A stretch of 64,000 nucleotides of DNA from Litorivivens lipolytica (GCF_014191715.1 NZ_JACHWY010000002.1:558001-622000), one strand, 5' to 3'. Counted from the stretch's first letter, positions 1 to 64,000 are shown. Program-made: numbers and translations. The notes: generated by a model not told the origin, from the sequence alone.

Positions 1-629
1 TTGGTAATGGCGACGAGGGTGGCGCCGCTGTTTTTAACCAGCTCCGCGATCTCAATTGAAACCCGCGTGCGACCGGTGAAGGAAAACACCAGAAAACAGT
101 CGTCGCTGGAGGCGCCGGCCGCCGCCATGCGCAGCATCAGATGGTCGTCATAAGCCACCGTGGGAATGCCGAGCCGGAACAGTTTGTGATGAGCGTCTTG
201 TGCGATGGCCGCCGCTCCGCCCATACCGGCAATAATAATCTGGCGCGCACTGCAGAGTGTATCAACCGCTTGATCCACCGTTGTGGCGTCAATGTGGGAG
301 CGCAGATATTCCAGTGCCGCCTGATTGGCGTTGATGCGTTTTTCAATAATGGTGTTGGCGCTGTCGCCGGTGGATACTGCCTCGGTTATAAAACTGGATT
401 TCTTGGCCAGGTCGCGCGCCAACCTGACTTTAAAATCAGGAAAGCTTTTACAGCCAAGGTTGCGACAGAACCGGGACACCATCGGGTCGCTGACACCAGC
501 ACGGCCGGCCAGCGTCGCCGTTGCCAGATTCACGGCATCGTCGGGTGCAGCCAGAATCACATCGGCGATCTTGGTTTCGGCACGGCTGAGCGTGTCGTAG
601 CGTGATTTCAGCAGGCTGAGAATACTCAT
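1..629 (-). CDS. hexR: MurR/RpiR-family sugar-metabolism regulator, HexR-like (3' end cut by window edge)
   Basis: A reading frame starts at the ATG at 627-629 on the minus strand and stays open to the left edge, about 209 codons. The N-terminal part is an RpiR-type helix-turn-helix: it begins MSILSLLKSRYD and later has 'AGVSDPMVSRFCRNLG', the recognition helix pattern of the family. The second part looks like a SIS sugar-phosphate-binding domain ('IIIAGMGGAAAIAQD', 'LVFSFTGRT'). In gammaproteobacteria HexR represses glucose-catabolism genes such as glk, zwf and edd and is released by 2-keto-3-deoxy-6-phosphogluconate. The divergent glucokinase at 787, and pgi further on, fit that role. The symbol rests on family and context; other RpiR members cannot be excluded. 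Confidence 0.75.
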   Translation of the reverse strand, partial: MSILSLLKSRYDTLSRAETKIADVILAAPDDAVNLATATLAGRAGVSDPMVSRFCRNLGCKSFPDFKVRLARDLAKKSSFITEAVSTGDSANTIIEKRINANQAALEYLRSHIDATTVDQAVDTLCSARQIIIAGMGGAAAIAQDAHHKLFRLGIPTVAYDDHLMLRMAAAGASSDDCFLVFSFTGRTRVSIEIAELVKNSGATLVAIT

Positions 630-786
630 GTCGAATCCGTTATCAGTCTGCCTACAGTATATTACGCAACAAGGGAGAAGGCTCGGTTCAGTGCCGGTGC
701 GGCGGAGTGATAAACTGTCGGTCTTGTCCGATCGCTCCGCGACGCAGACCTACACCCTAAACCTCGCATCAGGTAATTGAAAGCGC

Positions 787-1740
787 ATGCACAATCCTAC
801 ACAAGCCATCTACATCGTCGCAGACATCGGTGGCACCAATGCCCGCTTTGCCTGGGTAAGGGCGGATAAGCGCGATCTGAATGGCATTGAGAAATTTCCC
901 TGCGCTGACTTTCCCCTGTTTGTTGAAGCGGTACGTGCCTATATAAATCGTGGCCATGCCGAGTCAGTCGCCGGCATTTGTCTGGCCGTGGCCGGTCCGG
1001 TGGAGCAGGACTGGATCGACCTGCCCAATAATCACTGGGCGTTCAGTCGCCGGGAACTGGAACAGCAATTGGGCATGCCCGTCACGATAATTAATGATTT
1101 TAGTGCGCAGGTGCTGAGTATTGCGGCGTTGCGTGAAGACGCGTTGCACTGGATTGGCGAGCCTCGCCCGGCCACTGATCAGCCTGGCGTCACGGCGGTG
1201 TTGGGGCCCGGTACCGGCTTGGGTGTTTCCGGGATGATGCCTAGCGGCGAAATCATTCCGTCCGAAGGTGGGCATGTGGGGTTTGCGCCGACCACTCGGC
1301 ACCAGAGTCAGTTGCTGGATGTCTTGTGGACCCGCTATGAACGGGTGTCGGTGGAGCGTCTTTTGTCGGGCATGGGGCTGGCTAATCTGTATTGGGCCAA
1401 TGCGCGTTTGCTCGGTCAGGAAAAAGAACTGCCTGCGCCGGAGGTAACCACCGGGGCGCGGGCGGGTGATACCTTATGTGTTCAAGCGGTAAAGGACTTC
1501 ACCGACATTCTGGGTGCGGTTGCCGGTGATACCGCGCTGGCGATGGGCGCCTATAAAGGGGTTTATCTTTCCGGCGGCATTCTGCCCCAGATGATGGACG
1601 TGATTGATGTAAATGACATCCGCCGCAGTTTTGAATTCAAGGGGCGTTTCAGCCCGCTGTGTGCCGAGATTCCGCTGGCGATTATCGTGGCGGAGCATCC
1701 CGGACTAGTGGGCTGCGCCCAAGCACTGAAATCGTCCTAG
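787..1740 (+). CDS. glk: Glucokinase
   Basis: Cytoplasmic ATP-dependent glucokinase converting glucose to glucose 6-phosphate. The 317-residue length matches the bacterial Glk family (about 320). The phosphate-binding motif 'ADIGGTNARFAW' is at residues 12-23, followed by 'INDFSAQVLSI', the second ATP loop 'LGPGTGLGVSG', and 'SEGGHVGFAP' with the conserved sugar-binding Glu-Gly-Gly-His. It is divergent from the hexR-like gene with a 157-bp gap, the usual arrangement for HexR-controlled sugar genes. Confidence 0.95.
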   Translation: MHNPTQAIYIVADIGGTNARFAWVRADKRDLNGIEKFPCADFPLFVEAVRAYINRGHAESVAGICLAVAGPVEQDWIDLPNNHWAFSRRELEQQLGMPVTIINDFSAQVLSIAALREDALHWIGEPRPATDQPGVTAVLGPGTGLGVSGMMPSGEIIPSEGGHVGFAPTTRHQSQLLDVLWTRYERVSVERLLSGMGLANLYWANARLLGQEKELPAPEVTTGARAGDTLCVQAVKDFTDILGAVAGDTALAMGAYKGVYLSGGILPQMMDVIDVNDIRRSFEFKGRFSPLCAEIPLAIIVAEHPGLVGCAQALKSS

Positions 1741-1865
1741 AGCGGTTCATTCAAATTCGCTATTGACCTGCATCAGCTCACTTCATAGGCTGAAAACATT
1801 TTAATAACTATGCTTTTGGGGCGCAGACGTTTTTGGCGTGCCAAGCAAGGCTTGTCGAGAACACT

Positions 1866-3920
1866 ATGAAATTGCTGGAACCCACCCGCATCGGAACCAT
1901 GGCGCTGAAAAACCGCATGGTGATGGCGCCGATGACCACCAACTACGGTAATGAAGATCAGACGCCTTCAGAACGCTTGATCGCCTTCCTGCTGGAGCGA
2001 GCCAAAGGTGGTGTGGGCTTGATCACGGTCGAAGTGTGTACGGTCGACGTAAAGCAAAAGTACCAGCCCCAGTCGTTAACACTGGGTGACGATACGTTTA
2101 TCGAATCCCATCGGCGGCTGACCGAAGCGCTGCACCAGTACGATGTGAAAGTCCAACCGCAGATTACCCACCCGGGTCCGGAATCCCTGAGCGCGATGTA
2201 TTCCGGCGAGATGCCGATTGCACCGAGTGCGAGCACCGGTGCCTGCACCGGATTACCAGCGCGCGAAGTCACGGTAGATGAGCTGGATGGCATTGTTGAA
2301 TCTTACGCCCAGGCCGCTCGGCGAGCGCGCGAGGCCGGCTACGACGGTATTGAGTTACATGCCGCCCATTGCTATATGCTGCTAGGCACCTTCCTCTCAC
2401 CCCTTAAAAACAAGCGACAGGATGAATACGGCGCAGATACGACCGAAAATCGTACCCGTCTTCTGGTGCGCGTATTAAAGCGAATCAAGGCCGTGGCCGG
2501 GGCAGACTTTCCCATTACATTGCGAATTTCCGGTTTTGAACGCATTCCCGGAGGTCGGGATTCTTACGACACGGCGGCGATAGCCCCGACTCTGGTTGAG
2601 GCGGGGGTGGACGCTTTTCATGTCAGTGGCGGGGTCAGCGATCCGATGGTTTCGCAAATGATTTGCGGCCCCGAATTTCCCGATGGCTATAATCTGCCGG
2701 CTGCGGAGGCGATTAAGCGAGTTGTTGATGTGCCAGTGATGGTCGTCGGACGTTTTCTCGATCCGGAATTTGCTGAGCAGGCGCTACAAGATGGTCGGGC
2801 CGATATGATTGTGATGGGGCGCCCCTTGTTGGCCGACCCCCACTTGCCCGATAAGCTTGCCGCCGGAAAGCTCGACCAGATTCGGCGCTGTATTTCCTGT
2901 CAGAACTGCATTGATTCCATGTTCCTGTGGCCGATGGACGCGCGCATGAACTGTGCCGTGAACCCGGCGGCCGGGCGGGAACTGCAATTGAATTACGCCC
3001 CTGCCGAGCAGCCCAAACATGTGGTTGTGGTTGGTGCCGGCCCCGCCGGTATGGAGGCGGCACGGGTAGCCGCAGAACGTGGGCATCAGGTGACTTTGCT
3101 CGAGCGGCAGCAGCGTCTGGGCGGCTCGCTGGTATTGGCATCGGCGGTGCACAGTGACAACGGCCGCTTTTTGAAGTACCTGTGCAATGAGATACAGCGA
3201 TTGCCGATTACCGTTCGGTTGGGTTTTGAGGCAAGCGTTGAGTCTGTCTTGACTCTGGCACCGGATGCGGTGATTGTGGCGACCGGGGCGAAACTCGATT
3301 ATCACCGACTACCCGGCATGCAGGGCTCAAATGTTTTGACGGGCGGTTTATTGCGCGCTCTGGTCAACGGTGAACTGCCTCCCGCCGCGCAATCTGTGCC
3401 GGCGCCTGTGCGCTGGGCGGCTAAGGTTTTTGCGCCACTGATCAGTCGTTACCTGACGCCGGAGCGAATTCGTTTGTTGGCAGACCGATGGTTACCCGTC
3501 GGGCGCAGGGTGGCCATTTTGGGGGCTGATTTGGCGGCTATTGAGGTGGCAGAATTTCTCGCCCTCCGTGGCCGTGAGGTGATGATTTTTGAGCGCGGAG
3601 AGTTGATCGCGCCGGAAATCGGTCCCAAGCGCCGTCTGGAGCATGAAAAGCGTCTTGAGTCGCTGAGGGTGTCAATCAATACTCGCGCGACAGTCACTGA
3701 GATTACGCGCAGTGGAATCAAGCTGGAGCTGCAAAGCGGCTTTCGCAAGATACAGGCAGATACGGTGATTGTGCCGGGAGAGCCGGTTGCGGATACCCGC
3801 TTGCATGACGCTTTGTGTGCGGCCGGCATTGACAGTCATCTGGTAGGCGATGCCAGCGGATTGGGCTTAATCGTAAAGGCAGCTTTTGAAGGACATAAAG
3901 CTGCGACTCACCTCGTGTGA
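1866..3920 (+). CDS. NADH:flavin oxidoreductase / 2,4-dienoyl-CoA reductase-type (Old Yellow Enzyme with Fe-S and NAD(P) domains)
   Basis: A 684-residue three-part flavoenzyme. An N-terminal FMN-binding TIM barrel ('LKNRMVMAPMTTNYG', 'AAHCYMLLGTFLSP', 'MGRPLLADPHLP') is followed by a 4Fe-4S cysteine cluster near residues 340-360 (CxxCxxC, then a further Cys in 'RMNCAVNP'). The C-terminal dinucleotide-binding region has 'VVVVGAGPAGMEAARVAAE' and a second Rossmann motif 'VAILGADLAAIEVAEF'. This is the architecture of FadH, trimethylamine dehydrogenase and the bile-acid BaiCD/BaiH enzymes. Such enzymes reduce activated C=C bonds; the substrate here cannot be told. The ATG at 1866 is preferred over the upstream GTG/TTG-type start at 1833 because family members begin at this 'MKLLEP.RIG' position. 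Confidence 0.85.
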   Translation: MKLLEPTRIGTMALKNRMVMAPMTTNYGNEDQTPSERLIAFLLERAKGGVGLITVEVCTVDVKQKYQPQSLTLGDDTFIESHRRLTEALHQYDVKVQPQITHPGPESLSAMYSGEMPIAPSASTGACTGLPAREVTVDELDGIVESYAQAARRAREAGYDGIELHAAHCYMLLGTFLSPLKNKRQDEYGADTTENRTRLLVRVLKRIKAVAGADFPITLRISGFERIPGGRDSYDTAAIAPTLVEAGVDAFHVSGGVSDPMVSQMICGPEFPDGYNLPAAEAIKRVVDVPVMVVGRFLDPEFAEQALQDGRADMIVMGRPLLADPHLPDKLAAGKLDQIRRCISCQNCIDSMFLWPMDARMNCAVNPAAGRELQLNYAPAEQPKHVVVVGAGPAGMEAARVAAERGHQVTLLERQQRLGGSLVLASAVHSDNGRFLKYLCNEIQRLPITVRLGFEASVESVLTLAPDAVIVATGAKLDYHRLPGMQGSNVLTGGLLRALVNGELPPAAQSVPAPVRWAAKVFAPLISRYLTPERIRLLADRWLPVGRRVAILGADLAAIEVAEFLALRGREVMIFERGELIAPEIGPKRRLEHEKRLESLRVSINTRATVTEITRSGIKLELQSGFRKIQADTVIVPGEPVADTRLHDALCAAGIDSHLVGDASGLGLIVKAAFEGHKAATHLV

Positions 3921-3944
3921 GTCACAGCTCAGTGAAATGCCTGA

Positions 3945-4991
3945 TCAGTTCGGGAGCTGATTATCCTTGCTGCGCGGGCGGACTTCGGCAGGTAACTTCT
4001 CGTAGTGCACCACACGGTTACGGCCATTTTCTTTGGCGGCATACAGAGCAATATCGGCTTGCTTGAAATACAGACTGAAATCGCCCGTATTGCCATTGGC
4101 GAAACTATCGAGGGTAGAAATACCTGCCGAAACTGATAATGGACTATATCTCGCCGGGTGATGAATGTTGCCGGCGTAGACCCGTCGTCGCATTTTGTCG
4201 ACCAGCTCGATAGCTTCTTCGGTGGGTGTCATTGGAATGATGATGGCAAATTCCTCACCACCATAGCGACACACACAATCACCGGCCCGGCGGAAACTCT
4301 GCTCGATCATGTGGGCGACCGAAATCAAGGCGCGATCCCCGGCCGCATGGCCGGCGACATCGTTAAAACTCTTGAACCAGTCAACGTCGACAATCGCAAA
4401 GCTGAGCGGTTCTTTCAGTCGTGCAGCGCGGCGCAGCTCGGCTTCGGCTTGATGGATCAAGTGGCGGCGATTGTAGAGATTGGTCAGAGCGTCCTTGAGG
4501 CCGAGGGCGCGAAAATCCAGGGAGTCCTCTAACAAGCGGACGAGGTTATTCATCGATACCTCATCAACACCTTGGGTGCCAACGGAGTGATCAAAAAACC
4601 AGCTGATAACTCCGATGGTCTGGCTGCCATCGCGCAGTACAGGAACGCCCACGTAGCTACATACATCAAGATTGCCGAGCGCGGGGCAGGTACTGGAGAA
4701 CATGGGGGCTACCGTGGGTTGGATCACGATTTTTCCCGTGCGCAGCACTTCTGCGCAGCCTTTACTGGCACGAATGCCATTTTGCAGGTTCAGTCCGTCT
4801 GCGGCTACGAAAGCGGCACTTTTATTAACGGGTACGGAAAACGCCGTCGCGCAGGCACCATGAAGCTGTCTGGCCAGCTGAAGAATCCGGTTCAGGTTAT
4901 AATCCTGAGATTCGGTCTCCAGTCCCAACTTTTCCATCGCATGTCGGCGAGCTTCAAAAAAATCGCTGTCTTGAGCCGTTGTAATACGCAT
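3945..4991 (-). CDS. GAF-GGDEF diguanylate cyclase
   Basis: A soluble signalling enzyme predicted to make cyclic di-GMP. Residues about 30-160 form a GAF-like sensor ('VCSYVGVPVLRDGSQTIGVIS'). The C-terminal GGDEF domain starts at 'KDALTNLYNRRHL' and has the active-site variant GGEEF at residues 244-248. The inhibitory I-site RxxD (RAGD) lies five residues upstream, so product inhibition is likely. The ATG at 4991 has an AGGAG ribosome-binding site five bases away; the GTG at 4997 would overlap that site, so I reject it. The gene is convergent with the oxidoreductase upstream, separated by about 24 bp, and appears monocistronic. Confidence 0.9.
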   Translation of the reverse strand: MRITTAQDSDFFEARRHAMEKLGLETESQDYNLNRILQLARQLHGACATAFSVPVNKSAAFVAADGLNLQNGIRASKGCAEVLRTGKIVIQPTVAPMFSSTCPALGNLDVCSYVGVPVLRDGSQTIGVISWFFDHSVGTQGVDEVSMNNLVRLLEDSLDFRALGLKDALTNLYNRRHLIHQAEAELRRAARLKEPLSFAIVDVDWFKSFNDVAGHAAGDRALISVAHMIEQSFRRAGDCVCRYGGEEFAIIIPMTPTEEAIELVDKMRRRVYAGNIHHPARYSPLSVSAGISTLDSFANGNTGDFSLYFKQADIALYAAKENGRNRVVHYEKLPAEVRPRSKDNQLPN

Positions 4992-5346
4992 GTCCACTCC
5001 TGCTCGCGCAATTGCCTCCGTGGCTTTGGGTGGAGCTTTATAGTGCAGGGCAAAATCTCCCCTGCTTATGTATTAGCTATACGCTAAAGCTCCGAGCTTA
5101 TAGATAACACGACTCAGATCGCCAGGCAGGTGAAACCTTATTTAATCGAACGGAAAACTGATATGGATCAATTCAGTCAAGGTGAAGCGAAATTGCGGGG
5201 AAAAGTGGTGAAATTGCCTTTACTCGACATATATTAGTTGGCAGGGGCTTAGCTGGGATTTTATGAGGAACGGTTCTCAGTGTATGCGGGAATTTGTCTC
5301 ATAATGATGTGTCGCGCGCCTATGATGCGATGTCAAAGGCGCGGAA
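4992..5346. other. Intergenic region upstream of the diguanylate cyclase
   Basis: About 355 bp without a convincing gene. It must hold the minus-strand promoter of the cyclase gene. A weak palindrome is present at 5073-5087 (TTAGC, five bases, GCTAA). A 7-bp inverted repeat (CGCGCCT at 5315-5321, AGGCGCG at 5337-5343) sits just past the TonB-receptor stop codon; it could act as an mRNA hairpin, but no T-run follows. Confidence 0.4.
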
Positions 5347-7506
5347 TTACGGGTGCAGTCGCCATTCAAGCATGGCGCCAAGGCTGCGGGGCTCGCCATA
5401 GCGGCTGGCAATGCGATCGCCGGCTACCAGGGCGCCTTGTTCATTCAGGTCGTCGAGCAGGTTTCGGGCAAAGACAGAAAAGCTTAAACCTTCACTAAGG
5501 GTATAGCTGACCTTGGCGTTAACCAGCGTACGGGCGTCGGATTGCGATCGGGAATCATTGTCGGGGTCACTGTAAACCTCCGCCACATGGTTTGCGCTCA
5601 GGCTGGCGGAGAGCTTGTGCCAGTCGCGCAGAACGATACCCGCGCCAGCGCTGTATTCCGGTGAGAAGGGAAACTCGTTCCCGGCATAGTCTTCCCCGTC
5701 GTTTACAAACTCGTCAAATTCACTGTGCAGGTAGCCGAGTGAGGCAAACAATTCGAGGTGACTGGTGGCCTGCCAGCGCAGTTCCGTTTCAAGGCCGTAG
5801 TAGTGGGATTTGCCGGCATTGGTTGTGGTGGTTTCAAAGCCGGAAGTTTCCCCTATTGTGACCTGTTGATCGCGCCAGCGGGTGTGGAAGAGATTGCTTG
5901 CCAGCAGCAAGCCGTGGCCGGGCAGTTGCCAGCGAACAGCCAGTTCCCAGGTGCTGGTGTATTCAGGTTCAAAGGTGCTTACCGCACCACCGAAAAAGGA
6001 AATCGAGGTGCCGCCCGAGCGATAGCCTTCGCGATAACTGACCCCGAGCATCAGGTCATCCAGTAGATCCCAGGCCAGGGATACTTTCGGCAGAACGTCG
6101 GTAAAGGCGCCGTCGTCCGCGACGTCGTAGTCCGGGGGCACCAGACTCGGCGCGGCAAACACCAGTGCGTCGCTCATCTCATCGCTGAGGGGAATCACCG
6201 GAGCGCCGGGCAGCGGAGCGGTTAAGTCCAGGCTCAGGTCCGCGACACCGGTGTAAGCAAACTCTTCGCGGTTAATGCGCACGCCAGCCGACAAGCGCCA
6301 GCGCTCGGCAAACTGCCAGTCACCATCGATAAAAAAGGCGCCGGTCTGCACATCGCGGGTGCCGTTGATAAAGCCGTTTAGCAGCACGGTGCCGCCACCG
6401 GCAGCGACGTCGTAGCCGACGGTGCTGGTGGCCCGCTCTGAATCCGAGTAATAGAGACCAATAAAACCGTTGAGTTGCTCGCCCTGAAAACGCAGCCGCA
6501 ATTCCTGGCTGGCGATGCGCTCGTCGATCGTGTTATCCGAGTAGCCGCCATCTGCTGCTGAGCGATCGAAGTCGATGATGTAGAGATCGTCGAGCTCGGT
6601 CCAGCCCGAGACCGACTCCAGTTGCCATCGCTCGCTCAGTACCAGTGATTGGCGAAGACTGTGCAGGATCGTGACATTATCCTGGCTGGTGCGAACGTTG
6701 GAGGTTTCCGTGCGCTCACCCTGAGAGGAATCGTGCAGGGGGTCGCCGAATTCGTTGCTGGAGCGCGATACGCGGTAGTCCAGTCGATAATGATCGAAAG
6801 TCGAAGGCAGCCAGGTGAATCCGGCGCGACTGTTGCGACGAATTTCTCGGCCTGCATCGTCTTCGTCGCGGGTAATGTTCTTTACGTCGCCATTGTCGTA
6901 GCGATCCTGATGGGAAACCCGAAAGCGCAGTGTGTCGCTCAGCGGTCCACCGGCAGCGATAGCATAGTCGTGACCGTCACGGCTCATGACGCCGGCGCGC
7001 AGCGCCAGATCCCAGTAGTCCGTCGGGTAGCGGCTTTCAAGAATGACCGCGCCAGCCAGACTGCTGCGCCCTTGGCTTGTGGATTGCGCGCCGCGAAAAA
7101 CTTCCACCTGCTCCAGATCCCAGGCGGAAAGTGGGCCGGCAAAACTGGCGGCTTTGGCGGGGAGGGCGACGCCGTCGAGCAGTACGCTGATGGTTTCCCC
7201 TTCGCCGCCGATGCCGCCCTGCGGTACACCGCGAATCGCGATTTCGCGATCACCATTGGCCGACACCAGGTTGGCATAGCGGCTAACGATGTCTTTCATA
7301 GACGCGGCGGTACTGGCGGCGATATCCTCTGCGGATTCCACCACGACGCTGCTGACAGTTTCCGTTAGTGGTCGCGCGATCTTGTCGCCGCTGACCAGAA
7401 CTTCCTCCAGCTTGGGTTGTTGGTCATTGGGTGTCGGGTCTTGCGCCAGTGTCAGTACAGGGGTGAGCAGCAGGCCGAAAAGCGGCAGGCGATGGGCTGC
7501 TTTCAT
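5347..7506 (-). CDS. TonB-dependent outer-membrane receptor
   Basis: A 719-residue receptor for energised uptake of a ligand across the outer membrane. A signal peptide ('MKAAHRLPLFGLLLTPVLTLA') is followed by a plug domain ('EVLVSGDKIARPLTETVSSV', 'YANLVSANGDREIAIRGVPQGG', 'VEVFRGAQSTSQGRSSLAGAV') and a C-terminal beta-barrel ending in 'LGAMLEWRLHP'. The ATG at 7506 has GGAGA six bases upstream, better placed than the upstream ATG at 7530. It stands alone and is divergent from pgi. The substrate is unknown; the plug resembles receptors for siderophores and other bulky ligands. Confidence 0.9.
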   Translation of the reverse strand: MKAAHRLPLFGLLLTPVLTLAQDPTPNDQQPKLEEVLVSGDKIARPLTETVSSVVVESAEDIAASTAASMKDIVSRYANLVSANGDREIAIRGVPQGGIGGEGETISVLLDGVALPAKAASFAGPLSAWDLEQVEVFRGAQSTSQGRSSLAGAVILESRYPTDYWDLALRAGVMSRDGHDYAIAAGGPLSDTLRFRVSHQDRYDNGDVKNITRDEDDAGREIRRNSRAGFTWLPSTFDHYRLDYRVSRSSNEFGDPLHDSSQGERTETSNVRTSQDNVTILHSLRQSLVLSERWQLESVSGWTELDDLYIIDFDRSAADGGYSDNTIDERIASQELRLRFQGEQLNGFIGLYYSDSERATSTVGYDVAAGGGTVLLNGFINGTRDVQTGAFFIDGDWQFAERWRLSAGVRINREEFAYTGVADLSLDLTAPLPGAPVIPLSDEMSDALVFAAPSLVPPDYDVADDGAFTDVLPKVSLAWDLLDDLMLGVSYREGYRSGGTSISFFGGAVSTFEPEYTSTWELAVRWQLPGHGLLLASNLFHTRWRDQQVTIGETSGFETTTTNAGKSHYYGLETELRWQATSHLELFASLGYLHSEFDEFVNDGEDYAGNEFPFSPEYSAGAGIVLRDWHKLSASLSANHVAEVYSDPDNDSRSQSDARTLVNAKVSYTLSEGLSFSVFARNLLDDLNEQGALVAGDRIASRYGEPRSLGAMLEWRLHP

Positions 7507-7758
7507 CAGTGTCTCCGGGGAGTTCTCCATGTTGCCTGCCGGTGTGTCCCGGCTTGTGGCAGAATTGTGTCAGCGGCGGTATTAGACCACCGGCAATACG
7601 TAAAAGTAAATAAGAAGCGTTATCATCTTGCTTGTTTTCTTGCGGGCTGGAGTTTCAAGCTGTCGGGTTTTCCCGTCGCGAGCGTGCACGCCTTGTTACG
7701 CTTGAGTCGGGGGCATCTCGTTGTTTTTCAGGGCAGAAAAAGATAACAGGAAGTAGGA

Positions 7759-9381
7759 ATGACAGATTTACAGTCGCTGTGGCAGCGCTTGCAGCAGAAG
7801 CAACAGGCGCTCAACGGTGTTCATATGCGAGATCAATACGCCGCCGACCCCACGCGCTTTGCGCGCTACTCGCTGCAGGCGGGTGAGCTGTTCCTCGATT
7901 ATTCGAAAAACCGCATAGACGACGAAACTCTTGCATTGCTTTGCCAGCTTGCAGAGGCCAGCGGCGTGGCTGAAAAGCGCGACGCAATGTTTGCCGGCGA
8001 GGAGATCAACCACACCGAGGGGCGGGCGGTTTTGCATACCGCCTTGCGCGCGGCGCCGGATGCCTGTGTTGAATGTGAGGGGAATAATGTCATTCCGCAG
8101 GTTCAGGCGGAGTTGCAGCGGCTAGAACATTTTGTCACGGCGGTGCGCGCCGGCAGTATTCGCGGTGCCACGGGCGAGTTGATCACCGACGTGGTGAATA
8201 TTGGTATAGGCGGCTCAGATCTTGGGCCGGCCATGGTTAGCGAGGCGCTGCGGCCCTATCGCGGAAACGGCCCGAACCTTCACTTTGTTTCCAATGTCGA
8301 TCCGGTGCAAATGTCGGATACACTCGCCGAGCTCAAACCGCAAAATACGCTGTTCATCATCGTCTCAAAAACCTTTGCGACTCAGGAAACCATGGCCAAT
8401 GCGGCCTTGGCACAAGACTGGTTGTTGGTGGCATTCGGCAGTCGCGATCAGATGCTGCAGCACTGTGTGGCGGTGACCAGCAATGCGCAGGCCGCGGGTG
8501 ATCACGGCTTTGCCCAGGACCGCACCTTTCTGTTCTGGGATTGGGTCGGCGGGCGCTATTCCCTGTGGTCGAGTGTCGGTTTGTCGATTGCGCTGAGCGT
8601 CGGGATGGGTAACTTCCGAAAGCTGTTGGAAGGTGCTAGGGAAATGGACGAGCATTTTCGCTCCGCGCCGTTTTCGCACAATATGCCGGTGCTTTTGGCC
8701 GTGCTCGGTGTCTGGTATCGCAATGTGTGGGGCGCTGGTACGCACGCGGTATTGCCCTACAGTCAGCGCCTGAGTCGCTTGCCGGCTTACTTGCAGCAAT
8801 TGGATATGGAAAGCAACGGCAAGTGCGTAAAGATGGACGGCAGCGCGGTGGAGAGTGCAACCGGGCCGGTGATCTGGGGCGAGCCGGGCACCAATGGTCA
8901 GCACGCGTTCTACCAGTTGCTGCATCAAGGCACGGACATGGTGCCCTGCGATATTCTGTTCGCGCTTGAGGGCGATACAGCCCATGTGGCCGAGCATCGA
9001 ATGTTGTTGGCCAATGCGATTGCTCAAGGCGAGGCCCTGATGTGCGGTAAGACTGATGAGCAGTTGCAGGCTGAACTGGCCGCGTCCAGTCTTGAGAGTG
9101 AATCACTAGAACTACTTCAAGCTCACCGCAGATTCCCCGGAAACAAGCCCAGCAACGCTCTGGTATTCCAGAGTCTGTCACCCAAAGCGCTGGGAAGTCT
9201 GATCGCTTTGTATGAGCACAAGGTGTTCTGTCAGGGGGTGATCTGGGGGATTAATTCCTTTGACCAGTGGGGTGTGGAGTTGGGCAAGCAGTTGGCCAAG
9301 GGAGTGCTCGAAAAGCTCAATGAGGGGGCGGTGGTCGGTGAACCTGCCAGCCTGCAGGACTGGGTGCTGAGCGCGCGTTAA
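7759..9381 (+). CDS. pgi: Glucose-6-phosphate isomerase
   Basis: Cytoplasmic enzyme interconverting glucose 6-phosphate and fructose 6-phosphate. At 540 residues it matches the bacterial family. Signatures include 'VNIGIGGSDLGPAMV', the sugar-phosphate loop 'VSKTFATQETM', 'MESNGK' and 'GEPGTNGQHAFYQLLHQG' with the active-site His. An AGGA-rich site (AGGAAGTAGGA) precedes the ATG. The 3' end overlaps the convergent LysR gene by 4 bp. Together with glk and the hexR-like gene it forms a central sugar-catabolism neighbourhood. Confidence 0.97.
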   Translation: MTDLQSLWQRLQQKQQALNGVHMRDQYAADPTRFARYSLQAGELFLDYSKNRIDDETLALLCQLAEASGVAEKRDAMFAGEEINHTEGRAVLHTALRAAPDACVECEGNNVIPQVQAELQRLEHFVTAVRAGSIRGATGELITDVVNIGIGGSDLGPAMVSEALRPYRGNGPNLHFVSNVDPVQMSDTLAELKPQNTLFIIVSKTFATQETMANAALAQDWLLVAFGSRDQMLQHCVAVTSNAQAAGDHGFAQDRTFLFWDWVGGRYSLWSSVGLSIALSVGMGNFRKLLEGAREMDEHFRSAPFSHNMPVLLAVLGVWYRNVWGAGTHAVLPYSQRLSRLPAYLQQLDMESNGKCVKMDGSAVESATGPVIWGEPGTNGQHAFYQLLHQGTDMVPCDILFALEGDTAHVAEHRMLLANAIAQGEALMCGKTDEQLQAELAASSLESESLELLQAHRRFPGNKPSNALVFQSLSPKALGSLIALYEHKVFCQGVIWGINSFDQWGVELGKQLAKGVLEKLNEGAVVGEPASLQDWVLSAR

Positions 9382-10280
9382 TCCGGGTCCAACAAAAATT
9401 GGGTAAAGCGCTGGCTGACGGGCGTGAGTTGGCGTTTTCGAAAATGCACCACACACCAGGACCGCTTCAGCGGAAAGCCATCTACTGGCAGGCTGCGCAG
9501 CAATCCGTGTTCGATTTCTTGAGTGCAGGCGTCCAGCGGCAGAATGCTCACGCCGAGTCCCTCCATCACGCCGGCTTTGATCGCTTCCAGTGATCCCAAT
9601 TGGTAAACGTGAGTCAGCTTCACCGCCTTGATCTGGGCAAACTCCTCAACCGCCAGTCGCGTACCTGAGCCGGATTCTCGCAACAGCAGGCGTTCCTGCG
9701 TTAATTCAAAGAAGCTTATGCTCTCGTTGTTGCTGAGCGGATGGTCGGCGCGTGCGACCGCTATCAGGGGGTTATCGCGAAAGGGAGTGAATTGCAGTGT
9801 GCGGTCGGGTGGTGGCGCACCGGTAATCACCAGTTCGTGCCGGCCTTCGTTTAATCGCTTCAGGGTGCGGGCGCGGTTGTCGATATCCAGCCGAATATCC
9901 ACGCCCGGATTGCGTTCGCTAAAGGTGCTCAGTAGGCCGGGCAAAAAGTACTGGGCACTGCTTTCTGCGGCAATATTCAAGGTGCCCTGTACCTCACCCT
10001 TCAATTCCGCCAGCTCCATCTCCAGACTGACCAGACGCTGCTGCAAGTCGCGTGCGGCGCGCTCCAGTAGCAACCCGGCCGGGGTGATATTGAGCTGCTT
10101 GCCGATGTAATCAAACAGGGCCTCGCCCACGACGTTTTCTACCTGTCGGATCTGGGCGCTCACGGCGGGTTGGGTCAGAGCCAGTTCGTCGGCGGCCCGG
10201 GAGTAATTGCGTAGTCGGCAAACCGCCAGAAAGATTTCAATTTGGCGCAGGGTCAGGCGATGTAGGAAGGACGGGCGCAC
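9378..10280 (-). CDS. pycR: LysR-family regulator of the pyruvate carboxylase genes (PycR-like)
   Basis: A 300-residue LysR regulator. The N-terminal winged helix-turn-helix reads 'LTLRQIEIFLAVCRLRN' and 'LTQPAVSAQIRQVENVVG'; the remainder is the effector-binding domain ('LRESGSGTRLAVEEF', 'GLGVSILP'). The start is a GTG at 10280. It is divergent from pycA across a 133-bp region that carries a perfect LysR-type palindrome (10307-10324). In Pseudomonas a LysR gene, pycR, occupies the same place next to pycA-pycB, so regulation of pyruvate carboxylase is the likely job. The symbol depends on that synteny. Confidence 0.75.
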   Translation of the reverse strand: MRPSFLHRLTLRQIEIFLAVCRLRNYSRAADELALTQPAVSAQIRQVENVVGEALFDYIGKQLNITPAGLLLERAARDLQQRLVSLEMELAELKGEVQGTLNIAAESSAQYFLPGLLSTFSERNPGVDIRLDIDNRARTLKRLNEGRHELVITGAPPPDRTLQFTPFRDNPLIAVARADHPLSNNESISFFELTQERLLLRESGSGTRLAVEEFAQIKAVKLTHVYQLGSLEAIKAGVMEGLGVSILPLDACTQEIEHGLLRSLPVDGFPLKRSWCVVHFRKRQLTPVSQRFTQFLLDPD

Positions 10281-10306
10281 ACGAGGCTCGCTGTTGGTCA
10301 GCTTAA

Positions 10307-10324
10307 TATAAGTAAAGACTTATA
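10307..10324. promoter_or_regulatory. Putative LysR operator between pycR and pycA
   Basis: A perfect inverted repeat, TATAAGT-AAAG-ACTTATA, with 7-bp arms and a 4-bp spacer, lies about midway between the divergent pycR-like and pycA starts. It has the dyad layout expected of a LysR recognition site. Binding is inferred from position and symmetry only. Confidence 0.6.
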
Positions 10325-10413
10325 GTTAATCACATTATTATCAATTTTTCCTTAAATGGCCGATCCGCTAGGGTAGGCGACTGAGTTGAGCTCCCTGTGA
10401 GAGGGCGGGAACC

Positions 10414-11829
10414 ATGATTAAGAAGATACTGATAGCCAACCGGGGCGAAATTGCGGTTCGCATTGTGCGGGCCTGTGCCGAGATGGGCATTCGTTCAGTG
10501 GCGGTCTATACCGAGCCGGATCGCTACGCCTTGCACGTAAAGCGCGCGGATGAGGCTCACAGCCTGGGCAGCGACCCATTGGCTGGCTACCTCAATCCCC
10601 ACCATATCGTGAACGTGGCGGTGGAAACCGGTTGTGATGCCATTCATCCCGGCTACGGTTTTCTTTCTGAAAACGCCGAATTGGCGCGAATCTGCAAGCA
10701 GCGCGGCGTGCTGTTTATCGGCCCGTCGGCCGAGGTGATTCACCGCATGGGTGACAAAACCCAGGCGCGGCAGGCCATGGTGGAAGCCGGTGTGCCAGTG
10801 ACGCCCGGCAGCGAAGGCAACCTTTCGGATGTCGCGGAGGCGAAGAAAGAAGCCGAGCGCATAGGCTACCCGGTGATGCTCAAGGCGACCTCCGGCGGTG
10901 GTGGCCGGGGTATCCGCCGCTGCGATAACGAGGCGGAACTGGAGCGTAACTACGAACGGGTAATTTCCGAGGCGACCAAGGCCTTCGGCAATGCCGATGT
11001 CTTTATGGAAAAGTGCATCGTTAACCCGCGGCATATCGAGGTGCAGGTACTGGCTGACAGTCACGGCAATGTGGTGCATCTGTTCGAGCGGGACTGCTCC
11101 ATTCAGCGTCGCAATCAGAAGCTGATCGAGATCGCCCCCTCACCGCAATTGACCCCCGAACAGCGCGCCTATGTGGGTGAGTTAGCGGTTACTGCGGCGG
11201 AAGCCGTCGGTTACGAGAACGCGGGGACGGTTGAATTTCTGCTGGCCGACAATCAAGTCTACTTTATGGAAATGAATACCCGGGTGCAGGTGGAGCACAC
11301 CATCACCGAGCAAATCACGGGTATCGATATCGTACGCGAACAGATCCGCATCGCCAGCGGCTTGCCCTTGGGTTTTCGCCAGCAGGATATCAGCTATCGC
11401 GGCTATGCCCTGCAACTGCGAATCAACGCCGAAGACCCCAAAAACAATTTCCTGCCGAGCTTCGGCAAAGTGAGTCGTTACTACGCGCCGGGCGGGCCTG
11501 GGGTGAGGGTCGATACCGCCATCTACACCGGTTACGACATTCCGCCGTACTTCGATTCCATGTGTCTGAAGCTGATTGTCTGGAGCCTGCAGTGGGAAGA
11601 CGCGCTGGATCGCGCCGTGCGCGCGCTCAACGACATGCGTCTGCAAGGCATTAAGACCACCGCGCCTTACTACCAGCAGATTCTGCAACATCCGGATTTT
11701 CGCTCCGCGAGTTTTGATACCAGCTTTGTGGATCAGCATCCGGAGCTGATGCAGTACTCGGAAAAAAGCCGGCCAGAGGATATTGCCCTGGCTATTGCCA
11801 CCGCCATTGCCGCCTACGCCGGCCTGTAA
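10414..11829 (+). CDS. pycA: Pyruvate carboxylase subunit A (biotin carboxylase)
   Basis: The biotin carboxylase subunit uses ATP and bicarbonate to carboxylate the biotin carried by PycB. The 471 residues show the full fold: 'KKILIANRGEIAVRI' at the N-terminus, the glycine-rich ATP-grasp loop 'KATSGGGGRGIRR', 'FERDCSIQRRNQKLIEIAPS', and 'EMNTRVQVEHTITEQITGID'. The near-identical AccC cannot be excluded by sequence alone. The neighbouring PycB/OadA-type gene and the divergent LysR gene, as in Pseudomonas, point to the anaplerotic two-subunit pyruvate carboxylase. Confidence 0.88.
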   Translation: MIKKILIANRGEIAVRIVRACAEMGIRSVAVYTEPDRYALHVKRADEAHSLGSDPLAGYLNPHHIVNVAVETGCDAIHPGYGFLSENAELARICKQRGVLFIGPSAEVIHRMGDKTQARQAMVEAGVPVTPGSEGNLSDVAEAKKEAERIGYPVMLKATSGGGGRGIRRCDNEAELERNYERVISEATKAFGNADVFMEKCIVNPRHIEVQVLADSHGNVVHLFERDCSIQRRNQKLIEIAPSPQLTPEQRAYVGELAVTAAEAVGYENAGTVEFLLADNQVYFMEMNTRVQVEHTITEQITGIDIVREQIRIASGLPLGFRQQDISYRGYALQLRINAEDPKNNFLPSFGKVSRYYAPGGPGVRVDTAIYTGYDIPPYFDSMCLKLIVWSLQWEDALDRAVRALNDMRLQGIKTTAPYYQQILQHPDFRSASFDTSFVDQHPELMQYSEKSRPEDIALAIATAIAAYAGL

Positions 11830-11860
11830 TTAATTTAGAAAGAGTCTTTTGGAGAACCCC

Positions 11861-13666
11861 ATGAGCAAGCCTGTACAAATCACCGATGTGGTATTGCGCG
11901 ATGGCCACCAGTCACTGATCGCCACCCGCCTGCGCACCGAAGATATGCTGCCGATCTGTGACAAGCTGGATCAGGTCGGTTTCTGGTCACTGGAAGTCTG
12001 GGGCGGCGCCACCTTTGATGCCTGTGTGCGTTTTCTGAAAGAAGACCCGTGGGAGCGCCTGCGTCAGTTGCGTGCAGCTCTGCCCAACACCCGCCTGCAA
12101 ATGCTGCTGCGCGGCCAGAACCTCTTGGGTTACCGTCACTACGCCGATGATGTAGTGGAAGCTTTTGTCGCTAAATCCGCAGAAAACGGTATCGATGTGT
12201 TCCGCGTCTTCGATGCGATGAACGATGTTCGCAATGTGGAAACCGCGATCAAAGCAGTCAAAAAGAGTGGCAAGCACGCGCAGGGCACACTCTGTTACAC
12301 CACCAGCCCGGTGCACACCGTCGAGGCCTTTGTGGAACAGGCCAAAGCTATGGCGGCGATGGGTTGTGACTCCATTGCGATCAAGGATATGGCGGGCCTG
12401 CTCACGCCCTATGCGACGGGTGAATTGATCAAAGCCCTGAAGGCCGAACTGGATCTGCCTATCTTTCTGCACAGCCACAGCACCTCCGGTCTGGCGCCGC
12501 TGTGCCAGCTGAAGGCGATTGAAAACGGCGTCGATCATATTGATACCGCGATCTCGGCCTTTGCCAGCGGCACCAGCCATCCGGCCACCGAATCCATGGT
12601 TGCGGCCTTGAAAGGCACCGAATACGACACCGGCCTCGATCTGGAGCTGCTTAACGAAATCGCGCGCCACTTCTGGGCGGTCAGAAAGAAATACCACCAG
12701 TTCGAAAGCGAATTCACGCGCGAAGATGTGTCGGTGCAGATCAATCAGGTGCCGGGCGGCATGATGTCGAATCTGGCAAACCAGCTGAAAGAGCAGGGCG
12801 CCTTGAATCGCATAGACGAGGTCTTTGCCGAAATACCGAAGGTGCGTAAAGACCTCGGCTACCCTCCGCTGGTTACGCCAACCTCGCAGATTGTCGGTAC
12901 CCAGGCGGTAATGAATGTGCTGGCCGGTGCGCGCTACAAGACCATCACCAATGAGGTTAAGCGCTACCTGATGGGGCACTACGGCAAAGCACCCGCGGCG
13001 GTAGACGATGAACTGCGCCGCAAAGCCGTTGGTAGCGAAGACGTCATCGACGTACGCCCGGCGGATCTGCTGCCCGCAGAGCTCGATAAACTGCGCACTG
13101 ATATTGGTGAGCTGGCAAAAAGCGAAGAAGACGTGCTGACCTACGCCATGTTCCCCGACCTCGGTAAAACCTTCCTCGAACAGCGCGCCGCCGGCACGCT
13201 TGAGCCAGAAGTGCTGCTGCCCATCGAACAAGCCGGTGGTCAGGCTGCAGCCGTTGGCGGTACTCCGACTGAGTTTGTGGTGGATGTGCACGGCGAAAGC
13301 TATCAGGTGGAAATCACGGGTGTTGGCGTAAAAGGCAAAGGCAAGCGCCACTTCTATATGACCCTCGACGGCGTGCCGCAGGAAGTTGTATTCGAAGCCC
13401 TGAACGAATATCAGGCCGAAGGCGCCAGCGGCCGCAAACAGGCCAGCCAGCCGGGTCATGTCACCACGGGTATGCCAGGGAATATTGTTGAAGTGCTGGT
13501 AGCTGTGGGGGATGAGATCAAAGCCGGTCAGCCCGTGCTGGTGACTGAGGCTATGAAGATGGAGGCTGAGGTGCAGGCGACGATTGATGGCAAGGTGGTT
13601 GCCATTCATGTGGCCAAGGGAGATCGGGTTACACCTGGGGAGGTTTTGGTGGAGATTGAGGGGTAG
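11861..13666 (+). CDS. pycB: Pyruvate carboxylase subunit B (carboxyltransferase with biotinyl domain; OadA-like)
   Basis: A 601-residue transcarboxylase subunit that moves the carboxyl group from biotin to pyruvate, giving oxaloacetate. The N-terminal TIM barrel has 'VVLRDGHQSLIATRLRT' and the metal-site 'HSHSTSG'. A linker then leads to the C-terminal biotinyl domain with the biotinylated lysine in 'TEAMKMEAEVQ'. The ATG at 11861 has GGAG at 11851-11854; the TTG at 11849 overlaps that site and is rejected. The gap to pycA is about 31 bp, so the two are one operon. OadA of sodium-pumping decarboxylases is very similar, but the beta and gamma membrane subunits are absent here. Confidence 0.88.
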   Translation: MSKPVQITDVVLRDGHQSLIATRLRTEDMLPICDKLDQVGFWSLEVWGGATFDACVRFLKEDPWERLRQLRAALPNTRLQMLLRGQNLLGYRHYADDVVEAFVAKSAENGIDVFRVFDAMNDVRNVETAIKAVKKSGKHAQGTLCYTTSPVHTVEAFVEQAKAMAAMGCDSIAIKDMAGLLTPYATGELIKALKAELDLPIFLHSHSTSGLAPLCQLKAIENGVDHIDTAISAFASGTSHPATESMVAALKGTEYDTGLDLELLNEIARHFWAVRKKYHQFESEFTREDVSVQINQVPGGMMSNLANQLKEQGALNRIDEVFAEIPKVRKDLGYPPLVTPTSQIVGTQAVMNVLAGARYKTITNEVKRYLMGHYGKAPAAVDDELRRKAVGSEDVIDVRPADLLPAELDKLRTDIGELAKSEEDVLTYAMFPDLGKTFLEQRAAGTLEPEVLLPIEQAGGQAAAVGGTPTEFVVDVHGESYQVEITGVGVKGKGKRHFYMTLDGVPQEVVFEALNEYQAEGASGRKQASQPGHVTTGMPGNIVEVLVAVGDEIKAGQPVLVTEAMKMEAEVQATIDGKVVAIHVAKGDRVTPGEVLVEIEG

Positions 13667-14089
13667 GGGTTTGGCGGGAGTCGCCTTCATTCTAGGTTTT
13701 TGATATTGCAGGTTTCGCCTGCTGGCGAGTTACTTCTTTTTGCATGCCCAAAAAGAAGTAACCAAGAAAAAGGGCACCCTGTTCCGCAGTCGGTTTACGC
13801 TACGCTCCAACCGATCCCTTGCGCGCTTCGCATCCGGCGGCGCAAACGGAAACTCGCCCAGCAGGGCGAAACCTGCAGCCAAAATTACCCGCCGATAACC
13901 AGCCGAGCGTCCGAAATACCCCAAAATGCTGCCTCCAGCGCCCAGCTGGTCTATAATCTCCCGCCTGTTTAATCGGGCCGCCCCAAAAAAGCACTGTTTC
14001 CGGTGTGAGCCCCACCCGTGATCGGGACAAATTTATACGGCGCGTCGGCCCTGCCGCTGCGCCGTAAGCCTTTTCTGGAGGGATGAACT
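13667..14089. other. Long intergenic region between pycB and purE
   Basis: 423 bp with no gene I can support. It contains the 169-bp inverted-repeat element at 13708-13876, annotated separately. The remaining ~210 bp before purE should hold its promoter, which I cannot place with confidence. A GGAGG ribosome-binding site lies just upstream of purE. Confidence 0.6.
13708..13876. repeat. 169-bp extragenic element with nested inverted repeats
   Basis: The outer arms (13708-13730 and 13852-13876) are reverse complements apart from two single-base insertions in the right arm; both carry 'GCAGGTTTCGCC'-type sequence. Inside the left end is a perfect 13-bp inverted repeat, GTTACTTCTTTTT (13729-13741) and its complement (13750-13762), around an 8-base loop. 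This is followed by AACCAAGAAAAAGGGCACC. The pattern resembles the widespread extragenic repeats of gammaproteobacterial genomes that begin with GTTACTT and an AAGAAAGTAAC-type complement. Only one copy is in this window, so repetition is from general knowledge, not seen here. Confidence 0.65.
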
Positions 14090-14572
14090 ATGTCAAAAGC
14101 CAAGGTTGCCGTGGTGATGGGCTCGCGCTCAGACTGGCCGACCATGAAACTCGCGGTGGAGCTGATCGAAGAATTCGGCGTTTCCGTGGAGGCTAAAGTG
14201 GTATCGGCGCACCGGACGCCGGAGCGGCTCTGCGAGTTTGCGACCCAAGCCAAGGATAACGGTATTCAGGTAATTATCGCCGGTGCCGGCGGAGCGGCTC
14301 ACCTGCCGGGTATGGTGGCCTCCATGACCACGCTGCCGGTGGTTGCAGTGCCGGTCATGTCCAAGGCCCTCAATGGCGTCGACAGTCTCCTTTCTATTGT
14401 TCAAATGCCCAAGGGTGTCGCGGTGGCTACGCAGGCTATCGGCGAGCCCGGTGCGTTCAACGCCGGTCTGATGGCGGTGCAGATTCTGGCCCTGTCAGAC
14501 CCTGAGTTGGCTAAGGCCCTGCAGGCTTGGAAAGACCGTCAAACTGATTCTGTTCCGGTAGAGGTAGAGTAA
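14090..14572 (+). CDS. purE: N5-carboxyaminoimidazole ribonucleotide mutase
   Basis: Purine-biosynthesis enzyme converting N5-CAIR to CAIR. The 160 residues carry the family signature '[15 protein letters not shown]', then '[11 protein letters not shown]', '[17 protein letters not shown]' and '[20 protein letters not shown]'. A GGAGG site precedes the ATG. Its stop codon TAA shares one base with the purK start (TAATG), so the two are translationally coupled. Confidence 0.97.
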
Positions 14573-15672
14573 TGCACGTCGCGATTGTTGGAGGCGGTCA
14601 GCTGGCGCGGATGACAGCGCTGGCCGGCATTCCACTGGGTATTCGTTTCAGCTTTCTGCTCGACAGTGGCGCCAACGCCGCCTGTGTTGAGCATCTGGGG
14701 CAGATAGTCTATCGCGATCAGGATGACACTCCCGAAGCGGTTTACCGCAAGCTGGGCGAGCCCCACGTTATTACCATGGAAAGCGAGCAGCTGGATGTGA
14801 CGCTGCTGGAAGGGCTGGAAAAATGCGCGAAGGTTTATCCGCCTGTTCCCGGGTTTGCCAAGTGCAGCCACCGTCATAAAGAGCGTTTGTTGCTGGAAGG
14901 GCTGGGTATCCCGGTCGCGCCTTTTCGTTATTGCGAAACGCTGGATGAAGTCGAGGAAAGCGATTTCCCCTGTTTCGCAAAATCCGTCAGCGAAGGTTAT
15001 GACGGCAAGGCGCAGGGCCGATTGAACTCGCTGGCGGAGCGCGATGCGCTGGCGGCCCAAGGTGATTTACGCGGCTGGCTGATCGAGAGCGCGGTTAATT
15101 TTGACTGTGAAGTCTCCAAAGTCGTGGTGCGCAGTCGCAGTGGCGAGATCAAGTGTTATCCGACAGTGCGCAACACCATGAAAAAAGGCGTTCTTGCGAG
15201 CTGCTATGTGCCGCTTGAACCCTTGTCAGACAACATCGAGCAGACCCTGACCGACTACGCTGAGCGCATTGCCAACGGCTTGGAATACGTCGGCGTGCTG
15301 GCGATCGAGTTCTTCCTGGTGGGCGAGCAGGTGATTGTTAACGAAATCGCTCCACGTGTTCACAACAGTGGTCACTGGACCATGGGCAGCGGCTGCGTGG
15401 ATCAATTCGAAAACCACTTGCGGGCGATTACCGGCCTGACACTGGGAACTACGCAGCCTATAGGTGCCTCCGGCATGGTTAACCTTCTGGGAACCAAAGC
15501 CGCACCCCACGCGCTACTGCCCTCTAACGGTCGCCTGAGTTGGTACAACAAGGCACCGCGACCGGGCCGTAAAGTGGGTCATGTCGCGTTTACCTGTGCA
15601 ACGACGGAAGAGCTGCTTGAGGCCATGCAACGGTTCGAGCAGGCTCTGGCGGCTTCTGATTTGTCAGACTAA
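14572..15672 (+). CDS. purK: N5-carboxyaminoimidazole ribonucleotide synthase
   Basis: ATP-grasp enzyme that carboxylates AIR to N5-CAIR for PurE. It has 366 residues, with the N-terminal 'VAIVGGGQLARM', the 'CFAKSVSEGYDGKAQ' ATP-grasp loop, and 'NEIAPRVHNSGHWT' of the metal and ATP site. It overlaps purE by one base and is the second gene of the operon. A short inverted repeat (GTGCAAT at 15689, ATTGCAC at 15712) follows, without a clear T-run. Confidence 0.97.
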   Translation: MHVAIVGGGQLARMTALAGIPLGIRFSFLLDSGANAACVEHLGQIVYRDQDDTPEAVYRKLGEPHVITMESEQLDVTLLEGLEKCAKVYPPVPGFAKCSHRHKERLLLEGLGIPVAPFRYCETLDEVEESDFPCFAKSVSEGYDGKAQGRLNSLAERDALAAQGDLRGWLIESAVNFDCEVSKVVVRSRSGEIKCYPTVRNTMKKGVLASCYVPLEPLSDNIEQTLTDYAERIANGLEYVGVLAIEFFLVGEQVIVNEIAPRVHNSGHWTMGSGCVDQFENHLRAITGLTLGTTQPIGASGMVNLLGTKAAPHALLPSNGRLSWYNKAPRPGRKVGHVAFTCATTEELLEAMQRFEQALAASDLSD

Positions 15673-15767
15673 GTGCATTAATACCAGCGTGCAATTTAGG
15701 CCCTTCAGGCTATTGCACAGCCCTGTTCACTCGCGATAATGGTGTTTTTTTGCGAGAGATCAGAATA

Positions 15768-16688
15768 ATGCACCTCGACCAAGTCCACCCCGAAATCCAG
15801 CGCAACATGCGCTGGATGCCTACCATCCCCGTTCACTTGGCGCCCGTGCGCTGGCTGGTTGCAAAACTGGCCGGGATGATGCCCGGTTTCAAAGGTGACG
15901 ACGACATCGCAGTGGAATGGATTAATCACAACCATTCCCAAAGCAAACTCTACCGGCCCCGCAAACCGCAATCCGATGTTGCCCTGTTGTGGATTCATGG
16001 CGGCGGCTACCTGTTTGGCCACGCCAATCAGGACGACAAGCTGGTCCAGCGGATTATTAAACGCTTGGGCATTACCGTGATTTCGGCCCACTACCGTATG
16101 GCACCGGCGGATAAATTTCCCGCCGCACTTGATGATTGCGCGGCAACCTGGCGTTGGTTGCAGGCCAATGCGGCCGATTTAGGGATCGATCCCAAACGCG
16201 TGATTATTGGTGGCCAAAGCGCCGGCGGTGGCTTAACGGCGGCACTGGCTCAGCGTTTGTATGACGAGGGCGGCGTTCAGCCCATGGCGCAACTGCTGTT
16301 CTGTCCGATGCTGGATGATCGCACCGTGCTGCGAAATGACCTCACCGAAGAAAAACACTTTATCTGGAACAATCGCAGCAACCGCGCTGGCTGGCAGTGT
16401 TATCTTGGGCAGGAGCCGGGTCTGCCTGACGTGCCCGAGCATTCCGTCCCCGCGCGCCGTAAATCCCTTGCCGGCTTGCCTCCGGCGTGGCTGGGCGTTG
16501 GCAGTATCGATCTGTTTGCGGATGAAGATTATGCCTATGCTGAACGCCTGCAGGCCGACGGTGTTGAGTGCGAGCTATACGTCACTAAAGGCGGTCCGCA
16601 CGCCTATGAATCATTCTTCCCTGATACCGAGATGGCCAGAGCGCATTGGGAGTCAGTGTTTCAATTTATTGAACGGATAATTCGGTAA
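15768..16688 (+). CDS. Alpha/beta hydrolase, hormone-sensitive-lipase-type esterase
   Basis: A 306-residue cytoplasmic esterase of the HSL (family IV) group. It has the oxyanion-hole motif 'IHGGGYLFGHA', the nucleophile elbow 'GGQSAGGGL' (GxSxG), the acid in 'IDLFADEDY' and a likely catalytic His in 'GGPHAYESFF'. The ATG at 15768 has a GAGAG site about eight bases upstream and is preferred to the TTG at 15750. It is monocistronic and convergent with the ModF-like gene. The substrate is unknown. Confidence 0.85.
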   Translation: MHLDQVHPEIQRNMRWMPTIPVHLAPVRWLVAKLAGMMPGFKGDDDIAVEWINHNHSQSKLYRPRKPQSDVALLWIHGGGYLFGHANQDDKLVQRIIKRLGITVISAHYRMAPADKFPAALDDCAATWRWLQANAADLGIDPKRVIIGGQSAGGGLTAALAQRLYDEGGVQPMAQLLFCPMLDDRTVLRNDLTEEKHFIWNNRSNRAGWQCYLGQEPGLPDVPEHSVPARRKSLAGLPPAWLGVGSIDLFADEDYAYAERLQADGVECELYVTKGGPHAYESFFPDTEMARAHWESVFQFIERIIR

Positions 16689-16762
16689 CGCACGACTTGC
16701 CGAAGTACCGCTCTAATTGAATGACGCGTTGGCTGCTTCCCGGTGCTGAAGTGGCTTTGCCG

Positions 16763-18217
16763 CTAGTCCCGTATGGTGTGCGTTATGTTGTACCGCACTT
16801 CATCGAGCTCGACAGGTACGAACTCAAGGGTGTGTTTGATGCACGCCAGTGTTTCATCCTCGCGGTGTGAAACCAGCAGCAGGGTGCTGCCACTGGCGGC
16901 GATCAGCTTTTCAACAATCTTCAACACATAAAAGCGGTTGAAGTCATCGAGGCCTTCGGTGGGTTCGTCCAGAATAATCAGTGGTGGCTGCTTGATCAGC
17001 GCCCGGGCAATCAGCAGCAGTTGTTGCTGGCCCATAGACAGACTGCGAAAAGGCGCGTTGGCCTGTTCCCTCAGTCCGAGTATATCCAGCCAGTGCAGAC
17101 CGAGTTCCCTTTCTTTTTCACCGACGGCGGAATACACGCCAATGGAATCGGTTAAGCCAGAAATCACTACGGTCAGTGCACTGGCCGATGCCCGGTAATC
17201 ACGGTGTAGGCTGCCCGAAACATAACCAATGTGTTTTTTGATCTCCCAGATACTTTCACCGCTGCCGCGTCGAAAGCCGAGAATTTCCAGATCATTGCGA
17301 TAACACTGCGGGTGATCGCCGGTTATCAGTCCGAGTAGCGTGGATTTACCGCTGCCGTTCGGGCCGTGAATCCGGGTGTGCTGACCGGGCTGTAATTGCC
17401 AGTTGAAGTCGCGAAACTGGAAGGTGTCACCGTACTGCACGAAGGCATTGGTGAAGACGAGCAGTGGTTTTTCGTCGGGCCAAGACGGTAACTGAAATTC
17501 AGGATTGCGTGGAGGCAGTTGCGGGAGCGATTTGCGATGACGATCCAATTGCTGCCATACCGACTCCAGTTCTTCGGGGCGAGGGCCTTGGTAGAGCATT
17601 TTGCCCGCATCCAATAGCGCAACATGGCGGCATTCATCAATCAGTTGCGCGCTCTGGTTAACCACCAGCATTAGCCATTGTCCCTGTAAGACCAGTGCAT
17701 TCAGTGATTGTTTTAACTGGGCATAGCTTTGCTGGTCCAGGCCTTCGAAGGGCTCATCGAGAATCAATAAATCCGGCTTCTGCAGTAGTGCACAGGCGAG
17801 CAGCGCGCGACGTCCTTCACCACTGCTGAGCCGCCGGTATCCCCGATCCAGCAGCGCACTAAGGTTCAGGGTTTCGCAAAGTTGCTTGTGGGTAGGTGAC
17901 CAGGGCGCGATTTCTTCCAGCAATTGGCGGACGGTGCGTCCTTCATCGATCTCGTTGGTGAGATCGCTTTCATCCCGGTACAGCTCGTCTTCGTAAAGTG
18001 CCTGCTGGGATTCCAGCGACACCCACAGCACGCGCTCTGGCAAGCCGGTGATCTCGCCCTCTGCGCTCAACTCGCCACTCAATACCTGTGCCAGTGAGCT
18101 TTTACCGGACGCGTTGGTTCCGAGAATCCCCCAGCACTCCCCCGGTGGAATCTGCCAGTTGATCTCACTGAGAACCGTTTTTCCGCCAAGAGTGAGCGAA
18201 ATGTTGTGTAACTGCAT
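16763..18217 (-). CDS. ModF-like tandem ABC ATPase
   Basis: A 484-residue protein with two complete ABC ATPase domains in one chain and no membrane segments, the size and layout of ModF (PhrA) of the molybdate system. Domain 1 has the Walker A 'GTNASGKSS', signature 'LSSGEGRR' and Walker B 'LLILDEPFEG'. Domain 2 has 'GPNGSGKST', 'LSMGQQQ' and 'LIILDEPTEG'. No modABC transport genes are nearby, so a molybdate role is uncertain. It could equally be a regulatory or ribosome-associated ATPase. It lies just downstream of the RND pump genes on the same strand (48-bp gap). Confidence 0.75.
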   Translation of the reverse strand: MQLHNISLTLGGKTVLSEINWQIPPGECWGILGTNASGKSSLAQVLSGELSAEGEITGLPERVLWVSLESQQALYEDELYRDESDLTNEIDEGRTVRQLLEEIAPWSPTHKQLCETLNLSALLDRGYRRLSSGEGRRALLACALLQKPDLLILDEPFEGLDQQSYAQLKQSLNALVLQGQWLMLVVNQSAQLIDECRHVALLDAGKMLYQGPRPEELESVWQQLDRHRKSLPQLPPRNPEFQLPSWPDEKPLLVFTNAFVQYGDTFQFRDFNWQLQPGQHTRIHGPNGSGKSTLLGLITGDHPQCYRNDLEILGFRRGSGESIWEIKKHIGYVSGSLHRDYRASASALTVVISGLTDSIGVYSAVGEKERELGLHWLDILGLREQANAPFRSLSMGQQQLLLIARALIKQPPLIILDEPTEGLDDFNRFYVLKIVEKLIAASGSTLLLVSHREDETLACIKHTLEFVPVELDEVRYNITHTIRD

Positions 18218-18265
18218 ACCTGAATCCGCAACCTGTACAAAGGAGCGGATTCTACCATGCGATTT

Positions 18266-21200
18266 TTATTGAGAACTTGCAGTCGTGCTGGAAAGGCGCG
18301 CGCTTGCGCGTGAGATTAGCGCGTCGCCCATGAGGTAAATACAGGGCACGAAAATCAGCGTGATAAAAGATGCTGTCAGTACGCCAAAGGCTAGCGCGAC
18401 GACCATCGGCTTCAAAAACTGCGCCTGGATTGAGCTTTCCATCATGATGGGGGTTAGCCCGATAAAGGTGGTCATGGATGTGAGCACAATTGGCCGGAAG
18501 CGATCCCGGGCGCCTTGTAAAACAGCATCCATCGCGTCGCGTCCTTCGGTACGAAGGGTGTTGATGCGATCGAGTAGTACCAGATTATCGTTCACCACCA
18601 CACCGGCACAGGCCACCATACCCAGCACCGAAAACATGGCCAGTTCCTGACCCAGCAGCAGGTGGCCGAGCAAACCTCCCATAAATCCGAAGGGAATCGC
18701 CGTCATAATAATGACCGGCTGCCAGTACGACTGGAATACGATAGCCATCAGGCCATAAATCAACAACAGTGACAGCAACATCAATTGCGCTGTGCGATCG
18801 AGGAACTCGGATTGCTGTTGTTGCTCACCTTCTTTCTGTACCGTTGCTTCGGGGAAACGTGACTCCCATTGCGGATCGTTTAGCAGAGCACCAAGTACCG
18901 CGCCGGCGCTGAAACCCGGCTGTAGGTCGGCAGAGACACTCGCTACCCGTTGTCGGTCAATTCGATCAATGGTGGTGTATCCGTCGACAAAGTCGAGTTC
19001 GGCAACCGCCTGGAAAGGGATTTCACGGCCGTCGGCAGTCCGTATCTTCATATCGCGCAGGCTGTGAATGGATTCTCGCGATTCTCGCGGATAGCGCACC
19101 ATAACCCTGACGTCTTCACGCAGGCGCGGAATGCGCTGCACCTCCTCGCCGTAAAACCCCTGCCTGACCTGTCGGGCAACGTCACGCAATTGAATGCCCA
19201 GAGACTCGGCGCGGGGTTTCAAATCCAGTGAAATTTCTGCCTGAGGGTTGGCGAGACTATTGCGGACATTGAACACCCCGGGGTAGCGCGCGAGTTCTGC
19301 TGCGATCGCATCAGTGGTCTCGCGCAAGCGTTCAACGTCGTCGGCCACCACCTGTAGCTCAATGGCTTTTCCGAGTGGAATAATGGTAAAGGCGATATCA
19401 ACATCCTTGGCGTTGGGCAACGGGCCGATCAGCTCTTGCCACTGGTCTCTCAATGTCTGAACGGGCTGGTTGCGTTGCTCGACGTTCAGCAGTTCCAGTG
19501 TCGCGCGCACGGTATTGTTGTAGGCAGCAGCCTCGATACTGCCAGCGTAGGACAGATCGCTGTTATCGTTCAGTTCCGCTTTGATGTCCTCGGCAGCGGC
19601 GATCATGCGTTCCATGGTGCGCTCGACCTCAGAAAAGGGAACGCCTTCTTCCAGCGTAACGTTCGCAACCAGATGATCCCCGGGAACCCGCGGGAAAAAA
19701 CTGGCTTTCATCCAGCCGCCGATCAGGAAAGACAAAACGATCATAAACAGGGCGATGAAGCCCGCCACCGTGATACCGCGGCGATGGATGCAGGACGCCA
19801 GTAGAGGCTGATAGATGCGATCACCAACCGCATGCAAACCCTTGGAAAAACGCTGGCGAATGTTACCGAGACCACGCTGCCAGGCAAAGCGCCCGGGTTG
19901 TTCCGGTTTCATGCGCGCCAGGTGAGCGGGCAAAATCATGGTGGATTCAAACAGGGAAAAGGCCAGTGCCAGCATCACCACATCGGCGAGGTTCGGTGGC
20001 TCGGCGGCTTCTTCCGGCAAGAAATAAAAGGGTACAAAAAACAGCATGGTCGAGATCACCGCAAACCACACCGGTTTCATAACGGCGCGCGTGCCATACC
20101 AGGCGCCTTCCGCGCCGGGCTTGCCCTGTTCCTGTGCGCTGTAAATGGATTCGCCAACGATAATCGCGTCGTCGACGACGATACCGAGAATCAGAATAAA
20201 CGCGAACAGGGACACCATATTCAGACTGGTGCCCAATACCGGCAGCAACCAGATCGCACCGAGAAAAGCGACGCCAATCCCGGCGCTAACCCAGATTGCC
20301 AGTAGGGGGCGAAGAAACAGCAGCAGCAGAATAAACACCAATACCAAGCCGCCAAAGCCGTTGCTGAGCAGGGTATTCATACGTTCCCCAAAGGGGATCG
20401 ACATATCTCGCCACAAGCGGAGTTCCACACCGGGTGGCAGCGTAGGTGTGATCTGTTCGACGTAGTTGCGCACCGCGGCGCTGGTCTTCAGTACGTTGGG
20501 GCGAGTTGTGACGTACACGTCGACGGAATAAGAGGGCTTGCGATCAAATAGCCCGATAACATCGATTTCTTCAAAGCCATCGATGACGGTCGCGACATCG
20601 GCTACCGTCAGTTGAGCACCGTCGATCTTGCTGCGCAGAGGAATCTGTTCAAACTCCCGTGCGGTGTAAGCCTGTCCGCGAATCTGAATCTGCAGATCAC
20701 CGTCATCGGTACGGATCTTACCGCCGGGCATGGTGACAGAAGTCTGCCGCACAGCCGTAGCGACATCGTCGAAATTCAGCCCATACTGACGCAGGGCCGC
20801 TTCCGAAATCTCAATGGCGAGCTCGTCGTTGCGCGGTGTCCTCAGTTCGACCAGTGATACTGCAGGCAGTGCAGAAAGCTCCTCGCGAATGGTCTCTCCC
20901 AGCTCTTTTAACTGCGCTTCTGGCAGCTCGCCGGACAGTGTCAGGCTGATCATGCGGCTGCGCCACAAGCGCTCGCTGATCAAGGGGCGCTCGGTCTCAG
21001 CGGGGAAGGTGGTAATCCCTTCGACTCGGGTTTTGATATCGTTCAGCAGTCGCTGAGAATCTTCACCGCTGGCAATATCCACCACCACGCTGGCTTGGCC
21101 CTCGCGGGCGGTTGACCGCATCTCTTCAATGCCGTTGACATCGGCGATGGCTTCTTCAATTCTCAGAACGATCTGTTTTTCAACTTCGCCGGGATTGGCG

Positions 21201-21361
21201 CCGGGATAGTTAACGGTAATGGTGATCTGATTCAGCTTGCGCTGCGGGAAAAACTCCTTGTCGAGTTGCGGCAGCGTGGTGATGCCGCCGAGAAAGACCA
21301 GCAGCATGACCAAGTGAGCGGCAATCGGGTTGTGGATAAACCAGCGGGTAACGCTGCTCAT
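18266..21361 (-). CDS. RND-family efflux transporter, inner-membrane pump
   Basis: A 1031-residue proton-driven exporter. It shows the RND plan of 12 transmembrane segments with two large periplasmic loops: an N-terminal TM ('AAHLVMLLVFLGGITTLPQL'), a first TM cluster at about residues 330-540, and a second at about 860-1010. TM4 carries the Asp-Asp proton-relay pair in 'GIVVDDAIIVGES'. It overlaps the upstream adaptor gene by 4 bp (ATGA), so the pump and adaptor are made together. No outer-membrane factor gene follows, so a shared TolC-like channel is likely. The substrate is unknown. Confidence 0.92.
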   Translation of the reverse strand: MSSVTRWFIHNPIAAHLVMLLVFLGGITTLPQLDKEFFPQRKLNQITITVNYPGANPGEVEKQIVLRIEEAIADVNGIEEMRSTAREGQASVVVDIASGEDSQRLLNDIKTRVEGITTFPAETERPLISERLWRSRMISLTLSGELPEAQLKELGETIREELSALPAVSLVELRTPRNDELAIEISEAALRQYGLNFDDVATAVRQTSVTMPGGKIRTDDGDLQIQIRGQAYTAREFEQIPLRSKIDGAQLTVADVATVIDGFEEIDVIGLFDRKPSYSVDVYVTTRPNVLKTSAAVRNYVEQITPTLPPGVELRLWRDMSIPFGERMNTLLSNGFGGLVLVFILLLLFLRPLLAIWVSAGIGVAFLGAIWLLPVLGTSLNMVSLFAFILILGIVVDDAIIVGESIYSAQEQGKPGAEGAWYGTRAVMKPVWFAVISTMLFFVPFYFLPEEAAEPPNLADVVMLALAFSLFESTMILPAHLARMKPEQPGRFAWQRGLGNIRQRFSKGLHAVGDRIYQPLLASCIHRRGITVAGFIALFMIVLSFLIGGWMKASFFPRVPGDHLVANVTLEEGVPFSEVERTMERMIAAAEDIKAELNDNSDLSYAGSIEAAAYNNTVRATLELLNVEQRNQPVQTLRDQWQELIGPLPNAKDVDIAFTIIPLGKAIELQVVADDVERLRETTDAIAAELARYPGVFNVRNSLANPQAEISLDLKPRAESLGIQLRDVARQVRQGFYGEEVQRIPRLREDVRVMVRYPRESRESIHSLRDMKIRTADGREIPFQAVAELDFVDGYTTIDRIDRQRVASVSADLQPGFSAGAVLGALLNDPQWESRFPEATVQKEGEQQQQSEFLDRTAQLMLLSLLLIYGLMAIVFQSYWQPVIIMTAIPFGFMGGLLGHLLLGQELAMFSVLGMVACAGVVVNDNLVLLDRINTLRTEGRDAMDAVLQGARDRFRPIVLTSMTTFIGLTPIMMESSIQAQFLKPMVVALAFGVLTASFITLIFVPCIYLMGDALISRASARLSSTTASSQ

Positions 21362-22518
21362 AGTTGCTGACTCGCGGTCTGTGCGCTTTGGGGCAATCTC
21401 GGTAACAGGGCCATGCCCGGAACCGGATTGGCGAGGTAGGAGGTAACCAGTCGCAGCGGCTGATCATCGGGCAGTTGAATGGCAACCTTATCACCTGAAG
21501 CTTGCAGTACCTCGACCTGTTGAATCGTCAGGCGGTTATCCTCGTCGAGCAGCCACAGGGTATCGCGTGGGTGGAGTGCAGCTTGTGGAATGATCGCAAC
21601 ATTGTCGAGTGCCTTGCTGGGCAGACTGACTTCCACAAATTGACCGGCCAGCAACGCGTCGGGGCCACTAAAAGGCTGATCTATCTCAACCATGGCCGCG
21701 AGCTGGCGGGTATCTGAATCGAGGCGTGCGCCGCTGCGAACGAGGCTGGCTTGTCGCGTCAGCGTCTTGTTGCCAAAGTGCGCTTTAACTTCCACATCAA
21801 CGGGGCCGTCAGCGGCCAGCGGCAGTGCCAGCAAACGCAGCTGACGTTCGCTCAACGGCAAGGCAATTTCGCCGACGCTGGCGTCAAAAATACTGGCGAC
21901 AGGTGTGCCGGGAGACACATATTGGCCAAGGTTGGCCTGGAGGTTGTACAACCGGCCATTAAAAGGAGCGTGGATGCGGGTGCGCTGGAGATTTAACTCG
22001 GCTTTGCGCAGATCGGCCTCGGCGGCGGCCACGGCAGCTTCCATCGCTTTCAGTTGTGGTTTGCGCAGAAACAGGTCATTGGCTTCCCGACTGCCGAGGT
22101 CGCGCCACTCGCGCTTGGCCTGTCGGGCGCGACCTTTCTCGAGCGCCAGTGCCTGTTCGGCATCGGCGAGTCGCGCCTTGGCGCGGACGACTTCCGTTTC
22201 GTAGTCGGCAGGGTCTATCTGAAGCAGCATCGTCTCGGCTGAAACAGAAGCGCCATCCGCAAACGCGGGCATCACACTCACTATCCGCCCACTGACTTCA
22301 GCAACCAGATCGATATCTCGCTTGGCGGTGAGAGTGCCTTCACTTTGGAGTGTAATAATGCTGGTTTGCGGTTGCAGAGACAGAATGTCCACGCTGGGCA
22401 CTGCAGCCGCAGCGACCGCTTTCGGCTCAGGAGCAGGCTTGCCATTGGCGATGACGAAGGCAGTCGCAAAGCCTCCCGCCAGAATGAGCAGGGGAGTGAA
22501 TCGTTTCAGCATCGACAT
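21358..22518 (-). CDS. RND efflux periplasmic adaptor (membrane fusion protein)
   Basis: A 386-residue adaptor linking the RND pump to an outer-membrane channel. It has an N-terminal signal anchor ('LLILAGGFATAFVIANG'), a lipoyl/biotinyl-like half ('IDLVAEVSGRIVSVMPAFAD'), a coiled-coil hairpin at about residues 110-170, and the second lipoyl half ('RIHAPFNGRLYNLQANLGQYV'). A beta-barrel domain follows. It is the first gene of the two-gene efflux operon. The promoter must lie in the AT-rich stretch at 22519-22660 shared with the divergent gene. Confidence 0.92.
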   Translation of the reverse strand: MSMLKRFTPLLILAGGFATAFVIANGKPAPEPKAVAAAAVPSVDILSLQPQTSIITLQSEGTLTAKRDIDLVAEVSGRIVSVMPAFADGASVSAETMLLQIDPADYETEVVRAKARLADAEQALALEKGRARQAKREWRDLGSREANDLFLRKPQLKAMEAAVAAAEADLRKAELNLQRTRIHAPFNGRLYNLQANLGQYVSPGTPVASIFDASVGEIALPLSERQLRLLALPLAADGPVDVEVKAHFGNKTLTRQASLVRSGARLDSDTRQLAAMVEIDQPFSGPDALLAGQFVEVSLPSKALDNVAIIPQAALHPRDTLWLLDEDNRLTIQQVEVLQASGDKVAIQLPDDQPLRLVTSYLANPVPGMALLPRLPQSAQTASQQL

Positions 22519-22676
22519 CAGTCTATCGGTTCCCGTCTGTTATGGTTGTCGTACCTGCTTTGCAGCATGCGAGTAGTCTATGGCTTGGTTGCGCAACAAA
22601 TGATATAAAGATAATATATTAATACATTTAAATGTCGAGCGCTGTATTACGTGCCGCCAGCAACCTTGGATTGCGT

Positions 22677-23342
22677 ATGAATGAAATTCTCTGGCTCCAG
22701 TTTGCCCATATTGTTGCCTTTGTCTACTGGCTAGGTGGGGACCTCGGAACCTTTGTCGCCAGTCGCTACGTGGTCAACCGCGACATCGGGGTTGAGGCGC
22801 GCGCCATTGCCCTCAAAATCATGCTGGCCTGCGATCAGGGCCCGAAAATGAGTATGCCCCTTATTCTGCCGCTGGGTATGCACATGTCGGTCTCCATGGG
22901 TTTGGTGCAGATTCCTACTTGGGCTTTACTGGTCGTCTGGTTATTGGCCGCCGTTTGGTTGGGCAATGTCCTGGTACTTTATTTTAATGAAGGTAAAGCC
23001 TTTACTGCGCGCCTGAGCCAGTTTGATCTGTATTTTCGTATTGCGGTCGTCATCGCCTTGACGGTATTTGCGGTCATGGGGCTGTTGGATCAGGCACCGA
23101 TTTTTGCGGATTGGGTGGCTTGGAAGATCCTCGTTTTTGCCGCCCTGGTGTGCTGCGGTATCGCCATTCGAATCAATCTGAAACCCTTTGTGCCGGCTTT
23201 TGTAAAGCTGATGAGCGAAGGCCCGAGTGAATTGGTCAACAATACCATGGCCGATTCTGTTGCGCGTTGCCGCCCGTGGGTCTGGATAATCTGGCTAGGC
23301 TTGTTTGTTAACGCCGCCTTCGGTGTTCATTTGATTGGCTGA
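22677..23342 (+). CDS. Multi-pass inner-membrane protein of unknown function
   Basis: A 221-residue hydrophobic protein with about five or six predicted membrane segments, opening 'LWLQFAHIVAFVYWLGGDLG'. This 'FAHI...WLGG' opening is reminiscent of CopD/DUF2269-type membrane proteins, but I cannot assign a function. An upstream ATG at 22632 would add 15 residues; it lacks a ribosome-binding site, while 22677 has a GGA seven bases away. It begins a run of same-strand genes (GST, two hydrolases) with a 36-bp gap to the GST and may be co-transcribed with them. Confidence 0.65.
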   Translation: MNEILWLQFAHIVAFVYWLGGDLGTFVASRYVVNRDIGVEARAIALKIMLACDQGPKMSMPLILPLGMHMSVSMGLVQIPTWALLVVWLLAAVWLGNVLVLYFNEGKAFTARLSQFDLYFRIAVVIALTVFAVMGLLDQAPIFADWVAWKILVFAALVCCGIAIRINLKPFVPAFVKLMSEGPSELVNNTMADSVARCRPWVWIIWLGLFVNAAFGVHLIG

Positions 23343-23378
23343 TCTGCGCAGGCAGAAACGTTCTTTTTGGAGACAGCA

Positions 23379-24020
23379 ATGAAACTCTACAGCGTGCCTC
23401 ATTCGCCTTACGCATCCCGCATACGTATTCAGATCCTCGCCGGTAAGCTGCCGATCGAGGTCGCCGCTCCGGAGGGGGGCTTGGGGTCTGAGTCCTTCAA
23501 AGCGATGACTCCCACGGGGAAGGTGCCGGCGCTGGAGGTGGATGGCAGTACGCTGGTGGAATCTGCGGCGATCATGGAGTTCCTGGAGGAACGCTTTCCA
23601 GAGCAGGCGCTCATGCCCACGGACCCATTGCAACGTGCCTGGCTACGCAGTGTCGGGCGTTTTACCGACTTGGATCTAGCGCAGGCGCTATTTCCGCTGT
23701 TTCTGGAACTCAAGTTGAAAAGCGGCGACAGCGAAGCCATTGCCAAAAATCTCGACGCACTCAAGGCTCGCCTGGCGACCTTAGAAAAGTTTTTGAGCCA
23801 GCCGCTGGCACCTGCCTTGTCAGAGTTTGGGTTTCTCGACTGCCTGCTTGCCCCAACCTTGTTTTATGTGGTGAAAGTGCCGGCGATCTTCGGTGAGGCC
23901 GATATACTGTCGGCAACGCCACTTTTGAAGCAATGGTGGCATGCTGCGGCGGAGCGAAAACAGGTTGCACCGGTGCTGGATGAGATGAGTGCCGGGCTTG
24001 CCGCCATGATGGGCAGCTGA
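23379..24020 (+). CDS. Glutathione S-transferase family protein
   Basis: A 213-residue GST-fold protein. The N-terminal thioredoxin-like domain reads 'MKLYSVPHSPYASRIRIQIL' and carries 'LVESAAIMEFLEERFPEQ', the glutathione-contact 'E-S-A-x-I' pattern. The C-terminal half is all-helical. The start is the ATG at 23379 with GGAG at 23369-23372; the TTG at 23367 overlaps that site. The stop codon overlaps the next gene's ATG (TGATG), so translation is coupled to the hydrolase that follows. The likely role is conjugation or detoxification; the substrate is unknown. Confidence 0.85.
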   Translation: MKLYSVPHSPYASRIRIQILAGKLPIEVAAPEGGLGSESFKAMTPTGKVPALEVDGSTLVESAAIMEFLEERFPEQALMPTDPLQRAWLRSVGRFTDLDLAQALFPLFLELKLKSGDSEAIAKNLDALKARLATLEKFLSQPLAPALSEFGFLDCLLAPTLFYVVKVPAIFGEADILSATPLLKQWWHAAAERKQVAPVLDEMSAGLAAMMGS

Positions 24021-24988
24021 TGGCTACCTTGCTGCGCTGGTTCGGGCGGGCTGTGTTGGCACTGTGTCTGCTGGTGCTGGCATATATGCTGTTCGCGCTG
24101 GTGGCCTATCGTGATATCCCCACAGACGTTCTGATCGAACGCTACGCTGATGACAATCTTGCCTTTGCCGACGTTGATGGCAATCGCATCGCCTACCGCC
24201 TTGATGGCCAGCCGCTGGGTAGTGCCCCCGTCGTCGTTTTGATTCACTCGCACTATTTCAATTCAAGGATGTGGGATGCCTGGATTCCACATTTGAGTGA
24301 TGCCTTTACCTTGCTGCGCTTTGATATGACGAGTCATGGCCTCACCGGTCCGGAAGCGAATAACGATTACAGCATGGTGCGGGATATTGCGCTGATGGAA
24401 GGCTTATTTGAATCGCTGTCACTCGAGCGTTTTAGTCTGGTGGGGTCTTCGTTGGGTGGAAATTTCGCTTTTCACTACGCCGCACGCCACCCCGAACAGG
24501 TTGAGCATCTGGTGCTGATCAATTCAGGTGGTCTGAAGCGAAAGCAGAGCAGCAAACGCAATGCGAAGGCCATCCCGGAGTGGTTCTACCGCGTATTCTA
24601 TTTCGTACCCGAGCTGGCTTACCGCCGATTTATTGAATGGATGGTTTACGACCCCTCCATCGTGAGCGATGCGCTGGTTGAAGAATTTCACGCCATGTTT
24701 CGGCGCAGCGGCAATCGCCAGGCAGAGCTCAGCCGTATGCGCAGCTTCGATGTGGGCGAGCCGGCGCCAGTACTCGCTCAGGTTCGCGCTCCCGTGTTGA
24801 TAGTGTGGGGTGAAAATAATCCGCAATTGCCGACGGAGCAGGTGCCTCAGTTTGCGCGATTGTTAGTGTCTTCGCCGCGAGTCGTCAGCAAAATACTGCC
24901 GCAAGCTGGACACTTGCTGCCCGTGGAAAAACCTGAACAAAGCGCCAAGTTGACGCGCCGCTTTTTGCTCCAGGGAGATATCGAATGA
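24020..24988 (+). CDS. Alpha/beta hydrolase with N-terminal membrane anchor
   Basis: A 322-residue hydrolase. A hydrophobic segment at residues 10-30 ('AVLALCLLVLAYMLFALVAY') is a probable inner-membrane anchor. The catalytic domain has 'VVLIHSHYFNSRMWDAW', the nucleophile elbow 'VGSSLGGNFAF' and the catalytic His in 'AGHLLPVEKP'. It is translationally coupled to the GST upstream and overlaps the lipoprotein gene downstream by 4 bp (ATGA). The substrate is unknown. Confidence 0.85.
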   Translation: MATLLRWFGRAVLALCLLVLAYMLFALVAYRDIPTDVLIERYADDNLAFADVDGNRIAYRLDGQPLGSAPVVVLIHSHYFNSRMWDAWIPHLSDAFTLLRFDMTSHGLTGPEANNDYSMVRDIALMEGLFESLSLERFSLVGSSLGGNFAFHYAARHPEQVEHLVLINSGGLKRKQSSKRNAKAIPEWFYRVFYFVPELAYRRFIEWMVYDPSIVSDALVEEFHAMFRRSGNRQAELSRMRSFDVGEPAPVLAQVRAPVLIVWGENNPQLPTEQVPQFARLLVSSPRVVSKILPQAGHLLPVEKPEQSAKLTRRFLLQGDIE

Positions 24989-26013
24989 AGCGAAGGGTGG
25001 TCATTCTACTGGCGTGCCTGCTTGCCGCTTGCGGCAACGAGCCGGCAGAAAAGCCGCCGTTTTCGCCCTTGTCTGTTGATTCAGAAGTCCTCGCCCGGAC
25101 CTTGCCCGGCTATTCCACTGGCAGCTATCGTTCCGAGGTTGTGGATGGGCTCGTACTGGAAGCGCCGGAGCTGGCGAACGCTGAATTGGTTTTGCGTATC
25201 TGGTATCCGGAAGCCTTTGATGGCGAAAGCCCGGTCGTTATATTCTCGCACGGCAATTGGTCGGATCGCGAAAAGTATGATCGCCTTCTCTCTCATTGGA
25301 GTAGTCATGGCTATACGGTGATTGCAACGACTCACCTTGATGGCCGTAGTATGGCGCGCGGCATCTTTAACAGTCTGCGCTATGGTCAGCTTGGGCTTAT
25401 TGATGCCCGGGTACAGGATATTCAGTTTTTGCTCGACCATCTTTCGGTGATCGAAGCTGAACTGGAAGAATCGATTGGTTCAGCGCTTACCTTTCAAAAA
25501 GACCATGTGGTTATCGCCGGTCATTCCTTTGGTGCGTTTACTGCCCAGCAGTTTGCTGGGGCCATCGCGTCCGATGAAAACGTGATATCGCGAGCGAGTG
25601 ACGACCGGGTTGCCGGGGTCATCGCCATTTCCCCGCCGGGGCCCATGTTTGATGCGATCCATGAAAAAAGCTGGGAAAACATGCAAGGCCCGGTGTTGGT
25701 CACCACCGGAACCTGGGATAGTAATCCCCAGTTCTGGCCCGACTGGCGAGCCCACCTGATGTCGTTTGAAACGTCACAGCCGGGCGAGCAGTACGCGTTA
25801 GTTGTTGAAGGTGCGGATCACTATCTCGGCAATCTGATCTGTCGCCCGGAGCGGGAGGCCGAGCCGCAAACCGATGCATTGGCGATGGTAAACAGCGCCA
25901 GTGTGGCGTTTTTGAATTCGGTATTGAAAGCCTCAGACGACAACCTAGCTCAATTGAGTGCCGGGGCTATTAGCGATCTTACGGATGGTTTTGCTGACTT
26001 TCGGAAACGTTAG
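24985..26013 (+). CDS. Lipoprotein alpha/beta hydrolase (dienelactone hydrolase / PAF-acetylhydrolase-like)
   Basis: A 342-residue exported hydrolase. The signal peptide ends in the lipobox 'LLAAC' with the lipidated Cys at 16. The catalytic domain has the oxyanion-side 'VIFSHGNWSDREKYDRLL', nucleophile elbow 'IAGHSFGAFTAQ' and likely catalytic His in 'VEGADHYLGNL'. This places it in the predicted dienelactone hydrolase / platelet-activating-factor acetylhydrolase superfamily, which also includes chlorophyllases. It is last in its operon, and its 3' end overlaps the convergent MFS gene by 35 bp. Confidence 0.82.
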   Translation: MKRRVVILLACLLAACGNEPAEKPPFSPLSVDSEVLARTLPGYSTGSYRSEVVDGLVLEAPELANAELVLRIWYPEAFDGESPVVIFSHGNWSDREKYDRLLSHWSSHGYTVIATTHLDGRSMARGIFNSLRYGQLGLIDARVQDIQFLLDHLSVIEAELEESIGSALTFQKDHVVIAGHSFGAFTAQQFAGAIASDENVISRASDDRVAGVIAISPPGPMFDAIHEKSWENMQGPVLVTTGTWDSNPQFWPDWRAHLMSFETSQPGEQYALVVEGADHYLGNLICRPEREAEPQTDALAMVNSASVAFLNSVLKASDDNLAQLSAGAISDLTDGFADFRKR

Positions 26014-27163
26014 CCTTCATCTGCCCCAGCACCCACGCAATCATACACAGCGCGACGGCGGTTCCCAGTAACCAGGACAGGTGATAGCCCAAGGTGCTCA
26101 GGGCAAAGCCGGCCGCCAGTGGACCAAATACCCGCCCCCAGGCGGCGCTTGCGGAAGTGGTTCCCAGCATGCGCCCGCGGAGGTGGATAGGTGTGCGATG
26201 GGCGACCAGTGTGTTGAGTACTGGCGTGCATACGGTGCCGCCACTGACAATCATGAAGAAGGCGAGCACAATGACCATCGCGCTATCGGCACTGGCGGCG
26301 ACCACATAGCCCGTCGCCATCAACGAGGTGCCGATCAACAGTAGCTTGAGTTCGCCGAGCCATGTCACCAGCCGCCCAATCAGGCCAGCCTGAAGCATTG
26401 CCATGGCCAACCCCTGTGCACCAAACACCATGCCGACTTCTCTCGCACCCCAGCCCAGCATATGGCCGACCCACAAGGGGAACAGGTAACTAATAGCCGT
26501 GTGGCAGCTGTTATTGAGAAAGTACTGCAGCGCCAATAGGGTATTGCCGCTCTCTTTTAGCATGGTGAGCAAGGATTGTTTTGAACTCGCGGCTCTTTGC
26601 TCCGCCTGATCCTCTCGCTGAGCGCGAGTAAGGGATTCGGGGAGAAAGATCGCACCGGCAATCAGCGCCGCAAAAGACAGCCCGGCGGCGACCAGTGCCG
26701 GCACCATAAATTCGCCATTGGGCCCTGCCAGCACGCCACCGAGGAAGGGGCCGATCACCATGCCCAGGCCGAAGGCGGCGCCGATAATGCCCATAAATTT
26801 TGCGCGCTCTTCCGGCTTGCTCATATCGGCGACCATCGCCGAAGCTACACCGAAATTACCGGCCATAATGCCCGCAAAAATACGCGACACGAACAGGGTC
26901 AGCAGCGTGGTGGAATAGGCCAGCATGATGTAGGACAGCCCTGCACCCCCTAGGCAAATCAGCAGAACCGGTTTGCGGCCAATCTGATCGCTCAGCTTTC
27001 CCCAGTAAGGTCCGCACAGTCCGCCGAATACCGAATAGATTGCGAGCAGCAGGGCAATATCCATGGCATCGCCGCCTAGCTGCGGTGCCAGAAAGGGCAG
27101 AATCGGAATGATGATGCCGAAGCCAATCAGGTCGATCAGGACAGTAGCGAACAGAATGGGCAT
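25979..27163 (-). CDS. MFS drug-type exporter (TetA-like, 12 TM)
   Basis: A 394-residue major facilitator protein of the drug:H+ antiporter-1 group. It opens 'ATVLIDLIGFGIIIPILPFL', with the loop 2-3 motif A 'WGKLSDQIGRKPVLLICLG' and a TetA-like layout of 12 membrane segments. Proteins of this type export drugs or metabolites. It lies downstream of the maleate-isomerase-like gene on the same strand, but a strong terminator (27176-27244) separates them, so it probably has its own promoter. Confidence 0.85.
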   Translation of the reverse strand: MPILFATVLIDLIGFGIIIPILPFLAPQLGGDAMDIALLLAIYSVFGGLCGPYWGKLSDQIGRKPVLLICLGGAGLSYIMLAYSTTLLTLFVSRIFAGIMAGNFGVASAMVADMSKPEERAKFMGIIGAAFGLGMVIGPFLGGVLAGPNGEFMVPALVAAGLSFAALIAGAIFLPESLTRAQREDQAEQRAASSKQSLLTMLKESGNTLLALQYFLNNSCHTAISYLFPLWVGHMLGWGAREVGMVFGAQGLAMAMLQAGLIGRLVTWLGELKLLLIGTSLMATGYVVAASADSAMVIVLAFFMIVSGGTVCTPVLNTLVAHRTPIHLRGRMLGTTSASAAWGRVFGPLAAGFALSTLGYHLSWLLGTAVALCMIAWVLGQMKANVSESQQNHP

Positions 27164-27175
27164 AAGTGGTTCCGG

Positions 27176-27244
27176 AAAAAATCGGGCGCCAGTTCAGTTT
27201 GGGGGAGGAGCGAACCGAGAATACTCCGGCCTGAACTGGCGCCC
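27176..27244 (-). terminator. Rho-independent terminator after the maleate-isomerase-like gene
   Basis: Read on the minus strand, a perfect 14-bp stem (plus-strand arms 27184-27197 and 27231-27244; GGGCGCCAGTTCAG and its complement) is followed by GA and a run of six T (plus-strand A-run 27176-27181). The loop is 33 nt and holds a smaller GGAG/CTCC pairing. It directly follows the stop codon of the 27260-28018 gene. Confidence 0.85.
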
Positions 27245-27259
27245 AAAGAGGGTATTAAC

Positions 27260-28018
27260 TCAATGTTCTGCCAACAGCGAACCAAAGCCGCGCACACGAT
27301 CGGGAATACCGTTGTTGCGCAGCGCATGCCAGAACGTCAGCGCATTGATCGCCAGTACCGGTTTGCCCAGTTCCTGTTCCAGCTGGGCAGCCAGCTCAAC
27401 AAAATACAGGTTGGTGCCGGCTTGCAGGATCAAGTCCACATCGTCGCCGTCGACCTCGCGTACCAGTTGGCGGGTTTTGCCAAAGTCTTCGTGGGCGATG
27501 GTCACCGGGCTATCGGAGCAGTGGCCCTTGATGCGCACGACTTCATAGCCGATATCACCGAGGAATTTCACCACCTGATTGTCGCCCACCGGCATATAGG
27601 GGCTGATGACGCCAATGCGTTTTACCCAAGGGTAGCAGGCCAAAGCATCGAGTATGGCCTGGGCGCCGAAGGTGATGTTGCAGCCACCGACCTCTTGAGC
27701 AATCTGGTTGTAGCGCTGGAATTCGCGATCTGAGCGCTCTTTGCCATCCCAGAAGGTTTCAGCGGAGTATCCGAAAATGACGTGATCCGGCTGGCAGGTC
27801 AGTGCATCGCGAAGCCCCTGTTCGGTTGCCGCGCCAATGGCCTTTACCATGTTCACAAAGTCGTCTTCATTCTGAACATTGAAGGGCGGAATCACGCAGG
27901 CGCGAGTCGCGAGCACCACGCCGTTGGGACACATTTTGTGGTACTCGGTTTCTACCGCGGTATTGGTAGAGGGAACCAGTACCGCGAACTTTTTGCGGTA
28001 TCCGTAGTAATCAGTCAT
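27260..28018 (-). CDS. Asp/Glu-racemase superfamily protein, maleate isomerase / arylmalonate decarboxylase-like
   Basis: A 252-residue protein. It opens 'KFAVLVPSTNTAVETEYHKM', the start pattern of maleate cis-trans isomerases and arylmalonate decarboxylases, and ends in 'KPVLAINALTFWHALRNNGI', also typical. Both positions where that superfamily usually carries catalytic cysteines look different: the first reads 'FGYSAETFWDG' and the second 'LQAGTNLYFVEL', neither with Cys. It is paralogous to the protein at 45965, which keeps Cys at the second site. A role in isomerising or decarboxylating a substituted maleate or malonate is possible; a non-catalytic or altered reaction is equally possible. 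Confidence 0.7.
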   Translation of the reverse strand: MTDYYGYRKKFAVLVPSTNTAVETEYHKMCPNGVVLATRACVIPPFNVQNEDDFVNMVKAIGAATEQGLRDALTCQPDHVIFGYSAETFWDGKERSDREFQRYNQIAQEVGGCNITFGAQAILDALACYPWVKRIGVISPYMPVGDNQVVKFLGDIGYEVVRIKGHCSDSPVTIAHEDFGKTRQLVREVDGDDVDLILQAGTNLYFVELAAQLEQELGKPVLAINALTFWHALRNNGIPDRVRGFGSLLAEH

Positions 28019-28124
28019 GACGCATTCTCTGGCGGAAACGGCTCTTGGTGGGCCGGGGTGCTTATGTTAATGTAATAAAGATATAACAATAGAATTAATT
28101 GCGCAAGTTGAACCCGGAGAATGT

Positions 28125-28838
28125 ATGAATTCTACAAGTGAGAAGATCGCGGTCGTTACCGGCGCCAATCGCGGTATCGGGCTGGCGGTGAGCCGTCAAT
28201 TGGCTGAACAAGGTATCCGCGTCCTGGCGGGATGCCGACGGCCGGATGCGGCAGACGATTTGAAGGCACTGCAATCACAGGGGCTGCCGATCGAGGCGGT
28301 TGCGCTTGCGGTAGATGACCGGGGCTCGGTCGCGGCACTGGCGAAAGCCGTCGAGCAACGCTTTGGCGGCCTCGACATTCTGATCAACAATGCCGGTGTG
28401 GCCCTTGATCAGTGGCAGTCCTTTTTTGAACTGTCGGCTGACTGTTTGCGGGAAACACTGGAGACCAATGTGATTGGCGCTTTGCACTGCAGCCAGTTAC
28501 TGGTGCCGCTTATAAAGCAACGCGGTGTGGGCAGGGTGGTGAATGTCTCCACCGAACTGGCGTCCATGGGCGAAATGCAGATGGGCTCGACGGTAGCCTA
28601 CCGCAGCTCAAAAGCCGCGCTCAATGCCATGACGGTGCTGCTGGCGAAAGAGCTGGAGAAGGACTTTCCCGAGATATGGGTGAATGCAGCCTGCCCCGGT
28701 TGGGTGAAAACCGAGCTTGGTGGTCCCGATGCACCGCGCACGACTGATGAAGGCGCCGACACCATTGTGTGGTTGGCGACGCTGGAAGAGCGGCATAACG
28801 GTGGCCTTTTTCGCGATCGGGCGCCCTATCCCTGGTGA
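28125..28838 (+). CDS. Short-chain dehydrogenase/reductase (carbonyl-reductase-like)
   Basis: A 237-residue NAD(P)-dependent SDR. It has the cofactor motif 'TGANRGIGLAV' (TGxxxGxG), 'LINNAG' and the catalytic Y-x3-K in 'AYRSSKAALNAM'. The overall pattern ('AACPGWVKTELGGPDAPRTTDEGADTIVWLA') is that of the carbonyl-reductase-like group. GGAG precedes the ATG. It is divergent from the maleate-isomerase-like gene over a 106-bp AT-rich promoter region, which carries a sequence partly like the 27-bp site at 35974. The substrate is unknown. Confidence 0.85.
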   Translation: MNSTSEKIAVVTGANRGIGLAVSRQLAEQGIRVLAGCRRPDAADDLKALQSQGLPIEAVALAVDDRGSVAALAKAVEQRFGGLDILINNAGVALDQWQSFFELSADCLRETLETNVIGALHCSQLLVPLIKQRGVGRVVNVSTELASMGEMQMGSTVAYRSSKAALNAMTVLLAKELEKDFPEIWVNAACPGWVKTELGGPDAPRTTDEGADTIVWLATLEERHNGGLFRDRAPYPW

Positions 28839-28938
28839 GTTCTAACAATCTGTCCCACTTGTAATCTCTATTGGCAGGCGTTGCTTCTAAGATCTTTTGA
28901 TGGGCAGGCGCAGTATTCGAATCTTAATCAAAGCGCCT

Positions 28939-29022
28939 GTCATTGCGAGCACAGCGAAGCAATCTCCTGACAGTGGCAGCATCATCACGAGATTGCCGCG
29001 TCGCTGCGCTCCTCGCAATGAC
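28939..29022. repeat. Palindromic extragenic repeat, family A, copy 1
   Basis: An imperfect long inverted repeat beginning GTCATTGCGAG and ending CTCGCAATGAC, with an inner AGCGAAGCAATCTC matched by GAGATTGCCGCGTCGCT. Two further copies are at 38630 and 51797. It lies between two same-strand SDR genes and could form a large hairpin in the transcript. Confidence 0.85.
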
Positions 29023-29084
29023 GTTGTTTTTGATTTGTCTCGTCGTTTGCCCCCAAAACCTTATCAAAATAATAGAGGTGGTCT

Positions 29085-29960
29085 ATGCAAGATTTTAACG
29101 GGAAAGTCGCGGTTGTTACCGGTGGTGCCAGTGGCATCGGCAAGGCGCTGGTAGGCGCTCTGCTGGATGAAGGTGCCAAGGTCGTAATTGGCGATGTTGA
29201 GCAGAAAGCGTTGGACGTTGTGCTATCCGAGCTGAACGGTCGCGGTGAAGTCAGCGGGGTGGTGACAGATGTGTCCAATCCGGATTCTGTCGAGGCACTG
29301 GCCGAGCAGGTATTCAAGCAGTACGGCGAATGTAACTTGCTGTTCAACAACGCCGGTGTTGCTGCGCCTTCACTGAATATCTGGGAAACCAAACCCAATG
29401 ACTGGAAATGGGTTCACGGCGTGAACGTAATGGGGGTGGTGCACGGTATTCAGTCCTTTGTGCCGCGCATGATTGCTTCCGGTAAGGAAGGCCATGTGAT
29501 TAATACCTCCTCCGGTGACGGGGGCATCTCCCCACTGCCTTACCAATCGGTCTACGCATCCAGCAAGGCGGCGGTTTCCTGTATCACCGAATGTCTGGCG
29601 GCGCAGTTAGTCACTGAAAACACCAACTTGCGCGCGTCGATTTTCTATCCCTCTGGCGGTGTACTCGCCACAGGTATTTGGACGACTGAGCGCAATCGAC
29701 CAAAAGATCTGGCGGTAGAGCGCGAGCCGGTACACGTACCTTCCGTTGAAGAATTCAAGGAAGCAGCGAACGCAGCGGGAATGGAATTGAATTTTCAGGA
29801 CCTTGATGAGTTGGCTCGCTTTACGCTGCAGGGTGTGAAGGAGCAGCGCGTCATTATCATGCTGAACAGTGAAGAAAGCGTGGCGACCCTGCGTGATCGC
29901 GCCGATCGCTACGAACGTTTTGAATTACCGATTGATCTGGCCGCCGTGCCGCAGATGTAA
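29085..29960 (+). CDS. Short-chain dehydrogenase/reductase with C-terminal extension
   Basis: A 291-residue SDR, longer than the classical 250. It has 'TGGASGIGKALVGALLDEG' for cofactor binding, 'LLFNNAG', and the catalytic 'VYASSKAAV' (Y-x3-K). The Asp in 'VIGDVEQ' at the end of beta-2 suggests NAD(H) preference. The C-terminal 70 residues are helical and resemble the tail of the SDR at 47448, its likely paralogue in the window. AGAGGTGG precedes the ATG. It is 14 bp upstream of the SnoaL-like gene, so both are in one operon. Confidence 0.82.
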   Translation: MQDFNGKVAVVTGGASGIGKALVGALLDEGAKVVIGDVEQKALDVVLSELNGRGEVSGVVTDVSNPDSVEALAEQVFKQYGECNLLFNNAGVAAPSLNIWETKPNDWKWVHGVNVMGVVHGIQSFVPRMIASGKEGHVINTSSGDGGISPLPYQSVYASSKAAVSCITECLAAQLVTENTNLRASIFYPSGGVLATGIWTTERNRPKDLAVEREPVHVPSVEEFKEAANAAGMELNFQDLDELARFTLQGVKEQRVIIMLNSEESVATLRDRADRYERFELPIDLAAVPQM

Positions 29961-29974
29961 AAAGGAATTGAGCG

Positions 29975-30406
29975 ATGTCGACTGAAGAAAATAAAGCGCT
30001 GGTAAAGAAAATGTGGCAAGCGCTGGCTGAGATGGATTGGGATACCATGAAAAGCTGCATGCATCCGGAGATTTTCTATGAGGATGTGCCGACCGATGAC
30101 GTGGGTGCAAAAGGCCCGGACAATTGTGTGAAACGTCTGCAGATCGCGTTTAACCATCTATCAAAGCAAGAGCAGACCACTCACCATTTGGCTGGCGACG
30201 GCGATATGGTCTTTCTCGATCACACAGAGAAGTGGACCTTCACAAGTGGTGAGACCGCGCAACACCGGTTTTGCACCATGCACGAAATCAAGGATGGGCT
30301 GGTTTATCGCTGGAGTGACTTTTGGGACATGAACAAGTTTGTCGGTCAGTTCCCTCAGTGGTTTCTGGAGGAAATGATGAAGTCCACCGAAGCGGACTTC
30401 AGCTAA
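29975..30406 (+). CDS. SnoaL-like / NTF2-fold protein
   Basis: A 143-residue cone-fold protein of the SnoaL / limonene-epoxide-hydrolase / NTF2-like superfamily. It opens 'ENKALVKKMWQALAEMDWDTM' and has the typical mid-region 'HPEIFYEDVP' and late 'MHEIKDGLVYRWSDFWDM'. Members act as isomerases, epoxide hydrolases or cyclases on small lipophilic substrates, or are non-catalytic. A good AAGGA site precedes the ATG, and it is co-transcribed with the SDR. The reaction is unknown. Confidence 0.75.
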   Translation: MSTEENKALVKKMWQALAEMDWDTMKSCMHPEIFYEDVPTDDVGAKGPDNCVKRLQIAFNHLSKQEQTTHHLAGDGDMVFLDHTEKWTFTSGETAQHRFCTMHEIKDGLVYRWSDFWDMNKFVGQFPQWFLEEMMKSTEADFS

Positions 30407-30407
30407 A

Positions 30408-31970
30408 TTATTCGCGGTCTATTTTCTCATAGCGATAAATAGACAGTTTTCCCGGCGGCAATTGCAAGTCGTCGGGGCTGTCTGTTTCTGCCGGATCCAT
30501 ATCCAGTGAGTTGTGTTGGGCCGCGACAATCTCATTCAGGCCGTCGCCGTCGATATCGGCGACGATGGCCATGCCGAACATCTTAGCTTCGTCCACAATA
30601 TCTTCGCGAAAACTCCCGTTACGTTGCTGAATAAAGGCGTAGAGCTTGCTGTTGCCGTCGCCGGGTACCGCGACATCGAGCAAGCCATCGTTGTTGATAT
30701 CACCGACGTTAAAGATGCCGGGCACCCCTTGGCTGGCCGGATTTCCGTAGTACAGTGTGACGCCCATATTCTCAGAAATAACGTGTTTCTCCCACTGGCT
30801 GACCTCGGTGGGGTTGTCGGGTATTTCAAACCAGTAGATACCGGGCGGCACGATGACGTTGCCGTCTTCATCCTGCCAGCGCGGGTCGCCGTCGTTGTTG
30901 TGGTTGTCGACGACCAATTCGTCTTTGCCGTCGTGGTCGATATCGACAAACTCCATGTGATAGCCAAGGCCAATGGTGCTGTCGATGATATGGTATTTCC
31001 ATTCACCCGCGTAGCCGTTGGATTCCGCCGGCGCGGTAACGTTTTCCAGCCAGACGATGGACGGATTGAGGCTTGGTGGAGGCACTGTTTCATAGCTATG
31101 GTTAAAGAACTGCGTCAGAACGATATCCTTGTCGCCGTCGTTATCAATATCGTGCAGTTTGACGAACACCCCCCCGATGCTGCTGACCTCATTGCCGTCT
31201 TTGTCCTTGGCGATTATCTGGTGGTAGTCAAAGCTGCCGGGTGAGGTTTGCCGATACCATTCCACTTTCAGCTCTTCGCTGCCATTGGGTGATCCCATCG
31301 GATTAAGTGGATTTTGGGTTTTTCCGGAAGTGGTCACAATATCCTGCAGACCATCGCCGTCGAGATCGGTCTGATCTGACTCATGCCAGAAAAACAGGCC
31401 GTTGGTAATCGGCGTGGTGTGCGACAGCGAAAAATAGTTGTGGGTAGGGCGTGAGCCTGCATTGATCTCGTTGCCGTCCAGCCAGAAGTGGGCGCCGCCG
31501 AGGGTGCTGAGAAAGCCGGTTTGCACAATTACGTCCAGCTGGCCGTCACCATTGATGTCAAATAGCTGGGGTGTATTGATAAAGGGATAACCTTGGGGAT
31601 CATCGACGCCGATCAGTATGTCTTCTTCCCAGGGGCCTTCAAGGCAGTTGTTGCCGGGCGTGTCGCAACCACTGGTATTGAATTTTCGCAGCGCGCCACG
31701 AGAAGCGGAGTTGGGCGGCCCGGGTGGCGTCTGCTCTACCAGCGTTGAGAGAAAAATATCGAGACCATTGTCGCTGTTACCGTCCAGGTCACCCACCGCC
31801 AAAAAGGCCGACGAGGTCTGTTTGGTTTTCACCGGATATTCCACATAGCCGTATCCGGGCATTCTTGCGGATCCCGCGGCAACGGGTGGCGGTGATGACG
31901 ATGAGTTGCTGTCATTACAGGCGGCAATGAGTGGCAGAGTCAGTGCTGAAAAAATCAGGCGGTAGCGCAT
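30408..31970 (-). CDS. FG-GAP/VCBS-repeat lipoprotein
   Basis: A 520-residue exported lipoprotein. The signal peptide ends at the lipobox 'LIAAC' (Cys 18), followed by a Ser/Pro-rich linker. The rest contains repeated calcium-loop motifs of the FG-GAP/VCBS type, such as 'DINGDGQLDVIV', 'DLDGDGLQDIV', 'DIDNDGDKDIV', 'DIDHDGKDELV' and 'DINNDGLLDVAV', consistent with a beta-propeller on the cell surface or in the periplasm. The start overlaps the end of the MFS gene by 16 bp, so it belongs to the same leftward unit as the transporter. The ligand is unknown. Confidence 0.85.
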   Translation of the reverse strand: MRYRLIFSALTLPLIAACNDSNSSSSPPPVAAGSARMPGYGYVEYPVKTKQTSSAFLAVGDLDGNSDNGLDIFLSTLVEQTPPGPPNSASRGALRKFNTSGCDTPGNNCLEGPWEEDILIGVDDPQGYPFINTPQLFDINGDGQLDVIVQTGFLSTLGGAHFWLDGNEINAGSRPTHNYFSLSHTTPITNGLFFWHESDQTDLDGDGLQDIVTTSGKTQNPLNPMGSPNGSEELKVEWYRQTSPGSFDYHQIIAKDKDGNEVSSIGGVFVKLHDIDNDGDKDIVLTQFFNHSYETVPPPSLNPSIVWLENVTAPAESNGYAGEWKYHIIDSTIGLGYHMEFVDIDHDGKDELVVDNHNNDGDPRWQDEDGNVIVPPGIYWFEIPDNPTEVSQWEKHVISENMGVTLYYGNPASQGVPGIFNVGDINNDGLLDVAVPGDGNSKLYAFIQQRNGSFREDIVDEAKMFGMAIVADIDGDGLNEIVAAQHNSLDMDPAETDSPDDLQLPPGKLSIYRYEKIDRE

Positions 31971-33271
31971 GATGTGGTGTCCTCCACAGGATCCGGTTTT
32001 CTTATTTTGTTGTTGACCAGAATGGCCCAGATAAAAACGACGGCATTTAAAAAGCCAAACAGCACAAAGGGGGCTGCAGGTGAGATTGCCCCAAACATCC
32101 AGCCGCCACCGGCGGTGCCAACCATAATACCGATGGCACCGGCGGTGCCGAAAAAGCCAATCACGGCGCCGCGCCGCGCGGCGGGGGCTTGCTGACCAAC
32201 CAGCGCTTGCGAACTGACAAAGGCGCTTATCTCGGCGACGCCCATTACACCCAACAGGGCAAATACCCAGGGTGCGGTAGGGTCGTCGATAAAGGAAACG
32301 GAAAGATAAACGGCAGCTGCCAAGCCAGAGGCTAACATCACCGCCGTGCCGCGACGGATGCGGTCACTGATAAAACCCATCAGAATGGCGCCGACCATGG
32401 CGCCGCTAACGGTAGTCAGTACGCGCGGAACTGCCAGTTCCTGCATGGCCTGACTCGGCGCCATGCCCAGATTCTGGGTGCCAAACTGGACTAGCCACAA
32501 GCCCATAAACGCACCGGTAACCGCGAGATCGCCCCGGGAAATAAAAGCAGCGCCATAAGACAGCGCCACGCCGTGATCCTTTGCGGCGGCCAGTCCGTTT
32601 TTCAGCATTTGCATAACGGGTTCATGCTCGGTGCTGGGCCGTTTTACGTGAGGTGCCAGGCCTATCAGCACGACGACGGTTCCGACAACTCCCATCGCAC
32701 CGCCAATGGCAAAGGTCATTTGCTGAGCGGCAAGTTCGGTCATGCCCTGTTTGGCAAAAACACCGGGCATAAAACCGAGAATAGGGGGAATAAACGCACC
32801 AATGGTGGCGATAAAACCCTGCAAACCGTTGGCTTTGCCGCGATCTGCTTCGCTTGCGTAGTCCGCAATGACGGTAACCATCATGCCGATCATGGCGGCA
32901 CCGCCGAAGGCGACGATCAGGCGGTAGGCAATCAGTTCGCTAACACTGTTGGCATAGGGGTAGAGAAAGAAACCGAGGGCGGTCAGCCCCAGCCCGATGG
33001 CATACACACTCTTACGACCAGAGCGATCTGCCATGACACCGAACAAGGGCATCATGGCGATTAATACCACTTCCTGCAGGGCGGCCAGCAGACCGGTCAA
33101 GGAGCCTTGATCGGCGATGGGTATATTCATCACCGCCAGCAGGCCCGGTTGCAGCACGGCGAGGGCACCGGCGTAGCCTGATGAAATCAGGGCAGCCAGC
33201 AAATAGGCCACTAAGTGGCGGCGTTTTATGCCGTCGGTGAGGGTAATGCCTAGAAAGCGGGTTGGGAGCAT
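31955..33271 (-). CDS. MFS transporter (paralogue of the one at 51901)
   Basis: A 438-residue transporter with 12 predicted membrane segments and the motif A-like loop 'PLFGVMADRSGRKSVYAIG'. It shares 'IALSYGAAF-SRG' and other stretches with the transporter at 51901, so the two are paralogues. Its place just after the NYC1-like/RCCR-like genes, as the other is just after the 49.4-kb gene, suggests both serve the same catabolic region. The substrate cannot be read. A repeat (33289-33386) lies between it and the RCCR-like gene. Confidence 0.85.
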   Translation of the reverse strand: MLPTRFLGITLTDGIKRRHLVAYLLAALISSGYAGALAVLQPGLLAVMNIPIADQGSLTGLLAALQEVVLIAMMPLFGVMADRSGRKSVYAIGLGLTALGFFLYPYANSVSELIAYRLIVAFGGAAMIGMMVTVIADYASEADRGKANGLQGFIATIGAFIPPILGFMPGVFAKQGMTELAAQQMTFAIGGAMGVVGTVVVLIGLAPHVKRPSTEHEPVMQMLKNGLAAAKDHGVALSYGAAFISRGDLAVTGAFMGLWLVQFGTQNLGMAPSQAMQELAVPRVLTTVSGAMVGAILMGFISDRIRRGTAVMLASGLAAAVYLSVSFIDDPTAPWVFALLGVMGVAEISAFVSSQALVGQQAPAARRGAVIGFFGTAGAIGIMVGTAGGGWMFGAISPAAPFVLFGFLNAVVFIWAILVNNKIRKPDPVEDTTSCATA

Positions 33272-33288
33272 GTCTGTAGGTTCCTTTA

Positions 33289-33386
33289 CCCCTCACCCCA
33301 GCCCTCCCCCATGGGGAGAGGGAGTTGGCCGCATTCCGTTCCAGCTTTCGGGTCCCCTCTCCCCACGGGAGAGGGTTAGGGTGAGG
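33289..33386. repeat. Palindromic extragenic repeat, family B, copy 1
   Basis: An inverted repeat starting CCCCTCACCCCAGCCCTC and ending GGAGAGGGTTAGGGTGAGG, with inner CTCTCCC/GGGAGAG pairings. A second copy is at 59217-59317. Both lie between genes on the same strand, each next to an RCCR-like gene, and may form a stable hairpin in the transcript. Confidence 0.85.
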
Positions 33387-33394
33387 ACAGTTTT

Positions 33395-34225
33395 TTAATA
33401 CTTACGCGTTTTGGCTATTTGCTCATCGCCCAGACGCATTTGGATCATCTTTTCAACCTGATCTTCACCAAAAACCTGCGCGGCCAGTTTGTTCATCGGA
33501 TCAAGCTCGTATCCCAAACGGCGCACTGTGTGATCGTATTTTTGCTGCGCTACACGCTCGGTTTCCGGCGTCGGCGTAGCATTATCCAGCCAGCCCAACC
33601 AGCGGTTCAGGAATTTGTAGGCGTACTCTTCGAGCACATCGATGTTCTTGTCTTCCAGCTCGGCGCTCAGGCTCAGTGCAGACGGCGACAACAGGGCACG
33701 CATATAAGTGCCGTGGCTTACTGACCATTGAAAATCCGGGTGACCGCGCAGGGCCAGAAAATCTTCGTTGGCTTCGCCACCGTAGTACTTTTCCAGGTAC
33801 TCGGGGTTGGTGCGCAGATCTTTTCGGGGTACCAGATCAAAGTAGAAAAACAGTTTGGGAATGGTGCCGAAAACCATAATAAAGTGGGGTACGTCGGTTT
33901 CCTGTCCCAGAAAGGCAGTGGCGTTCATATCCAGAATGCTGGCCTTGCGATTGCCCAGCCAGGAGCTGACCAGCCAATCCATACCCTCGCCGGTCCAGGA
34001 TCGATACGACCCTTCGAACTCACCGTTAGGAGAGGTGTAGTACTCACGACCTTCGCAAGTGGGGTCAAGTTCGATATTGGGAAAGCGCGCAGCGATTTTG
34101 TCCTTGATGTCGGTCAGGATATTCCAGCTTCGCTCCCAGGCCTTGCTTACGTCTACATTGGGGTTTTCAGCCAGAAATTGGTCGATGGTTTTGGTGTCAG
34201 CGGTTTTTGCAGCGTTGGCGTTCAA
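33395..34225 (-). CDS. Red chlorophyll catabolite reductase (RCCR)-like protein, copy 1
   Basis: A 276-residue soluble protein. The middle resembles plant RCCR, the ferredoxin-dependent bilin reductase of chlorophyll breakdown. Seen in order: 'DWLVSSWLGNRKAS' (about 83-96), 'VPHFIMVF' (112-119), 'FDLVPRKDLRTNPEYLEKYY' (129-148), 'LLSPSALSLS' (178-187) and a C-terminal 'VFGEDQVEKMI'. In Arabidopsis RCCR I recall the corresponding 'PNFVVEL', 'LPHRKDLVLNPDYLKEFY', 'SAFSPTA' and 'MFGEEV'. The position of the plant catalytic Glu is Val118 here. The start is a TTG at 34225 with GAGGA seven bases upstream. It follows the NYC1-like SDR by 31 bp in one operon. The substrate is unproven; a linear tetrapyrrole is the inference. 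Confidence 0.7.
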   Translation of the reverse strand: MNANAAKTADTKTIDQFLAENPNVDVSKAWERSWNILTDIKDKIAARFPNIELDPTCEGREYYTSPNGEFEGSYRSWTGEGMDWLVSSWLGNRKASILDMNATAFLGQETDVPHFIMVFGTIPKLFFYFDLVPRKDLRTNPEYLEKYYGGEANEDFLALRGHPDFQWSVSHGTYMRALLSPSALSLSAELEDKNIDVLEEYAYKFLNRWLGWLDNATPTPETERVAQQKYDHTVRRLGYELDPMNKLAAQVFGEDQVEKMIQMRLGDEQIAKTRKY

Positions 34226-34256
34226 TGGGTGATCCTCGTTTTATTCGGTAGAAAAG

Positions 34257-35054
34257 TTACAGGCCAAAGGCTTCGAATTTGTCAGGCTGGCTAACGAATC
34301 GACTCAGCATCATGCGCTTGGCAATCTTGGCGCCGGTCAGCCAGCGAATTTTGGTGCCGGATTTTTCGGTTTTCAGAATCTGGTCAACCAGATAGGGCGA
34401 TACGGTTTCTACCGTGTCGCACAGGTTGTTCATGGTCTTGCGATTCTTGTTGAAGTTGTTGAGATCGGCTTTGGCCTCACGCACCACAGCTTCGGTGATC
34501 ACCATGCCGGGACGGATTTTGCCGATCACCAGCGGAGAGTCCTTGTTCTCTTTGATCAGGGCGTCAGTAAAGTAATTCAGGCCGCGCTTGGTGGTGCCGT
34601 AAATACCGATGCCGGGAAAGAACTCTCCGTCGCTGCCGCCGCCAAGCATATTGAAGAGTTTGCCGTGGCCCTGTTTTTTCATGCCACTGATGGCCACTTT
34701 GGAGCCGAAGATAGTGCCGAACATATTGGTGGTCACCATCGCCTGAATTTCTTCGTCGGGCGTTTCTAGAATGGGCCATACGGTGCGTGCCAGACCGGCG
34801 TTGTTGATCCAGATATCCACACTGCCAAACTCGGTAACCGCAGCGTCCCAAAGAGCTTGTACCTGATCTTTTTCTGAAACTTCACAGGGGCGACCAGATA
34901 CAGTGCCGGGCTGTGAGCCGATTTCAGCGACGGCCTCATCAATCGCCTGCTGGCTGCGCCCGGCGATCATCACGTTATGACCGAGGCGGGCAAACTCTGC
35001 GGCCAGTCCGCGACCGATACCTTTGGTGCTGCCGGTAATGACAACGTTAGCCAT
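34257..35054 (-). CDS. Short-chain dehydrogenase resembling chlorophyll b reductase (NYC1/NOL-like), copy 1
   Basis: A 265-residue SDR. It has 'NVVITGSTKGIGRGLAAEF' at the N-terminus, 'VDIWINNAG' (79-87), 'KLFNMLGGGSDGEFFPG' and the catalytic 'YGTTKRGL' (Y152, K156), then 'RPGMVITEAV' and 'VETVSPYLVDQIL'. I read the same series in plant NYC1/NOL ('GSTKGLGKAL', 'IDIWINNAG', 'VFNMDGAGSGG', 'YGSTKCGL', 'SPGMVLTDLL', 'PETVARTLV'), which reduce the 7-formyl group of chlorophyll b. GGAGG precedes the ATG. It lies between an epimerase-like gene (3-bp gap) and an RCCR-like gene. Formyl-group reduction on a tetrapyrrole is an inference. Confidence 0.7.
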   Translation of the reverse strand: MANVVITGSTKGIGRGLAAEFARLGHNVMIAGRSQQAIDEAVAEIGSQPGTVSGRPCEVSEKDQVQALWDAAVTEFGSVDIWINNAGLARTVWPILETPDEEIQAMVTTNMFGTIFGSKVAISGMKKQGHGKLFNMLGGGSDGEFFPGIGIYGTTKRGLNYFTDALIKENKDSPLVIGKIRPGMVITEAVVREAKADLNNFNKNRKTMNNLCDTVETVSPYLVDQILKTEKSGTKIRWLTGAKIAKRMMLSRFVSQPDKFEAFGL

Positions 35055-35057
35055 GCT

Positions 35058-35912
35058 TCAAGCCTCCAGCAGGGCGGCATTGGGATCTTCGTGCTGAACC
35101 CGATAGCCGGTGGCGTAGAGTTTGTCGGCGGAAATCTTGCGGTTGGGCGCTTTAATCTGATTCAGGAATTCCAGTCGCGACCAGCCTTCCTTGTCGCAGA
35201 TCGCATCAAAAATCTGCTGGTTGGTGGGCGGCAGGTTGTCGTTGTCGCACACGTTGTAAATGCCGGTCAGGTCGTTTTCCAGGGCGTGAACCGCCGCGTT
35301 AACCACATCTTCAAAATGGATGGTGTAGAGCGGGGCGTCTGCACCAAACAGCGCTTTGCCACCAAAGTAGTCGTGAGCCAGTTTTACCCGTTGGGTAAAG
35401 GTCATATCGCCGGGAGCACCGTGAATATCGGGCAGGCGCAACACGCAACCACCCTTCACGCTTAGGGCGTTGCGCTCGGCAGCCTGATAGTACTTGGAGG
35501 AAGGTTCTTCGTGATTGCTGGTGGGCGTCTCTTCGGTAATGGGGTCTGTCCCCAAACCGCCATCGCCGTAGACCGAAAAGGACGACAGGAAAATTACACG
35601 GTCACAGGCCTTGGCGGCGCTGGCGAGGGATTTCTCCAGTACCTCGTGATACTGGCTTTCGCGCTCTTCCTTGGTGCGGGTATTTTTTACGTTGGGCGCG
35701 ACGGTAGCGATGATGGCGTCGCAGCCTTGGGCGGCGGCAATCACTTTATCGGTTTCGCTGCCTTTAAGAACGGCAACTTCATCGGCTAGGCTTTGCAGCT
35801 CTTCTACCTTGCCGGGGGTGGTGGTAGTGCCCACAATCTGGTGACCGCTGGCGCGCAGGCGTTGGGCAATGGCTTTGCCGGCATGGCCCATGCCGAGAAT
35901 CATGACTTTCAT
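35058..35912 (-). CDS. NAD(P)-binding epimerase/dehydratase-like protein (extended/atypical SDR)
   Basis: A 284-residue protein with an N-terminal dinucleotide fold 'KVMILGMGHAGKAIAQRL' and the downstream 'VIFLSSFSVYGDGG' and 'YYQAAERNAL' regions of extended SDRs. It also has 'LRLPDIHGAPGD' and 'DVVNAAVHAL'. The usual Y-x3-K is not obvious ('SSKYYQAAERN'), so the reaction is unclear. ATG 35912 has AAAGG six bases upstream; the ATG at 35918 would touch that site. It is first in the leftward operon with the NYC1-like and RCCR-like genes. The promoter region to its right holds the 27-bp site at 35974-36000, shared with the divergent VOC gene. Confidence 0.75.
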   Translation of the reverse strand: MKVMILGMGHAGKAIAQRLRASGHQIVGTTTTPGKVEELQSLADEVAVLKGSETDKVIAAAQGCDAIIATVAPNVKNTRTKEERESQYHEVLEKSLASAAKACDRVIFLSSFSVYGDGGLGTDPITEETPTSNHEEPSSKYYQAAERNALSVKGGCVLRLPDIHGAPGDMTFTQRVKLAHDYFGGKALFGADAPLYTIHFEDVVNAAVHALENDLTGIYNVCDNDNLPPTNQQIFDAICDKEGWSRLEFLNQIKAPNRKISADKLYATGYRVQHEDPNAALLEA

Positions 35913-35973
35913 GTGCATCCTTTGTCGCGAGTGCCCAGACCAGATTTGGCGTTGGGCCTTGGTTGTTTTTCAG

Positions 35974-36000
35974 ATATAATGTTATATCAATAGTACATAT
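35974..36000. promoter_or_regulatory. 27-bp repeated site with palindrome, copy 1 (putative operator)
   Basis: The site begins with the palindrome ATATAA-TG-TTATAT (35974-35987) followed by CAATAGTACATAT. It lies between divergent starts of the epimerase-like gene and the VOC protein. A copy matching 25 of 27 bases is at 42993-43019, again between divergent genes of the proposed tetrapyrrole cluster. This suggests a binding site for one regulator, or a shared AT-rich promoter element. Confidence 0.6.
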
Positions 36001-36019
36001 AAACCAGAGGGAGTCAAGC

Positions 36020-36481
36020 ATGGCGAGTGAGAACCCGGCGGCAGCCTTGAAAGACTTTATTGTCGGCCTGCGCCATGTGGGTCATATCGTGGAGGATCTG
36101 CAGGCCAGCATTGCCGACTTTCGCCGAATTTACGGCCTGACCGACGAAGACATCACCGTACTGCCTCCCTTTGGTCAGGAAGCCCCGGCCCGCTTTGGTT
36201 TGCTGAATGTGGGCGGCGTGGAGTTCGAGCTGATTGAACCCATCAGCGACGACATGAAAGCCACCCTCAACGCGGTGACCAGTGGCGCCGGGGGCATTAA
36301 CCATGTGGCCTATGTGGTAAATGATATCGATGCGGCGATGGCGGTGCTGGCAAAGCAGGGCATCCGCCCAGGCCATGTAACGCCGGATGGTGTGGTGGAT
36401 ACCGGCCGTACCCGAATCGCTTACCTCAATCCCGCCGATACCAGCAGCTTGCTGATTGAGCTGGTCGAGGTGTACGGCTAG
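36020..36481 (+). CDS. VOC/glyoxalase-fold protein (methylmalonyl-CoA epimerase-like)
   Basis: A 153-residue vicinal-oxygen-chelate protein. It opens 'GLRHVGHIVEDLQASIADF' with the metal-binding His, has a second-half 'GINHVAYVVNDIDAAMAVL', and ends 'LLIELVEVYG' with the metal-binding Glu. This is the plan of methylmalonyl-CoA epimerase and related lyases. The ATG at 36020 has GAGGGAG at 36007-36013. It abuts the next gene (its TAG is followed directly by ATG at 36482). Substrate unknown; its promoter region carries the 27-bp site. Confidence 0.8.
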   Translation: MASENPAAALKDFIVGLRHVGHIVEDLQASIADFRRIYGLTDEDITVLPPFGQEAPARFGLLNVGGVEFELIEPISDDMKATLNAVTSGAGGINHVAYVVNDIDAAMAVLAKQGIRPGHVTPDGVVDTGRTRIAYLNPADTSSLLIELVEVYG

Positions 36482-37117
36482 ATGAAAACCCTGTTCGACA
36501 TCTTTCCGGTGGATGCAGGGGAGACTCTGCACAGTGAGGGTCGATACCGTTATTGCCTGAACGGCGAATTGACTGATATCCACGAGCCCTGGATGCGCTA
36601 CCAATTGCCTGATGGCGGCCAGGTGATTCGCACCAGCCGCAGCGATGGCAAGAGTTTTGTGCTGGGGGTGAAGTGCTGGATACAAGCCAATCGCACCTAT
36701 GCTTCGCTGTTCTGGGCTAATGCAAGCGGCTATTGCACGGCGAACTATAGGGTTAACGGCGAATCCATGCGCTGGAATCTCGATGGTGAGACGCCAGAGC
36801 AGTTGGAGCTTGATCGGCCGACGCAGTTTTTTCCGCTGATGCGGATTTTCAGCGGGGAAATCTTATTGAGTTTGCTGGCCAATGGTGGCTCGGGCCAGGT
36901 GCTGGTGCCCTCGATCAAATCGCCGGAGCGGCGCGAGACTCTGTTTCGCCCTTTGTTTAGTGAGCGCTCGGTTGAGGCGTTGGGGAGCAATACCTATCAC
37001 TATCGCGGTGGCGAGTACGACGATGGCGCGCGCTATGAATTGAATGATGAGGGACTGCTGCAGCGCTACAGCTGGCAGCAGTCTGAGAATCAGTTCTGGG
37101 AAGTGGAGTTGGTTTAA
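36482..37117 (+). CDS. Conserved-looking protein of unknown function
   Basis: A 211-residue soluble protein that I do not recognise. The ATG directly follows the VOC stop codon, so translation is coupled. It is rich in aromatic residues and predicted beta strands ('RYRYCLNGEL', 'FVLGVKCWIQANRTYASLFW', 'TYHYRGGEYDDGARYEL') and has no signal peptide or membrane segment. A lipocalin-like or heme/bilin-binding barrel is imaginable from the strand pattern, but nothing shows it. The 3' end overlaps the convergent DUF2141 gene by 4 bp. Confidence 0.6.
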   Translation: MKTLFDIFPVDAGETLHSEGRYRYCLNGELTDIHEPWMRYQLPDGGQVIRTSRSDGKSFVLGVKCWIQANRTYASLFWANASGYCTANYRVNGESMRWNLDGETPEQLELDRPTQFFPLMRIFSGEILLSLLANGGSGQVLVPSIKSPERRETLFRPLFSERSVEALGSNTYHYRGGEYDDGARYELNDEGLLQRYSWQQSENQFWEVELV

Positions 37118-37533
37118 TCCATCTTGATCTCGATAACGGTGCCCTCGCTGACCTCAATTTCGGCCTTGCGGTATTTCGGCGGCCCAAACTTGGGTCGGTG
37201 ATCGTTGGATAAACCCACGGGCTCTTTGGGAATGCCGATAAAATTGGCATCCAGTTTTTTATTGTCGTTTTCGTCGTGGTACACCGACAAAGCGTAATTG
37301 CCGGCCTCCAGTTCAATGGGAATGATGACAGTTTTTGCGGAATCCCCCGGCTGCAGTTCATAGCGCTTGCTAAGCACGGTGTCATCCGATAGCCAGGTGT
37401 CTTCGCTGTCGTAAACCTGAACAACCAGACCACCCTTGTCTGAGGAAATCTGGCTAACGTTCACATTAATATCCAGCGCCAGCACGGGTGTGCTGATCAG
37501 CAGTGCGAGCAGGGTGGTCGATATTTTCTTCAT
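37114..37533 (-). CDS. Periplasmic DUF2141-type small protein
   Basis: A 139-residue exported protein. A signal peptide ('MKKISTTLLALLISTPVLA') is followed by a beta-sandwich with 'GGLVVQVYDSEDTWL', 'LEAGNYALSVYHDENDNKKLD' and 'IGIPKEPVGLSND', the pattern of the DUF2141 family. The family is widespread in the periplasm and its function is unknown. The long frame extends further upstream, but the ATG at 37533 gives a proper signal peptide and has AGAGAAG upstream. It is divergent from the LysR gene at 37622. Confidence 0.8.
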   Translation of the reverse strand: MKKISTTLLALLISTPVLALDINVNVSQISSDKGGLVVQVYDSEDTWLSDDTVLSKRYELQPGDSAKTVIIPIELEAGNYALSVYHDENDNKKLDANFIGIPKEPVGLSNDHRPKFGPPKYRKAEIEVSEGTVIEIKMD

Positions 37534-37621
37534 GGTTTTGCTTCTCTTGTCGTTGATTGACGCACTATTCAAATATAGCCATAGTGCTATTAATAAACCC
37601 TTAATATAGCTATTTGCTGTT

Positions 37622-38620
37622 ATGAAAAGTCTGACTCCCGTGCCCCGCCTTGCCGCTCGCATCGGTACCCTGCGTCGTTTGGAGATACTGCTCAGAGTGG
37701 CAGAGTCCGGGGGTATTGTCAGCGCAGCCGAGCAACTCCATTTGACCCAGCCCAGTGCCTCGACGCATCTGCGCAAACTCGCAGACGGTATTGATATGCC
37801 GCTCTACGAATTGGTGGGGCGACGTGTACGCTTGACCGAGGCCGGAGAACAGGTGGTTCAGGCGGCGCGGGAAATATTCGGTTCCATTGAACGCTTGGAA
37901 ATGCGTCTGAATGAATTGCAGGGCATGCAGGCGGGGCGCTTGAGTCTGGCAGTGGCCAGCAGTGCCAATGCCTTTATTCCCCATTTGCTCGGGCCATTCT
38001 GCAAGCGTTTCCCGGGTATTGAAGTAGATCTTCAGGTGGGTAATCGCGAGCAATTGCTGGAGCGACTTGAGCATAATCTGGATGACTTCACCTTTGTCAG
38101 CGACCCTCCCCAAGATGCTGCGCTGGAGGCGGTGCCGCTGATTGCCAATCCTTTGCTTGTTATTGCCTCGCGCGATCACCCGCTGTCGAAAAAGCGAAAA
38201 CTGCAGTGGATGGATATCGCTAACGAGCGTTTTGTGGTGCGCGAAACGGGCAGCGGCACCCGTCATACCGTCAGCCAGTTTCTGGCGGAGCAGGGCTTTG
38301 AGGTCAGAGAGCAGATGACTATTGCCTCCAATGAAGCCCTGAAACACGCGGTGATGGCCGGCCTGGGTCTGGCCGTGGTGTCGGGCCATATACTGGATCA
38401 GGGGGATCGGGAGGATCTGTCGATTCTGCCGGTAGAGGGTTTTCCCCTGCAGCAGTTTTGGTATCTGGTGAATGCAAAAGAGCGGGTTACCTCGGTGGTA
38501 GCCCGCACCTTCAGGGAGTTTTTGCTGGGTGACGGCCTTGAGATTCTCAAGGATGGCTTGAGTCATTGGGAAAAATATCATCGTCCGAAACTCCCCAAAC
38601 AGCCGCCTATTGCATCGTAA
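37622..38620 (+). CDS. LysR-family transcriptional regulator
   Basis: A 332-residue LysR regulator with the helix-turn-helix 'GGIVSAAEQLHLTQPSASTHLRKL' near residues 33-56 and the effector-binding half ('LSLAVASSANAFIPHLL', 'VVRETGSGTRHTVSQFL', 'AGLGLAVVSG'). The domain order resembles CbbR/PycR-like members. It sits in the middle of the catabolic region, divergent from the DUF2141 gene. It is the only regulator in 27-64 kb that I see, so it is a candidate for the 27-bp sites. That is inference; the 89-bp gap to its divergent neighbour holds AT-rich dyads such as ATAGCTAT (37604-37611). Confidence 0.85.
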   Translation: MKSLTPVPRLAARIGTLRRLEILLRVAESGGIVSAAEQLHLTQPSASTHLRKLADGIDMPLYELVGRRVRLTEAGEQVVQAAREIFGSIERLEMRLNELQGMQAGRLSLAVASSANAFIPHLLGPFCKRFPGIEVDLQVGNREQLLERLEHNLDDFTFVSDPPQDAALEAVPLIANPLLVIASRDHPLSKKRKLQWMDIANERFVVRETGSGTRHTVSQFLAEQGFEVREQMTIASNEALKHAVMAGLGLAVVSGHILDQGDREDLSILPVEGFPLQQFWYLVNAKERVTSVVARTFREFLLGDGLEILKDGLSHWEKYHRPKLPKQPPIAS

Positions 38621-38629
38621 ATATAGCTG

Positions 38630-38733
38630 CGTCATTGCGAGGAGCCACGCGACGAAGCAATCTCCTGATGTTGGCGCCACCTTTAAAAGATTGCTTAGCA
38701 TGCCCCGCGAAGCGCTGTGGGTACGCAATGACG
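38630..38733. repeat. Palindromic extragenic repeat, family A, copy 2
   Basis: Starts CGTCATTGCGAGGAG and ends GCAATGACG. The inner part has ACGAAGCAATCTCCTG and a partial complement (AAAAGATTGCTTAGC). It lies between the convergent LysR and cupin genes and is more degenerate in its right half than copies 1 and 3. Confidence 0.85.
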
Positions 38734-38752
38734 ACAGGTTCTATTAGGAGGG

Positions 38753-39652
38753 TTACTGATACCCCGGATCTTCCATAGCACCGATAGAGCGAGACCGCAC
38801 TGGTTGCAGCAGTGCTGGCTCGGCAGCATCGGGGTGCTCTGAATCAGGGCCCCAGTTAACCGGGTCGCCTTTCATCTCCACGCGGGCGTTGTCGGTGTAC
38901 CAATCCACCAGATCGCCGTCGCAGCGCAGCAGCCATACGGTGCCTTCTTCGCCGGCGGTAAAGTCACCGTGGCGAACCAGTGCCGGACGGAAGAAGTAGG
39001 TGCCGGGCCACATTTCACCGTAGTTGTAGTGGAAGCTGCCTTCCAGACAGTAGGCCTCTTCATAACAGGGATGGTGGGCCAGCGGGTGCTCGCGCCAGTT
39101 CGGCTTGGCCTTAATCAGGCGAGTGTAAAAGCCGGTTTTTTCGTCGCGGAACAGCATCTTGATATAGAGGCCGGGTACCGGCGTGCCGCCCAGATCAAAG
39201 CGCATGGGGCTGCCGTCGACCACGTCGATCCAGTCCATGTCGGCGGTGTTGGCAATCACCAGCTTCTGGTCTTCCCGGACAAAGTCCTTGTCCTTGTCGG
39301 TGACTTCAAACTGCCAGTCGCCGTACTCGCGGAAGTAAAGAATTTCGGTGCCTTTCTTTACTTTGAGGGCTGGCGCTACCACGCCGGCCGGCGTGCACCA
39401 GTAGCCGCCTGGCTTCAACACGGTGTCGCCGATGGTGACTTCACCTTCCAGTACGTACCACTCGGTCTGGGCGTTGTGGACGCCGGCCGGGCGCGACCAG
39501 TCGGTGGTGAACTCGATTTTGGCAGAGACTGAGCCATCTTCTTCGTCGTAGCTCAGGTTGCGCTGGCGGGCTTCGCCTTCGGCACAAGGGGCAATTTCGG
39601 CGATGTGCCAGATCAGATCTTTCTCATCAATCAATTCAACGTGTGGGCGCAT
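38753..39652 (-). CDS. Cupin-domain protein (two cupin-like halves)
   Basis: A 299-residue protein that I place in the cupin superfamily. The N-terminal half has 'WYVLEGEVTIGDTVLKPGGYW', a cupin motif 2-like strand pair. The C-terminal half has 'HHPCYEEAYCLEGSFHYNYGEMWPGTYFFRPA', which includes histidines and a Glu in cupin metal-ligand spacing. ATG 39652 has AGAGGA five bases upstream; the upstream start at 39709 is rejected. Possible roles include a dioxygenase or decarboxylase. It is monocistronic, divergent from a small exported protein, within the catabolic region. Confidence 0.72.
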   Translation of the reverse strand: MRPHVELIDEKDLIWHIAEIAPCAEGEARQRNLSYDEEDGSVSAKIEFTTDWSRPAGVHNAQTEWYVLEGEVTIGDTVLKPGGYWCTPAGVVAPALKVKKGTEILYFREYGDWQFEVTDKDKDFVREDQKLVIANTADMDWIDVVDGSPMRFDLGGTPVPGLYIKMLFRDEKTGFYTRLIKAKPNWREHPLAHHPCYEEAYCLEGSFHYNYGEMWPGTYFFRPALVRHGDFTAGEEGTVWLLRCDGDLVDWYTDNARVEMKGDPVNWGPDSEHPDAAEPALLQPVRSRSIGAMEDPGYQ

Positions 39653-39854
39653 GGTTGTCCTCTGGTTCTTGTAGTGGTGCGACTCGATGGGAAGACTATA
39701 GGTGAGCAAGGTAATAATTAAAAAGATATTTTATTTATAGACTGAATAGTCAAAAGGCTATCTATAATATTCGCGCCCCCTGTGAACCACTCAAGAATCG
39801 GCTGCGTATACACCGGCAACAGCGCCTGCTGACAATGCAACCGAGGAGATCATT

Positions 39855-40151
39855 GTGAACCTGAGCATTTTCAAAACCATTGCCATTCTGTTTGTGGCCC
39901 TTGCCGCCACCGTAGTGCAGGCGGGCGTTCGCCCGGAAGCTTTGCAGCTCAAAGGGTACGACCTTGCGCCTAATGGAGATCGCCTGTCAGTGTATGCGGT
40001 TCACTGCAGTAATCGAACCGAGCCGGTAATCAGCTCCGCGGAGGGTGTGCGGAAGTGGTGTTCTGAAGGCCAGTGTTTCCGCGACAAGATTGCTGCGGCT
40101 AAAGCGGCTTGTGAAAACAGTTTTCGCGATCGGGTCGCTCAGAGCAAGTAA
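39855..40151 (+). CDS. Small exported cysteine-rich protein
   Basis: A 98-residue protein with a clear signal peptide (residues 1-23, cleaved after 'VVQA'). The mature part of about 75 residues has four cysteines in 'VHCSNR', 'KWCSEGQC' and 'KAACENS', likely forming two disulphides in the periplasm. I do not recognise a family. The start is a GTG at 39855 with GAGGAG six bases upstream. It is convergent with the operon that ends at 40202. Confidence 0.65.
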   Translation: MNLSIFKTIAILFVALAATVVQAGVRPEALQLKGYDLAPNGDRLSVYAVHCSNRTEPVISSAEGVRKWCSEGQCFRDKIAAAKAACENSFRDRVAQSK

Positions 40152-40153
40152 AC

Positions 40154-40178
40154 AAAAAAGCCCCCGCAGAGCGGGGGC
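40154..40178 (-). terminator. Rho-independent terminator of the leftward RCCR-chlorophyllase operon
   Basis: On the minus strand a perfect 8-bp GC stem (GCCCCCGC / GCGGGGGC, loop of three) is followed by six T. It lies 24 bp past the stop codon of the 40202-41170 gene. The plus-strand side has no T-run, so it is not a terminator for the 39855 gene. Confidence 0.88.
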
Positions 40179-40201
40179 AAACACAGGAAGAATTTTAAGC
40201 C

Positions 40202-41170
40202 TTAGCCTTCAATATAATTGGGCTTCAAAACGTAATCCTTCTCTTCCCACTCCAATACCCCAAACGTCATATATTTTTCATGGTGGCTTTCGTGGAATTG
40301 CCACATGGAGCATAGACTGTATTGATCATCCAGCATGACGTCGCGGGTGGTGAATTTGAAGGCTTCGCCCATAAAGTGGTGCAGGGCGTAATGGTAGCGG
40401 CCGTAGCCGATGGCGTTGCCGAAGACATCCGGGCCGTGAAACTGGTGGTGGTTGCCAGTGCGCGTGCGCTCGAAGCTGAATTCGCGGTTGACCACGCCTT
40501 CGATTTTCACGTGCATGGTGGCGCGATTCAGGTTGATCGGCATATAGTCGATAGTGACCTTATTGACGCCCACCTTTTCCTGATCCGTGTTGTACACATC
40601 CATTTCACCGGTCCAGGTACCAGAGTGTTTCTGTGGCAGGTAGAAGGTTTTCTTACCTGCTTTTTTCTCGTTTTCCAGAAAATCTGCGACGAGCTTTTGG
40701 GTTTCGGGGTTGGTCTCGTGGTCAAAGGTGCGGATGTACAAGCCGTTAAAAGCCGCTACCAGCGTGTCGCCTTCAAACATTTGTGAGGAGTAAACCTGTA
40801 CGCCGCGATCATCCAGTACGTGGTTGATGGTGCGCAGGTTCACGTTCCAGCCCGGCGAGAAGTAGTTGGAATCTACAAAGGGACCGAAGGGGCGGCCGGA
40901 ACCGATAAAATCAGGGCCGGTATAGATACGGTCTTTGTCGGAGTCGATTACACCAAATTCAAAGCGGCCCGTTTCAAAACGGTTGGCCAGCTCGCCGGCG
41001 GCGTCCAGCGCTACGTCCATCCAGTAGGTAGTGCGACCATCCTTGAATTCACTGGCGCGTGTTACCTTGTTGTAGCCCACGTGGGTGCCATCGGGTGTGA
41101 AAATGGAGGGGTAGCCGTGCCAGTCGCCGGTGATATTTTTTTGAAATTCGCTAGGTTGCTTGTCGCTCAT
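40202..41170 (-). CDS. Internally duplicated beta-rich protein of unknown function (calycin-like)
   Basis: A 322-residue soluble protein in two similar halves. Half 1 has 'GDWHGYPSIFTPDGTHVGYNK', 'RIYTGPDFIGSGRPFGPF'; half 2 has 'SGTWTGEMDVYNTDQEKVGVNK', 'HQFHGPDVFGNAIGYGRY'. The pattern of a short Gly-Trp start followed by alternating strands recalls lipocalin/calycin barrels, but I cannot name a family. The second half is rich in histidine ('GNHHQFHG', 'YHYALHHF', 'HESHHEKY'), suggesting metal or tetrapyrrole binding. AGGAAA precedes the ATG. It is the last gene of the leftward operon after the RCCR-like and chlorophyllase-like genes, followed by a terminator. Binding a pigment or removing its metal is speculation. 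Confidence 0.6.
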   Translation of the reverse strand: MSDKQPSEFQKNITGDWHGYPSIFTPDGTHVGYNKVTRASEFKDGRTTYWMDVALDAAGELANRFETGRFEFGVIDSDKDRIYTGPDFIGSGRPFGPFVDSNYFSPGWNVNLRTINHVLDDRGVQVYSSQMFEGDTLVAAFNGLYIRTFDHETNPETQKLVADFLENEKKAGKKTFYLPQKHSGTWTGEMDVYNTDQEKVGVNKVTIDYMPINLNRATMHVKIEGVVNREFSFERTRTGNHHQFHGPDVFGNAIGYGRYHYALHHFMGEAFKFTTRDVMLDDQYSLCSMWQFHESHHEKYMTFGVLEWEEKDYVLKPNYIEG

Positions 41171-41188
41171 GGTGGTTTCCTGTTCCGG

Positions 41189-42166
41189 TTATTTGCACGC
41201 GTAGCGCGAAATCTGTGGGTGATTGGCCAGTTCGGCGAGGTTGGCGTGATCGCCTGTGCCAATGCAGGCCGCAATAAAGTCGGTGATGATGCTGAGCATC
41301 AATTCTCTGAGTTCGCTTTCGTCTCCTGCGGCGGGCCAGTCGAGAAAGGGGCGACCGGTGGTGCCGTCGTAGGGGTGTGCGAAACAGAAATGATTGGCGC
41401 CACGAACCAGTGCGAGGTGGCAGTCGCCGCGCAGGCTGTCTAAGGCCTCGTCAAAGGTTCGACCGATCCGTTCGGTGGGGGTGCTATCTTCTGCATCGCC
41501 ATAACGATTGGCACTGGCGGCGATTACACCGTCCTGTTCACCACCCATAATCAGCATGGGTACACTGCCATCAACGGGCAGCAGGGTGTCTTCGGGAAAG
41601 CCAATCTGAGTCGAGGCGCCCGTGTGGGCGGCGTAGGAAAATCCGCCGATTAATTGCGGAAACCATTCACGGTTGCTGTTTAGCAAGACCGCATTGCCGC
41701 CCGCGGAGTGGCCGCCGAAAATCACTTTGTTGGTGTCGAGCAGTCCCGCCAGTAAGCCTTCGCTATTAAGCTTTTCTATCGCGTCGAGCAAAGTGGGCAG
41801 TGACGAGCAGGAGGGCGCCTTGCCAAAACTATCCGGCGTGAGATAGCGCAGATCAAAGCCGGGGCTGAGGGAGACAAAGCCTGGCATATCCTCTTTTATC
41901 CAGCTAAAGGTAATGCACACCAAGCCAAGCTCGCACAGCCCTTTTGCCAACCAGCTGTAAACTTCCGGGTGGCAGTTGGAGCCGGGCATAAACAGCACCA
42001 CCGGGTAGGGCTGCTCCGGTTTGGCGGCAGGAATAAAACCCATATTACGCTCGTCAGCACTGTCGCTGTAAGCGCTGGGGTAATACACCTTAAGCTGCAG
42101 ACTGTTCCACGGTTCCGGTTCGCCGGGCACCGTGGCAGCGGTGAAGAAGGCGCGAACGTCGGTCAT
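41189..42166 (-). CDS. Chlorophyllase-like alpha/beta hydrolase
   Basis: A 325-residue hydrolase. It has 'YPVVLFMPGSNCHPEVYSWL' (54-73), 'GLCELGLVCITFSW', and the nucleophile elbow 'VIFGGHSAGGNAVLL' with Ser154; candidate acid Asp212 in 'GGEQDGV' and His259 in 'GANHFCF' complete a triad. Plant chlorophyllases show the same order ('PVLLFLHG', 'ASHGFIVVAPQ', 'GHSRGG'). PETase and PAF-acetylhydrolase relatives share this fold, so a general esterase is the alternative. Its ATG overlaps the RCCR-like stop (TAATG), so both are made together. The inferred job is cutting a phytyl or methyl ester off a chlorophyll derivative. Confidence 0.6.
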   Translation of the reverse strand: MTDVRAFFTAATVPGEPEPWNSLQLKVYYPSAYSDSADERNMGFIPAAKPEQPYPVVLFMPGSNCHPEVYSWLAKGLCELGLVCITFSWIKEDMPGFVSLSPGFDLRYLTPDSFGKAPSCSSLPTLLDAIEKLNSEGLLAGLLDTNKVIFGGHSAGGNAVLLNSNREWFPQLIGGFSYAAHTGASTQIGFPEDTLLPVDGSVPMLIMGGEQDGVIAASANRYGDAEDSTPTERIGRTFDEALDSLRGDCHLALVRGANHFCFAHPYDGTTGRPFLDWPAAGDESELRELMLSIITDFIAACIGTGDHANLAELANHPQISRYACK

Positions 42167-42963
42167 TATTCAGGCCGTGGCAGGGTGCGATCCCGGCCCC
42201 ACAGGGCGGCGACCAGGTGGTCACACAGCTCTTTGCCGAACAGGTTTTCCACCACGATATTGGCCGGGTCACCCTCGGTAATAGTCTGGCGGATCAGCAG
42301 ATCGCGCTCGGCTTGTGCCGCTCGGGTTTCCTTGGGCTGCAGTTCTGCGGCATCGACCCAGGCAATCCAGCGATCCAGTTGGGCGTGGGCGACCTTGCGC
42401 AGGTCGTCAATACCTTCGGCACAGACAGCGCCGCCGTAAGCCAGTGAGCAGGGCGACTGGGCTACGCGGGTATACATGTGGCGGCTGATAAAGTGCTGAA
42501 AACGCTCGTTGCGCTCCCATTCAATATAGGTGTCGTTGGCTTCGCCGTTGTAGTACTTGTCGGCGTATTCCGGGTTGGTCCACAGATCCTTGCGCGGCAT
42601 ATAGTCCTGATAAAAGAACAGATCCGGGGTGGTGCCCAGCGCAAAACCGAAGTGGGGCACATCGTACTGGGGGCCCAGATTGATGGTCAGGTGCATATTG
42701 GTAAAACTGGCCTTGGGGTTGCCGGTCCAGCTGTAGATCAGCCAATCGATTTCCGGGCCGGCCCAGGCAGAAAGAAAACCCTGAGCGCCATCTTTGCCGC
42801 TGTAGTCGCCCACGGAGCAGGGGTCCTGAGTCAATTCGAAGCGGGCTTTAACCTTCTCGAACAGTTCGGTGGTGATAGCCCAGAGCTGGTCGAAGGTATC
42901 CTGGCGATCTACGCCGCCCTGTTCAGCGACCAGTTCATCAATGGATTTGGTGATATGTGCCAT
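42166..42963 (-). CDS. Red chlorophyll catabolite reductase (RCCR)-like protein, copy 2
   Basis: A 265-residue paralogue of the protein at 33395. It has 'EIDWLIYSWTGNPKAS' (71-86), 'VPHFGFALG' (102-110), 'YMPRKDLWTNPEYADKYY' (121-138), 'RVAQSPCSLA' and a C-terminal 'LFGKELCDHLV'. These follow plant RCCR in order and spacing. The residue matching the recalled plant catalytic Glu is Ala108. It is the first gene of the leftward operon, divergent from the Rieske oxygenase; in plants the RCCR protein acts directly on the product of the Rieske enzyme PAO. This pairing is the strongest contextual support. No ferredoxin gene is visible. Confidence 0.75.
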   Translation of the reverse strand: MAHITKSIDELVAEQGGVDRQDTFDQLWAITTELFEKVKARFELTQDPCSVGDYSGKDGAQGFLSAWAGPEIDWLIYSWTGNPKASFTNMHLTINLGPQYDVPHFGFALGTTPDLFFYQDYMPRKDLWTNPEYADKYYNGEANDTYIEWERNERFQHFISRHMYTRVAQSPCSLAYGGAVCAEGIDDLRKVAHAQLDRWIAWVDAAELQPKETRAAQAERDLLIRQTITEGDPANIVVENLFGKELCDHLVAALWGRDRTLPRPE

Positions 42964-42992
42964 GAGCTGAAAGCCTGTAATGATTCAATTGA

Positions 42993-43019
42993 ATATAATG
43001 TTATATGAATAATACATAT
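42993..43019. promoter_or_regulatory. 27-bp repeated site with palindrome, copy 2 (putative operator)
   Basis: The same arrangement as at 35974: palindrome ATATAA-TG-TTATAT (42993-43006), then GAATAATACATAT; two of 27 bases differ from copy 1. It lies 30 bp upstream of the leftward RCCR-like start, and the divergent Rieske gene begins 222 bp to the right. A further AT-rich stretch with AAAGATAT repeats is at 43147-43165. Confidence 0.6.
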
Positions 43020-43240
43020 TGTGCTGGCTGGGTGCAATCCGCTTTTTCTCTCTTGCCACTATAGTATGAAGACCAAAGCCGGTTTTTTTGGCTGAAGTGA
43101 AAAATATTTCATCGGCGGGTGATCCGGATCGGCGGATTTTTCGTTTAAAAAGATATAAAGATATGCTATTAGTATAAATAAGCTCGGTTCAGTAGCGCTT
43201 CTGCACGCTCCTGAACCCCGAAAATCGTGGAGGAAAGGCA

Positions 43241-44392
43241 GTGTTAATCAATCTCTGGTACGTGGCTGAGTGGTCGGAAACCCTCAAAGATAAGCCGGTA
43301 AAGGTAAAGATGCTGGGGCAGAACTTTGTTCTGTTTCGCGATGCCGAAGGCAAAGCCAATTGCCTGAGCGACGTGTGCATTCACCGCGGTGGTTCCCTGT
43401 CTGGCGGTAAGTGCATTGATGGCAATGTAGCCTGCCCCTACCACGGCTGGCAGTTTGACGGTGAGGGTAAAGTGCAGTTTATTCCCTCTGAAGGTCGCGA
43501 TTTCCGCATTCCGGATCGCGCCCGGGTTGACGCCTACCCCACTGAAGAGCGCTACGGCATGATCTGGGTGTTTCTGGGTGACTTGCCAGAAGAAGAGCGT
43601 CCGCCGATTCCGCCTTTTCCCGAATACGACGATCCCAAGTGGCGCGCTATTACCGACGAGTGGGTATGGAAGGCAGAAGCAGCCCGTGTAATCGAGAACG
43701 GTATCGATCTGGCGCATGCCTCCTTTGTACACCCGGTGTTTGGTACGCCTGACACGGCCGGTGAGAACAAAATCCTGAAAGTGGAAAAAGACGACCTGAA
43801 CGGTATGTCTTGGAATATCCAGTATCCGCCGCAGTTGAAAGGTGATTTGGGGATTCGCCGGTTTATCCGCAAGGAGAAACAACCCACCGAAACCATTCCC
43901 GGCTATCACCTCTCCGGTTACGTAGTGCGTATTCAGATCAACCTGAACAGCTGGATGAGCATTCTGATGTTTGACTGCAATACGCCAGTTGACGAGCACA
44001 CCACCAAGACCTTTGCGACCCAGTTGCGTACCTTCTTCAAGATTGGTCTGTTCGACGGCGGTTCGCGTAAGCGACTGCGCAAGGTCTTTAAAGAGGACGC
44101 CGAAGTTATCGAGCGCGCATCCCCGAATTACCTGCCAGAAAATCTCGCCAATGAGCTCTCGGTGGCTGACGACAAGTTTATGAGTTCCTTCCGTCAATCG
44201 CGCCGCAAGCTGATTGAAAAGGGCTACCAAATTGATTCCTATACGGTGAAACAGTATGAAGGCCGCAAGGTGTTTGCGATTCCTTCTCCGTTGCGACGCG
44301 AGCGTTCCGATCTGAAATGGGTGCTGGAAGAAATTCCGCTGGTGCAGCCGGTGGCGAGTCTGGCTGTGGGTGAGCAGGAAGCCGTTTCCTGA
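43241..44392 (+). CDS. Rieske non-heme iron oxygenase, pheophorbide a oxygenase (PAO)-like in context
   Basis: A 383-residue oxygenase. The Rieske 2Fe-2S site is Cys46-x-His48 and Cys65-x2-His68. The mononuclear iron site is 'ENGIDLAHASFVH' (Asp156, His159, His164). The stretch 'LSGGKCIDGNVACPYHGWQF' and 'GEGKVQFIP' resembles plant PAO/TIC55-type enzymes, but much of this is common to Rieske enzymes. The C-terminal CxxC and membrane anchors of plant PAO are missing. GTG 43241 has GGAGG seven bases upstream. It heads a rightward operon and is divergent from RCCR-like copy 2. Macrocycle opening is inferred from context; aromatic or steroid hydroxylation or O-demethylation is the alternative. 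Confidence 0.8.
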   Translation: MLINLWYVAEWSETLKDKPVKVKMLGQNFVLFRDAEGKANCLSDVCIHRGGSLSGGKCIDGNVACPYHGWQFDGEGKVQFIPSEGRDFRIPDRARVDAYPTEERYGMIWVFLGDLPEEERPPIPPFPEYDDPKWRAITDEWVWKAEAARVIENGIDLAHASFVHPVFGTPDTAGENKILKVEKDDLNGMSWNIQYPPQLKGDLGIRRFIRKEKQPTETIPGYHLSGYVVRIQINLNSWMSILMFDCNTPVDEHTTKTFATQLRTFFKIGLFDGGSRKRLRKVFKEDAEVIERASPNYLPENLANELSVADDKFMSSFRQSRRKLIEKGYQIDSYTVKQYEGRKVFAIPSPLRRERSDLKWVLEEIPLVQPVASLAVGEQEAVS

Positions 44393-44403
44393 GTTTGGCG
44401 CCC

Positions 44404-45132
44404 ATGTCATTTCAGCACTTTTCGCCCTTGGCGGCCTGGTTGCGGGCCTATACCTATTTTGTAGTGTGCGGTCTTTTTGCCTGGACGACAGGGGCGCTAA
44501 CGCCACTGTTGAGCAGCCCCATGATTCCCGCTGTAGCCGACAGTCTGTGGTGGCTGTGCACAGCAGGTTTACTGGTTTTTATCGGTTTCGCCTACGGCAA
44601 GCTATGGGCCGGCTGGACCCTGCGTTTTAACCGCAAGCTCGATGTGCTGCCGCAGCTGGTGTTTGGTTTGAGTTGGGGCCTTGGTTACGCGCTTTGCTTT
44701 TTAGGATTCTGGCATCTGTCGCTTTCGCTGGCTCAGGGTTGGCCGATATGGGCGGTTTTTCTGCTGGCTTACATACTGATTTCCGTCTGGCAGATACTGT
44801 GGCAGGACCTCGTATGGGACATTTACATTTCCCCCGAGCATGACACCCCCTGGACAACCAAGGTCAAAGTACCTTTTACCCACGTACCCAATGTGACGCT
44901 ATCACTGCTGTATTTTGCGTACTTCGATGCCTACTGGGGGTTTGTTGTCTCGCAGATGCTGGCGCTGACGCTCTGCAGTTTTGCGATGCGAATGCCGGCG
45001 CCCTGGAGCCGGGAAGTAACGCCGGCGGCAACCCGGCACCCTTTCGTGTTCGGTCTGGTTCACGGCGGCGGCTATGTGTCGAGTGATCCTGCCAATGATC
45101 CACATCTCAAAGCCATAGGCGCCCCCTATTGA
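44404..45132 (+). CDS. Multi-pass membrane protein of unknown function in the Rieske operon
   Basis: A 242-residue protein with about six predicted membrane helices (for example 'LVFGLSWGLGYALCFLGFW' and 'IWAVFLLAYILISVWQILW'). Between the last helices is a polar loop 'WDIYISPEHDTPW'. The tail 'GLVHGGGYVSSDPANDPH' is soluble. I do not recognise a family. The ATG at 44404 follows the Rieske stop by 11 bases; the TTG at 44395 is less likely. The tight spacing suggests it works with the Rieske enzyme, for instance as membrane partner or transporter. Confidence 0.65.
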   Translation: MSFQHFSPLAAWLRAYTYFVVCGLFAWTTGALTPLLSSPMIPAVADSLWWLCTAGLLVFIGFAYGKLWAGWTLRFNRKLDVLPQLVFGLSWGLGYALCFLGFWHLSLSLAQGWPIWAVFLLAYILISVWQILWQDLVWDIYISPEHDTPWTTKVKVPFTHVPNVTLSLLYFAYFDAYWGFVVSQMLALTLCSFAMRMPAPWSREVTPAATRHPFVFGLVHGGGYVSSDPANDPHLKAIGAPY

Positions 45133-45145
45133 AATGGAGAGAACC

Positions 45146-45946
45146 ATGAGTAAAAGCGTTGTCATTACCGGCAGCACACGAGGCATAGGGCGCGGCTTAG
45201 CCGAAAATTTCCTGAAGCAGGGTTGCAACGTCGTGATCAGTGCCACCCTGCAGCCGGCTGTTGATCAGGCGGTTTCTGAGCTGGCGGCCCAGTTCGGTGC
45301 GGATAAGGTTGTAGGGCAGGCCTGTGATATCAGTGAGCATAGTCAGCTGGAAAACCTGTGGAGATTTGCAAAGGCGCAGTGCGGTACTGTCGATATATGG
45401 ATCAACAACGCCGGAATCAGTCTGCCGCGTAAGCCCATAACTGACCAAAGCGCCGAGGATCTGGCGCGCATTACTTCTATCAACCTCAACGGTGTGTTGT
45501 TTGCTGCCAATGTCGTGCTCGGGGGCATGAAAGCGCAAGGCGGTGGTCAGTTCTGGGTCATGGAAGGCTTTGGCAGCAACGGCGCTGCACAACCGGGTAT
45601 GGCTGCCTACGGTGCGACCAAGCGCGGTGTGAACTATCTGGCGAAAGCGCTCCGCAAAGATATGGCGGGTAGCAATGTGCAGGTGAATGTACTGAGCCCC
45701 GGTATTGTGGTCACCGACCTGCTGATCGGCGATTACGATACCAGCTCGCCCGAATGGGAAAAGGCCAAAAAGATTTTCAATATTCTCGGCGACAAAGTGG
45801 AAACCGTTACCCCTTGGCTGGTTAACGGTGTGCTGAAAGCGCAAAAGGATGGTGCCCGCGTAGAGTGGCTGACCACCGGCAAAGCCTTTCGCCGCTTTAT
45901 GACCGCCGGCTTTAACAAGCGCGACCTGTTCGCCGAAACCGCTTAA
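45146..45946 (+). CDS. Short-chain dehydrogenase resembling chlorophyll b reductase (NYC1/NOL-like), copy 2
   Basis: A 266-residue paralogue of the SDR at 34257. It has 'VVITGSTRGIGRGLAENF' (5-22), 'VDIWINNAG' (82-90), the catalytic 'YGATKRGV' (Y155, K159), 'LSPGIVVTDLLIG', 'IFNILGDKVETVTPWLV' and 'RVEWLTTGKAFRR'. The 'SPG-V-TDLL', 'FNI' and 'ETV' series in this order is what I recall for plant NYC1/NOL. The ATG at 45146 has GGAGAG upstream; the ATG at 45134 overlaps that site. It is the third gene of the rightward operon after the Rieske enzyme. Confidence 0.7.
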   Translation: MSKSVVITGSTRGIGRGLAENFLKQGCNVVISATLQPAVDQAVSELAAQFGADKVVGQACDISEHSQLENLWRFAKAQCGTVDIWINNAGISLPRKPITDQSAEDLARITSINLNGVLFAANVVLGGMKAQGGGQFWVMEGFGSNGAAQPGMAAYGATKRGVNYLAKALRKDMAGSNVQVNVLSPGIVVTDLLIGDYDTSSPEWEKAKKIFNILGDKVETVTPWLVNGVLKAQKDGARVEWLTTGKAFRRFMTAGFNKRDLFAETA

Positions 45947-45964
45947 CTGTTACGAGATTCCATA

Positions 45965-46741
45965 ATGCAAAACTATCAAATCGCCCGCCGTGCCCAAATC
46001 GGTGTTCTCATTCCCTCCACCAATACCGGCGTGGAATACGATCTGCAAAAATTTGGTCTCGATGGAGTTACCTGGCATCCCTCGCGTTTTCTGATTCGAC
46101 TGCGCAATTGGGCGGAAGAAGGTGAGGCGACCGGCGACGATGCAAACACCGTGTTTGAGCGTTTTCTCGATTTGATGCGCGAGGATATGACGCCAGCCAT
46201 TGAAAACGTGATGACCGCGAAAATCAGTCACCTGATGTTGGGTATGTCCGCCGAAACCTTTTGGGGTGGTATGGCGGGCAATATCGAGTTCGAAAAAAAT
46301 ATTCAGGATCAAATCGGTGATCTGGGTATGACGACCGGCGCCGGTGCAACGCGCATGGCCCTGGATAATTTTGGGGTGAAGAAAATTTCGGTGATTACAC
46401 CCTACCCGCCAGTGGGTGATGATAACGTTCGACAGTTTTTTGATGAAATCGGCTACGAAGTAAAACACGTGGTCGGCCTGAACTGCGCCTCTGCAACGGC
46501 GATTGCCGAAACCCCGATAAAAGATGTGATTGAAGCGGTTAAAAAAGCTGACGGCGATGATGTTGAAGCCATTGTGCAGTGCGGTACCAACCTGTCGACA
46601 GTTGATTTGTTCCCGACGCTGGAGCACTGGCTGGAGAAACCCATGCTGCCGATCAACGTCGCTACCATCTGGCACGCGCTGCGCGCCTGTGGCATCAATG
46701 ACAAGATTACGGGTAAAGGGCGTCTCCTGGAGGAGTTCTAA
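45965..46741 (+). CDS. Asp/Glu-racemase superfamily protein, arylmalonate decarboxylase / maleate isomerase-like
   Basis: A 258-residue paralogue of the protein at 27260. It opens 'IGVLIPSTNTGVEYDLQKFG' and ends 'KPMLPINVATIWHALRACGI'. The first active-site region reads 'LGMSAETFWGG' without Cys, while the second, 'VQCGTNLSTVDL', keeps one Cys. A single Cys at the second position is the arrangement of arylmalonate decarboxylase; maleate isomerase needs both. It is the last gene of the Rieske operon, 18 bp after the SDR. A role in processing a dicarboxylic pyrrole fragment is conceivable. Confidence 0.75.
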   Translation: MQNYQIARRAQIGVLIPSTNTGVEYDLQKFGLDGVTWHPSRFLIRLRNWAEEGEATGDDANTVFERFLDLMREDMTPAIENVMTAKISHLMLGMSAETFWGGMAGNIEFEKNIQDQIGDLGMTTGAGATRMALDNFGVKKISVITPYPPVGDDNVRQFFDEIGYEVKHVVGLNCASATAIAETPIKDVIEAVKKADGDDVEAIVQCGTNLSTVDLFPTLEHWLEKPMLPINVATIWHALRACGINDKITGKGRLLEEF

Positions 46742-46775
46742 AGCCCCGTCACCCTGTAGTTGCCCAACCTTTCTC

Positions 46776-47291
46776 TCAGGAGGAAGGTTGGCTTTGTGTT
46801 GCTTGAACTCGTGTTTCTACAAGTTTCTTAAAGCGCTTTAGCATCCATTTGAGACCAAGGCCCATCAGTGGCGAGAACAGTGGCATGGTCACGTTGCCAA
46901 TGCCTTTTGCCTCCATTGCCATCGTCCACTGCACTCGAGTTTTACCGTTGTCCAGCGGCGTCACAATATAGTCTTCGGCAAAGCTTTCGGTCATGGATTT
47001 TGAGCATGCCGTGAAGCAGAAGGCCATCCGCTTCGGATAATCCCATGCGATAAACACCTCATCGCCGACCATGCCGCCCGACATGGATACCGTCCGTGTG
47101 GTGCCAAGGCCAAAGGGCTTGGGGGATGTCCACTCTACCTTTTGAATCGGCGGTGCCCATCGCGTCCAGTCGTCGGCGTTTTCAAACGACTCAAAAATCT
47201 GTTCGGGGGTGGCATCGATTTCTACTTCAGCTTGGAAGCGATTTCGAGCTGTCTCCAAAAACGTTAAATCTACAACTTTGCAGTCAAACAT
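46776..47291 (-). CDS. SRPBCC (START/Bet v 1-like) family protein
   Basis: A 171-residue protein of the SRPBCC fold, a hydrophobic-ligand-binding barrel. It has the typical 'VEIDATPEQIFESFENADDWTRW' start, then 'RTVSMSGGMVGDEVFIAWDYPKRMAF' and 'KTRVQWTMAMEAKG', ending in a long helix. Members bind or transform lipophilic compounds, and some act on pigments or polyketides. It is convergent with the Rieske operon and divergent from the SDR at 47448. The ligand is unknown. Confidence 0.8.
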   Translation of the reverse strand: MFDCKVVDLTFLETARNRFQAEVEIDATPEQIFESFENADDWTRWAPPIQKVEWTSPKPFGLGTTRTVSMSGGMVGDEVFIAWDYPKRMAFCFTACSKSMTESFAEDYIVTPLDNGKTRVQWTMAMEAKGIGNVTMPLFSPLMGLGLKWMLKRFKKLVETRVQATQSQPSS

Positions 47292-47447
47292 GAGGCTGTG
47301 CTCCGATTAGTCTTGCCGCTTTTTCCGGGCTCTGGTTAACAAGTCGTAACAGAGAATGGCTTGCTCCCGAACGTCATATCCTACAATAATTTTACACACG
47401 CGTTACCTTTTTTGCGAGCACATTTATCCTACGGAGGAACTCTCGGC

Positions 47448-48296
47448 GTGCAGGAATTAGCGGGAAAAACAGCGGTGATTACCGGGGCGGCAAGCGGTAT
47501 CGGTTTGGCGTTGGCGAGGATCTTTGCCGAACAAGGTATGAATATCGTGTTGGCGGACATTGAACAGCAGCGTCTGGATGCTGCCGTAACGGAAATTTCT
47601 GCACTGGGTGTCGAGGCGATAGGCGTCGTCACCGATGTTGGATCCGGTGAATCCGTCGCGTCCCTGCGTGATGCGGCGGTGGAGCAATTCGGTAGTGTGC
47701 AAATCCTTTGTAATAACGCCGGAGTCTACACGGGCGGTAATTTGTGGGAGCAGACAGAAGACGACTACGAATGGCTGATCCGGGTAAATCAGTGGGGCAT
47801 CATTCACGGAGTTCGCCAGTTCGTACCGCAAATGATCTCGCAAGGCGACGCGTGTTATATCGTTAATACGTCTTCCATGGCTTCCATGTGCACCTTACCC
47901 TTCGCCGGGATTTATCACATGACCAAGCATGCTGCGTTAGCGTTGAGCGAGTGCCTTTACCACGAGCTTTCAATAAGTGCGCCGCAGATCAAGGTGTCTT
48001 GTCTGTGCCCTGAATTATTCAATACTGGAATTGCCGCTTCATCGCGCAACCGCCCGGAGGCCTTGCGCGAAGAAAACATCACCGATATGCACAAAATGTC
48101 GATGGATGCGATCACCGATGCGACCGCAAATTCCCTGTCACCGCGCGTTGCTGCAGAGCGTGTCTTGCAGGCGATAAAAGACGAGACTTTCTATATTTTG
48201 CCGCCAGAAGATAATCCCTGGTCGGCGACTGCAAACAGTCGACTGGAAGACCTGCGCTTGCGTCGCAATCCAACAATGGCGCCACCGGCGATATAG
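47448..48296 (+). CDS. Short-chain dehydrogenase/reductase with C-terminal extension
   Basis: A 282-residue SDR with 'TAVITGAASGIGLALARIF' at the N-terminus, 'CNNAG', and the catalytic 'YHMTKHA' (Y-x3-K). 'VLADIEQ' after beta-2 suggests NAD(H). The tail of about 60 residues resembles the SDR at 29085. The start is taken as the GTG at 47448 because GGAGG lies at 47433-47437; the long upstream frame from 47361 is not typical of the family. The gene is convergent with the SDR at 48297. Substrate unknown. Confidence 0.78.
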   Translation: MQELAGKTAVITGAASGIGLALARIFAEQGMNIVLADIEQQRLDAAVTEISALGVEAIGVVTDVGSGESVASLRDAAVEQFGSVQILCNNAGVYTGGNLWEQTEDDYEWLIRVNQWGIIHGVRQFVPQMISQGDACYIVNTSSMASMCTLPFAGIYHMTKHAALALSECLYHELSISAPQIKVSCLCPELFNTGIAASSRNRPEALREENITDMHKMSMDAITDATANSLSPRVAAERVLQAIKDETFYILPPEDNPWSATANSRLEDLRLRRNPTMAPPAI

Positions 48297-49076
48297 CTAT
48301 ACAAGCCCCATCAATTCGACGATACCGTGGCGGTGCCCGGCGGTGTAGCCGCCATCGACAGCCAGACTCTGGCCGGTGACAAATGAGGCATCGTCCGAGG
48401 CGAGGAACAGTGCAGCGCCAGCAATTTCCTCCGGTTTGCCCAGTCGACCTACTTTGGTTTCCCGTATCACATCCGCTTTGAATTCCGGCATGGAATCCAT
48501 GATGCCGTGGAGCATCGGTGTATCGATAAAGCCGGGGCAGATGGCATTGCTGCGAATGCCCATGCGGCCATAATCAATCGACACGTTTTTCGTTAGCAGA
48601 ATCACGCCACCCTTGGAGGCATTGTAGGCGCTGCCACCCTCGGTGCCGTTGATACCTTCCACACTCGATACTGTGATAATGCTGCCGCTGCGTTGGGCCA
48701 TCATGGTGTCGAGTACGGATTTTATCGACAGGAAAGTACCTTTTAGATTGATATCAATGACGCGATCCCAGGCAGCGTTGTCGATCATGCTGACGGGGCC
48801 ACCATCGCCCACACCGGCAGCGGTCACAAGAATATCGATGCGGCCATGTTTTTCCGCGGTCTGTTTGGCAACTGCGTTTTGCGCGTCACCGTCGGTCACA
48901 TCCAGTGTGCTGAACCAGCTTTCCGGCGAGGCGCTGGTGACAAGGCTCCAGTCTTTAGGTTCGTTGAGATCAGTGCCGACAACAATGGCACCTTCCTGCG
49001 CGAAGCGCTCGGCGCAGGCCAGACCGATGCCGGAAGCGGCGCCGGTTACGATAGCTACTTTTCCTTGCAATCGCAT
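48297..49076 (-). CDS. Short-chain dehydrogenase/reductase (classical)
   Basis: A 259-residue classical SDR: 'VAIVTGAASGIGLACAERF', 'VTAAG' in place of the usual NNAG, and the catalytic 'YNASKGGVI' (Y-x3-K). The ending 'FLASDDASFVTGQSLAVDGGYT' is that of FabG-like and alcohol-dehydrogenase SDRs. A good AAGGAA precedes the ATG. Tail-to-tail with the SDR at 47448. The 'TDLNE' after beta-2 suggests NAD(H) preference. Substrate unknown. Confidence 0.85.
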   Translation of the reverse strand: MRLQGKVAIVTGAASGIGLACAERFAQEGAIVVGTDLNEPKDWSLVTSASPESWFSTLDVTDGDAQNAVAKQTAEKHGRIDILVTAAGVGDGGPVSMIDNAAWDRVIDINLKGTFLSIKSVLDTMMAQRSGSIITVSSVEGINGTEGGSAYNASKGGVILLTKNVSIDYGRMGIRSNAICPGFIDTPMLHGIMDSMPEFKADVIRETKVGRLGKPEEIAGAALFLASDDASFVTGQSLAVDGGYTAGHRHGIVELMGLV

Positions 49077-49112
49077 ATTTTTTCCTTGTTGTTGAGTGTT
49101 TAAGCGAATTAT

Positions 49113-49259
49113 TTACAAAATCTGCGGCATGGTCTCGTCCGCCATGATCATTTCACCGTTTTTCATCGGTAAAAACCCGGCGCAAACGTATTCTGAATGG
49201 CCGGTGCCGCTGCCAAATTGCCAGGTAATAGCCCCCTTCGACCTTTTCGCCTGTTCCAT
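49113..49259 (-). CDS. Possible small protein upstream of the SDR gene
   Basis: A 48-codon frame beginning MEQAKRSKGAITW and ending ADETMPQIL, 36 bp upstream of and in the same direction as the SDR at 48297. The peptide has 'FGSGTGHSEYVCAGFLP' and no signal or membrane segment. No ribosome-binding site is evident (CTTCCCC precedes the ATG), so it may not be translated or may be a gene remnant. Confidence 0.28.
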   Translation of the reverse strand: MEQAKRSKGAITWQFGSGTGHSEYVCAGFLPMKNGEMIMADETMPQIL

Positions 49260-49300
49260 TGGGGAAGAAGTGGTTGTTGATCCGACTTTACAGAATAACA

Positions 49301-49312
49301 ATACGGTCGTAT
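49301..49312. promoter_or_regulatory. Short perfect inverted repeat in the divergent promoter region
   Basis: ATACG-GT-CGTAT, 5-bp arms with a 2-bp spacer, lies about 110 bp upstream of the PEP-utilising enzyme gene and 225 bp from the SDR start. Such a dyad could be a repressor site of the TetR kind; no matching regulator gene is adjacent, so the assignment is weak. Confidence 0.35.
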
Positions 49313-49423
49313 AGTGAATTTTCTGTAGTAATTGCTTGCCAGGCATAGTGTCAGACTGAGTGTGCCGATTGATGTGGCCGCCGAACGTGACACTCAACTT
49401 TATAAAAACGACGCGAATACAAC

Positions 49424-51790
49424 ATGCCCGAAATTTTAACGCTCAAGGAAATCACCGATCAGGCGGTAGGCGGCAAGGCCGCCGGTCTGGCTGAACTCAC
49501 CCGCCACGGTCTCAATGTGCCACCAGCTTTTGTTGTTGTCGCCGCCAGTGCCGAGCATTTCCCCGACGATCTGGAGGCACAGTATCAGGCGATTGGTGGG
49601 GGCAAGGTTGCTGTCCGTTCATCTGCCATTGGCGAGGATGGGGAAGACAGCTCATTCGCCGGGCAGTACGAAACCATTCTCAACGTGGAGGGGCTGGACG
49701 CCTTGAAGGCTGCTATCGCCCAGTGCGTTCAGTCATTGGATAGCGCGCAGGCCACAGCCTACAAGAGTGAGCACGCGAATCTCGGGGAGGTTGAAATGTG
49801 CGTGGTGGTACAGCGCATGGTGGATGCTCACTCGGCCGGCGTGTTGTTTACTGCCGACCCGGTAACGGGGCGGCACGATCGCTTGGTTATTGACGCAGTG
49901 CGCGGGCTCGGCGAAGCGCTCGTTAGTGGTGAGGTGACCCCGGATCACTACGAGTTGGATCGCAACAACCACGTGGTACGCCGTGAACTTACCGGTGAAT
50001 CTCCCATTCTCTCCGACGCGCAGATTCAGGCCTTGGCTAAGGGTGCGCGCGATGCAGCTGTCAGTATGACGCCCTTGTTGGATATGGAATGGGCGATCGA
50101 TGCCAGCGGTGATCTGTTCTGGTTACAGGCTCGACCGATTACCACACTTGGATCGGACTTGAACGAGCTGGATACTCCGATTCCCGATGATCACGTGATT
50201 ACCCGCTGCAATGTTGGCGAAATGATGCCGGGTGCCGTCTGTCCGTTGACCTTTTCTGTGCAGGGGAGGGCGATCGAACACGGCATGCAGCATATGCATG
50301 TCTGCTATGCGAATCGTCCGGCAATTAATCAGGAATGGACCCAGATTAATCTTTTCTTCGGTCACATGTTTATCAACATGACCGGAGGCCTGCAGTCGTC
50401 GCGCTATGTGTCGATAAATACCGTTGAGAGTATGGGGCAAAGCCTCTGCGGGCGCCCAGTGCCAGAGTTGAAACCGTTAAAAGACCTGGCACCATTCTGG
50501 CGCCGTTGGTACGGCACCTGGCAATTCGCTCGGTATGTGATGCAGTCTCAAAAAGTGCTCACCGAATTCGAGAGTCGCTTCAAGCACGCTTACGTATCCT
50601 ATACCAACGATAGCCTCAGCATGATGAAGGAAATCAATCGCTACTTCCCGTGGATCTGTGAGACGAATGAAGTGCATCTTCGATCTTCTGCTTTTTCCGG
50701 TGTGATGGAAGGGATTGTGCAGAGTTTTGTAGCGGGAGGAAGTCAGCCGCCAGATGCGGATCAGCAGGCCGAAGCCGCACGTTTACTGGCTGGTGCCAGT
50801 GATGTTGAAAGCGCGGTGATGGTTGATCGTCTCGATGATGTTGTCGATCTGATTGCAGAACACCCTGAGGCGGTAACCAGTTTTCAGAAGGTTGATCCAA
50901 GCGAGGCGCTGGCCTGGCTCACAAGTGAAGAATCCGGCGCAGCCCGCTACCGTTTCGAAGAATTCCTGGCGGCTCATGGTCATCGCTCAATTCGCGAGCT
51001 CTGTGTGCGTGAGGCAGGGTGGGTAGACGAACCCGAAAAACTGATCGTCACTATGCAGGCCTCGCTTGCGTCTCGCTTGCAGGGCGCTTACAAACCTCGT
51101 CAGGTAGAAAAAGTCGATATCAGCACACTATCGCGCGGCTTGAGATTCATGTTGCCGGTTGCTCACAACGCAATTCGTCGTCGCGAGCACACCAAGTCGT
51201 TGCTGGTTTTGGTAACGCATCGCCTGAAGCGGGCCTATCGCCATCTTGCCAATTTATTGGTGAGTGAGGGGCATCTTCCCGACGCGGATCTTGTGTTCTT
51301 TTTTACCCACGAAGAATTGAATGAATTTGTCGAAAATCCTAGTTCCGATGGGGTGAGCCGAGCCGAAAAGCGGCGTATCGCACTTTCATTCCATGAAAAG
51401 ATGGAATTTGACGATGTTTACGTTGGTAAACCAGAACCCCTTGTCTGGGAGCCGCCGAAAGATGCGGCTGAAGGGGAGTTAATTGGTCGCCCGGTTAGTC
51501 GGGGTATCGTAGAGGGTGCGGCCCGCGTAGCCCTGACAATACAGGAGGCGGCCGAGCTGCAGCCAGGTGAAATTCTGATAGCACCGATTACCGATATTGG
51601 GTGGACGCCGTATTTCAGTTTGATCGCAGGTTTGGCGACCGATGTGGGGTCTGCGGTTTCCCATGGCGCGGTTATCGCTCGGGAGTACGGATTGCCCGCG
51701 ATTGTTAATTTGCGGCAAGCGACACGCTTGTTCAAAACCGGGGATCGCGTTCGATTGGATGCGGATAAGGGTGTGTTGAGTCGTTTGTAG
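49424..51790 (+). CDS. PEP-synthase / rifampicin-phosphotransferase-like enzyme
   Basis: A 788-residue enzyme of the pyruvate-phosphate dikinase superfamily. The N-terminal ATP-binding domain has 'GGKAAGLAELTRHGLNVP', 'VAVRSSAIGEDGEDSSFAGQY', 'MVDAHSAGVLFTADPVTG' and 'LFWLQARPITT'. A unique middle region (about residues 260-680) follows, then the swivelling phosphohistidine domain with 'AVSHGAVIAREYGLPAIV' (His747). The order ATP domain, middle domain, His domain without a PEP-binding barrel is that of rifampicin phosphotransferase, so it more likely phosphorylates a hydroxyl-bearing substrate than makes PEP. No other gene of gluconeogenesis is near. Phosphorylation of an alcohol released in the pathway (such as phytol) or of a drug is conceivable. 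Confidence 0.8.
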   Translation: MPEILTLKEITDQAVGGKAAGLAELTRHGLNVPPAFVVVAASAEHFPDDLEAQYQAIGGGKVAVRSSAIGEDGEDSSFAGQYETILNVEGLDALKAAIAQCVQSLDSAQATAYKSEHANLGEVEMCVVVQRMVDAHSAGVLFTADPVTGRHDRLVIDAVRGLGEALVSGEVTPDHYELDRNNHVVRRELTGESPILSDAQIQALAKGARDAAVSMTPLLDMEWAIDASGDLFWLQARPITTLGSDLNELDTPIPDDHVITRCNVGEMMPGAVCPLTFSVQGRAIEHGMQHMHVCYANRPAINQEWTQINLFFGHMFINMTGGLQSSRYVSINTVESMGQSLCGRPVPELKPLKDLAPFWRRWYGTWQFARYVMQSQKVLTEFESRFKHAYVSYTNDSLSMMKEINRYFPWICETNEVHLRSSAFSGVMEGIVQSFVAGGSQPPDADQQAEAARLLAGASDVESAVMVDRLDDVVDLIAEHPEAVTSFQKVDPSEALAWLTSEESGAARYRFEEFLAAHGHRSIRELCVREAGWVDEPEKLIVTMQASLASRLQGAYKPRQVEKVDISTLSRGLRFMLPVAHNAIRRREHTKSLLVLVTHRLKRAYRHLANLLVSEGHLPDADLVFFFTHEELNEFVENPSSDGVSRAEKRRIALSFHEKMEFDDVYVGKPEPLVWEPPKDAAEGELIGRPVSRGIVEGAARVALTIQEAAELQPGEILIAPITDIGWTPYFSLIAGLATDVGSAVSHGAVIAREYGLPAIVNLRQATRLFKTGDRVRLDADKGVLSRL

Positions 51791-51796
51791 AAATCT

Positions 51797-51883
51797 GTCA
51801 TTGCGAGCGTAGCGAAGCAATCTTTTTTTGTTGTGGCATAAGCAATTGGAGATTGCTTCGTCGCTTCACTCCCCGCAATGACG
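51797..51883. repeat. Palindromic extragenic repeat, family A, copy 3
   Basis: Begins GTCATTGCGAGCGTAGCGAAG and ends CCCGCAATGACG, with inner CAATCTTTTT and GAGATTGCTTCGTCGCTTC arms. It lies between the convergent PEP-utilising enzyme and MFS genes and probably helps end or separate their transcripts. Confidence 0.88.
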
Positions 51884-51900
51884 AATTAACCAGAAGTGCT

Positions 51901-53205
51901 CTAGGTGTTATCCACCGGTGCTACCACCTTATTGCGAACCAGCAGGGCCCAGATCATTACGCCGAAGGCGATCAGTCCGAAAAACACAAAGGGCCCGGAT
52001 TCACGCCAGCTATCAAATAACTGGCCGCCTACTTTCGCCGCCACCAGAATGCCGATGGCGCCGCACAGGTTAAAGAAGCCGTTTACCGCGCCGCGAATGG
52101 CAACCGGCGCCTGCTGCGACAGCAAAACGCCGCTGGTGATAATACAAGCCACTTCGCCCATACCGATAAGAATGGCACATACAATCATTGCGCCACTGAA
52201 CGGATCGGTTACAAAGTACGTGCCGCCGTAGCCCAAAAAGGAAATAAACAGAGCCAGTGCGACGGCACTGACGCGATTCATCTTGTCCGACAAAATGCCG
52301 AAGAAGGGGGCGCTAAGCAGCGTCATGGTTTGCGCAATGCCGACAATCATGCCGGCGCGTGCCAGCGCATCGGCGCGGGACAAGCCCATTTCGCTGGTGC
52401 CGTAGTTGGCAATCCACAGGGTGAAAAAGGTGCCAACAATGGCCAGGTTGCCGCGTGAAACAAAGGCAGCGCCATAAGAGAGGGCGATACCGGGATCTTT
52501 GGCGGCGAGAAAACCCTTGCGGGTGATTTCCCAAAAGCTTTCATTTTCCGTGCTGACTTTCTGCGGAGTTTTCTTCAGTCCCAGCCACATCCACAGGGCA
52601 AAAATACCTGCCAGCGCTGTCACAATGGCGTAGGTGGCAAGGCCGGCGGTCTGGCTGTCCATGCCTTGTGCCTGAAATACCGAAGGCAGACGCAGTAGCA
52701 AAAACACGGTAATCAAAGCGCCAATGCCGTTGGCCATGCCGAGGAAGCCGGTGGCTTTGCCGCGACTGGAATCTTCGGTGTAGTCCGCCATGATCGCAAA
52801 AATCATGCAACTGAAGGCCGCGACACCCACCCCAAACAGCACCCGGTAAACCAGCAGTTCGCCGTAGCTGCGTGCGAAGGGATATAGCGCAACGGCAACC
52901 GCCATAATGGCAAAGCTCATGGCCATTACCGGTCGACGACCGATCTTGTCCGACAGTGAACCCCATACCCCCACGGCGAGGATAATCGCAATTTCACCCC
53001 AGAAGGCGATATTGCCGCTGACCACGCCCTGTTGTTCCTGGGGGATGTTCAAAAACTCCGACAGCAAAAACGGCTGCATTTGCGGCATAAAAGTGGAGAG
53101 CAAAATGCCCGCCATACACGCCACATAAAAGGTGCTCATATGAGAGCGCTGAACGCCGGGCAACAACTGAACGCCTAGCAGTCGATTGGCAACAGGGGTA
53201 GTCAT
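51901..53205 (-). CDS. MFS transporter (paralogue of the one at 31955)
   Basis: A 434-residue transporter with 12 predicted membrane segments. It has motif A-like 'GVWGSLSDKIGRRPVMAMS' and 'LSYGAAFVSRGNLAIVGTFF', shared with the transporter at 31955. The start overlaps the end of the upstream membrane protein by 4 bp (ATGA), so the two are coupled. Its substrate is unknown; presence near the PEP-utilising enzyme and the TonB receptor fits uptake or export in the catabolic region. Confidence 0.87.
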   Translation of the reverse strand: MTTPVANRLLGVQLLPGVQRSHMSTFYVACMAGILLSTFMPQMQPFLLSEFLNIPQEQQGVVSGNIAFWGEIAIILAVGVWGSLSDKIGRRPVMAMSFAIMAVAVALYPFARSYGELLVYRVLFGVGVAAFSCMIFAIMADYTEDSSRGKATGFLGMANGIGALITVFLLLRLPSVFQAQGMDSQTAGLATYAIVTALAGIFALWMWLGLKKTPQKVSTENESFWEITRKGFLAAKDPGIALSYGAAFVSRGNLAIVGTFFTLWIANYGTSEMGLSRADALARAGMIVGIAQTMTLLSAPFFGILSDKMNRVSAVALALFISFLGYGGTYFVTDPFSGAMIVCAILIGMGEVACIITSGVLLSQQAPVAIRGAVNGFFNLCGAIGILVAAKVGGQLFDSWRESGPFVFFGLIAFGVMIWALLVRNKVVAPVDNT

Positions 53206-53858
53206 CGGATTGGATTCTCCACTAAACGTTTGTTCAGGCGCAGGCTGCCGAGGAAGAAAAGGCCTTGTGCGACAGCGTTAATACTTTCTTCTATCCACTG
53301 CAATGCCGCAGTTTGTTCTGGAATGCGTGCAAGGCCGCTTAATGAAATCGTGCCGACAAAACTCAGTATATATAGAAGGCTGATAATACCGTCGCCAGCA
53401 AACCATCCGGTGCGCGCCAGCATAAAAATTGTGGCGGTGTTGGCCAAGGTAACCATCGCGAGCAACCAGAAAAACCACAAACGCTGATCTGGATAGGCAA
53501 TAGCAATGATGAAAGCAATCAGCGGGACAAGTGATGTCAACAGCACGGCTATCCGTAATCTAACGAATAGACTTTGTCGGGTAAACAAGGCATAGCTTAA
53601 TAAAGTGAAACCTGGCGCCATGAGGATGAACAAACTGTTGTTCATCCAGACAATATGTTCGCCTGTGCTCGCAACTATGAGTTTCCAACTGGCCTTCAGC
53701 AGTCCACCGCTGATAATCAGCGCGGCACCCGCGATAGCCAGTTTCCTAACTGTCTGATTTCCAAACAGTTCAGAGCGGCACAGCCAGTACATGCCCAATG
53801 CGGTAAAGGCAATGGGTACATAGTCAAAGAGGGCCAGCGCTACCGTGTAATCCTTCAT
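53202..53858 (-). CDS. Multi-pass membrane protein of unknown function
   Basis: A 218-residue hydrophobic protein with about six or seven predicted membrane helices ('LALFDYVPIAFTALGMYWL', 'LLTSLVPLIAFIIAIAYP', 'LYILSFVGTISLSGLA'). I do not recognise a family. It is the first gene of a two-gene leftward operon with the MFS transporter (4-bp overlap), so the two may act together. Its promoter lies in the 205-bp divergent gap with the TonB receptor gene. Confidence 0.7.
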   Translation of the reverse strand: MKDYTVALALFDYVPIAFTALGMYWLCRSELFGNQTVRKLAIAGAALIISGGLLKASWKLIVASTGEHIVWMNNSLFILMAPGFTLLSYALFTRQSLFVRLRIAVLLTSLVPLIAFIIAIAYPDQRLWFFWLLAMVTLANTATIFMLARTGWFAGDGIISLLYILSFVGTISLSGLARIPEQTAALQWIEESINAVAQGLFFLGSLRLNKRLVENPIR

Positions 53859-54063
53859 GATTCTGAAATGCTTCTGTTGTTGTTCTGAAATGTCAGTATG
53901 CCGTCTTGTTGACTTAAAAGCTATAATGATATTAGATTATAACAAATGGTGGTTTTCAGGCTGGTAAAGCTGTCGTCATCATCAGGTGTGCCGGGGGGAG
54001 GGCACAGGTTATTTGGCTTAGGCCAAATCGTGGTTTGAAAAGCAGCGCGTGTGGGAAAACACT

Positions 54064-56709
54064 ATGAACTTAACGAAAAAATCGACCTGGTTGCTCTCTG
54101 GTTTGATGGGATTGCAGTTAGCCGCCATGCCTTTGCAGGCCCAACAGAGCGGTAGCACCAGCAAGCGGGTTCAGAAGTCTCTTGAGGAGATTGTGGTCAC
54201 GGCCCGTAAACGGGAAGAATCCATTCAGGACATTCCGGTATCGGTGACGCCGTTTACCGCAGATTCGCTGGAACGACGCGGGTTTACCGGTCTGGACGAT
54301 ATTGCCGCTTCTACCCCTGGTTTTACGTATGAAGGCTTTATCACCGGCGGTAATCACGGTAATGCGGTTATTCGCGGTCTGGCGCAGCAGTTCACAACCT
54401 CGCGAATTCAAAACGTTTCTTTCTTTATAGACGGTGTTTACTTGCAGCGTCAGAGCATGCTGAACTTGGGCATGATTGATATGGAGCGGGTAGAGGTTAT
54501 CAAAGGCCCGCAGAATGCCTTGTTCGGTCGCAACGCCTTTGCCGGTGCGGTTAACTACATAACTGCCAAGCCTAAAGCGGAGCGCGAAGCTTATGTCGCT
54601 GCAACCATGGGTGACAATGAGCGCTATGACCTGAAGGCTAGCTTTAATGGTCCGTTAGGCTTTGATGGTCGCCTCCTCGGTAAATTGACCATTGGTTTTA
54701 CCGAGTATGATGGTCACACCGAAAACGATCACCCCATGGCTGATGCCGATCCTACGGGTCCGTCAACCACAGGAAATTTGGGTGGTTGGGACGATGAAAT
54801 TTATAGTCTTCTGCTGGCTTATGAGCCTACAGATACGCTGATGCTCCGTACCAGTTACTACAAAAACAAAGCCATTAAAGAAACCGGTGCTGGCTACAGT
54901 ATCTCGGGTGTCAACGCCGCTCGATTTGGCTTTCGTCGTGACGATCAGTTGGATCTTAACTGTAACTGGCGCACCGTTAATGATATTGGCAACCCCTCGC
55001 CCAGCGCGGCGCATTCGGGTTTCTCAGCCTGGTGTGGCGAATTACCAGAGACTGCGGCGGGCGCGGAGGGGCCGAGAACCTTCGACGGTATTCTGATTGA
55101 TCCTCGCGGCATCGGTCAGGTGGCAAATACCGAAGTTATTACTTTTACAGCTGACTACGAAATCAATGAGGCCTGGAGCGCGCATTACCTGTTTGGTTAT
55201 GCCGATCACGATACTTACTCCACAGGTGGTCCCGGCGGCGAAGACCCCATGACCGGGCGCGGTATTGCCGCCGATTTTGTACTGAATGCTGCGAATAACC
55301 AGGACCCCAACGGCTACAAATACGCAAATACTTTCAGTGGTCGACCAAATTCTGTTTTAGAGGCGTTTTCGCACGAAATTCGCTTCGATTTTGATAATGG
55401 TGATCGCTTCCGCAGCAGCTTTGGTGCCTACTACGCCAAAACAGAAGATCGCGAGCATTCCACCGTATTTATCAGCGATCTCTGTACGCCATTTACTGAG
55501 GAAGAGCGTCAGAACTGTAACGAGCCGCTGGAAACGCCTTCGTCTGCAGTACCCGATCCGGGTCGCGTCACCAACGGTATTGTTTACGACCAAGTAACGC
55601 GTCAGCACGCGAAAACCCGCCTCGAAGATACCGAGTTTGAAGATGAGATCATGGCGCTGTTTTTCTCGACGTCTTACCTGATTCGCGACAATCTGGAAGG
55701 TACCTTCGAAGGCCGCCTGACTCAGGAAGACAAGTCTGTTTTCCGGCACGCCGACGCATTTGGTCTCGCCTTTGGTCAGTCCATCACTTACGGTCCGCCG
55801 GAAGATCCTGTATTTCCGGGTGTAGCTGATACCGTAAGCAGCAGCATCATTGTGGTAGAAGACAGTGAGACCTTTGTGTATTTCACCCCTCGCGCCATCC
55901 TTAACTGGACGCTCAATGATGACCAGATGATGTACTTCTCTGTTGCGAAGGGTTTGAAGACCGGCGGTTTCAATAATGCCGAGAGCGAGAACCAGCTGGT
56001 GTACGAAGAAGCAACTAACTGGACATACGAAGTAGGCAGCAAGAATGCCTTCTTTGATCGCGCACTGACCTTGAATGGCGCCTTGTTCTACATCGACTGG
56101 TCTGGGTTGCAGGGCTCTGTTCCGCCCGAAGAAGCAACACTGTCTTCCTCTGATGTTGTAACGAATATTGGTGACGCCACCAGTATCGGTATCGAACTGG
56201 AAGCCGCTTACCGTTTCAACCGCCACTTCTCTGTCGACGTTGGTCTGACCTACAACGACGCAACTTATGATGACGGCGTGAAGTACTCACCAGGACGCAG
56301 CGACGCCGCTACCGGTGTTGGCTGTGATGGTGTTACCTGTAACGCGGATGGCGAAGTCGGTGGCAATCAATTGGCTCGGGGCTCCAAAGAACAGTACTCC
56401 ATCGGCTTTAACGCCCAGAAGGACTTTGACTCAGGTTGGATGCTGAGCGGTCGCCTCGACGCCAACTATCAGTCAAAACAGTTCCTGACGCCGCTGAACC
56501 TGGGCTGGGCGCCGGATCGCATTATCACCAACATGTCGATCAATGCGCTGGGTCCAAACGATCACTGGGATATCAGCCTCTGGGGTAAAAACATCACCGA
56601 TGAAAATTACCCGGCTAGTGCCTTCGTGATCGGTGTATTTAACCAGTATATGGTCGGCATGGGTGCGCGTCGCAGCTTCGGCGCTACCATCAAGTACACC
56701 TACTTCTAA
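54064..56709 (+). CDS. TonB-dependent outer-membrane receptor of the catabolic region
   Basis: An 881-residue receptor. A signal peptide (about residues 1-27, ending 'PLQAQQ') is followed by the plug: 'EEIVVTARKREESIQDIPVS', 'GFTGLDDIAASTPGFTYEG', 'VEVIKGPQNALFGRNAFAGAV'. The rest is a long beta-barrel ending in 'ARRSFGATIKYTYF' (terminal Phe). This Cirrus-type start is common in receptors for bulky hydrophobic or aromatic compounds as well as siderophores. It lies 47 bp upstream of the nitrilase-RCCR-like operon and is probably co-expressed. Uptake of a tetrapyrrole or its derivative would be fitting but is inferred. ATG 54064 is used; a GTG at 54049 would add five residues. Confidence 0.88.
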   Translation: MNLTKKSTWLLSGLMGLQLAAMPLQAQQSGSTSKRVQKSLEEIVVTARKREESIQDIPVSVTPFTADSLERRGFTGLDDIAASTPGFTYEGFITGGNHGNAVIRGLAQQFTTSRIQNVSFFIDGVYLQRQSMLNLGMIDMERVEVIKGPQNALFGRNAFAGAVNYITAKPKAEREAYVAATMGDNERYDLKASFNGPLGFDGRLLGKLTIGFTEYDGHTENDHPMADADPTGPSTTGNLGGWDDEIYSLLLAYEPTDTLMLRTSYYKNKAIKETGAGYSISGVNAARFGFRRDDQLDLNCNWRTVNDIGNPSPSAAHSGFSAWCGELPETAAGAEGPRTFDGILIDPRGIGQVANTEVITFTADYEINEAWSAHYLFGYADHDTYSTGGPGGEDPMTGRGIAADFVLNAANNQDPNGYKYANTFSGRPNSVLEAFSHEIRFDFDNGDRFRSSFGAYYAKTEDREHSTVFISDLCTPFTEEERQNCNEPLETPSSAVPDPGRVTNGIVYDQVTRQHAKTRLEDTEFEDEIMALFFSTSYLIRDNLEGTFEGRLTQEDKSVFRHADAFGLAFGQSITYGPPEDPVFPGVADTVSSSIIVVEDSETFVYFTPRAILNWTLNDDQMMYFSVAKGLKTGGFNNAESENQLVYEEATNWTYEVGSKNAFFDRALTLNGALFYIDWSGLQGSVPPEEATLSSSDVVTNIGDATSIGIELEAAYRFNRHFSVDVGLTYNDATYDDGVKYSPGRSDAATGVGCDGVTCNADGEVGGNQLARGSKEQYSIGFNAQKDFDSGWMLSGRLDANYQSKQFLTPLNLGWAPDRIITNMSINALGPNDHWDISLWGKNITDENYPASAFVIGVFNQYMVGMGARRSFGATIKYTYF

Positions 56710-56756
56710 GAACAGGCGCGGCATTGGTCGCGCCCCAGCTGGTATAGGACGCGGAC

Positions 56757-58460
56757 GTGAAACAACGCATTAAAGCCGCTGCCGCCCAGATTCATGTGGG
56801 TAGCGATATCGAAACCAACCTGTCCAGTTGCCTTCGGGTGCTGGACAAGGCCGCCGAGCAGAATCCCAATCTGGTGGTATTGCCGGAATTCTGTAATCAC
56901 CTGTCTTGGTACGACGATGCGGATCATTGCTATCGCGTGTCCTTGCAATTGGACGGAGATTTTCTCAAGACGATTGCCGCCAAGGCGCGTGAGATCAAGG
57001 CGTATGTGGTGATTGGAGTCACCCTGCAGCGTGAGGGCGGCAAAGTCTCGGGCAGCAACCTGCTTTATTCCCCCGAAGGAGAGTTGCTCGGTTTGAGTGA
57101 CAAGCAGGTACTGATCGGTCATGAAAATGACTTTCTGGAGCGGGCGACTGAGCCAGGTGCAGTTATCGACACCGAACTTGGTCGCGTTGGTCTGTATATG
57201 TGCATGGATGGCGTGATCAATGAAACGCCGCGCTGTCTGGCACTTCGCGGTGCCGATATCCTATTGAATAGCCTCAACTCCTTTGCGCCCGATGAGGGCA
57301 ATCTGCATATTCCGGTTCGCGCAGCCGAGAACAAGGCCTTTGTGGTCGCCGCCAATAAAGTCGGACCGCTGGTGCCTGAAGCAATGATGGAAGGTATAAG
57401 TGCTGCGACGAATATACCGGTGGAGTTTTTGAACGGTGCTGGTGAAAGTCAGATTGTCGCGCCCGATGGCACGGTGCTGGCCATGGCTGAGACCCGGGAA
57501 GAAGAGGTTGTTTTCGCGGAAATCGAGGTCGCGCAGGCACGCAGTAAACAGCGCCCGGATGGCACGGATATTTTCAAAAGCCGCCGCCCTGAACTTTATG
57601 GTGTTCTGGGTGAAAACCCCGCTTCTCATGAACCATTGACGTTCAAAGGGGCAACAGATTTGCCCTCTGCCCTGATTCAGCTCGACGATATCAGCTCACA
57701 GTCAGAAGCCGTGTCTGCGGTAAAGAGTGCGGTTGAGTCTGGCGCGAAATTGGTTGCCCTGCCCGGGCTGTGTGGTATCTCCAACGCTGAGTCAGAGCAA
57801 GCCTTACTGGAGTCTAAAGCGGTCATAGCGGCGTTGGCAGAGGTGGCAGGCGAGGCATTGATAACTACCTCGCTGGTGCTGCCTGCAGAAGGCGGCCGAC
57901 AGCATTGCGCCGTCGCGATAGGTGCTAGTGGGCTCGTTGCCCAGCAGGGGCAGGTGCATTTCAGCGAGCGCTTCAGCTGGTCGGTGCTGAGTGATGGCTT
58001 CACCGTGGCAGAAACTGAATTTGGTTGTCTGGGCTTGTTGTGCAGCGATGACTCCATTTATCCGGAGGCTTTCCGCTTGGTCGCGATGCAAGGCGCTGAT
58101 GTGGTTTCAGTACCGCTTATACCTCTGGAGCGTTGGGAACTGACCACCGGCCTGATCGAACGCGCCGCTGAAAACCGCGTTAATCTGCTTGCTGCTATGC
58201 AGCCGTCTGATCTTGGTGTCGGCTTTGGCGCCGCCCTGCATGAAGACTTTACGATTTTCGGCGAGTGGAAAACCCGCACGTTTGATGGCGTTCTAACGCG
58301 TCCCATGCTGACTCACGCCAATAAGAGTTCAGCGGTGACCCCGGTGGTTCTGCACCCCAAAAACGCAGAGAACAAAGTGGTGTCTCATCGCACGCACGTA
58401 ATCGACAATCGACCTTGGCACTTGCTTGAGCCGATGCTGGCAAGCGCGCCAAACGTATAA
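56757..58460 (+). CDS. Tandem nitrilase-superfamily (carbon-nitrogen hydrolase) protein
   Basis: A 567-residue protein with two nitrilase-fold halves. The first (about 1-290) has the complete Glu-Lys-Cys triad: Glu44 in 'VLPEFCNH', Lys116 in 'LSDKQVLIG', Cys149 in 'LYMCMDGVINE'. The second (about 300-560) keeps a Cys at 429 ('GLLCSDDSIYPE') but has Gly337 where the Glu should be and no Lys at the matching place, so it looks catalytically dead. The start is a GTG with AGGA upstream. It is followed at 9 bp by the third RCCR-like gene, so the two are in one operon. Amidase or nitrilase action on a nitrogen-containing pyrrole product is an inference. Confidence 0.85.
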   Translation: MKQRIKAAAAQIHVGSDIETNLSSCLRVLDKAAEQNPNLVVLPEFCNHLSWYDDADHCYRVSLQLDGDFLKTIAAKAREIKAYVVIGVTLQREGGKVSGSNLLYSPEGELLGLSDKQVLIGHENDFLERATEPGAVIDTELGRVGLYMCMDGVINETPRCLALRGADILLNSLNSFAPDEGNLHIPVRAAENKAFVVAANKVGPLVPEAMMEGISAATNIPVEFLNGAGESQIVAPDGTVLAMAETREEEVVFAEIEVAQARSKQRPDGTDIFKSRRPELYGVLGENPASHEPLTFKGATDLPSALIQLDDISSQSEAVSAVKSAVESGAKLVALPGLCGISNAESEQALLESKAVIAALAEVAGEALITTSLVLPAEGGRQHCAVAIGASGLVAQQGQVHFSERFSWSVLSDGFTVAETEFGCLGLLCSDDSIYPEAFRLVAMQGADVVSVPLIPLERWELTTGLIERAAENRVNLLAAMQPSDLGVGFGAALHEDFTIFGEWKTRTFDGVLTRPMLTHANKSSAVTPVVLHPKNAENKVVSHRTHVIDNRPWHLLEPMLASAPNV

Positions 58461-58469
58461 GGAATTGCA

Positions 58470-59213
58470 ATGACCTCGCTACCCAAAGCTCTGCACGACC
58501 ACGTATTGAATCGCATCGTCGATACCTTTGGCATGACCGAAGTGACCAACGAAAACGGCGGGCCTTTTTTGCCGCTGGAAAGCAAATTGCCCATGCACGA
58601 GGGCAGTGTGGGCGGTATGCGCAAGTTTACCGGCGGCCCTCTGTTTCAGGTGCTGACCTCCAGCATTGTGGTGCCGGCTATGCAGCTCGATTCCCACATG
58701 ATTTTCGCGTTTATGCCCTCGGATTCTGCAGTGCCGCATTACACGGTAGATTCCGTGCAGGCCGGCGGTCATCACGCCTTTCACCTGGATCTGATTCCGC
58801 GTGTGGATATCGGCTCGCGCCTGAATTACCTGAATGAGGTGTATCAGCCGCTGACCGAAGCCTGCGAAGAAGCCCGCAAGATAGAAGGGCTGGAAGCGGC
58901 CCACCTGTCGCCTCGTCAATACGCCATCATGTCGCCCTGGATGCTGGCCAATCGCGCCACGGCGGAAGCGTTTGAGCAAATCATGAAGCCTGTGGATACC
59001 TATCTGGATCACTGGTTTGGATTGGTAGAAAAAGGTATTTCTGCCGAGGCACTGGAAGACGTAACGCCTGCCGAATTGGCGGCCCGCGACAAGCGCAACA
59101 AGTTCGCCATTTTCAACGCAGAAGTTGACCCGGTGTGGCAGCGCATCGGGCCCTTGGTGGGTCAGGAAGACGCTGACAAACAGATTGCCTATTTGCGTGA
59201 GGTGAGTGCCTAA
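58470..59213 (+). CDS. Red chlorophyll catabolite reductase (RCCR)-like protein, copy 3 (divergent)
   Basis: A 247-residue protein more distant from the copies at 33395 and 42166 but with the same centre: 'VPHYTVDSV' (88-96), 'FHLDLIPRVDIGSRLNYLNEVY' split as 'HLDLIPRVDI' (105-114) and 'LNYLNEVYQP', 'AIMSPWMLANRA', and 'VGQEDADKQIAYL'. Asp94 aligns with the plant catalytic Glu as I recall it, so an acid is retained here, unlike in copies 1 and 2. AAGGA precedes the ATG. It lies between the nitrilase and the flavoprotein genes. The family is less certain than for the other two copies. Confidence 0.6.
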   Translation: MTSLPKALHDHVLNRIVDTFGMTEVTNENGGPFLPLESKLPMHEGSVGGMRKFTGGPLFQVLTSSIVVPAMQLDSHMIFAFMPSDSAVPHYTVDSVQAGGHHAFHLDLIPRVDIGSRLNYLNEVYQPLTEACEEARKIEGLEAAHLSPRQYAIMSPWMLANRATAEAFEQIMKPVDTYLDHWFGLVEKGISAEALEDVTPAELAARDKRNKFAIFNAEVDPVWQRIGPLVGQEDADKQIAYLREVSA

Positions 59214-59216
59214 AAG

Positions 59217-59317
59217 CCCCTCACCCCAACCCTCTCCCCGTGGGAGAGGGGGCGTCAGATAAAGTTAAGAAGTAACAATTCCCTCTCCCTCAGGGAGAGG
59301 GCTAGGGTGAGGGTGAG
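59217..59317. repeat. Palindromic extragenic repeat, family B, copy 2
   Basis: Begins CCCCTCACCCCAACCCTC and ends in GGGCTAGGGTGAGGGTGAG, with inner CTCTCCC/GGGAGAGG hairpins. It is inside an apparent operon, between the RCCR-like gene and the flavoprotein gene, so transcription must either cross it or restart after it. Confidence 0.88.
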
Positions 59318-59347
59318 TCTCGCCCCGCAGAGTTTTGAGGAATACGT

Positions 59348-60616
59348 ATGGGTAAAATGATTTCAGAACTCCTCGTTGAGGACATGACCGCCGAGGAGCG
59401 CGAACGCGCCGAGCGCGTCGAGAGCATCCTGCCGACACTACGCGAGCGTGCGACGGCAACCGATAAACAAGGTGAGTTCAATCCCGACAACGTAAAACTG
59501 CTGGCCGACGCGGGCCTGTTGGGCTTGGTAGTACCAAAAGAATACGGCGGTCTCGGTGGCGGTCTGCGTGACTGGGCGGCGGCCTGCTTCGCTATCGGCA
59601 CCGTCTGTCCCTCAACCGGTCTGGCTTACTTCTTCCATAATACTTCAGCCTCACGCGGCACACTGGCGTTGTCAGCGCTGAAAGAAGGCTTGTTTAACGA
59701 CGAAGAAGCCCCACAGGTACAAGCCTTCGCCGAAAAAGTCCTGTACACCATGGGTCGCGATGCGAAATGGCTGGCCAACTATGCCAGTGAATCGGTGAAG
59801 TCCGAACACTCGGCCATCACCATTACTACTCAGGCTGAGAAGGTTGACGGTGGTTGGATTCTGAACGGTGAAAAATCCTTTGGTTGTGCCACTGGCGTAG
59901 CCGACCAGTATCTGGTCACCGCTGCGCTTAAAGGCATTAACGATGCCAGCGCGCTGAGTACCTTTATCGTGGATCGCGATGCCAAGGGCACCCGTGGCCG
60001 TATTGAGTGGGATGCCATGGGCATGCGCGGTACCGCCACTGAAGGTCTGGTGCTGGAAGACGTGTTTGTTTCTGACGAGAACGCGCTGGGTATTCCCGGT
60101 GCCTTTGCCCGTAGCTGCCAGATGAGCCGTTCCAGCTTTGTCGGCAATCAGGTGGCAGCTTCGGTGATCTATATGGGCGGCGCTGTGGCGGCCTACCAGT
60201 CAGCCGTGAAGCTGATGAAGGACAAGAAGTTTGTCGACACCGGCAAGCCCGTGGGCACCGGCCCCTATCAGCAGCAGATCATTGGTGAAATGTACGCCAA
60301 CCTGCAAACTGCGCTTCTTTGGGCGCGTCGCCAGATTCAGATAGAAAGCAGCGAGCCGCCGATGGTTTCCAAAGACGAGGTGGTGAAATTCTGGCGTACC
60401 TGTAAGGGCCAGATTGCCGAGCACAGTTTTCAGGTGGCTATTGCCGCCCTGAAATGTGCGGGCACCTCCGGGACCATGTTCAGCACGCCGTACTCACGCG
60501 CACTGCGCGATCTGGCGATGGGGCTGGTACAGGCCTTCCCCGCTGAGAAAGGTCGTTTGGATACTGCGAGCCTTGTGATTGAAGGCGAAGAACAAAACGC
60601 CTTTGGCAAAGGCTGA
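59348..60616 (+). CDS. Acyl-CoA-dehydrogenase-fold flavoprotein, possibly a class D flavin monooxygenase
   Basis: A 422-residue protein with the three-part acyl-CoA dehydrogenase fold: helical N-terminus ('DAGLLGLVVPKEYGGLG'), the mid beta domain ('GGWILNGEKSFGCATGVAD', 'WDAMGMRGTATEGLVLEDVFV'), and a helical C-terminus ('KCAGTSGTMFSTPYSRALRDL'). The usual catalytic Glu region of dehydrogenases is not evident, and the 'SRALRDLAMG' ending is closer to HsaA/DszC-type flavin monooxygenases. It could oxygenate or dehydrogenate an aromatic or acyl product. Two aldehyde dehydrogenase genes follow in the same operon. Confidence 0.75.
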   Translation: MGKMISELLVEDMTAEERERAERVESILPTLRERATATDKQGEFNPDNVKLLADAGLLGLVVPKEYGGLGGGLRDWAAACFAIGTVCPSTGLAYFFHNTSASRGTLALSALKEGLFNDEEAPQVQAFAEKVLYTMGRDAKWLANYASESVKSEHSAITITTQAEKVDGGWILNGEKSFGCATGVADQYLVTAALKGINDASALSTFIVDRDAKGTRGRIEWDAMGMRGTATEGLVLEDVFVSDENALGIPGAFARSCQMSRSSFVGNQVAASVIYMGGAVAAYQSAVKLMKDKKFVDTGKPVGTGPYQQQIIGEMYANLQTALLWARRQIQIESSEPPMVSKDEVVKFWRTCKGQIAEHSFQVAIAALKCAGTSGTMFSTPYSRALRDLAMGLVQAFPAEKGRLDTASLVIEGEEQNAFGKG

Positions 60617-60620
60617 TCGC

Positions 60621-62072
60621 ATGTCGCTGCAGAATTACATTAACGATACGTGGCAGCCCCCGGCGATTACGCTGGAAACTCAAGTCTGCCATGCCAGTGA
60701 AGGTAAGGCCCTGTTTAATCAGGTGGCCAGCGATGCCGCGCAGATTGAAAGCGCGATCGCTGCTTCACAGACCGCTCATTTGAATGGCGAGTGGGCGGGT
60801 TTGTCTTCCGCTGAGAGAGCGGAAAAAATGGACTCCATCGCCGAGGCTATTGCCAAACGCCTGGATGGCATTGCCGATGCCGATGCGATTTGTACCGGTG
60901 TGCTGCGTAAAACCACCGCTCAAGTTGCACAGATTTGTGTGCTGGCCTTTAAAGCCGCTGCAAACTTGTTGCGAAACCCGCCGGTACGACAGCCCTTTGA
61001 AGGCCCGCACGGAGATGTAATTGTCGAGCGTTTGCCGCTGGGCCCTTCTGCCATTATTGCCCCGTGGAATGCGCCCTCAGGTATTACCTGTCACAAGTTG
61101 GCCTCGGCGCTGGCGGCGGGTTGCCCGGTGATCGTAAAGCCCTCTGAATGGGCACCCGAATCCGGCCAGCTGATTGCCGAAGCGGTGGTGGAAGCCGGCT
61201 TGCCCGCCGGCGTGTTTCAACTGGTGCACGGCAATGGCGACACAGGTGCGGCGTTAGTAGAAGATTCCCGTATTGCGGCAGTGTCGTTTACCGGTGGTTT
61301 GCACGGTGGTCGAGCGGTGGCTGCGGCTTGCGCCAAAGATATCAAGCCGGCCCAGCTGGAGCTGGGTGGCAATAACCCGATTGTGGTACTGGAAGACGCC
61401 GATATTGAGGCTGCTGCCGATGGCATTATCGCGGGCTTGACCACATTGAATGGCCAATGGTGCCGCGCGCTCGGTCGTTTGCTGGTGCATGAGTCAGTCG
61501 CCGAGGCGTTGTTGAGCGCTGTTAAGCAACGTCTGGCTAGCATCAAGCTAGGCCATGTGATGGACGAGGCGAGTACTATGGGCCCGGTGGTTCACCAAGG
61601 GCACTACAATCTGATCAAACAGGCTGTCGCCCATTACGAATCCTTAGGCGGCCAATGCCTGCAGGCGACCGAAATGCCAGAGCTGGATGGCTATTTTGTT
61701 GTGCCCACGCTGATTACGGGTTTGAAAGCGGAGCAGGCAAGCGAAGAAATTTTTGGCCCTGTGGCGACGGTCCACACCTTTGCCAGTGATGCCGAAGCCA
61801 TTGCGCAGGCCAATGGCACACCCTTTGGTCTGGCGGCTTATGTGTTTGGCGAAGAGCAACACGCCTGGCGCGTGGCCAGCGGTATTCGCGCGGGCAATAT
61901 CAAGATCAACGCCGTAAGCATGCTCAACCTGAATCCGATGGCGCCGCGCCCGGCCTGGGGCCTGAGTGGTCTCGGCGATGAAGGCGTAGTGGAAACCTTC
62001 GAGTTCTTCCGTGGTACGCGCATTATTGGCGTGGCGGGCAAGCCCGGCAATGGGGAGTCTGCGCATGGCTGA
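60621..62072 (+). CDS. Aldehyde dehydrogenase family protein 1
   Basis: A 483-residue NAD(P)-dependent dehydrogenase. It has 'GPSAIIAPWNAPSGITCHKLASAL' split across 'IIAPWNAPSG' and 'ALAAGCPVIVKPSE', the general base Glu in 'QLELGGNNPIVV' and the catalytic Cys in 'NGQWCRALGRLLV'. The 'ALGRLL' after the Cys differs slightly from typical members. ATG 60621 is used; the upstream frame from 60579 lies inside the preceding gene. It is 4 bp after the flavoprotein stop and overlaps the second ALDH by 8 bp. The likely job is oxidising an aldehyde formed by ring opening or from phytol. Confidence 0.9.
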   Translation: MSLQNYINDTWQPPAITLETQVCHASEGKALFNQVASDAAQIESAIAASQTAHLNGEWAGLSSAERAEKMDSIAEAIAKRLDGIADADAICTGVLRKTTAQVAQICVLAFKAAANLLRNPPVRQPFEGPHGDVIVERLPLGPSAIIAPWNAPSGITCHKLASALAAGCPVIVKPSEWAPESGQLIAEAVVEAGLPAGVFQLVHGNGDTGAALVEDSRIAAVSFTGGLHGGRAVAAACAKDIKPAQLELGGNNPIVVLEDADIEAAADGIIAGLTTLNGQWCRALGRLLVHESVAEALLSAVKQRLASIKLGHVMDEASTMGPVVHQGHYNLIKQAVAHYESLGGQCLQATEMPELDGYFVVPTLITGLKAEQASEEIFGPVATVHTFASDAEAIAQANGTPFGLAAYVFGEEQHAWRVASGIRAGNIKINAVSMLNLNPMAPRPAWGLSGLGDEGVVETFEFFRGTRIIGVAGKPGNGESAHG

Positions 62073-63507
62073 TTTCTACAAAAGCGAGCTGCTGATTGCC
62101 GGTGTTGAAACGAAAGCCCAAGGTGGTGAGTACTTTGATGTACTGGCGCCTGCTACCGAACAAGTGATTGGCAAAGCCGCCCGTGCCGGTGCAGCTGATG
62201 TGGATCTGGCAGTCGCAGCTGCGCGCAAGGGTTTTGCCAGCTGGTCGGCCATGGCGCCGAAGGAGCGGGAAGCGATTCTGCTCCGCGCTGCTGAAATTAT
62301 CGCCAGCACCGGCGAGCAGCGGTATCTCGATCTCTTAATGGATGAAAGCGGCTCCGTGGTTAACAAGGCCCGCTACGAAATCCATTACACGGTTGATCTG
62401 CTGCGCACCGCTGCCGGTGAAGTGCGCCGTCTCTATGGCGACACCTTCCCCAATGATAATCCTGCGCGAATCAGCATGGTTTTTCGTGAGCCGCTGGGTG
62501 TGGTGGGCATTGTTTCTCCTTACAACGCTCCCTTGGCCCTGTTGGCCAAGATGACCGCGTTTCCGCTGGCCGCAGGCAACAGTGTGGTGATCAAACCTTC
62601 TGAAGAAACCCCGCTGATCGCTGTCGCCTTTGCCAAATTATTAGTCGAAGCGGGCGTACCTGCTGACGCCGTTAATGTGCTGACAGGATTCGGTCAAGAA
62701 TGCGGCGCACCGCTGGTAACTCATCCGGATGTTGATGCTATTGCCTTAACCGGTTCGACGGCCACAGGGCAGGCCATCGGTGCCAGTGCGATGCAACAGA
62801 TGAAGCGTGTGCAGCTGGAACTGGGCGGCAAAAGTGCATTGGTTGTACTGAAAGATTTCGATCCTGTCGAAGCGGCCAATATCGCCGTACAAGGCATGTT
62901 TAATCACGCCGGCCAGATCTGTATGGCCAACTCTCGCATTGTGGTGGAAGCCCCGGTATACGATGCCTTTTGTGCGGCCATGAAAACAGCCTGTGAAAAT
63001 CTCAAAATTGGTGAACAGCGCGACACCGAGAGTGTGTATGGCCCCCTGATTAATCGCCGCGCGGTTGAGAAAGTGGAAGGCCATCTGCAAGACGCGCTGG
63101 ATCGCGGCGCAAGCCTGCTCACCGGCGGCAAGGTAAAAAATGGCTTGGTGTTTGAGCCAACGGTTCTATTGGAACCACCGCGCGACAGCACCGCTTGGCG
63201 CGACGAAAGCTTTGGCCCCATGACCAGCATCGTGAAAGCGGCGGATTTTGATGAAGCCATCGTGCTGGCCAACGACAGCGACTATGGTCTCTCAGCCGGT
63301 GTGCTGACTCATAATATCCAGCTCGGTTTTAAAGCGGCTAAAGCCATTCGCAGCGGCGCGGTGCATATCGGCATGCACGCCTTTCAAAGCAATGCGATGG
63401 CACCGGTTGGCGGTTTGGGTCTTTCTGGCATGGGCCGCAGCGGCGGTCACTACAGCACCGAAGAATTTACCGAGCTGAAATGGATCAGTGTGGAGCTGGG
63501 GCAGTGA
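62065..63507 (+). CDS. Aldehyde dehydrogenase family protein 2
   Basis: A 480-residue dehydrogenase of the same superfamily but a different subgroup. It has 'GVVGIVSPYNAPLALLAKM', 'GNSVVIKPSEETPL', general base Glu in 'QLELGGKSALVV' and catalytic Cys in 'FNHAGQICMANSRIVV'. The ending 'PVGGLGLSGMGRSGGHYSTEE' is normal. ATG 62065 has GGGGAG at 62052-62057 and overlaps the first ALDH by 8 bp. The hydrolase gene downstream overlaps its stop by 4 bp. Confidence 0.92.
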   Translation: MADFYKSELLIAGVETKAQGGEYFDVLAPATEQVIGKAARAGAADVDLAVAAARKGFASWSAMAPKEREAILLRAAEIIASTGEQRYLDLLMDESGSVVNKARYEIHYTVDLLRTAAGEVRRLYGDTFPNDNPARISMVFREPLGVVGIVSPYNAPLALLAKMTAFPLAAGNSVVIKPSEETPLIAVAFAKLLVEAGVPADAVNVLTGFGQECGAPLVTHPDVDAIALTGSTATGQAIGASAMQQMKRVQLELGGKSALVVLKDFDPVEAANIAVQGMFNHAGQICMANSRIVVEAPVYDAFCAAMKTACENLKIGEQRDTESVYGPLINRRAVEKVEGHLQDALDRGASLLTGGKVKNGLVFEPTVLLEPPRDSTAWRDESFGPMTSIVKAADFDEAIVLANDSDYGLSAGVLTHNIQLGFKAAKAIRSGAVHIGMHAFQSNAMAPVGGLGLSGMGRSGGHYSTEEFTELKWISVELGQ

Positions 63508-64000
63508 TTCGTCGCGCTTACTGTGACATCGCCAGTGGACAGATACATTACCGCTACGCCGGTGATGCGAGTAAAACGCCACTGATTCTACTGCATCAAA
63601 GCCCCAGTAGCTCGATCATGTATGAAACCCTGATGCGCGAGCTGGGCAATGACTACTGGCTGCTGGCGCCCGATACACCGGGTTTTGGTCAGAGCGATCC
63701 ACTGGCGGAGCCGGTTTCCATTGCTGCTTACGCCGATGCGATCCAACAGTTTTGCACAGCGTTGCGTATTGAGCAGGCCCTCTTGTTTGGCCACCACACC
63801 GGCGCCTCGGTGGCGGTGCAACTGGCTTACGACAATCCCGAACTTTCTCTGGCAATGGCACTCTCCGGCCCCACGCTGTTAAGCGATGCCTTGAAAGCCG
63901 CCTTGCCTGGAAAAGCCAAGCCTTTTCCGCTGACCGAAGACGGCAGTCACCTGTTGGGTATGTGGCAGCGAATGCGCGACAAGGAGCCGGATGCCCCCCT
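63504..64000 (+). CDS. Alpha/beta hydrolase with unusual nucleophile motif (3' end beyond window)
   Basis: A frame from a GTG at 63504 open to the right edge, about 165 codons visible. It has 'PLILLHQSPSSSIMYETLM' as oxyanion region, 'LLAPDTPGFGQSDP', and the elbow 'LLFGHHTGASVAVQLA'. The usual GxSxG serine is a His in GHHTG. The elbow resembles that of a subset of aldehyde-cluster hydrolases where the family's nucleophile is also not serine. It overlaps the ALDH stop by 4 bp and belongs to the same operon. No His or acid of a triad can be placed before the edge. Confidence 0.8.
   Translation, partial: MIRRAYCDIASGQIHYRYAGDASKTPLILLHQSPSSSIMYETLMRELGNDYWLLAPDTPGFGQSDPLAEPVSIAAYADAIQQFCTALRIEQALLFGHHTGASVAVQLAYDNPELSLAMALSGPTLLSDALKAALPGKAKPFPLTEDGSHLLGMWQRMRDKEPDAP

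Follow-up and report, generated by a model that had tools for sequence, protein, structure and literature searches.

A large locus with red chlorophyll catabolite reductase homologues in a non-photosynthetic marine gammaproteobacterium: a candidate gene set for breakdown of an imported tetrapyrrole

A locus of about 50 kb in the window (the whole 64,000-nucleotide stretch of Litorivivens lipolytica DNA that was analysed) appears, on balance, to let this non-photosynthetic marine gammaproteobacterium import and dismantle a tetrapyrrole of outside origin, most likely a pigment derived from chlorophyll. The observations concern gene families, folds, conservation and co-occurrence; from these we infer the substrate, the order of steps and every reaction. 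The cluster is centred on three relatives of the enzymes with which plants and cyanobacteria handle chlorophyll breakdown products and bile pigments. Non-photosynthetic marine bacteria probably eat chlorophyll-like pigments, and the bacterial gene set for doing so seems undescribed: the sequence-only reading of this DNA knew of no bacterial cluster of such make-up, and a described counterpart was likewise not found in the literature. That reading, which saw a bacterial version of plant chlorophyll breakdown, is partly supported. Its proposal that the cluster both opens and reduces a tetrapyrrole, derived from or related to chlorophyll, gains weight from two further genes of the bilin-reductase superfamily, a calycin-type protein and a chlorophyllase-family lipoprotein. 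A strict analogy with plants breaks down in places: the Rieske oxygenase is of VanA/NdmA type and not PaO, the hydrolase at 41189–42166 is not of the chlorophyllase family, and both RCCR homologues lack Glu154.

Seven open reading frames at 40202–46741, all open, form two tightly spaced divergent operons with the coordinates and directions originally read. The left operon (minus strand) comprises 42166–42963, 41189–42166 (1-bp overlap) and 40202–41170, and the right operon (plus strand) comprises 43241–44392, 44395–45132, 45134–45946 and 45965–46741, with gaps of 2, 1 and 18 bp. These genes are the core of a far larger locus, which extends from 22.6 kb to past the window end and includes two RCCR modules, a PF07224 lipoprotein (24985–26013), the Rieske oxygenase and a TonB receptor; amidase, acyl-CoA and CoA-lyase genes follow downstream. 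Beyond the window end the operon runs on (continuation L053) with hydrolase, isochorismatase, GntR, FAD monooxygenase, CE4 pair, HMGL and CoA-transferase genes. Almost the whole gene set lies within ~36 kb in G538, which is distant and of a different family, and the set recurs in Halieaceae, Microbulbifer and Nevskiaceae. Outside the 6.5 kb originally considered lie the second RCCR gene (33395–34225), the gene for a bilin-reductase-fold protein (58470–59213) and the remaining locus.

RCCR_A (42166–42963, minus strand) was assigned as a red chlorophyll catabolite reductase homologue by PF06405 (50.6 bits, cut-off 24.9, E = 2e-13), clade and conservation, and the same search in 14 control genomes gave 0 matches; judged from sequence, the RCCR homology first read here is genuine. 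RCCR_B (33395–34225, minus strand) scored 62.8 bits against the same PF06405 cut-off of 24.9, has Arabidopsis RCCR as its closest solved structure (E = 1e-14; phytochromobilin synthase second, 5e-4) and forms its own clade with a support of 100. The third bilin-reductase-superfamily gene within the window encodes an FDBR-type protein (58470–59213, plus strand), assigned by predicted fold and under the PF05996 cut-off (21.5 bits against 31). Its AF2 model (pLDDT 93) gave Z = 22.7 to PebA and PebB, 22.6 to PcyA and 22.4 to RCCR, and the FDBR-type gene co-occurs with RCCR in the same 4 of 58 genomes. Where Arabidopsis RCCR has the active-site Glu154, the aligned residue of RCCR_A and RCCR_B is Ala, Val or Ile, Glu being confined to Oculatella and one Microbulbifer type; RCCR_A and RCCR_B may therefore target other bonds or other bilins. 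An invariant Asp lies one column off the C-terminal D291 of RCCR, where gap placement is ambiguous. The FDBR-type protein carries Asp where PcyA has D105 and RCCR has E154 (Asp94, in 3 of the 3 FDBR-type proteins aligned).

Loss of Glu154 from RCCR_A and RCCR_B would also fit recruitment of RCCR-like proteins to a non-tetrapyrrole, such as another heteroaromatic or a terpenoid, the resemblance to chlorophyll breakdown being incidental; VanA/NdmA-type Rieske, SDR, ALDH, acyl-CoA dehydrogenase and CoA-transferase genes are likewise common in other catabolic clusters. This is nevertheless very improbable. The superfamily members so far characterised act on tetrapyrroles, and here several separate bilin-reductase-superfamily genes and a predicted calycin whose fold relatives bind tetrapyrroles are co-conserved in 5 families. 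The search for the same set in other genomes that the sequence-only reading had called for revealed wide conservation, and no aromatic-ring-cleavage dioxygenase or steroid genes were found among the conserved neighbours.

This putative calycin is H322 (40202–41170, minus strand), a predicted two-barrel, DUF3598-like protein, His-rich as originally described (4.6% His) and with no Pfam match. Its low-confidence model (pLDDT 55) matched 2o62 (DUF3598) and BFA1 best (Z = 13.8–13.9) and was also like the barrels of nitrobindin and the bilin lyase CpeS. H322 and RCCR occur in the identical 11 of the 391 genomes of the order, which represent 7 genera from 5 families (p without correction = 1e-21, or 5e-12 by genus). 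H322 is thus the obligate co-occurrence partner of RCCR, and this joint conservation excludes the chance co-occurrence that had been thought hard to credit.

The Rieske gene (43241–44392, plus strand), divergent from RCCR_A, encodes a non-heme iron oxygenase of VanA/NdmA type (PF00355 and VanA_C, PF19112) with both the CxH..CxxH cluster site and the DxxHx4H iron site intact, in keeping with its initial assignment; in 12 loci no more than 10 kb separate it from RCCR_A. Its equation with plant PaO did not survive at the level of family. A genome profile search for the PaO domain PF08417 gave nothing above cut-off, with sub-cut-off matches elsewhere only, and this absence, the VanA_C domain and the closest solved structures (NdmA and SxtT/SxtDIOX) rule out a PaO-family protein. 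Because a PaO-family oxygenase is absent from the genome, it is a guess that the VanA-type Rieske opens the ring.

The absence of PaO is also expected if the locus degrades an already-open linear tetrapyrrole (phycobilins of cyanobacteria or red algae, or environmental heme-derived bilins), the Rieske modifying side chains and the macrocycle not being opened. A bilin substrate would account for most genes equally well, and it draws support from the bilin-reductase fold and D105-position Asp of the FDBR-type protein, the resemblance of the H322 model to CpeS, a true Fe_bilin_red protein encoded by carrier G452 and the presence of Microbulbifer among the carriers. We consider it rather unlikely, since in the tree RCCR_A and RCCR_B cluster, on long branches, with RCCR and not with the known FDBRs included, and since several ester hydrolases, including the chlorophyllase-family lipoprotein, would be superfluous for bilins with free propionates. 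Any such bilin must moreover be external: heme oxygenase (PF01126; search control positive) was found in 0 of the 13 carriers. A photosynthetic reaction centre was likewise found in 0/13, and together these results point to a tetrapyrrole substrate that the cells probably import.

Among the hydrolases, ABH_A (41189–42166, minus strand) had been read as chlorophyllase-like; the GHSAG nucleophile motif upholds an alpha/beta hydrolase, but no Pfam family matched and assignment to the chlorophyllase family was rejected. It is kept beside RCCR genes in 10 other genomes/loci. The PF07224 gene is instead 24985–26013 (plus strand), which has a lipoprotein-type signal (LLAAC), a GHSFG motif and a score of 40.6 bits (cut-off 26) at partial model coverage, the match overlapping other alpha/beta-hydrolase families; its orthologues in 6 loci all pass the cut-off (32.6–49.3 bits). 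It adjoins a further alpha/beta hydrolase, ABH1 (24020–24988, plus strand; PF00561), and the ABH1–CLH pair was found repeatedly in other loci. SDR_A (45134–45946, plus strand; PF00106), tentatively read as NYC1/NOL-like and correctly placed in the SDR family at the outset, is a reductase/dehydrogenase kept in 10 other genomes/loci, with generic SDRs as its PDB matches. Its paralogue SDR_B (34257–35054, minus strand; PF00106) is 40–45% identical to SDR_A orthologues, and SDR28 (28125–28838, plus strand; PF00106), of module B, is conserved. AMD_A (45965–46741, plus strand) belongs to the arylmalonate-decarboxylase superfamily, as read (PF17645, 56.9 bits), and has one catalytic-type Cys; AMDase and maleate isomerase structures both match, and its score against the arylmalonate decarboxylase equivalog (50.5 bits) is below the cut-off of 225. 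AMD_B (27260–28018, minus strand; AMDase/Asp-Glu-racemase superfamily; PF17645, 28.0 bits) has no Cys at the catalytic position and is 82–94% identical across genera. CE4, isochorismatase and AMDase-like proteins all fall under NCBIfam equivalog cut-offs.

The locus also carries uptake and catabolic genes. TonB_A, a TonB-dependent receptor (54049–56709, plus strand; PF00593 and PF07715), precedes NITR–FDBR in G001, G002 and G016 and lies near RCCR elsewhere. The MFS transporters (all PF07690, minus strand) are MFS_A (51901–53205), kept in 9 others, MFS_B (31955–33271), which adjoins RCCR_B and is kept together with it in 12 other genomes/loci, and MFS1 (25979–27163), kept in G001, G002 and Nevskiaceae L016. 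NITR, a nitrilase-superfamily amidase (56757–58460, plus strand; PF00795), is kept in 12 others; an acyl-CoA dehydrogenase-like gene (59348–60616, plus strand; PF02771) is in the same operon in G001, G002, G016 and L026. Two aldehyde dehydrogenase genes follow (60579–62072, conserved, and 62011–63507, both plus strand; PF00171). Imide, amide and CoA-lyase genes recur with RCCR. Reduction and export of phototoxic chlorophyll products from algal life, as in land plants, with no mineralisation, would make the locus a detoxification system; MFS and RND genes are present, and the plant pathway terminates in non-toxic phyllobilins (review PMC8621299). This seems improbable, because the TonB receptor, acyl-CoA dehydrogenase, both aldehyde dehydrogenases, CoA-transferase, HMG-CoA-lyase-like proteins and amide/imide hydrolases all travel with RCCR, which suggests carbon and nitrogen recovery.

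If the substrate is chlorophyll-derived, as we favour, surface or periplasmic ester hydrolases (24985 and 24020) would free a chlorophyllide- or pheophorbide-like acid, to be taken up via the TonB receptor and MFS carriers. The Rieske oxygenase would then oxygenate and probably open the macrocycle, the role of PaO in plants, and the linear product would be reduced at different positions by RCCR_A, RCCR_B and the FDBR-type enzyme, all presumably ferredoxin-dependent, with H322 as a putative bilin-binding barrel. ABH_A, AMDase-like proteins and SDRs may trim side groups, for example by ring E de-esterification or decarboxylation. Released mono- and dipyrroles could yield intermediates of substituted maleimide, maleamate and maleate type, handled by the PuuE-like CE4 pair, isochorismatase-type amidases and the nitrilase, and CoA-transferase, acyl-CoA dehydrogenase and HMG-CoA-lyase-like steps would lead to central metabolism. 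That this is a complete chlorophyll-tetrapyrrole breakdown cluster, with non-PaO Rieske opening, paralogue reductions and maleimide-route assimilation, sporadic in marine gammaproteobacteria, is possible but tentative.

Like the plant PaO/phyllobilin pathway (PaO, RCCR, MES16, TIC55), the locus has RCCR homologues near a Rieske, ester hydrolases and SDRs and would render a phototoxic pigment harmless by converting it to linear products; it differs in having no PaO-family Rieske, several reductases rather than one, and RCCR_A/B without Glu154, and its amide and CoA-thioester genes suggest degradation past phyllobilins. RCCR and a chlorophyllase domain are shared with plants and the remainder is at best analogous, a copied order of steps being at most conjectural. 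RCCR-like proteins occur in the cyanobacteria Nostoc and Anabaena (PMC2716323); these and the Oculatella protein (L028), which retains Glu at the E154 position, are bacterial PF06405 members as here, but their hosts are phototrophs, and the ~15 kb examined around the Oculatella gene contain 0 cluster genes. CPOX, FDBR and RCCR are treated in PMC10151467, which describes pre-PcyA/FDBR clusters of heterotrophic bacteria in which an aerobic route starts with heme oxygenase and biliverdin and is accompanied by bilin-binding globins (BBAG), V4R and Fe-S proteins. Those clusters share bilin reductase homologues in non-photosynthetic bacteria and small accessory proteins with the locus, which differs in having RCCR-type enzymes and a catabolic gene set and no heme oxygenase. 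The 58470 protein has the predicted fold of PebA/PebB/PcyA/HY2 (Z 21–23) and the Asp at the conserved position, but it is under the PF05996 cut-off, shows about 15% identity, and its gene is conserved beside nitrilase and acyl-CoA dehydrogenase genes. As in maleimide/maleamate degradation (imide hydrolase, maleamate amidohydrolase, maleate isomerase), a PuuE-like CE4 pair, isochorismatase-type amidases and AMDase/maleate-isomerase superfamily proteins repeatedly accompany RCCR; unlike there, the proteins are all below equivalog cut-offs, and with one catalytic Cys in AMD_A and none in AMD_B an isomerase step would be conjectural.

The staygreen Mg-dechelatase profile (PF12638) had no match in the genome, and positive controls were equally silent. 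The core membrane protein (44395–45132, plus strand; no Pfam match) had no orthologues called in other clusters and a 34% relative in G016. A conserved 236-aa membrane protein (22632–23342, plus strand; no Pfam match) recurs in the cluster, its homologues lying close to RCCR/FDBR genes in 9 other genomes/loci, and a glutathione S-transferase-like protein (23367–24020, plus strand; PF13417, E 1e-16) is in 6 other loci. EPI, an NAD-epimerase-type reductase (35058–35918, minus strand; PF01370), stands beside RCCR_B in 14 other genomes/loci; a glyoxalase-fold protein (35963–36481, plus strand; PF13669) recurs in 8 others, and an FG-GAP repeat protein of module B (30408–31970, minus strand; PF13517) is kept in G001, G002 and G016. 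A DUF4437 cupin (38753–39709, minus strand; PF14499) is a recurrent neighbour, with 75–79% identity in Nevskiaceae L016 and G016.

The seven core genes lie where the sequence-only reading had placed them, in two divergent, tightly spaced transcription units, and its observation was confirmed and extended. Its interpretation, a bacterial counterpart of plant chlorophyll breakdown, held in its main idea, but several of its gene-to-gene equations are wrong or tentative. The protein taken as RCCR-like (RCCR_A, 42166-42963) matched Pfam RCC_reductase at 50.6 bits (cut-off 24.9), and the assignments of the SDR (SDR_A, 45134-45946) and the arylmalonate-decarboxylase-like protein (AMD_A, 45965-46741) were both borne out. 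A maleate isomerase role for AMD_A is unlikely, as its sequence contains one of the two Cys only. The hydrolase at 41189-42166 (ABH_A) was retained as an alpha/beta hydrolase, on motifs only, and its assignment as a chlorophyllase was rejected because it had no match in Pfam or PDB. The His-rich protein H322 (40202-41170) was scanned against Pfam with no match.

Around the core, a second RCC reductase gene (RCCR_B) was located at 33395-34225, together with genes for a chlorophyllase-family lipoprotein (24985-26013), a second AMDase-like protein (AMD_B, 27260-28018) and another SDR that falls into one subgroup with the core SDR (SDR_B, 34257-35054). Three members of the bilin-reductase superfamily lie within the window. 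The FDBR-type protein (58470-59213) matched the bilin reductase family weakly in a direct scan; the whole-genome search with PF05996 had given zero matches because this protein fell below the first-look threshold, so that it came to light through the direct scan and its structure instead. The structural model (pLDDT 93) gave Z 22 against PebA, PebB, PcyA, HY2 and RCCR, RCCR rows being among those in the alignment behind the model, and the FDBR-type family profile detected RCCR_B from the same genomes (E 1e-7 to 1e-10). The operon containing this gene extends beyond the window end (L053, about G000:C2 621480-630030, in the source genome). Its next genes encode an alpha/beta hydrolase, an amidase of isochorismatase type, a GntR regulator and an FAD monooxygenase; behind these come genes for another amidase, a pair of PuuE-like CE4 hydrolases, an HMG-CoA-lyase-like enzyme and a class III CoA-transferase. 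Another genome with the RCCR-type set, G452, encodes a Fe_bilin_red protein (L083:9675-10376; 56 bits, well above the cut-off) besides its RCCR-type genes.

A search for the same set in other genomes, proposed with the sequence-only reading, returned related loci in Spongiibacteraceae, Halieaceae (Parahaliea maris, Halioglobus), Microbulbifer, Nevskiaceae and other gammaproteobacteria. Two modules keep their genes grouped across relatives. Module A consists of H322, ABH_A, RCCR_A, the Rieske gene, SDR_A, AMD_A and the transporter MFS_A (51901-53205), then the receptor TonB_A (54049-56709), the nitrilase-superfamily amidase NITR (56757-58460), the FDBR-type gene, ACAD and ALDH (from 59348). Module B consists of ABH1 (24020-24988), the chlorophyllase-like gene, AMD_B, the transporter MFS_B (31955-33271), RCCR_B, SDR_B, EPI (35058-35918) and a glyoxalase-like gene. 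Nearly the whole set occupies a single ~36 kb stretch (L093-L094) in G538, a genome of a different family, and RCCR_A and the Rieske gene were <10 kb apart in 12 loci (the window, L009, L010, L024, L026, L027, L029, L079, L091, L094, L095 and L096). Of 391 genomes sampled from the order, 11 contained RCC_reductase, and the identical 11 (7 of 142 genera) contained H322, a protein unrelated to it in sequence; the probability of this co-occurrence by chance, uncorrected and with kinship ignored, is 1e-21 when genomes are counted and 5e-12 when genera are counted. The carriers of the two genes belong to five families, both genes are absent from most of their relatives, and in the sister genus both occur in only one sampled species. 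This distribution fits a gene set that is passed on as a whole and lost as a whole. Among 58 close relatives, the FDBR-type gene and RCCR occurred in the same 4, and no plasmid-borne copies of the cluster were found when looked for.

A LysR gene at 37622 and the genes at 44395 (membrane protein), 46776, 47361, 48297 and 49424 showed little or no conservation with the set; they are probably no more than passengers at this locus. The gene at 49424-51790, which splits the halves of module A, encodes a PPDK-N/PEP-utilizer protein (PEP-synthase-like) with no conservation with the cluster. After the glyoxalase-like gene lies a gene for a 211-aa protein of unknown family (36482-37117), with weak homologues at the corresponding position in L017, G016 and others. 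In G553, the H322/RCCR_A module (L105:9847-10655) is broken into fragments in different frames and adjoins SDR_A, AMD_A, MFS_A and NITR; it is a decaying second copy. In Microbulbifer (L100:8356-9790 and L101:10124-11590), a ~480-aa protein of unknown family adjoins H322 at the place of RCCR_A/ABH_A in other genomes.

Neither a photosynthetic reaction centre nor a heme oxygenase was found in any of the 13 carriers, so that neither turnover of the cells' own photosynthetic pigment nor a pathway from heme-oxygenase-derived biliverdin fits, and both were rejected for all 13. That the TonB receptor and transporters are conserved is in keeping with a substrate that comes from outside. The closest resemblances of the H322 model (low confidence) were to DUF3598, BFA1, nitrobindin and the bilin lyase CpeS, barrels of which several bind tetrapyrroles. 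Several ester hydrolases, one of them a chlorophyllase-family lipoprotein, would be better matched to a chlorophyll-type substrate, with its phytyl and methyl esters, than to a plain bilin. By judgement and not computation, the set very probably constitutes one conserved pathway for a tetrapyrrole.

Plants, as reviewed in PMC8621299, use the Rieske enzyme PaO to open pheophorbide a and RCCR to reduce the product while it is bound. By analogy, the cluster's Rieske protein (43241-44392) would oxygenate and RCCR_A would then reduce. The former was upheld as a Rieske enzyme, with cluster and iron sites intact, but rejected as a PaO-family member: it has a VanA-type C-terminal domain, its nearest solved structures are NdmA and SxtT/SxtDIOX, and the source genome has no PaO-family gene. 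RCCR_A and RCCR_B align Ala, Val or Ile with Glu154 of the Arabidopsis enzyme (numbering anchored on F218V mutant chains in PDB), which we take, with Asp291, to be catalytic from structural papers. These three details, the Rieske type, the absence of PaO and the Glu154 position, argue against a simple copy of the plant pathway. The same position holds Asp in the FDBR-type protein and Glu in the RCCR of the cyanobacterium Oculatella and in one Microbulbifer RCCR. It is therefore probable that the reductases reduce different bonds. Further down the pathway, hydrolysis of imides and amides, CoA transfer and HMG-CoA-lyase-like cleavage would fit the degradation of substituted maleimides, which are well-known fragments of chlorophylls and bilins, but each of the proteins concerned scores below equivalog cut-offs. 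PMC9620498 deals with chlorophyll maleimides. A chlorophyll-derived substrate, processed along the lines set out here, is mildly favoured.

RCCR-like genes have been reported in a few cyanobacteria (PMC2716323). PMC10151467 reports RCCR-related sequences from Ca. Schekmanbacteria and, in heterotrophic bacteria, ancestors of the FDBRs, while homologues of Mg-dechelatase are reported for bacteria that are not photosynthetic (PMC8621299). Searches of open-access papers found no description of a bacterial chlorophyll-catabolic cluster of this make-up. Chlorophyll is among Earth's most abundant pigments, with a vast and largely marine yearly breakdown, and we know of no bacterial genes that destroy its ring system, nor did these searches turn up any. 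The locus supplies concrete genes, testable enzymes and named carriers (Microbulbifer, Parahaliea, Spongiibacteraceae), and its genes can serve as markers for pigment turnover in metagenomes. It also places RCCR in organisms other than phototrophs, a point relevant to the origin of the plant enzyme.

The lone RCCR gene of Oculatella (L028:3939-5706) encodes a protein 40% identical to RCCR_A and is followed by an NmrA-like reductase gene. Microbulbifer loci contain a further deep-branching RCCR-type gene (L022:12686-13615, L090:9542-10345); the L022 copy, flanked by ABH_A and a gene for a TonB receptor, encodes Glu at the E154 position. The more distant gammaproteobacterium G422 has two RCCR_B-type genes (L034:9383-10585, L035:9663-10535) in unrelated neighbourhoods.
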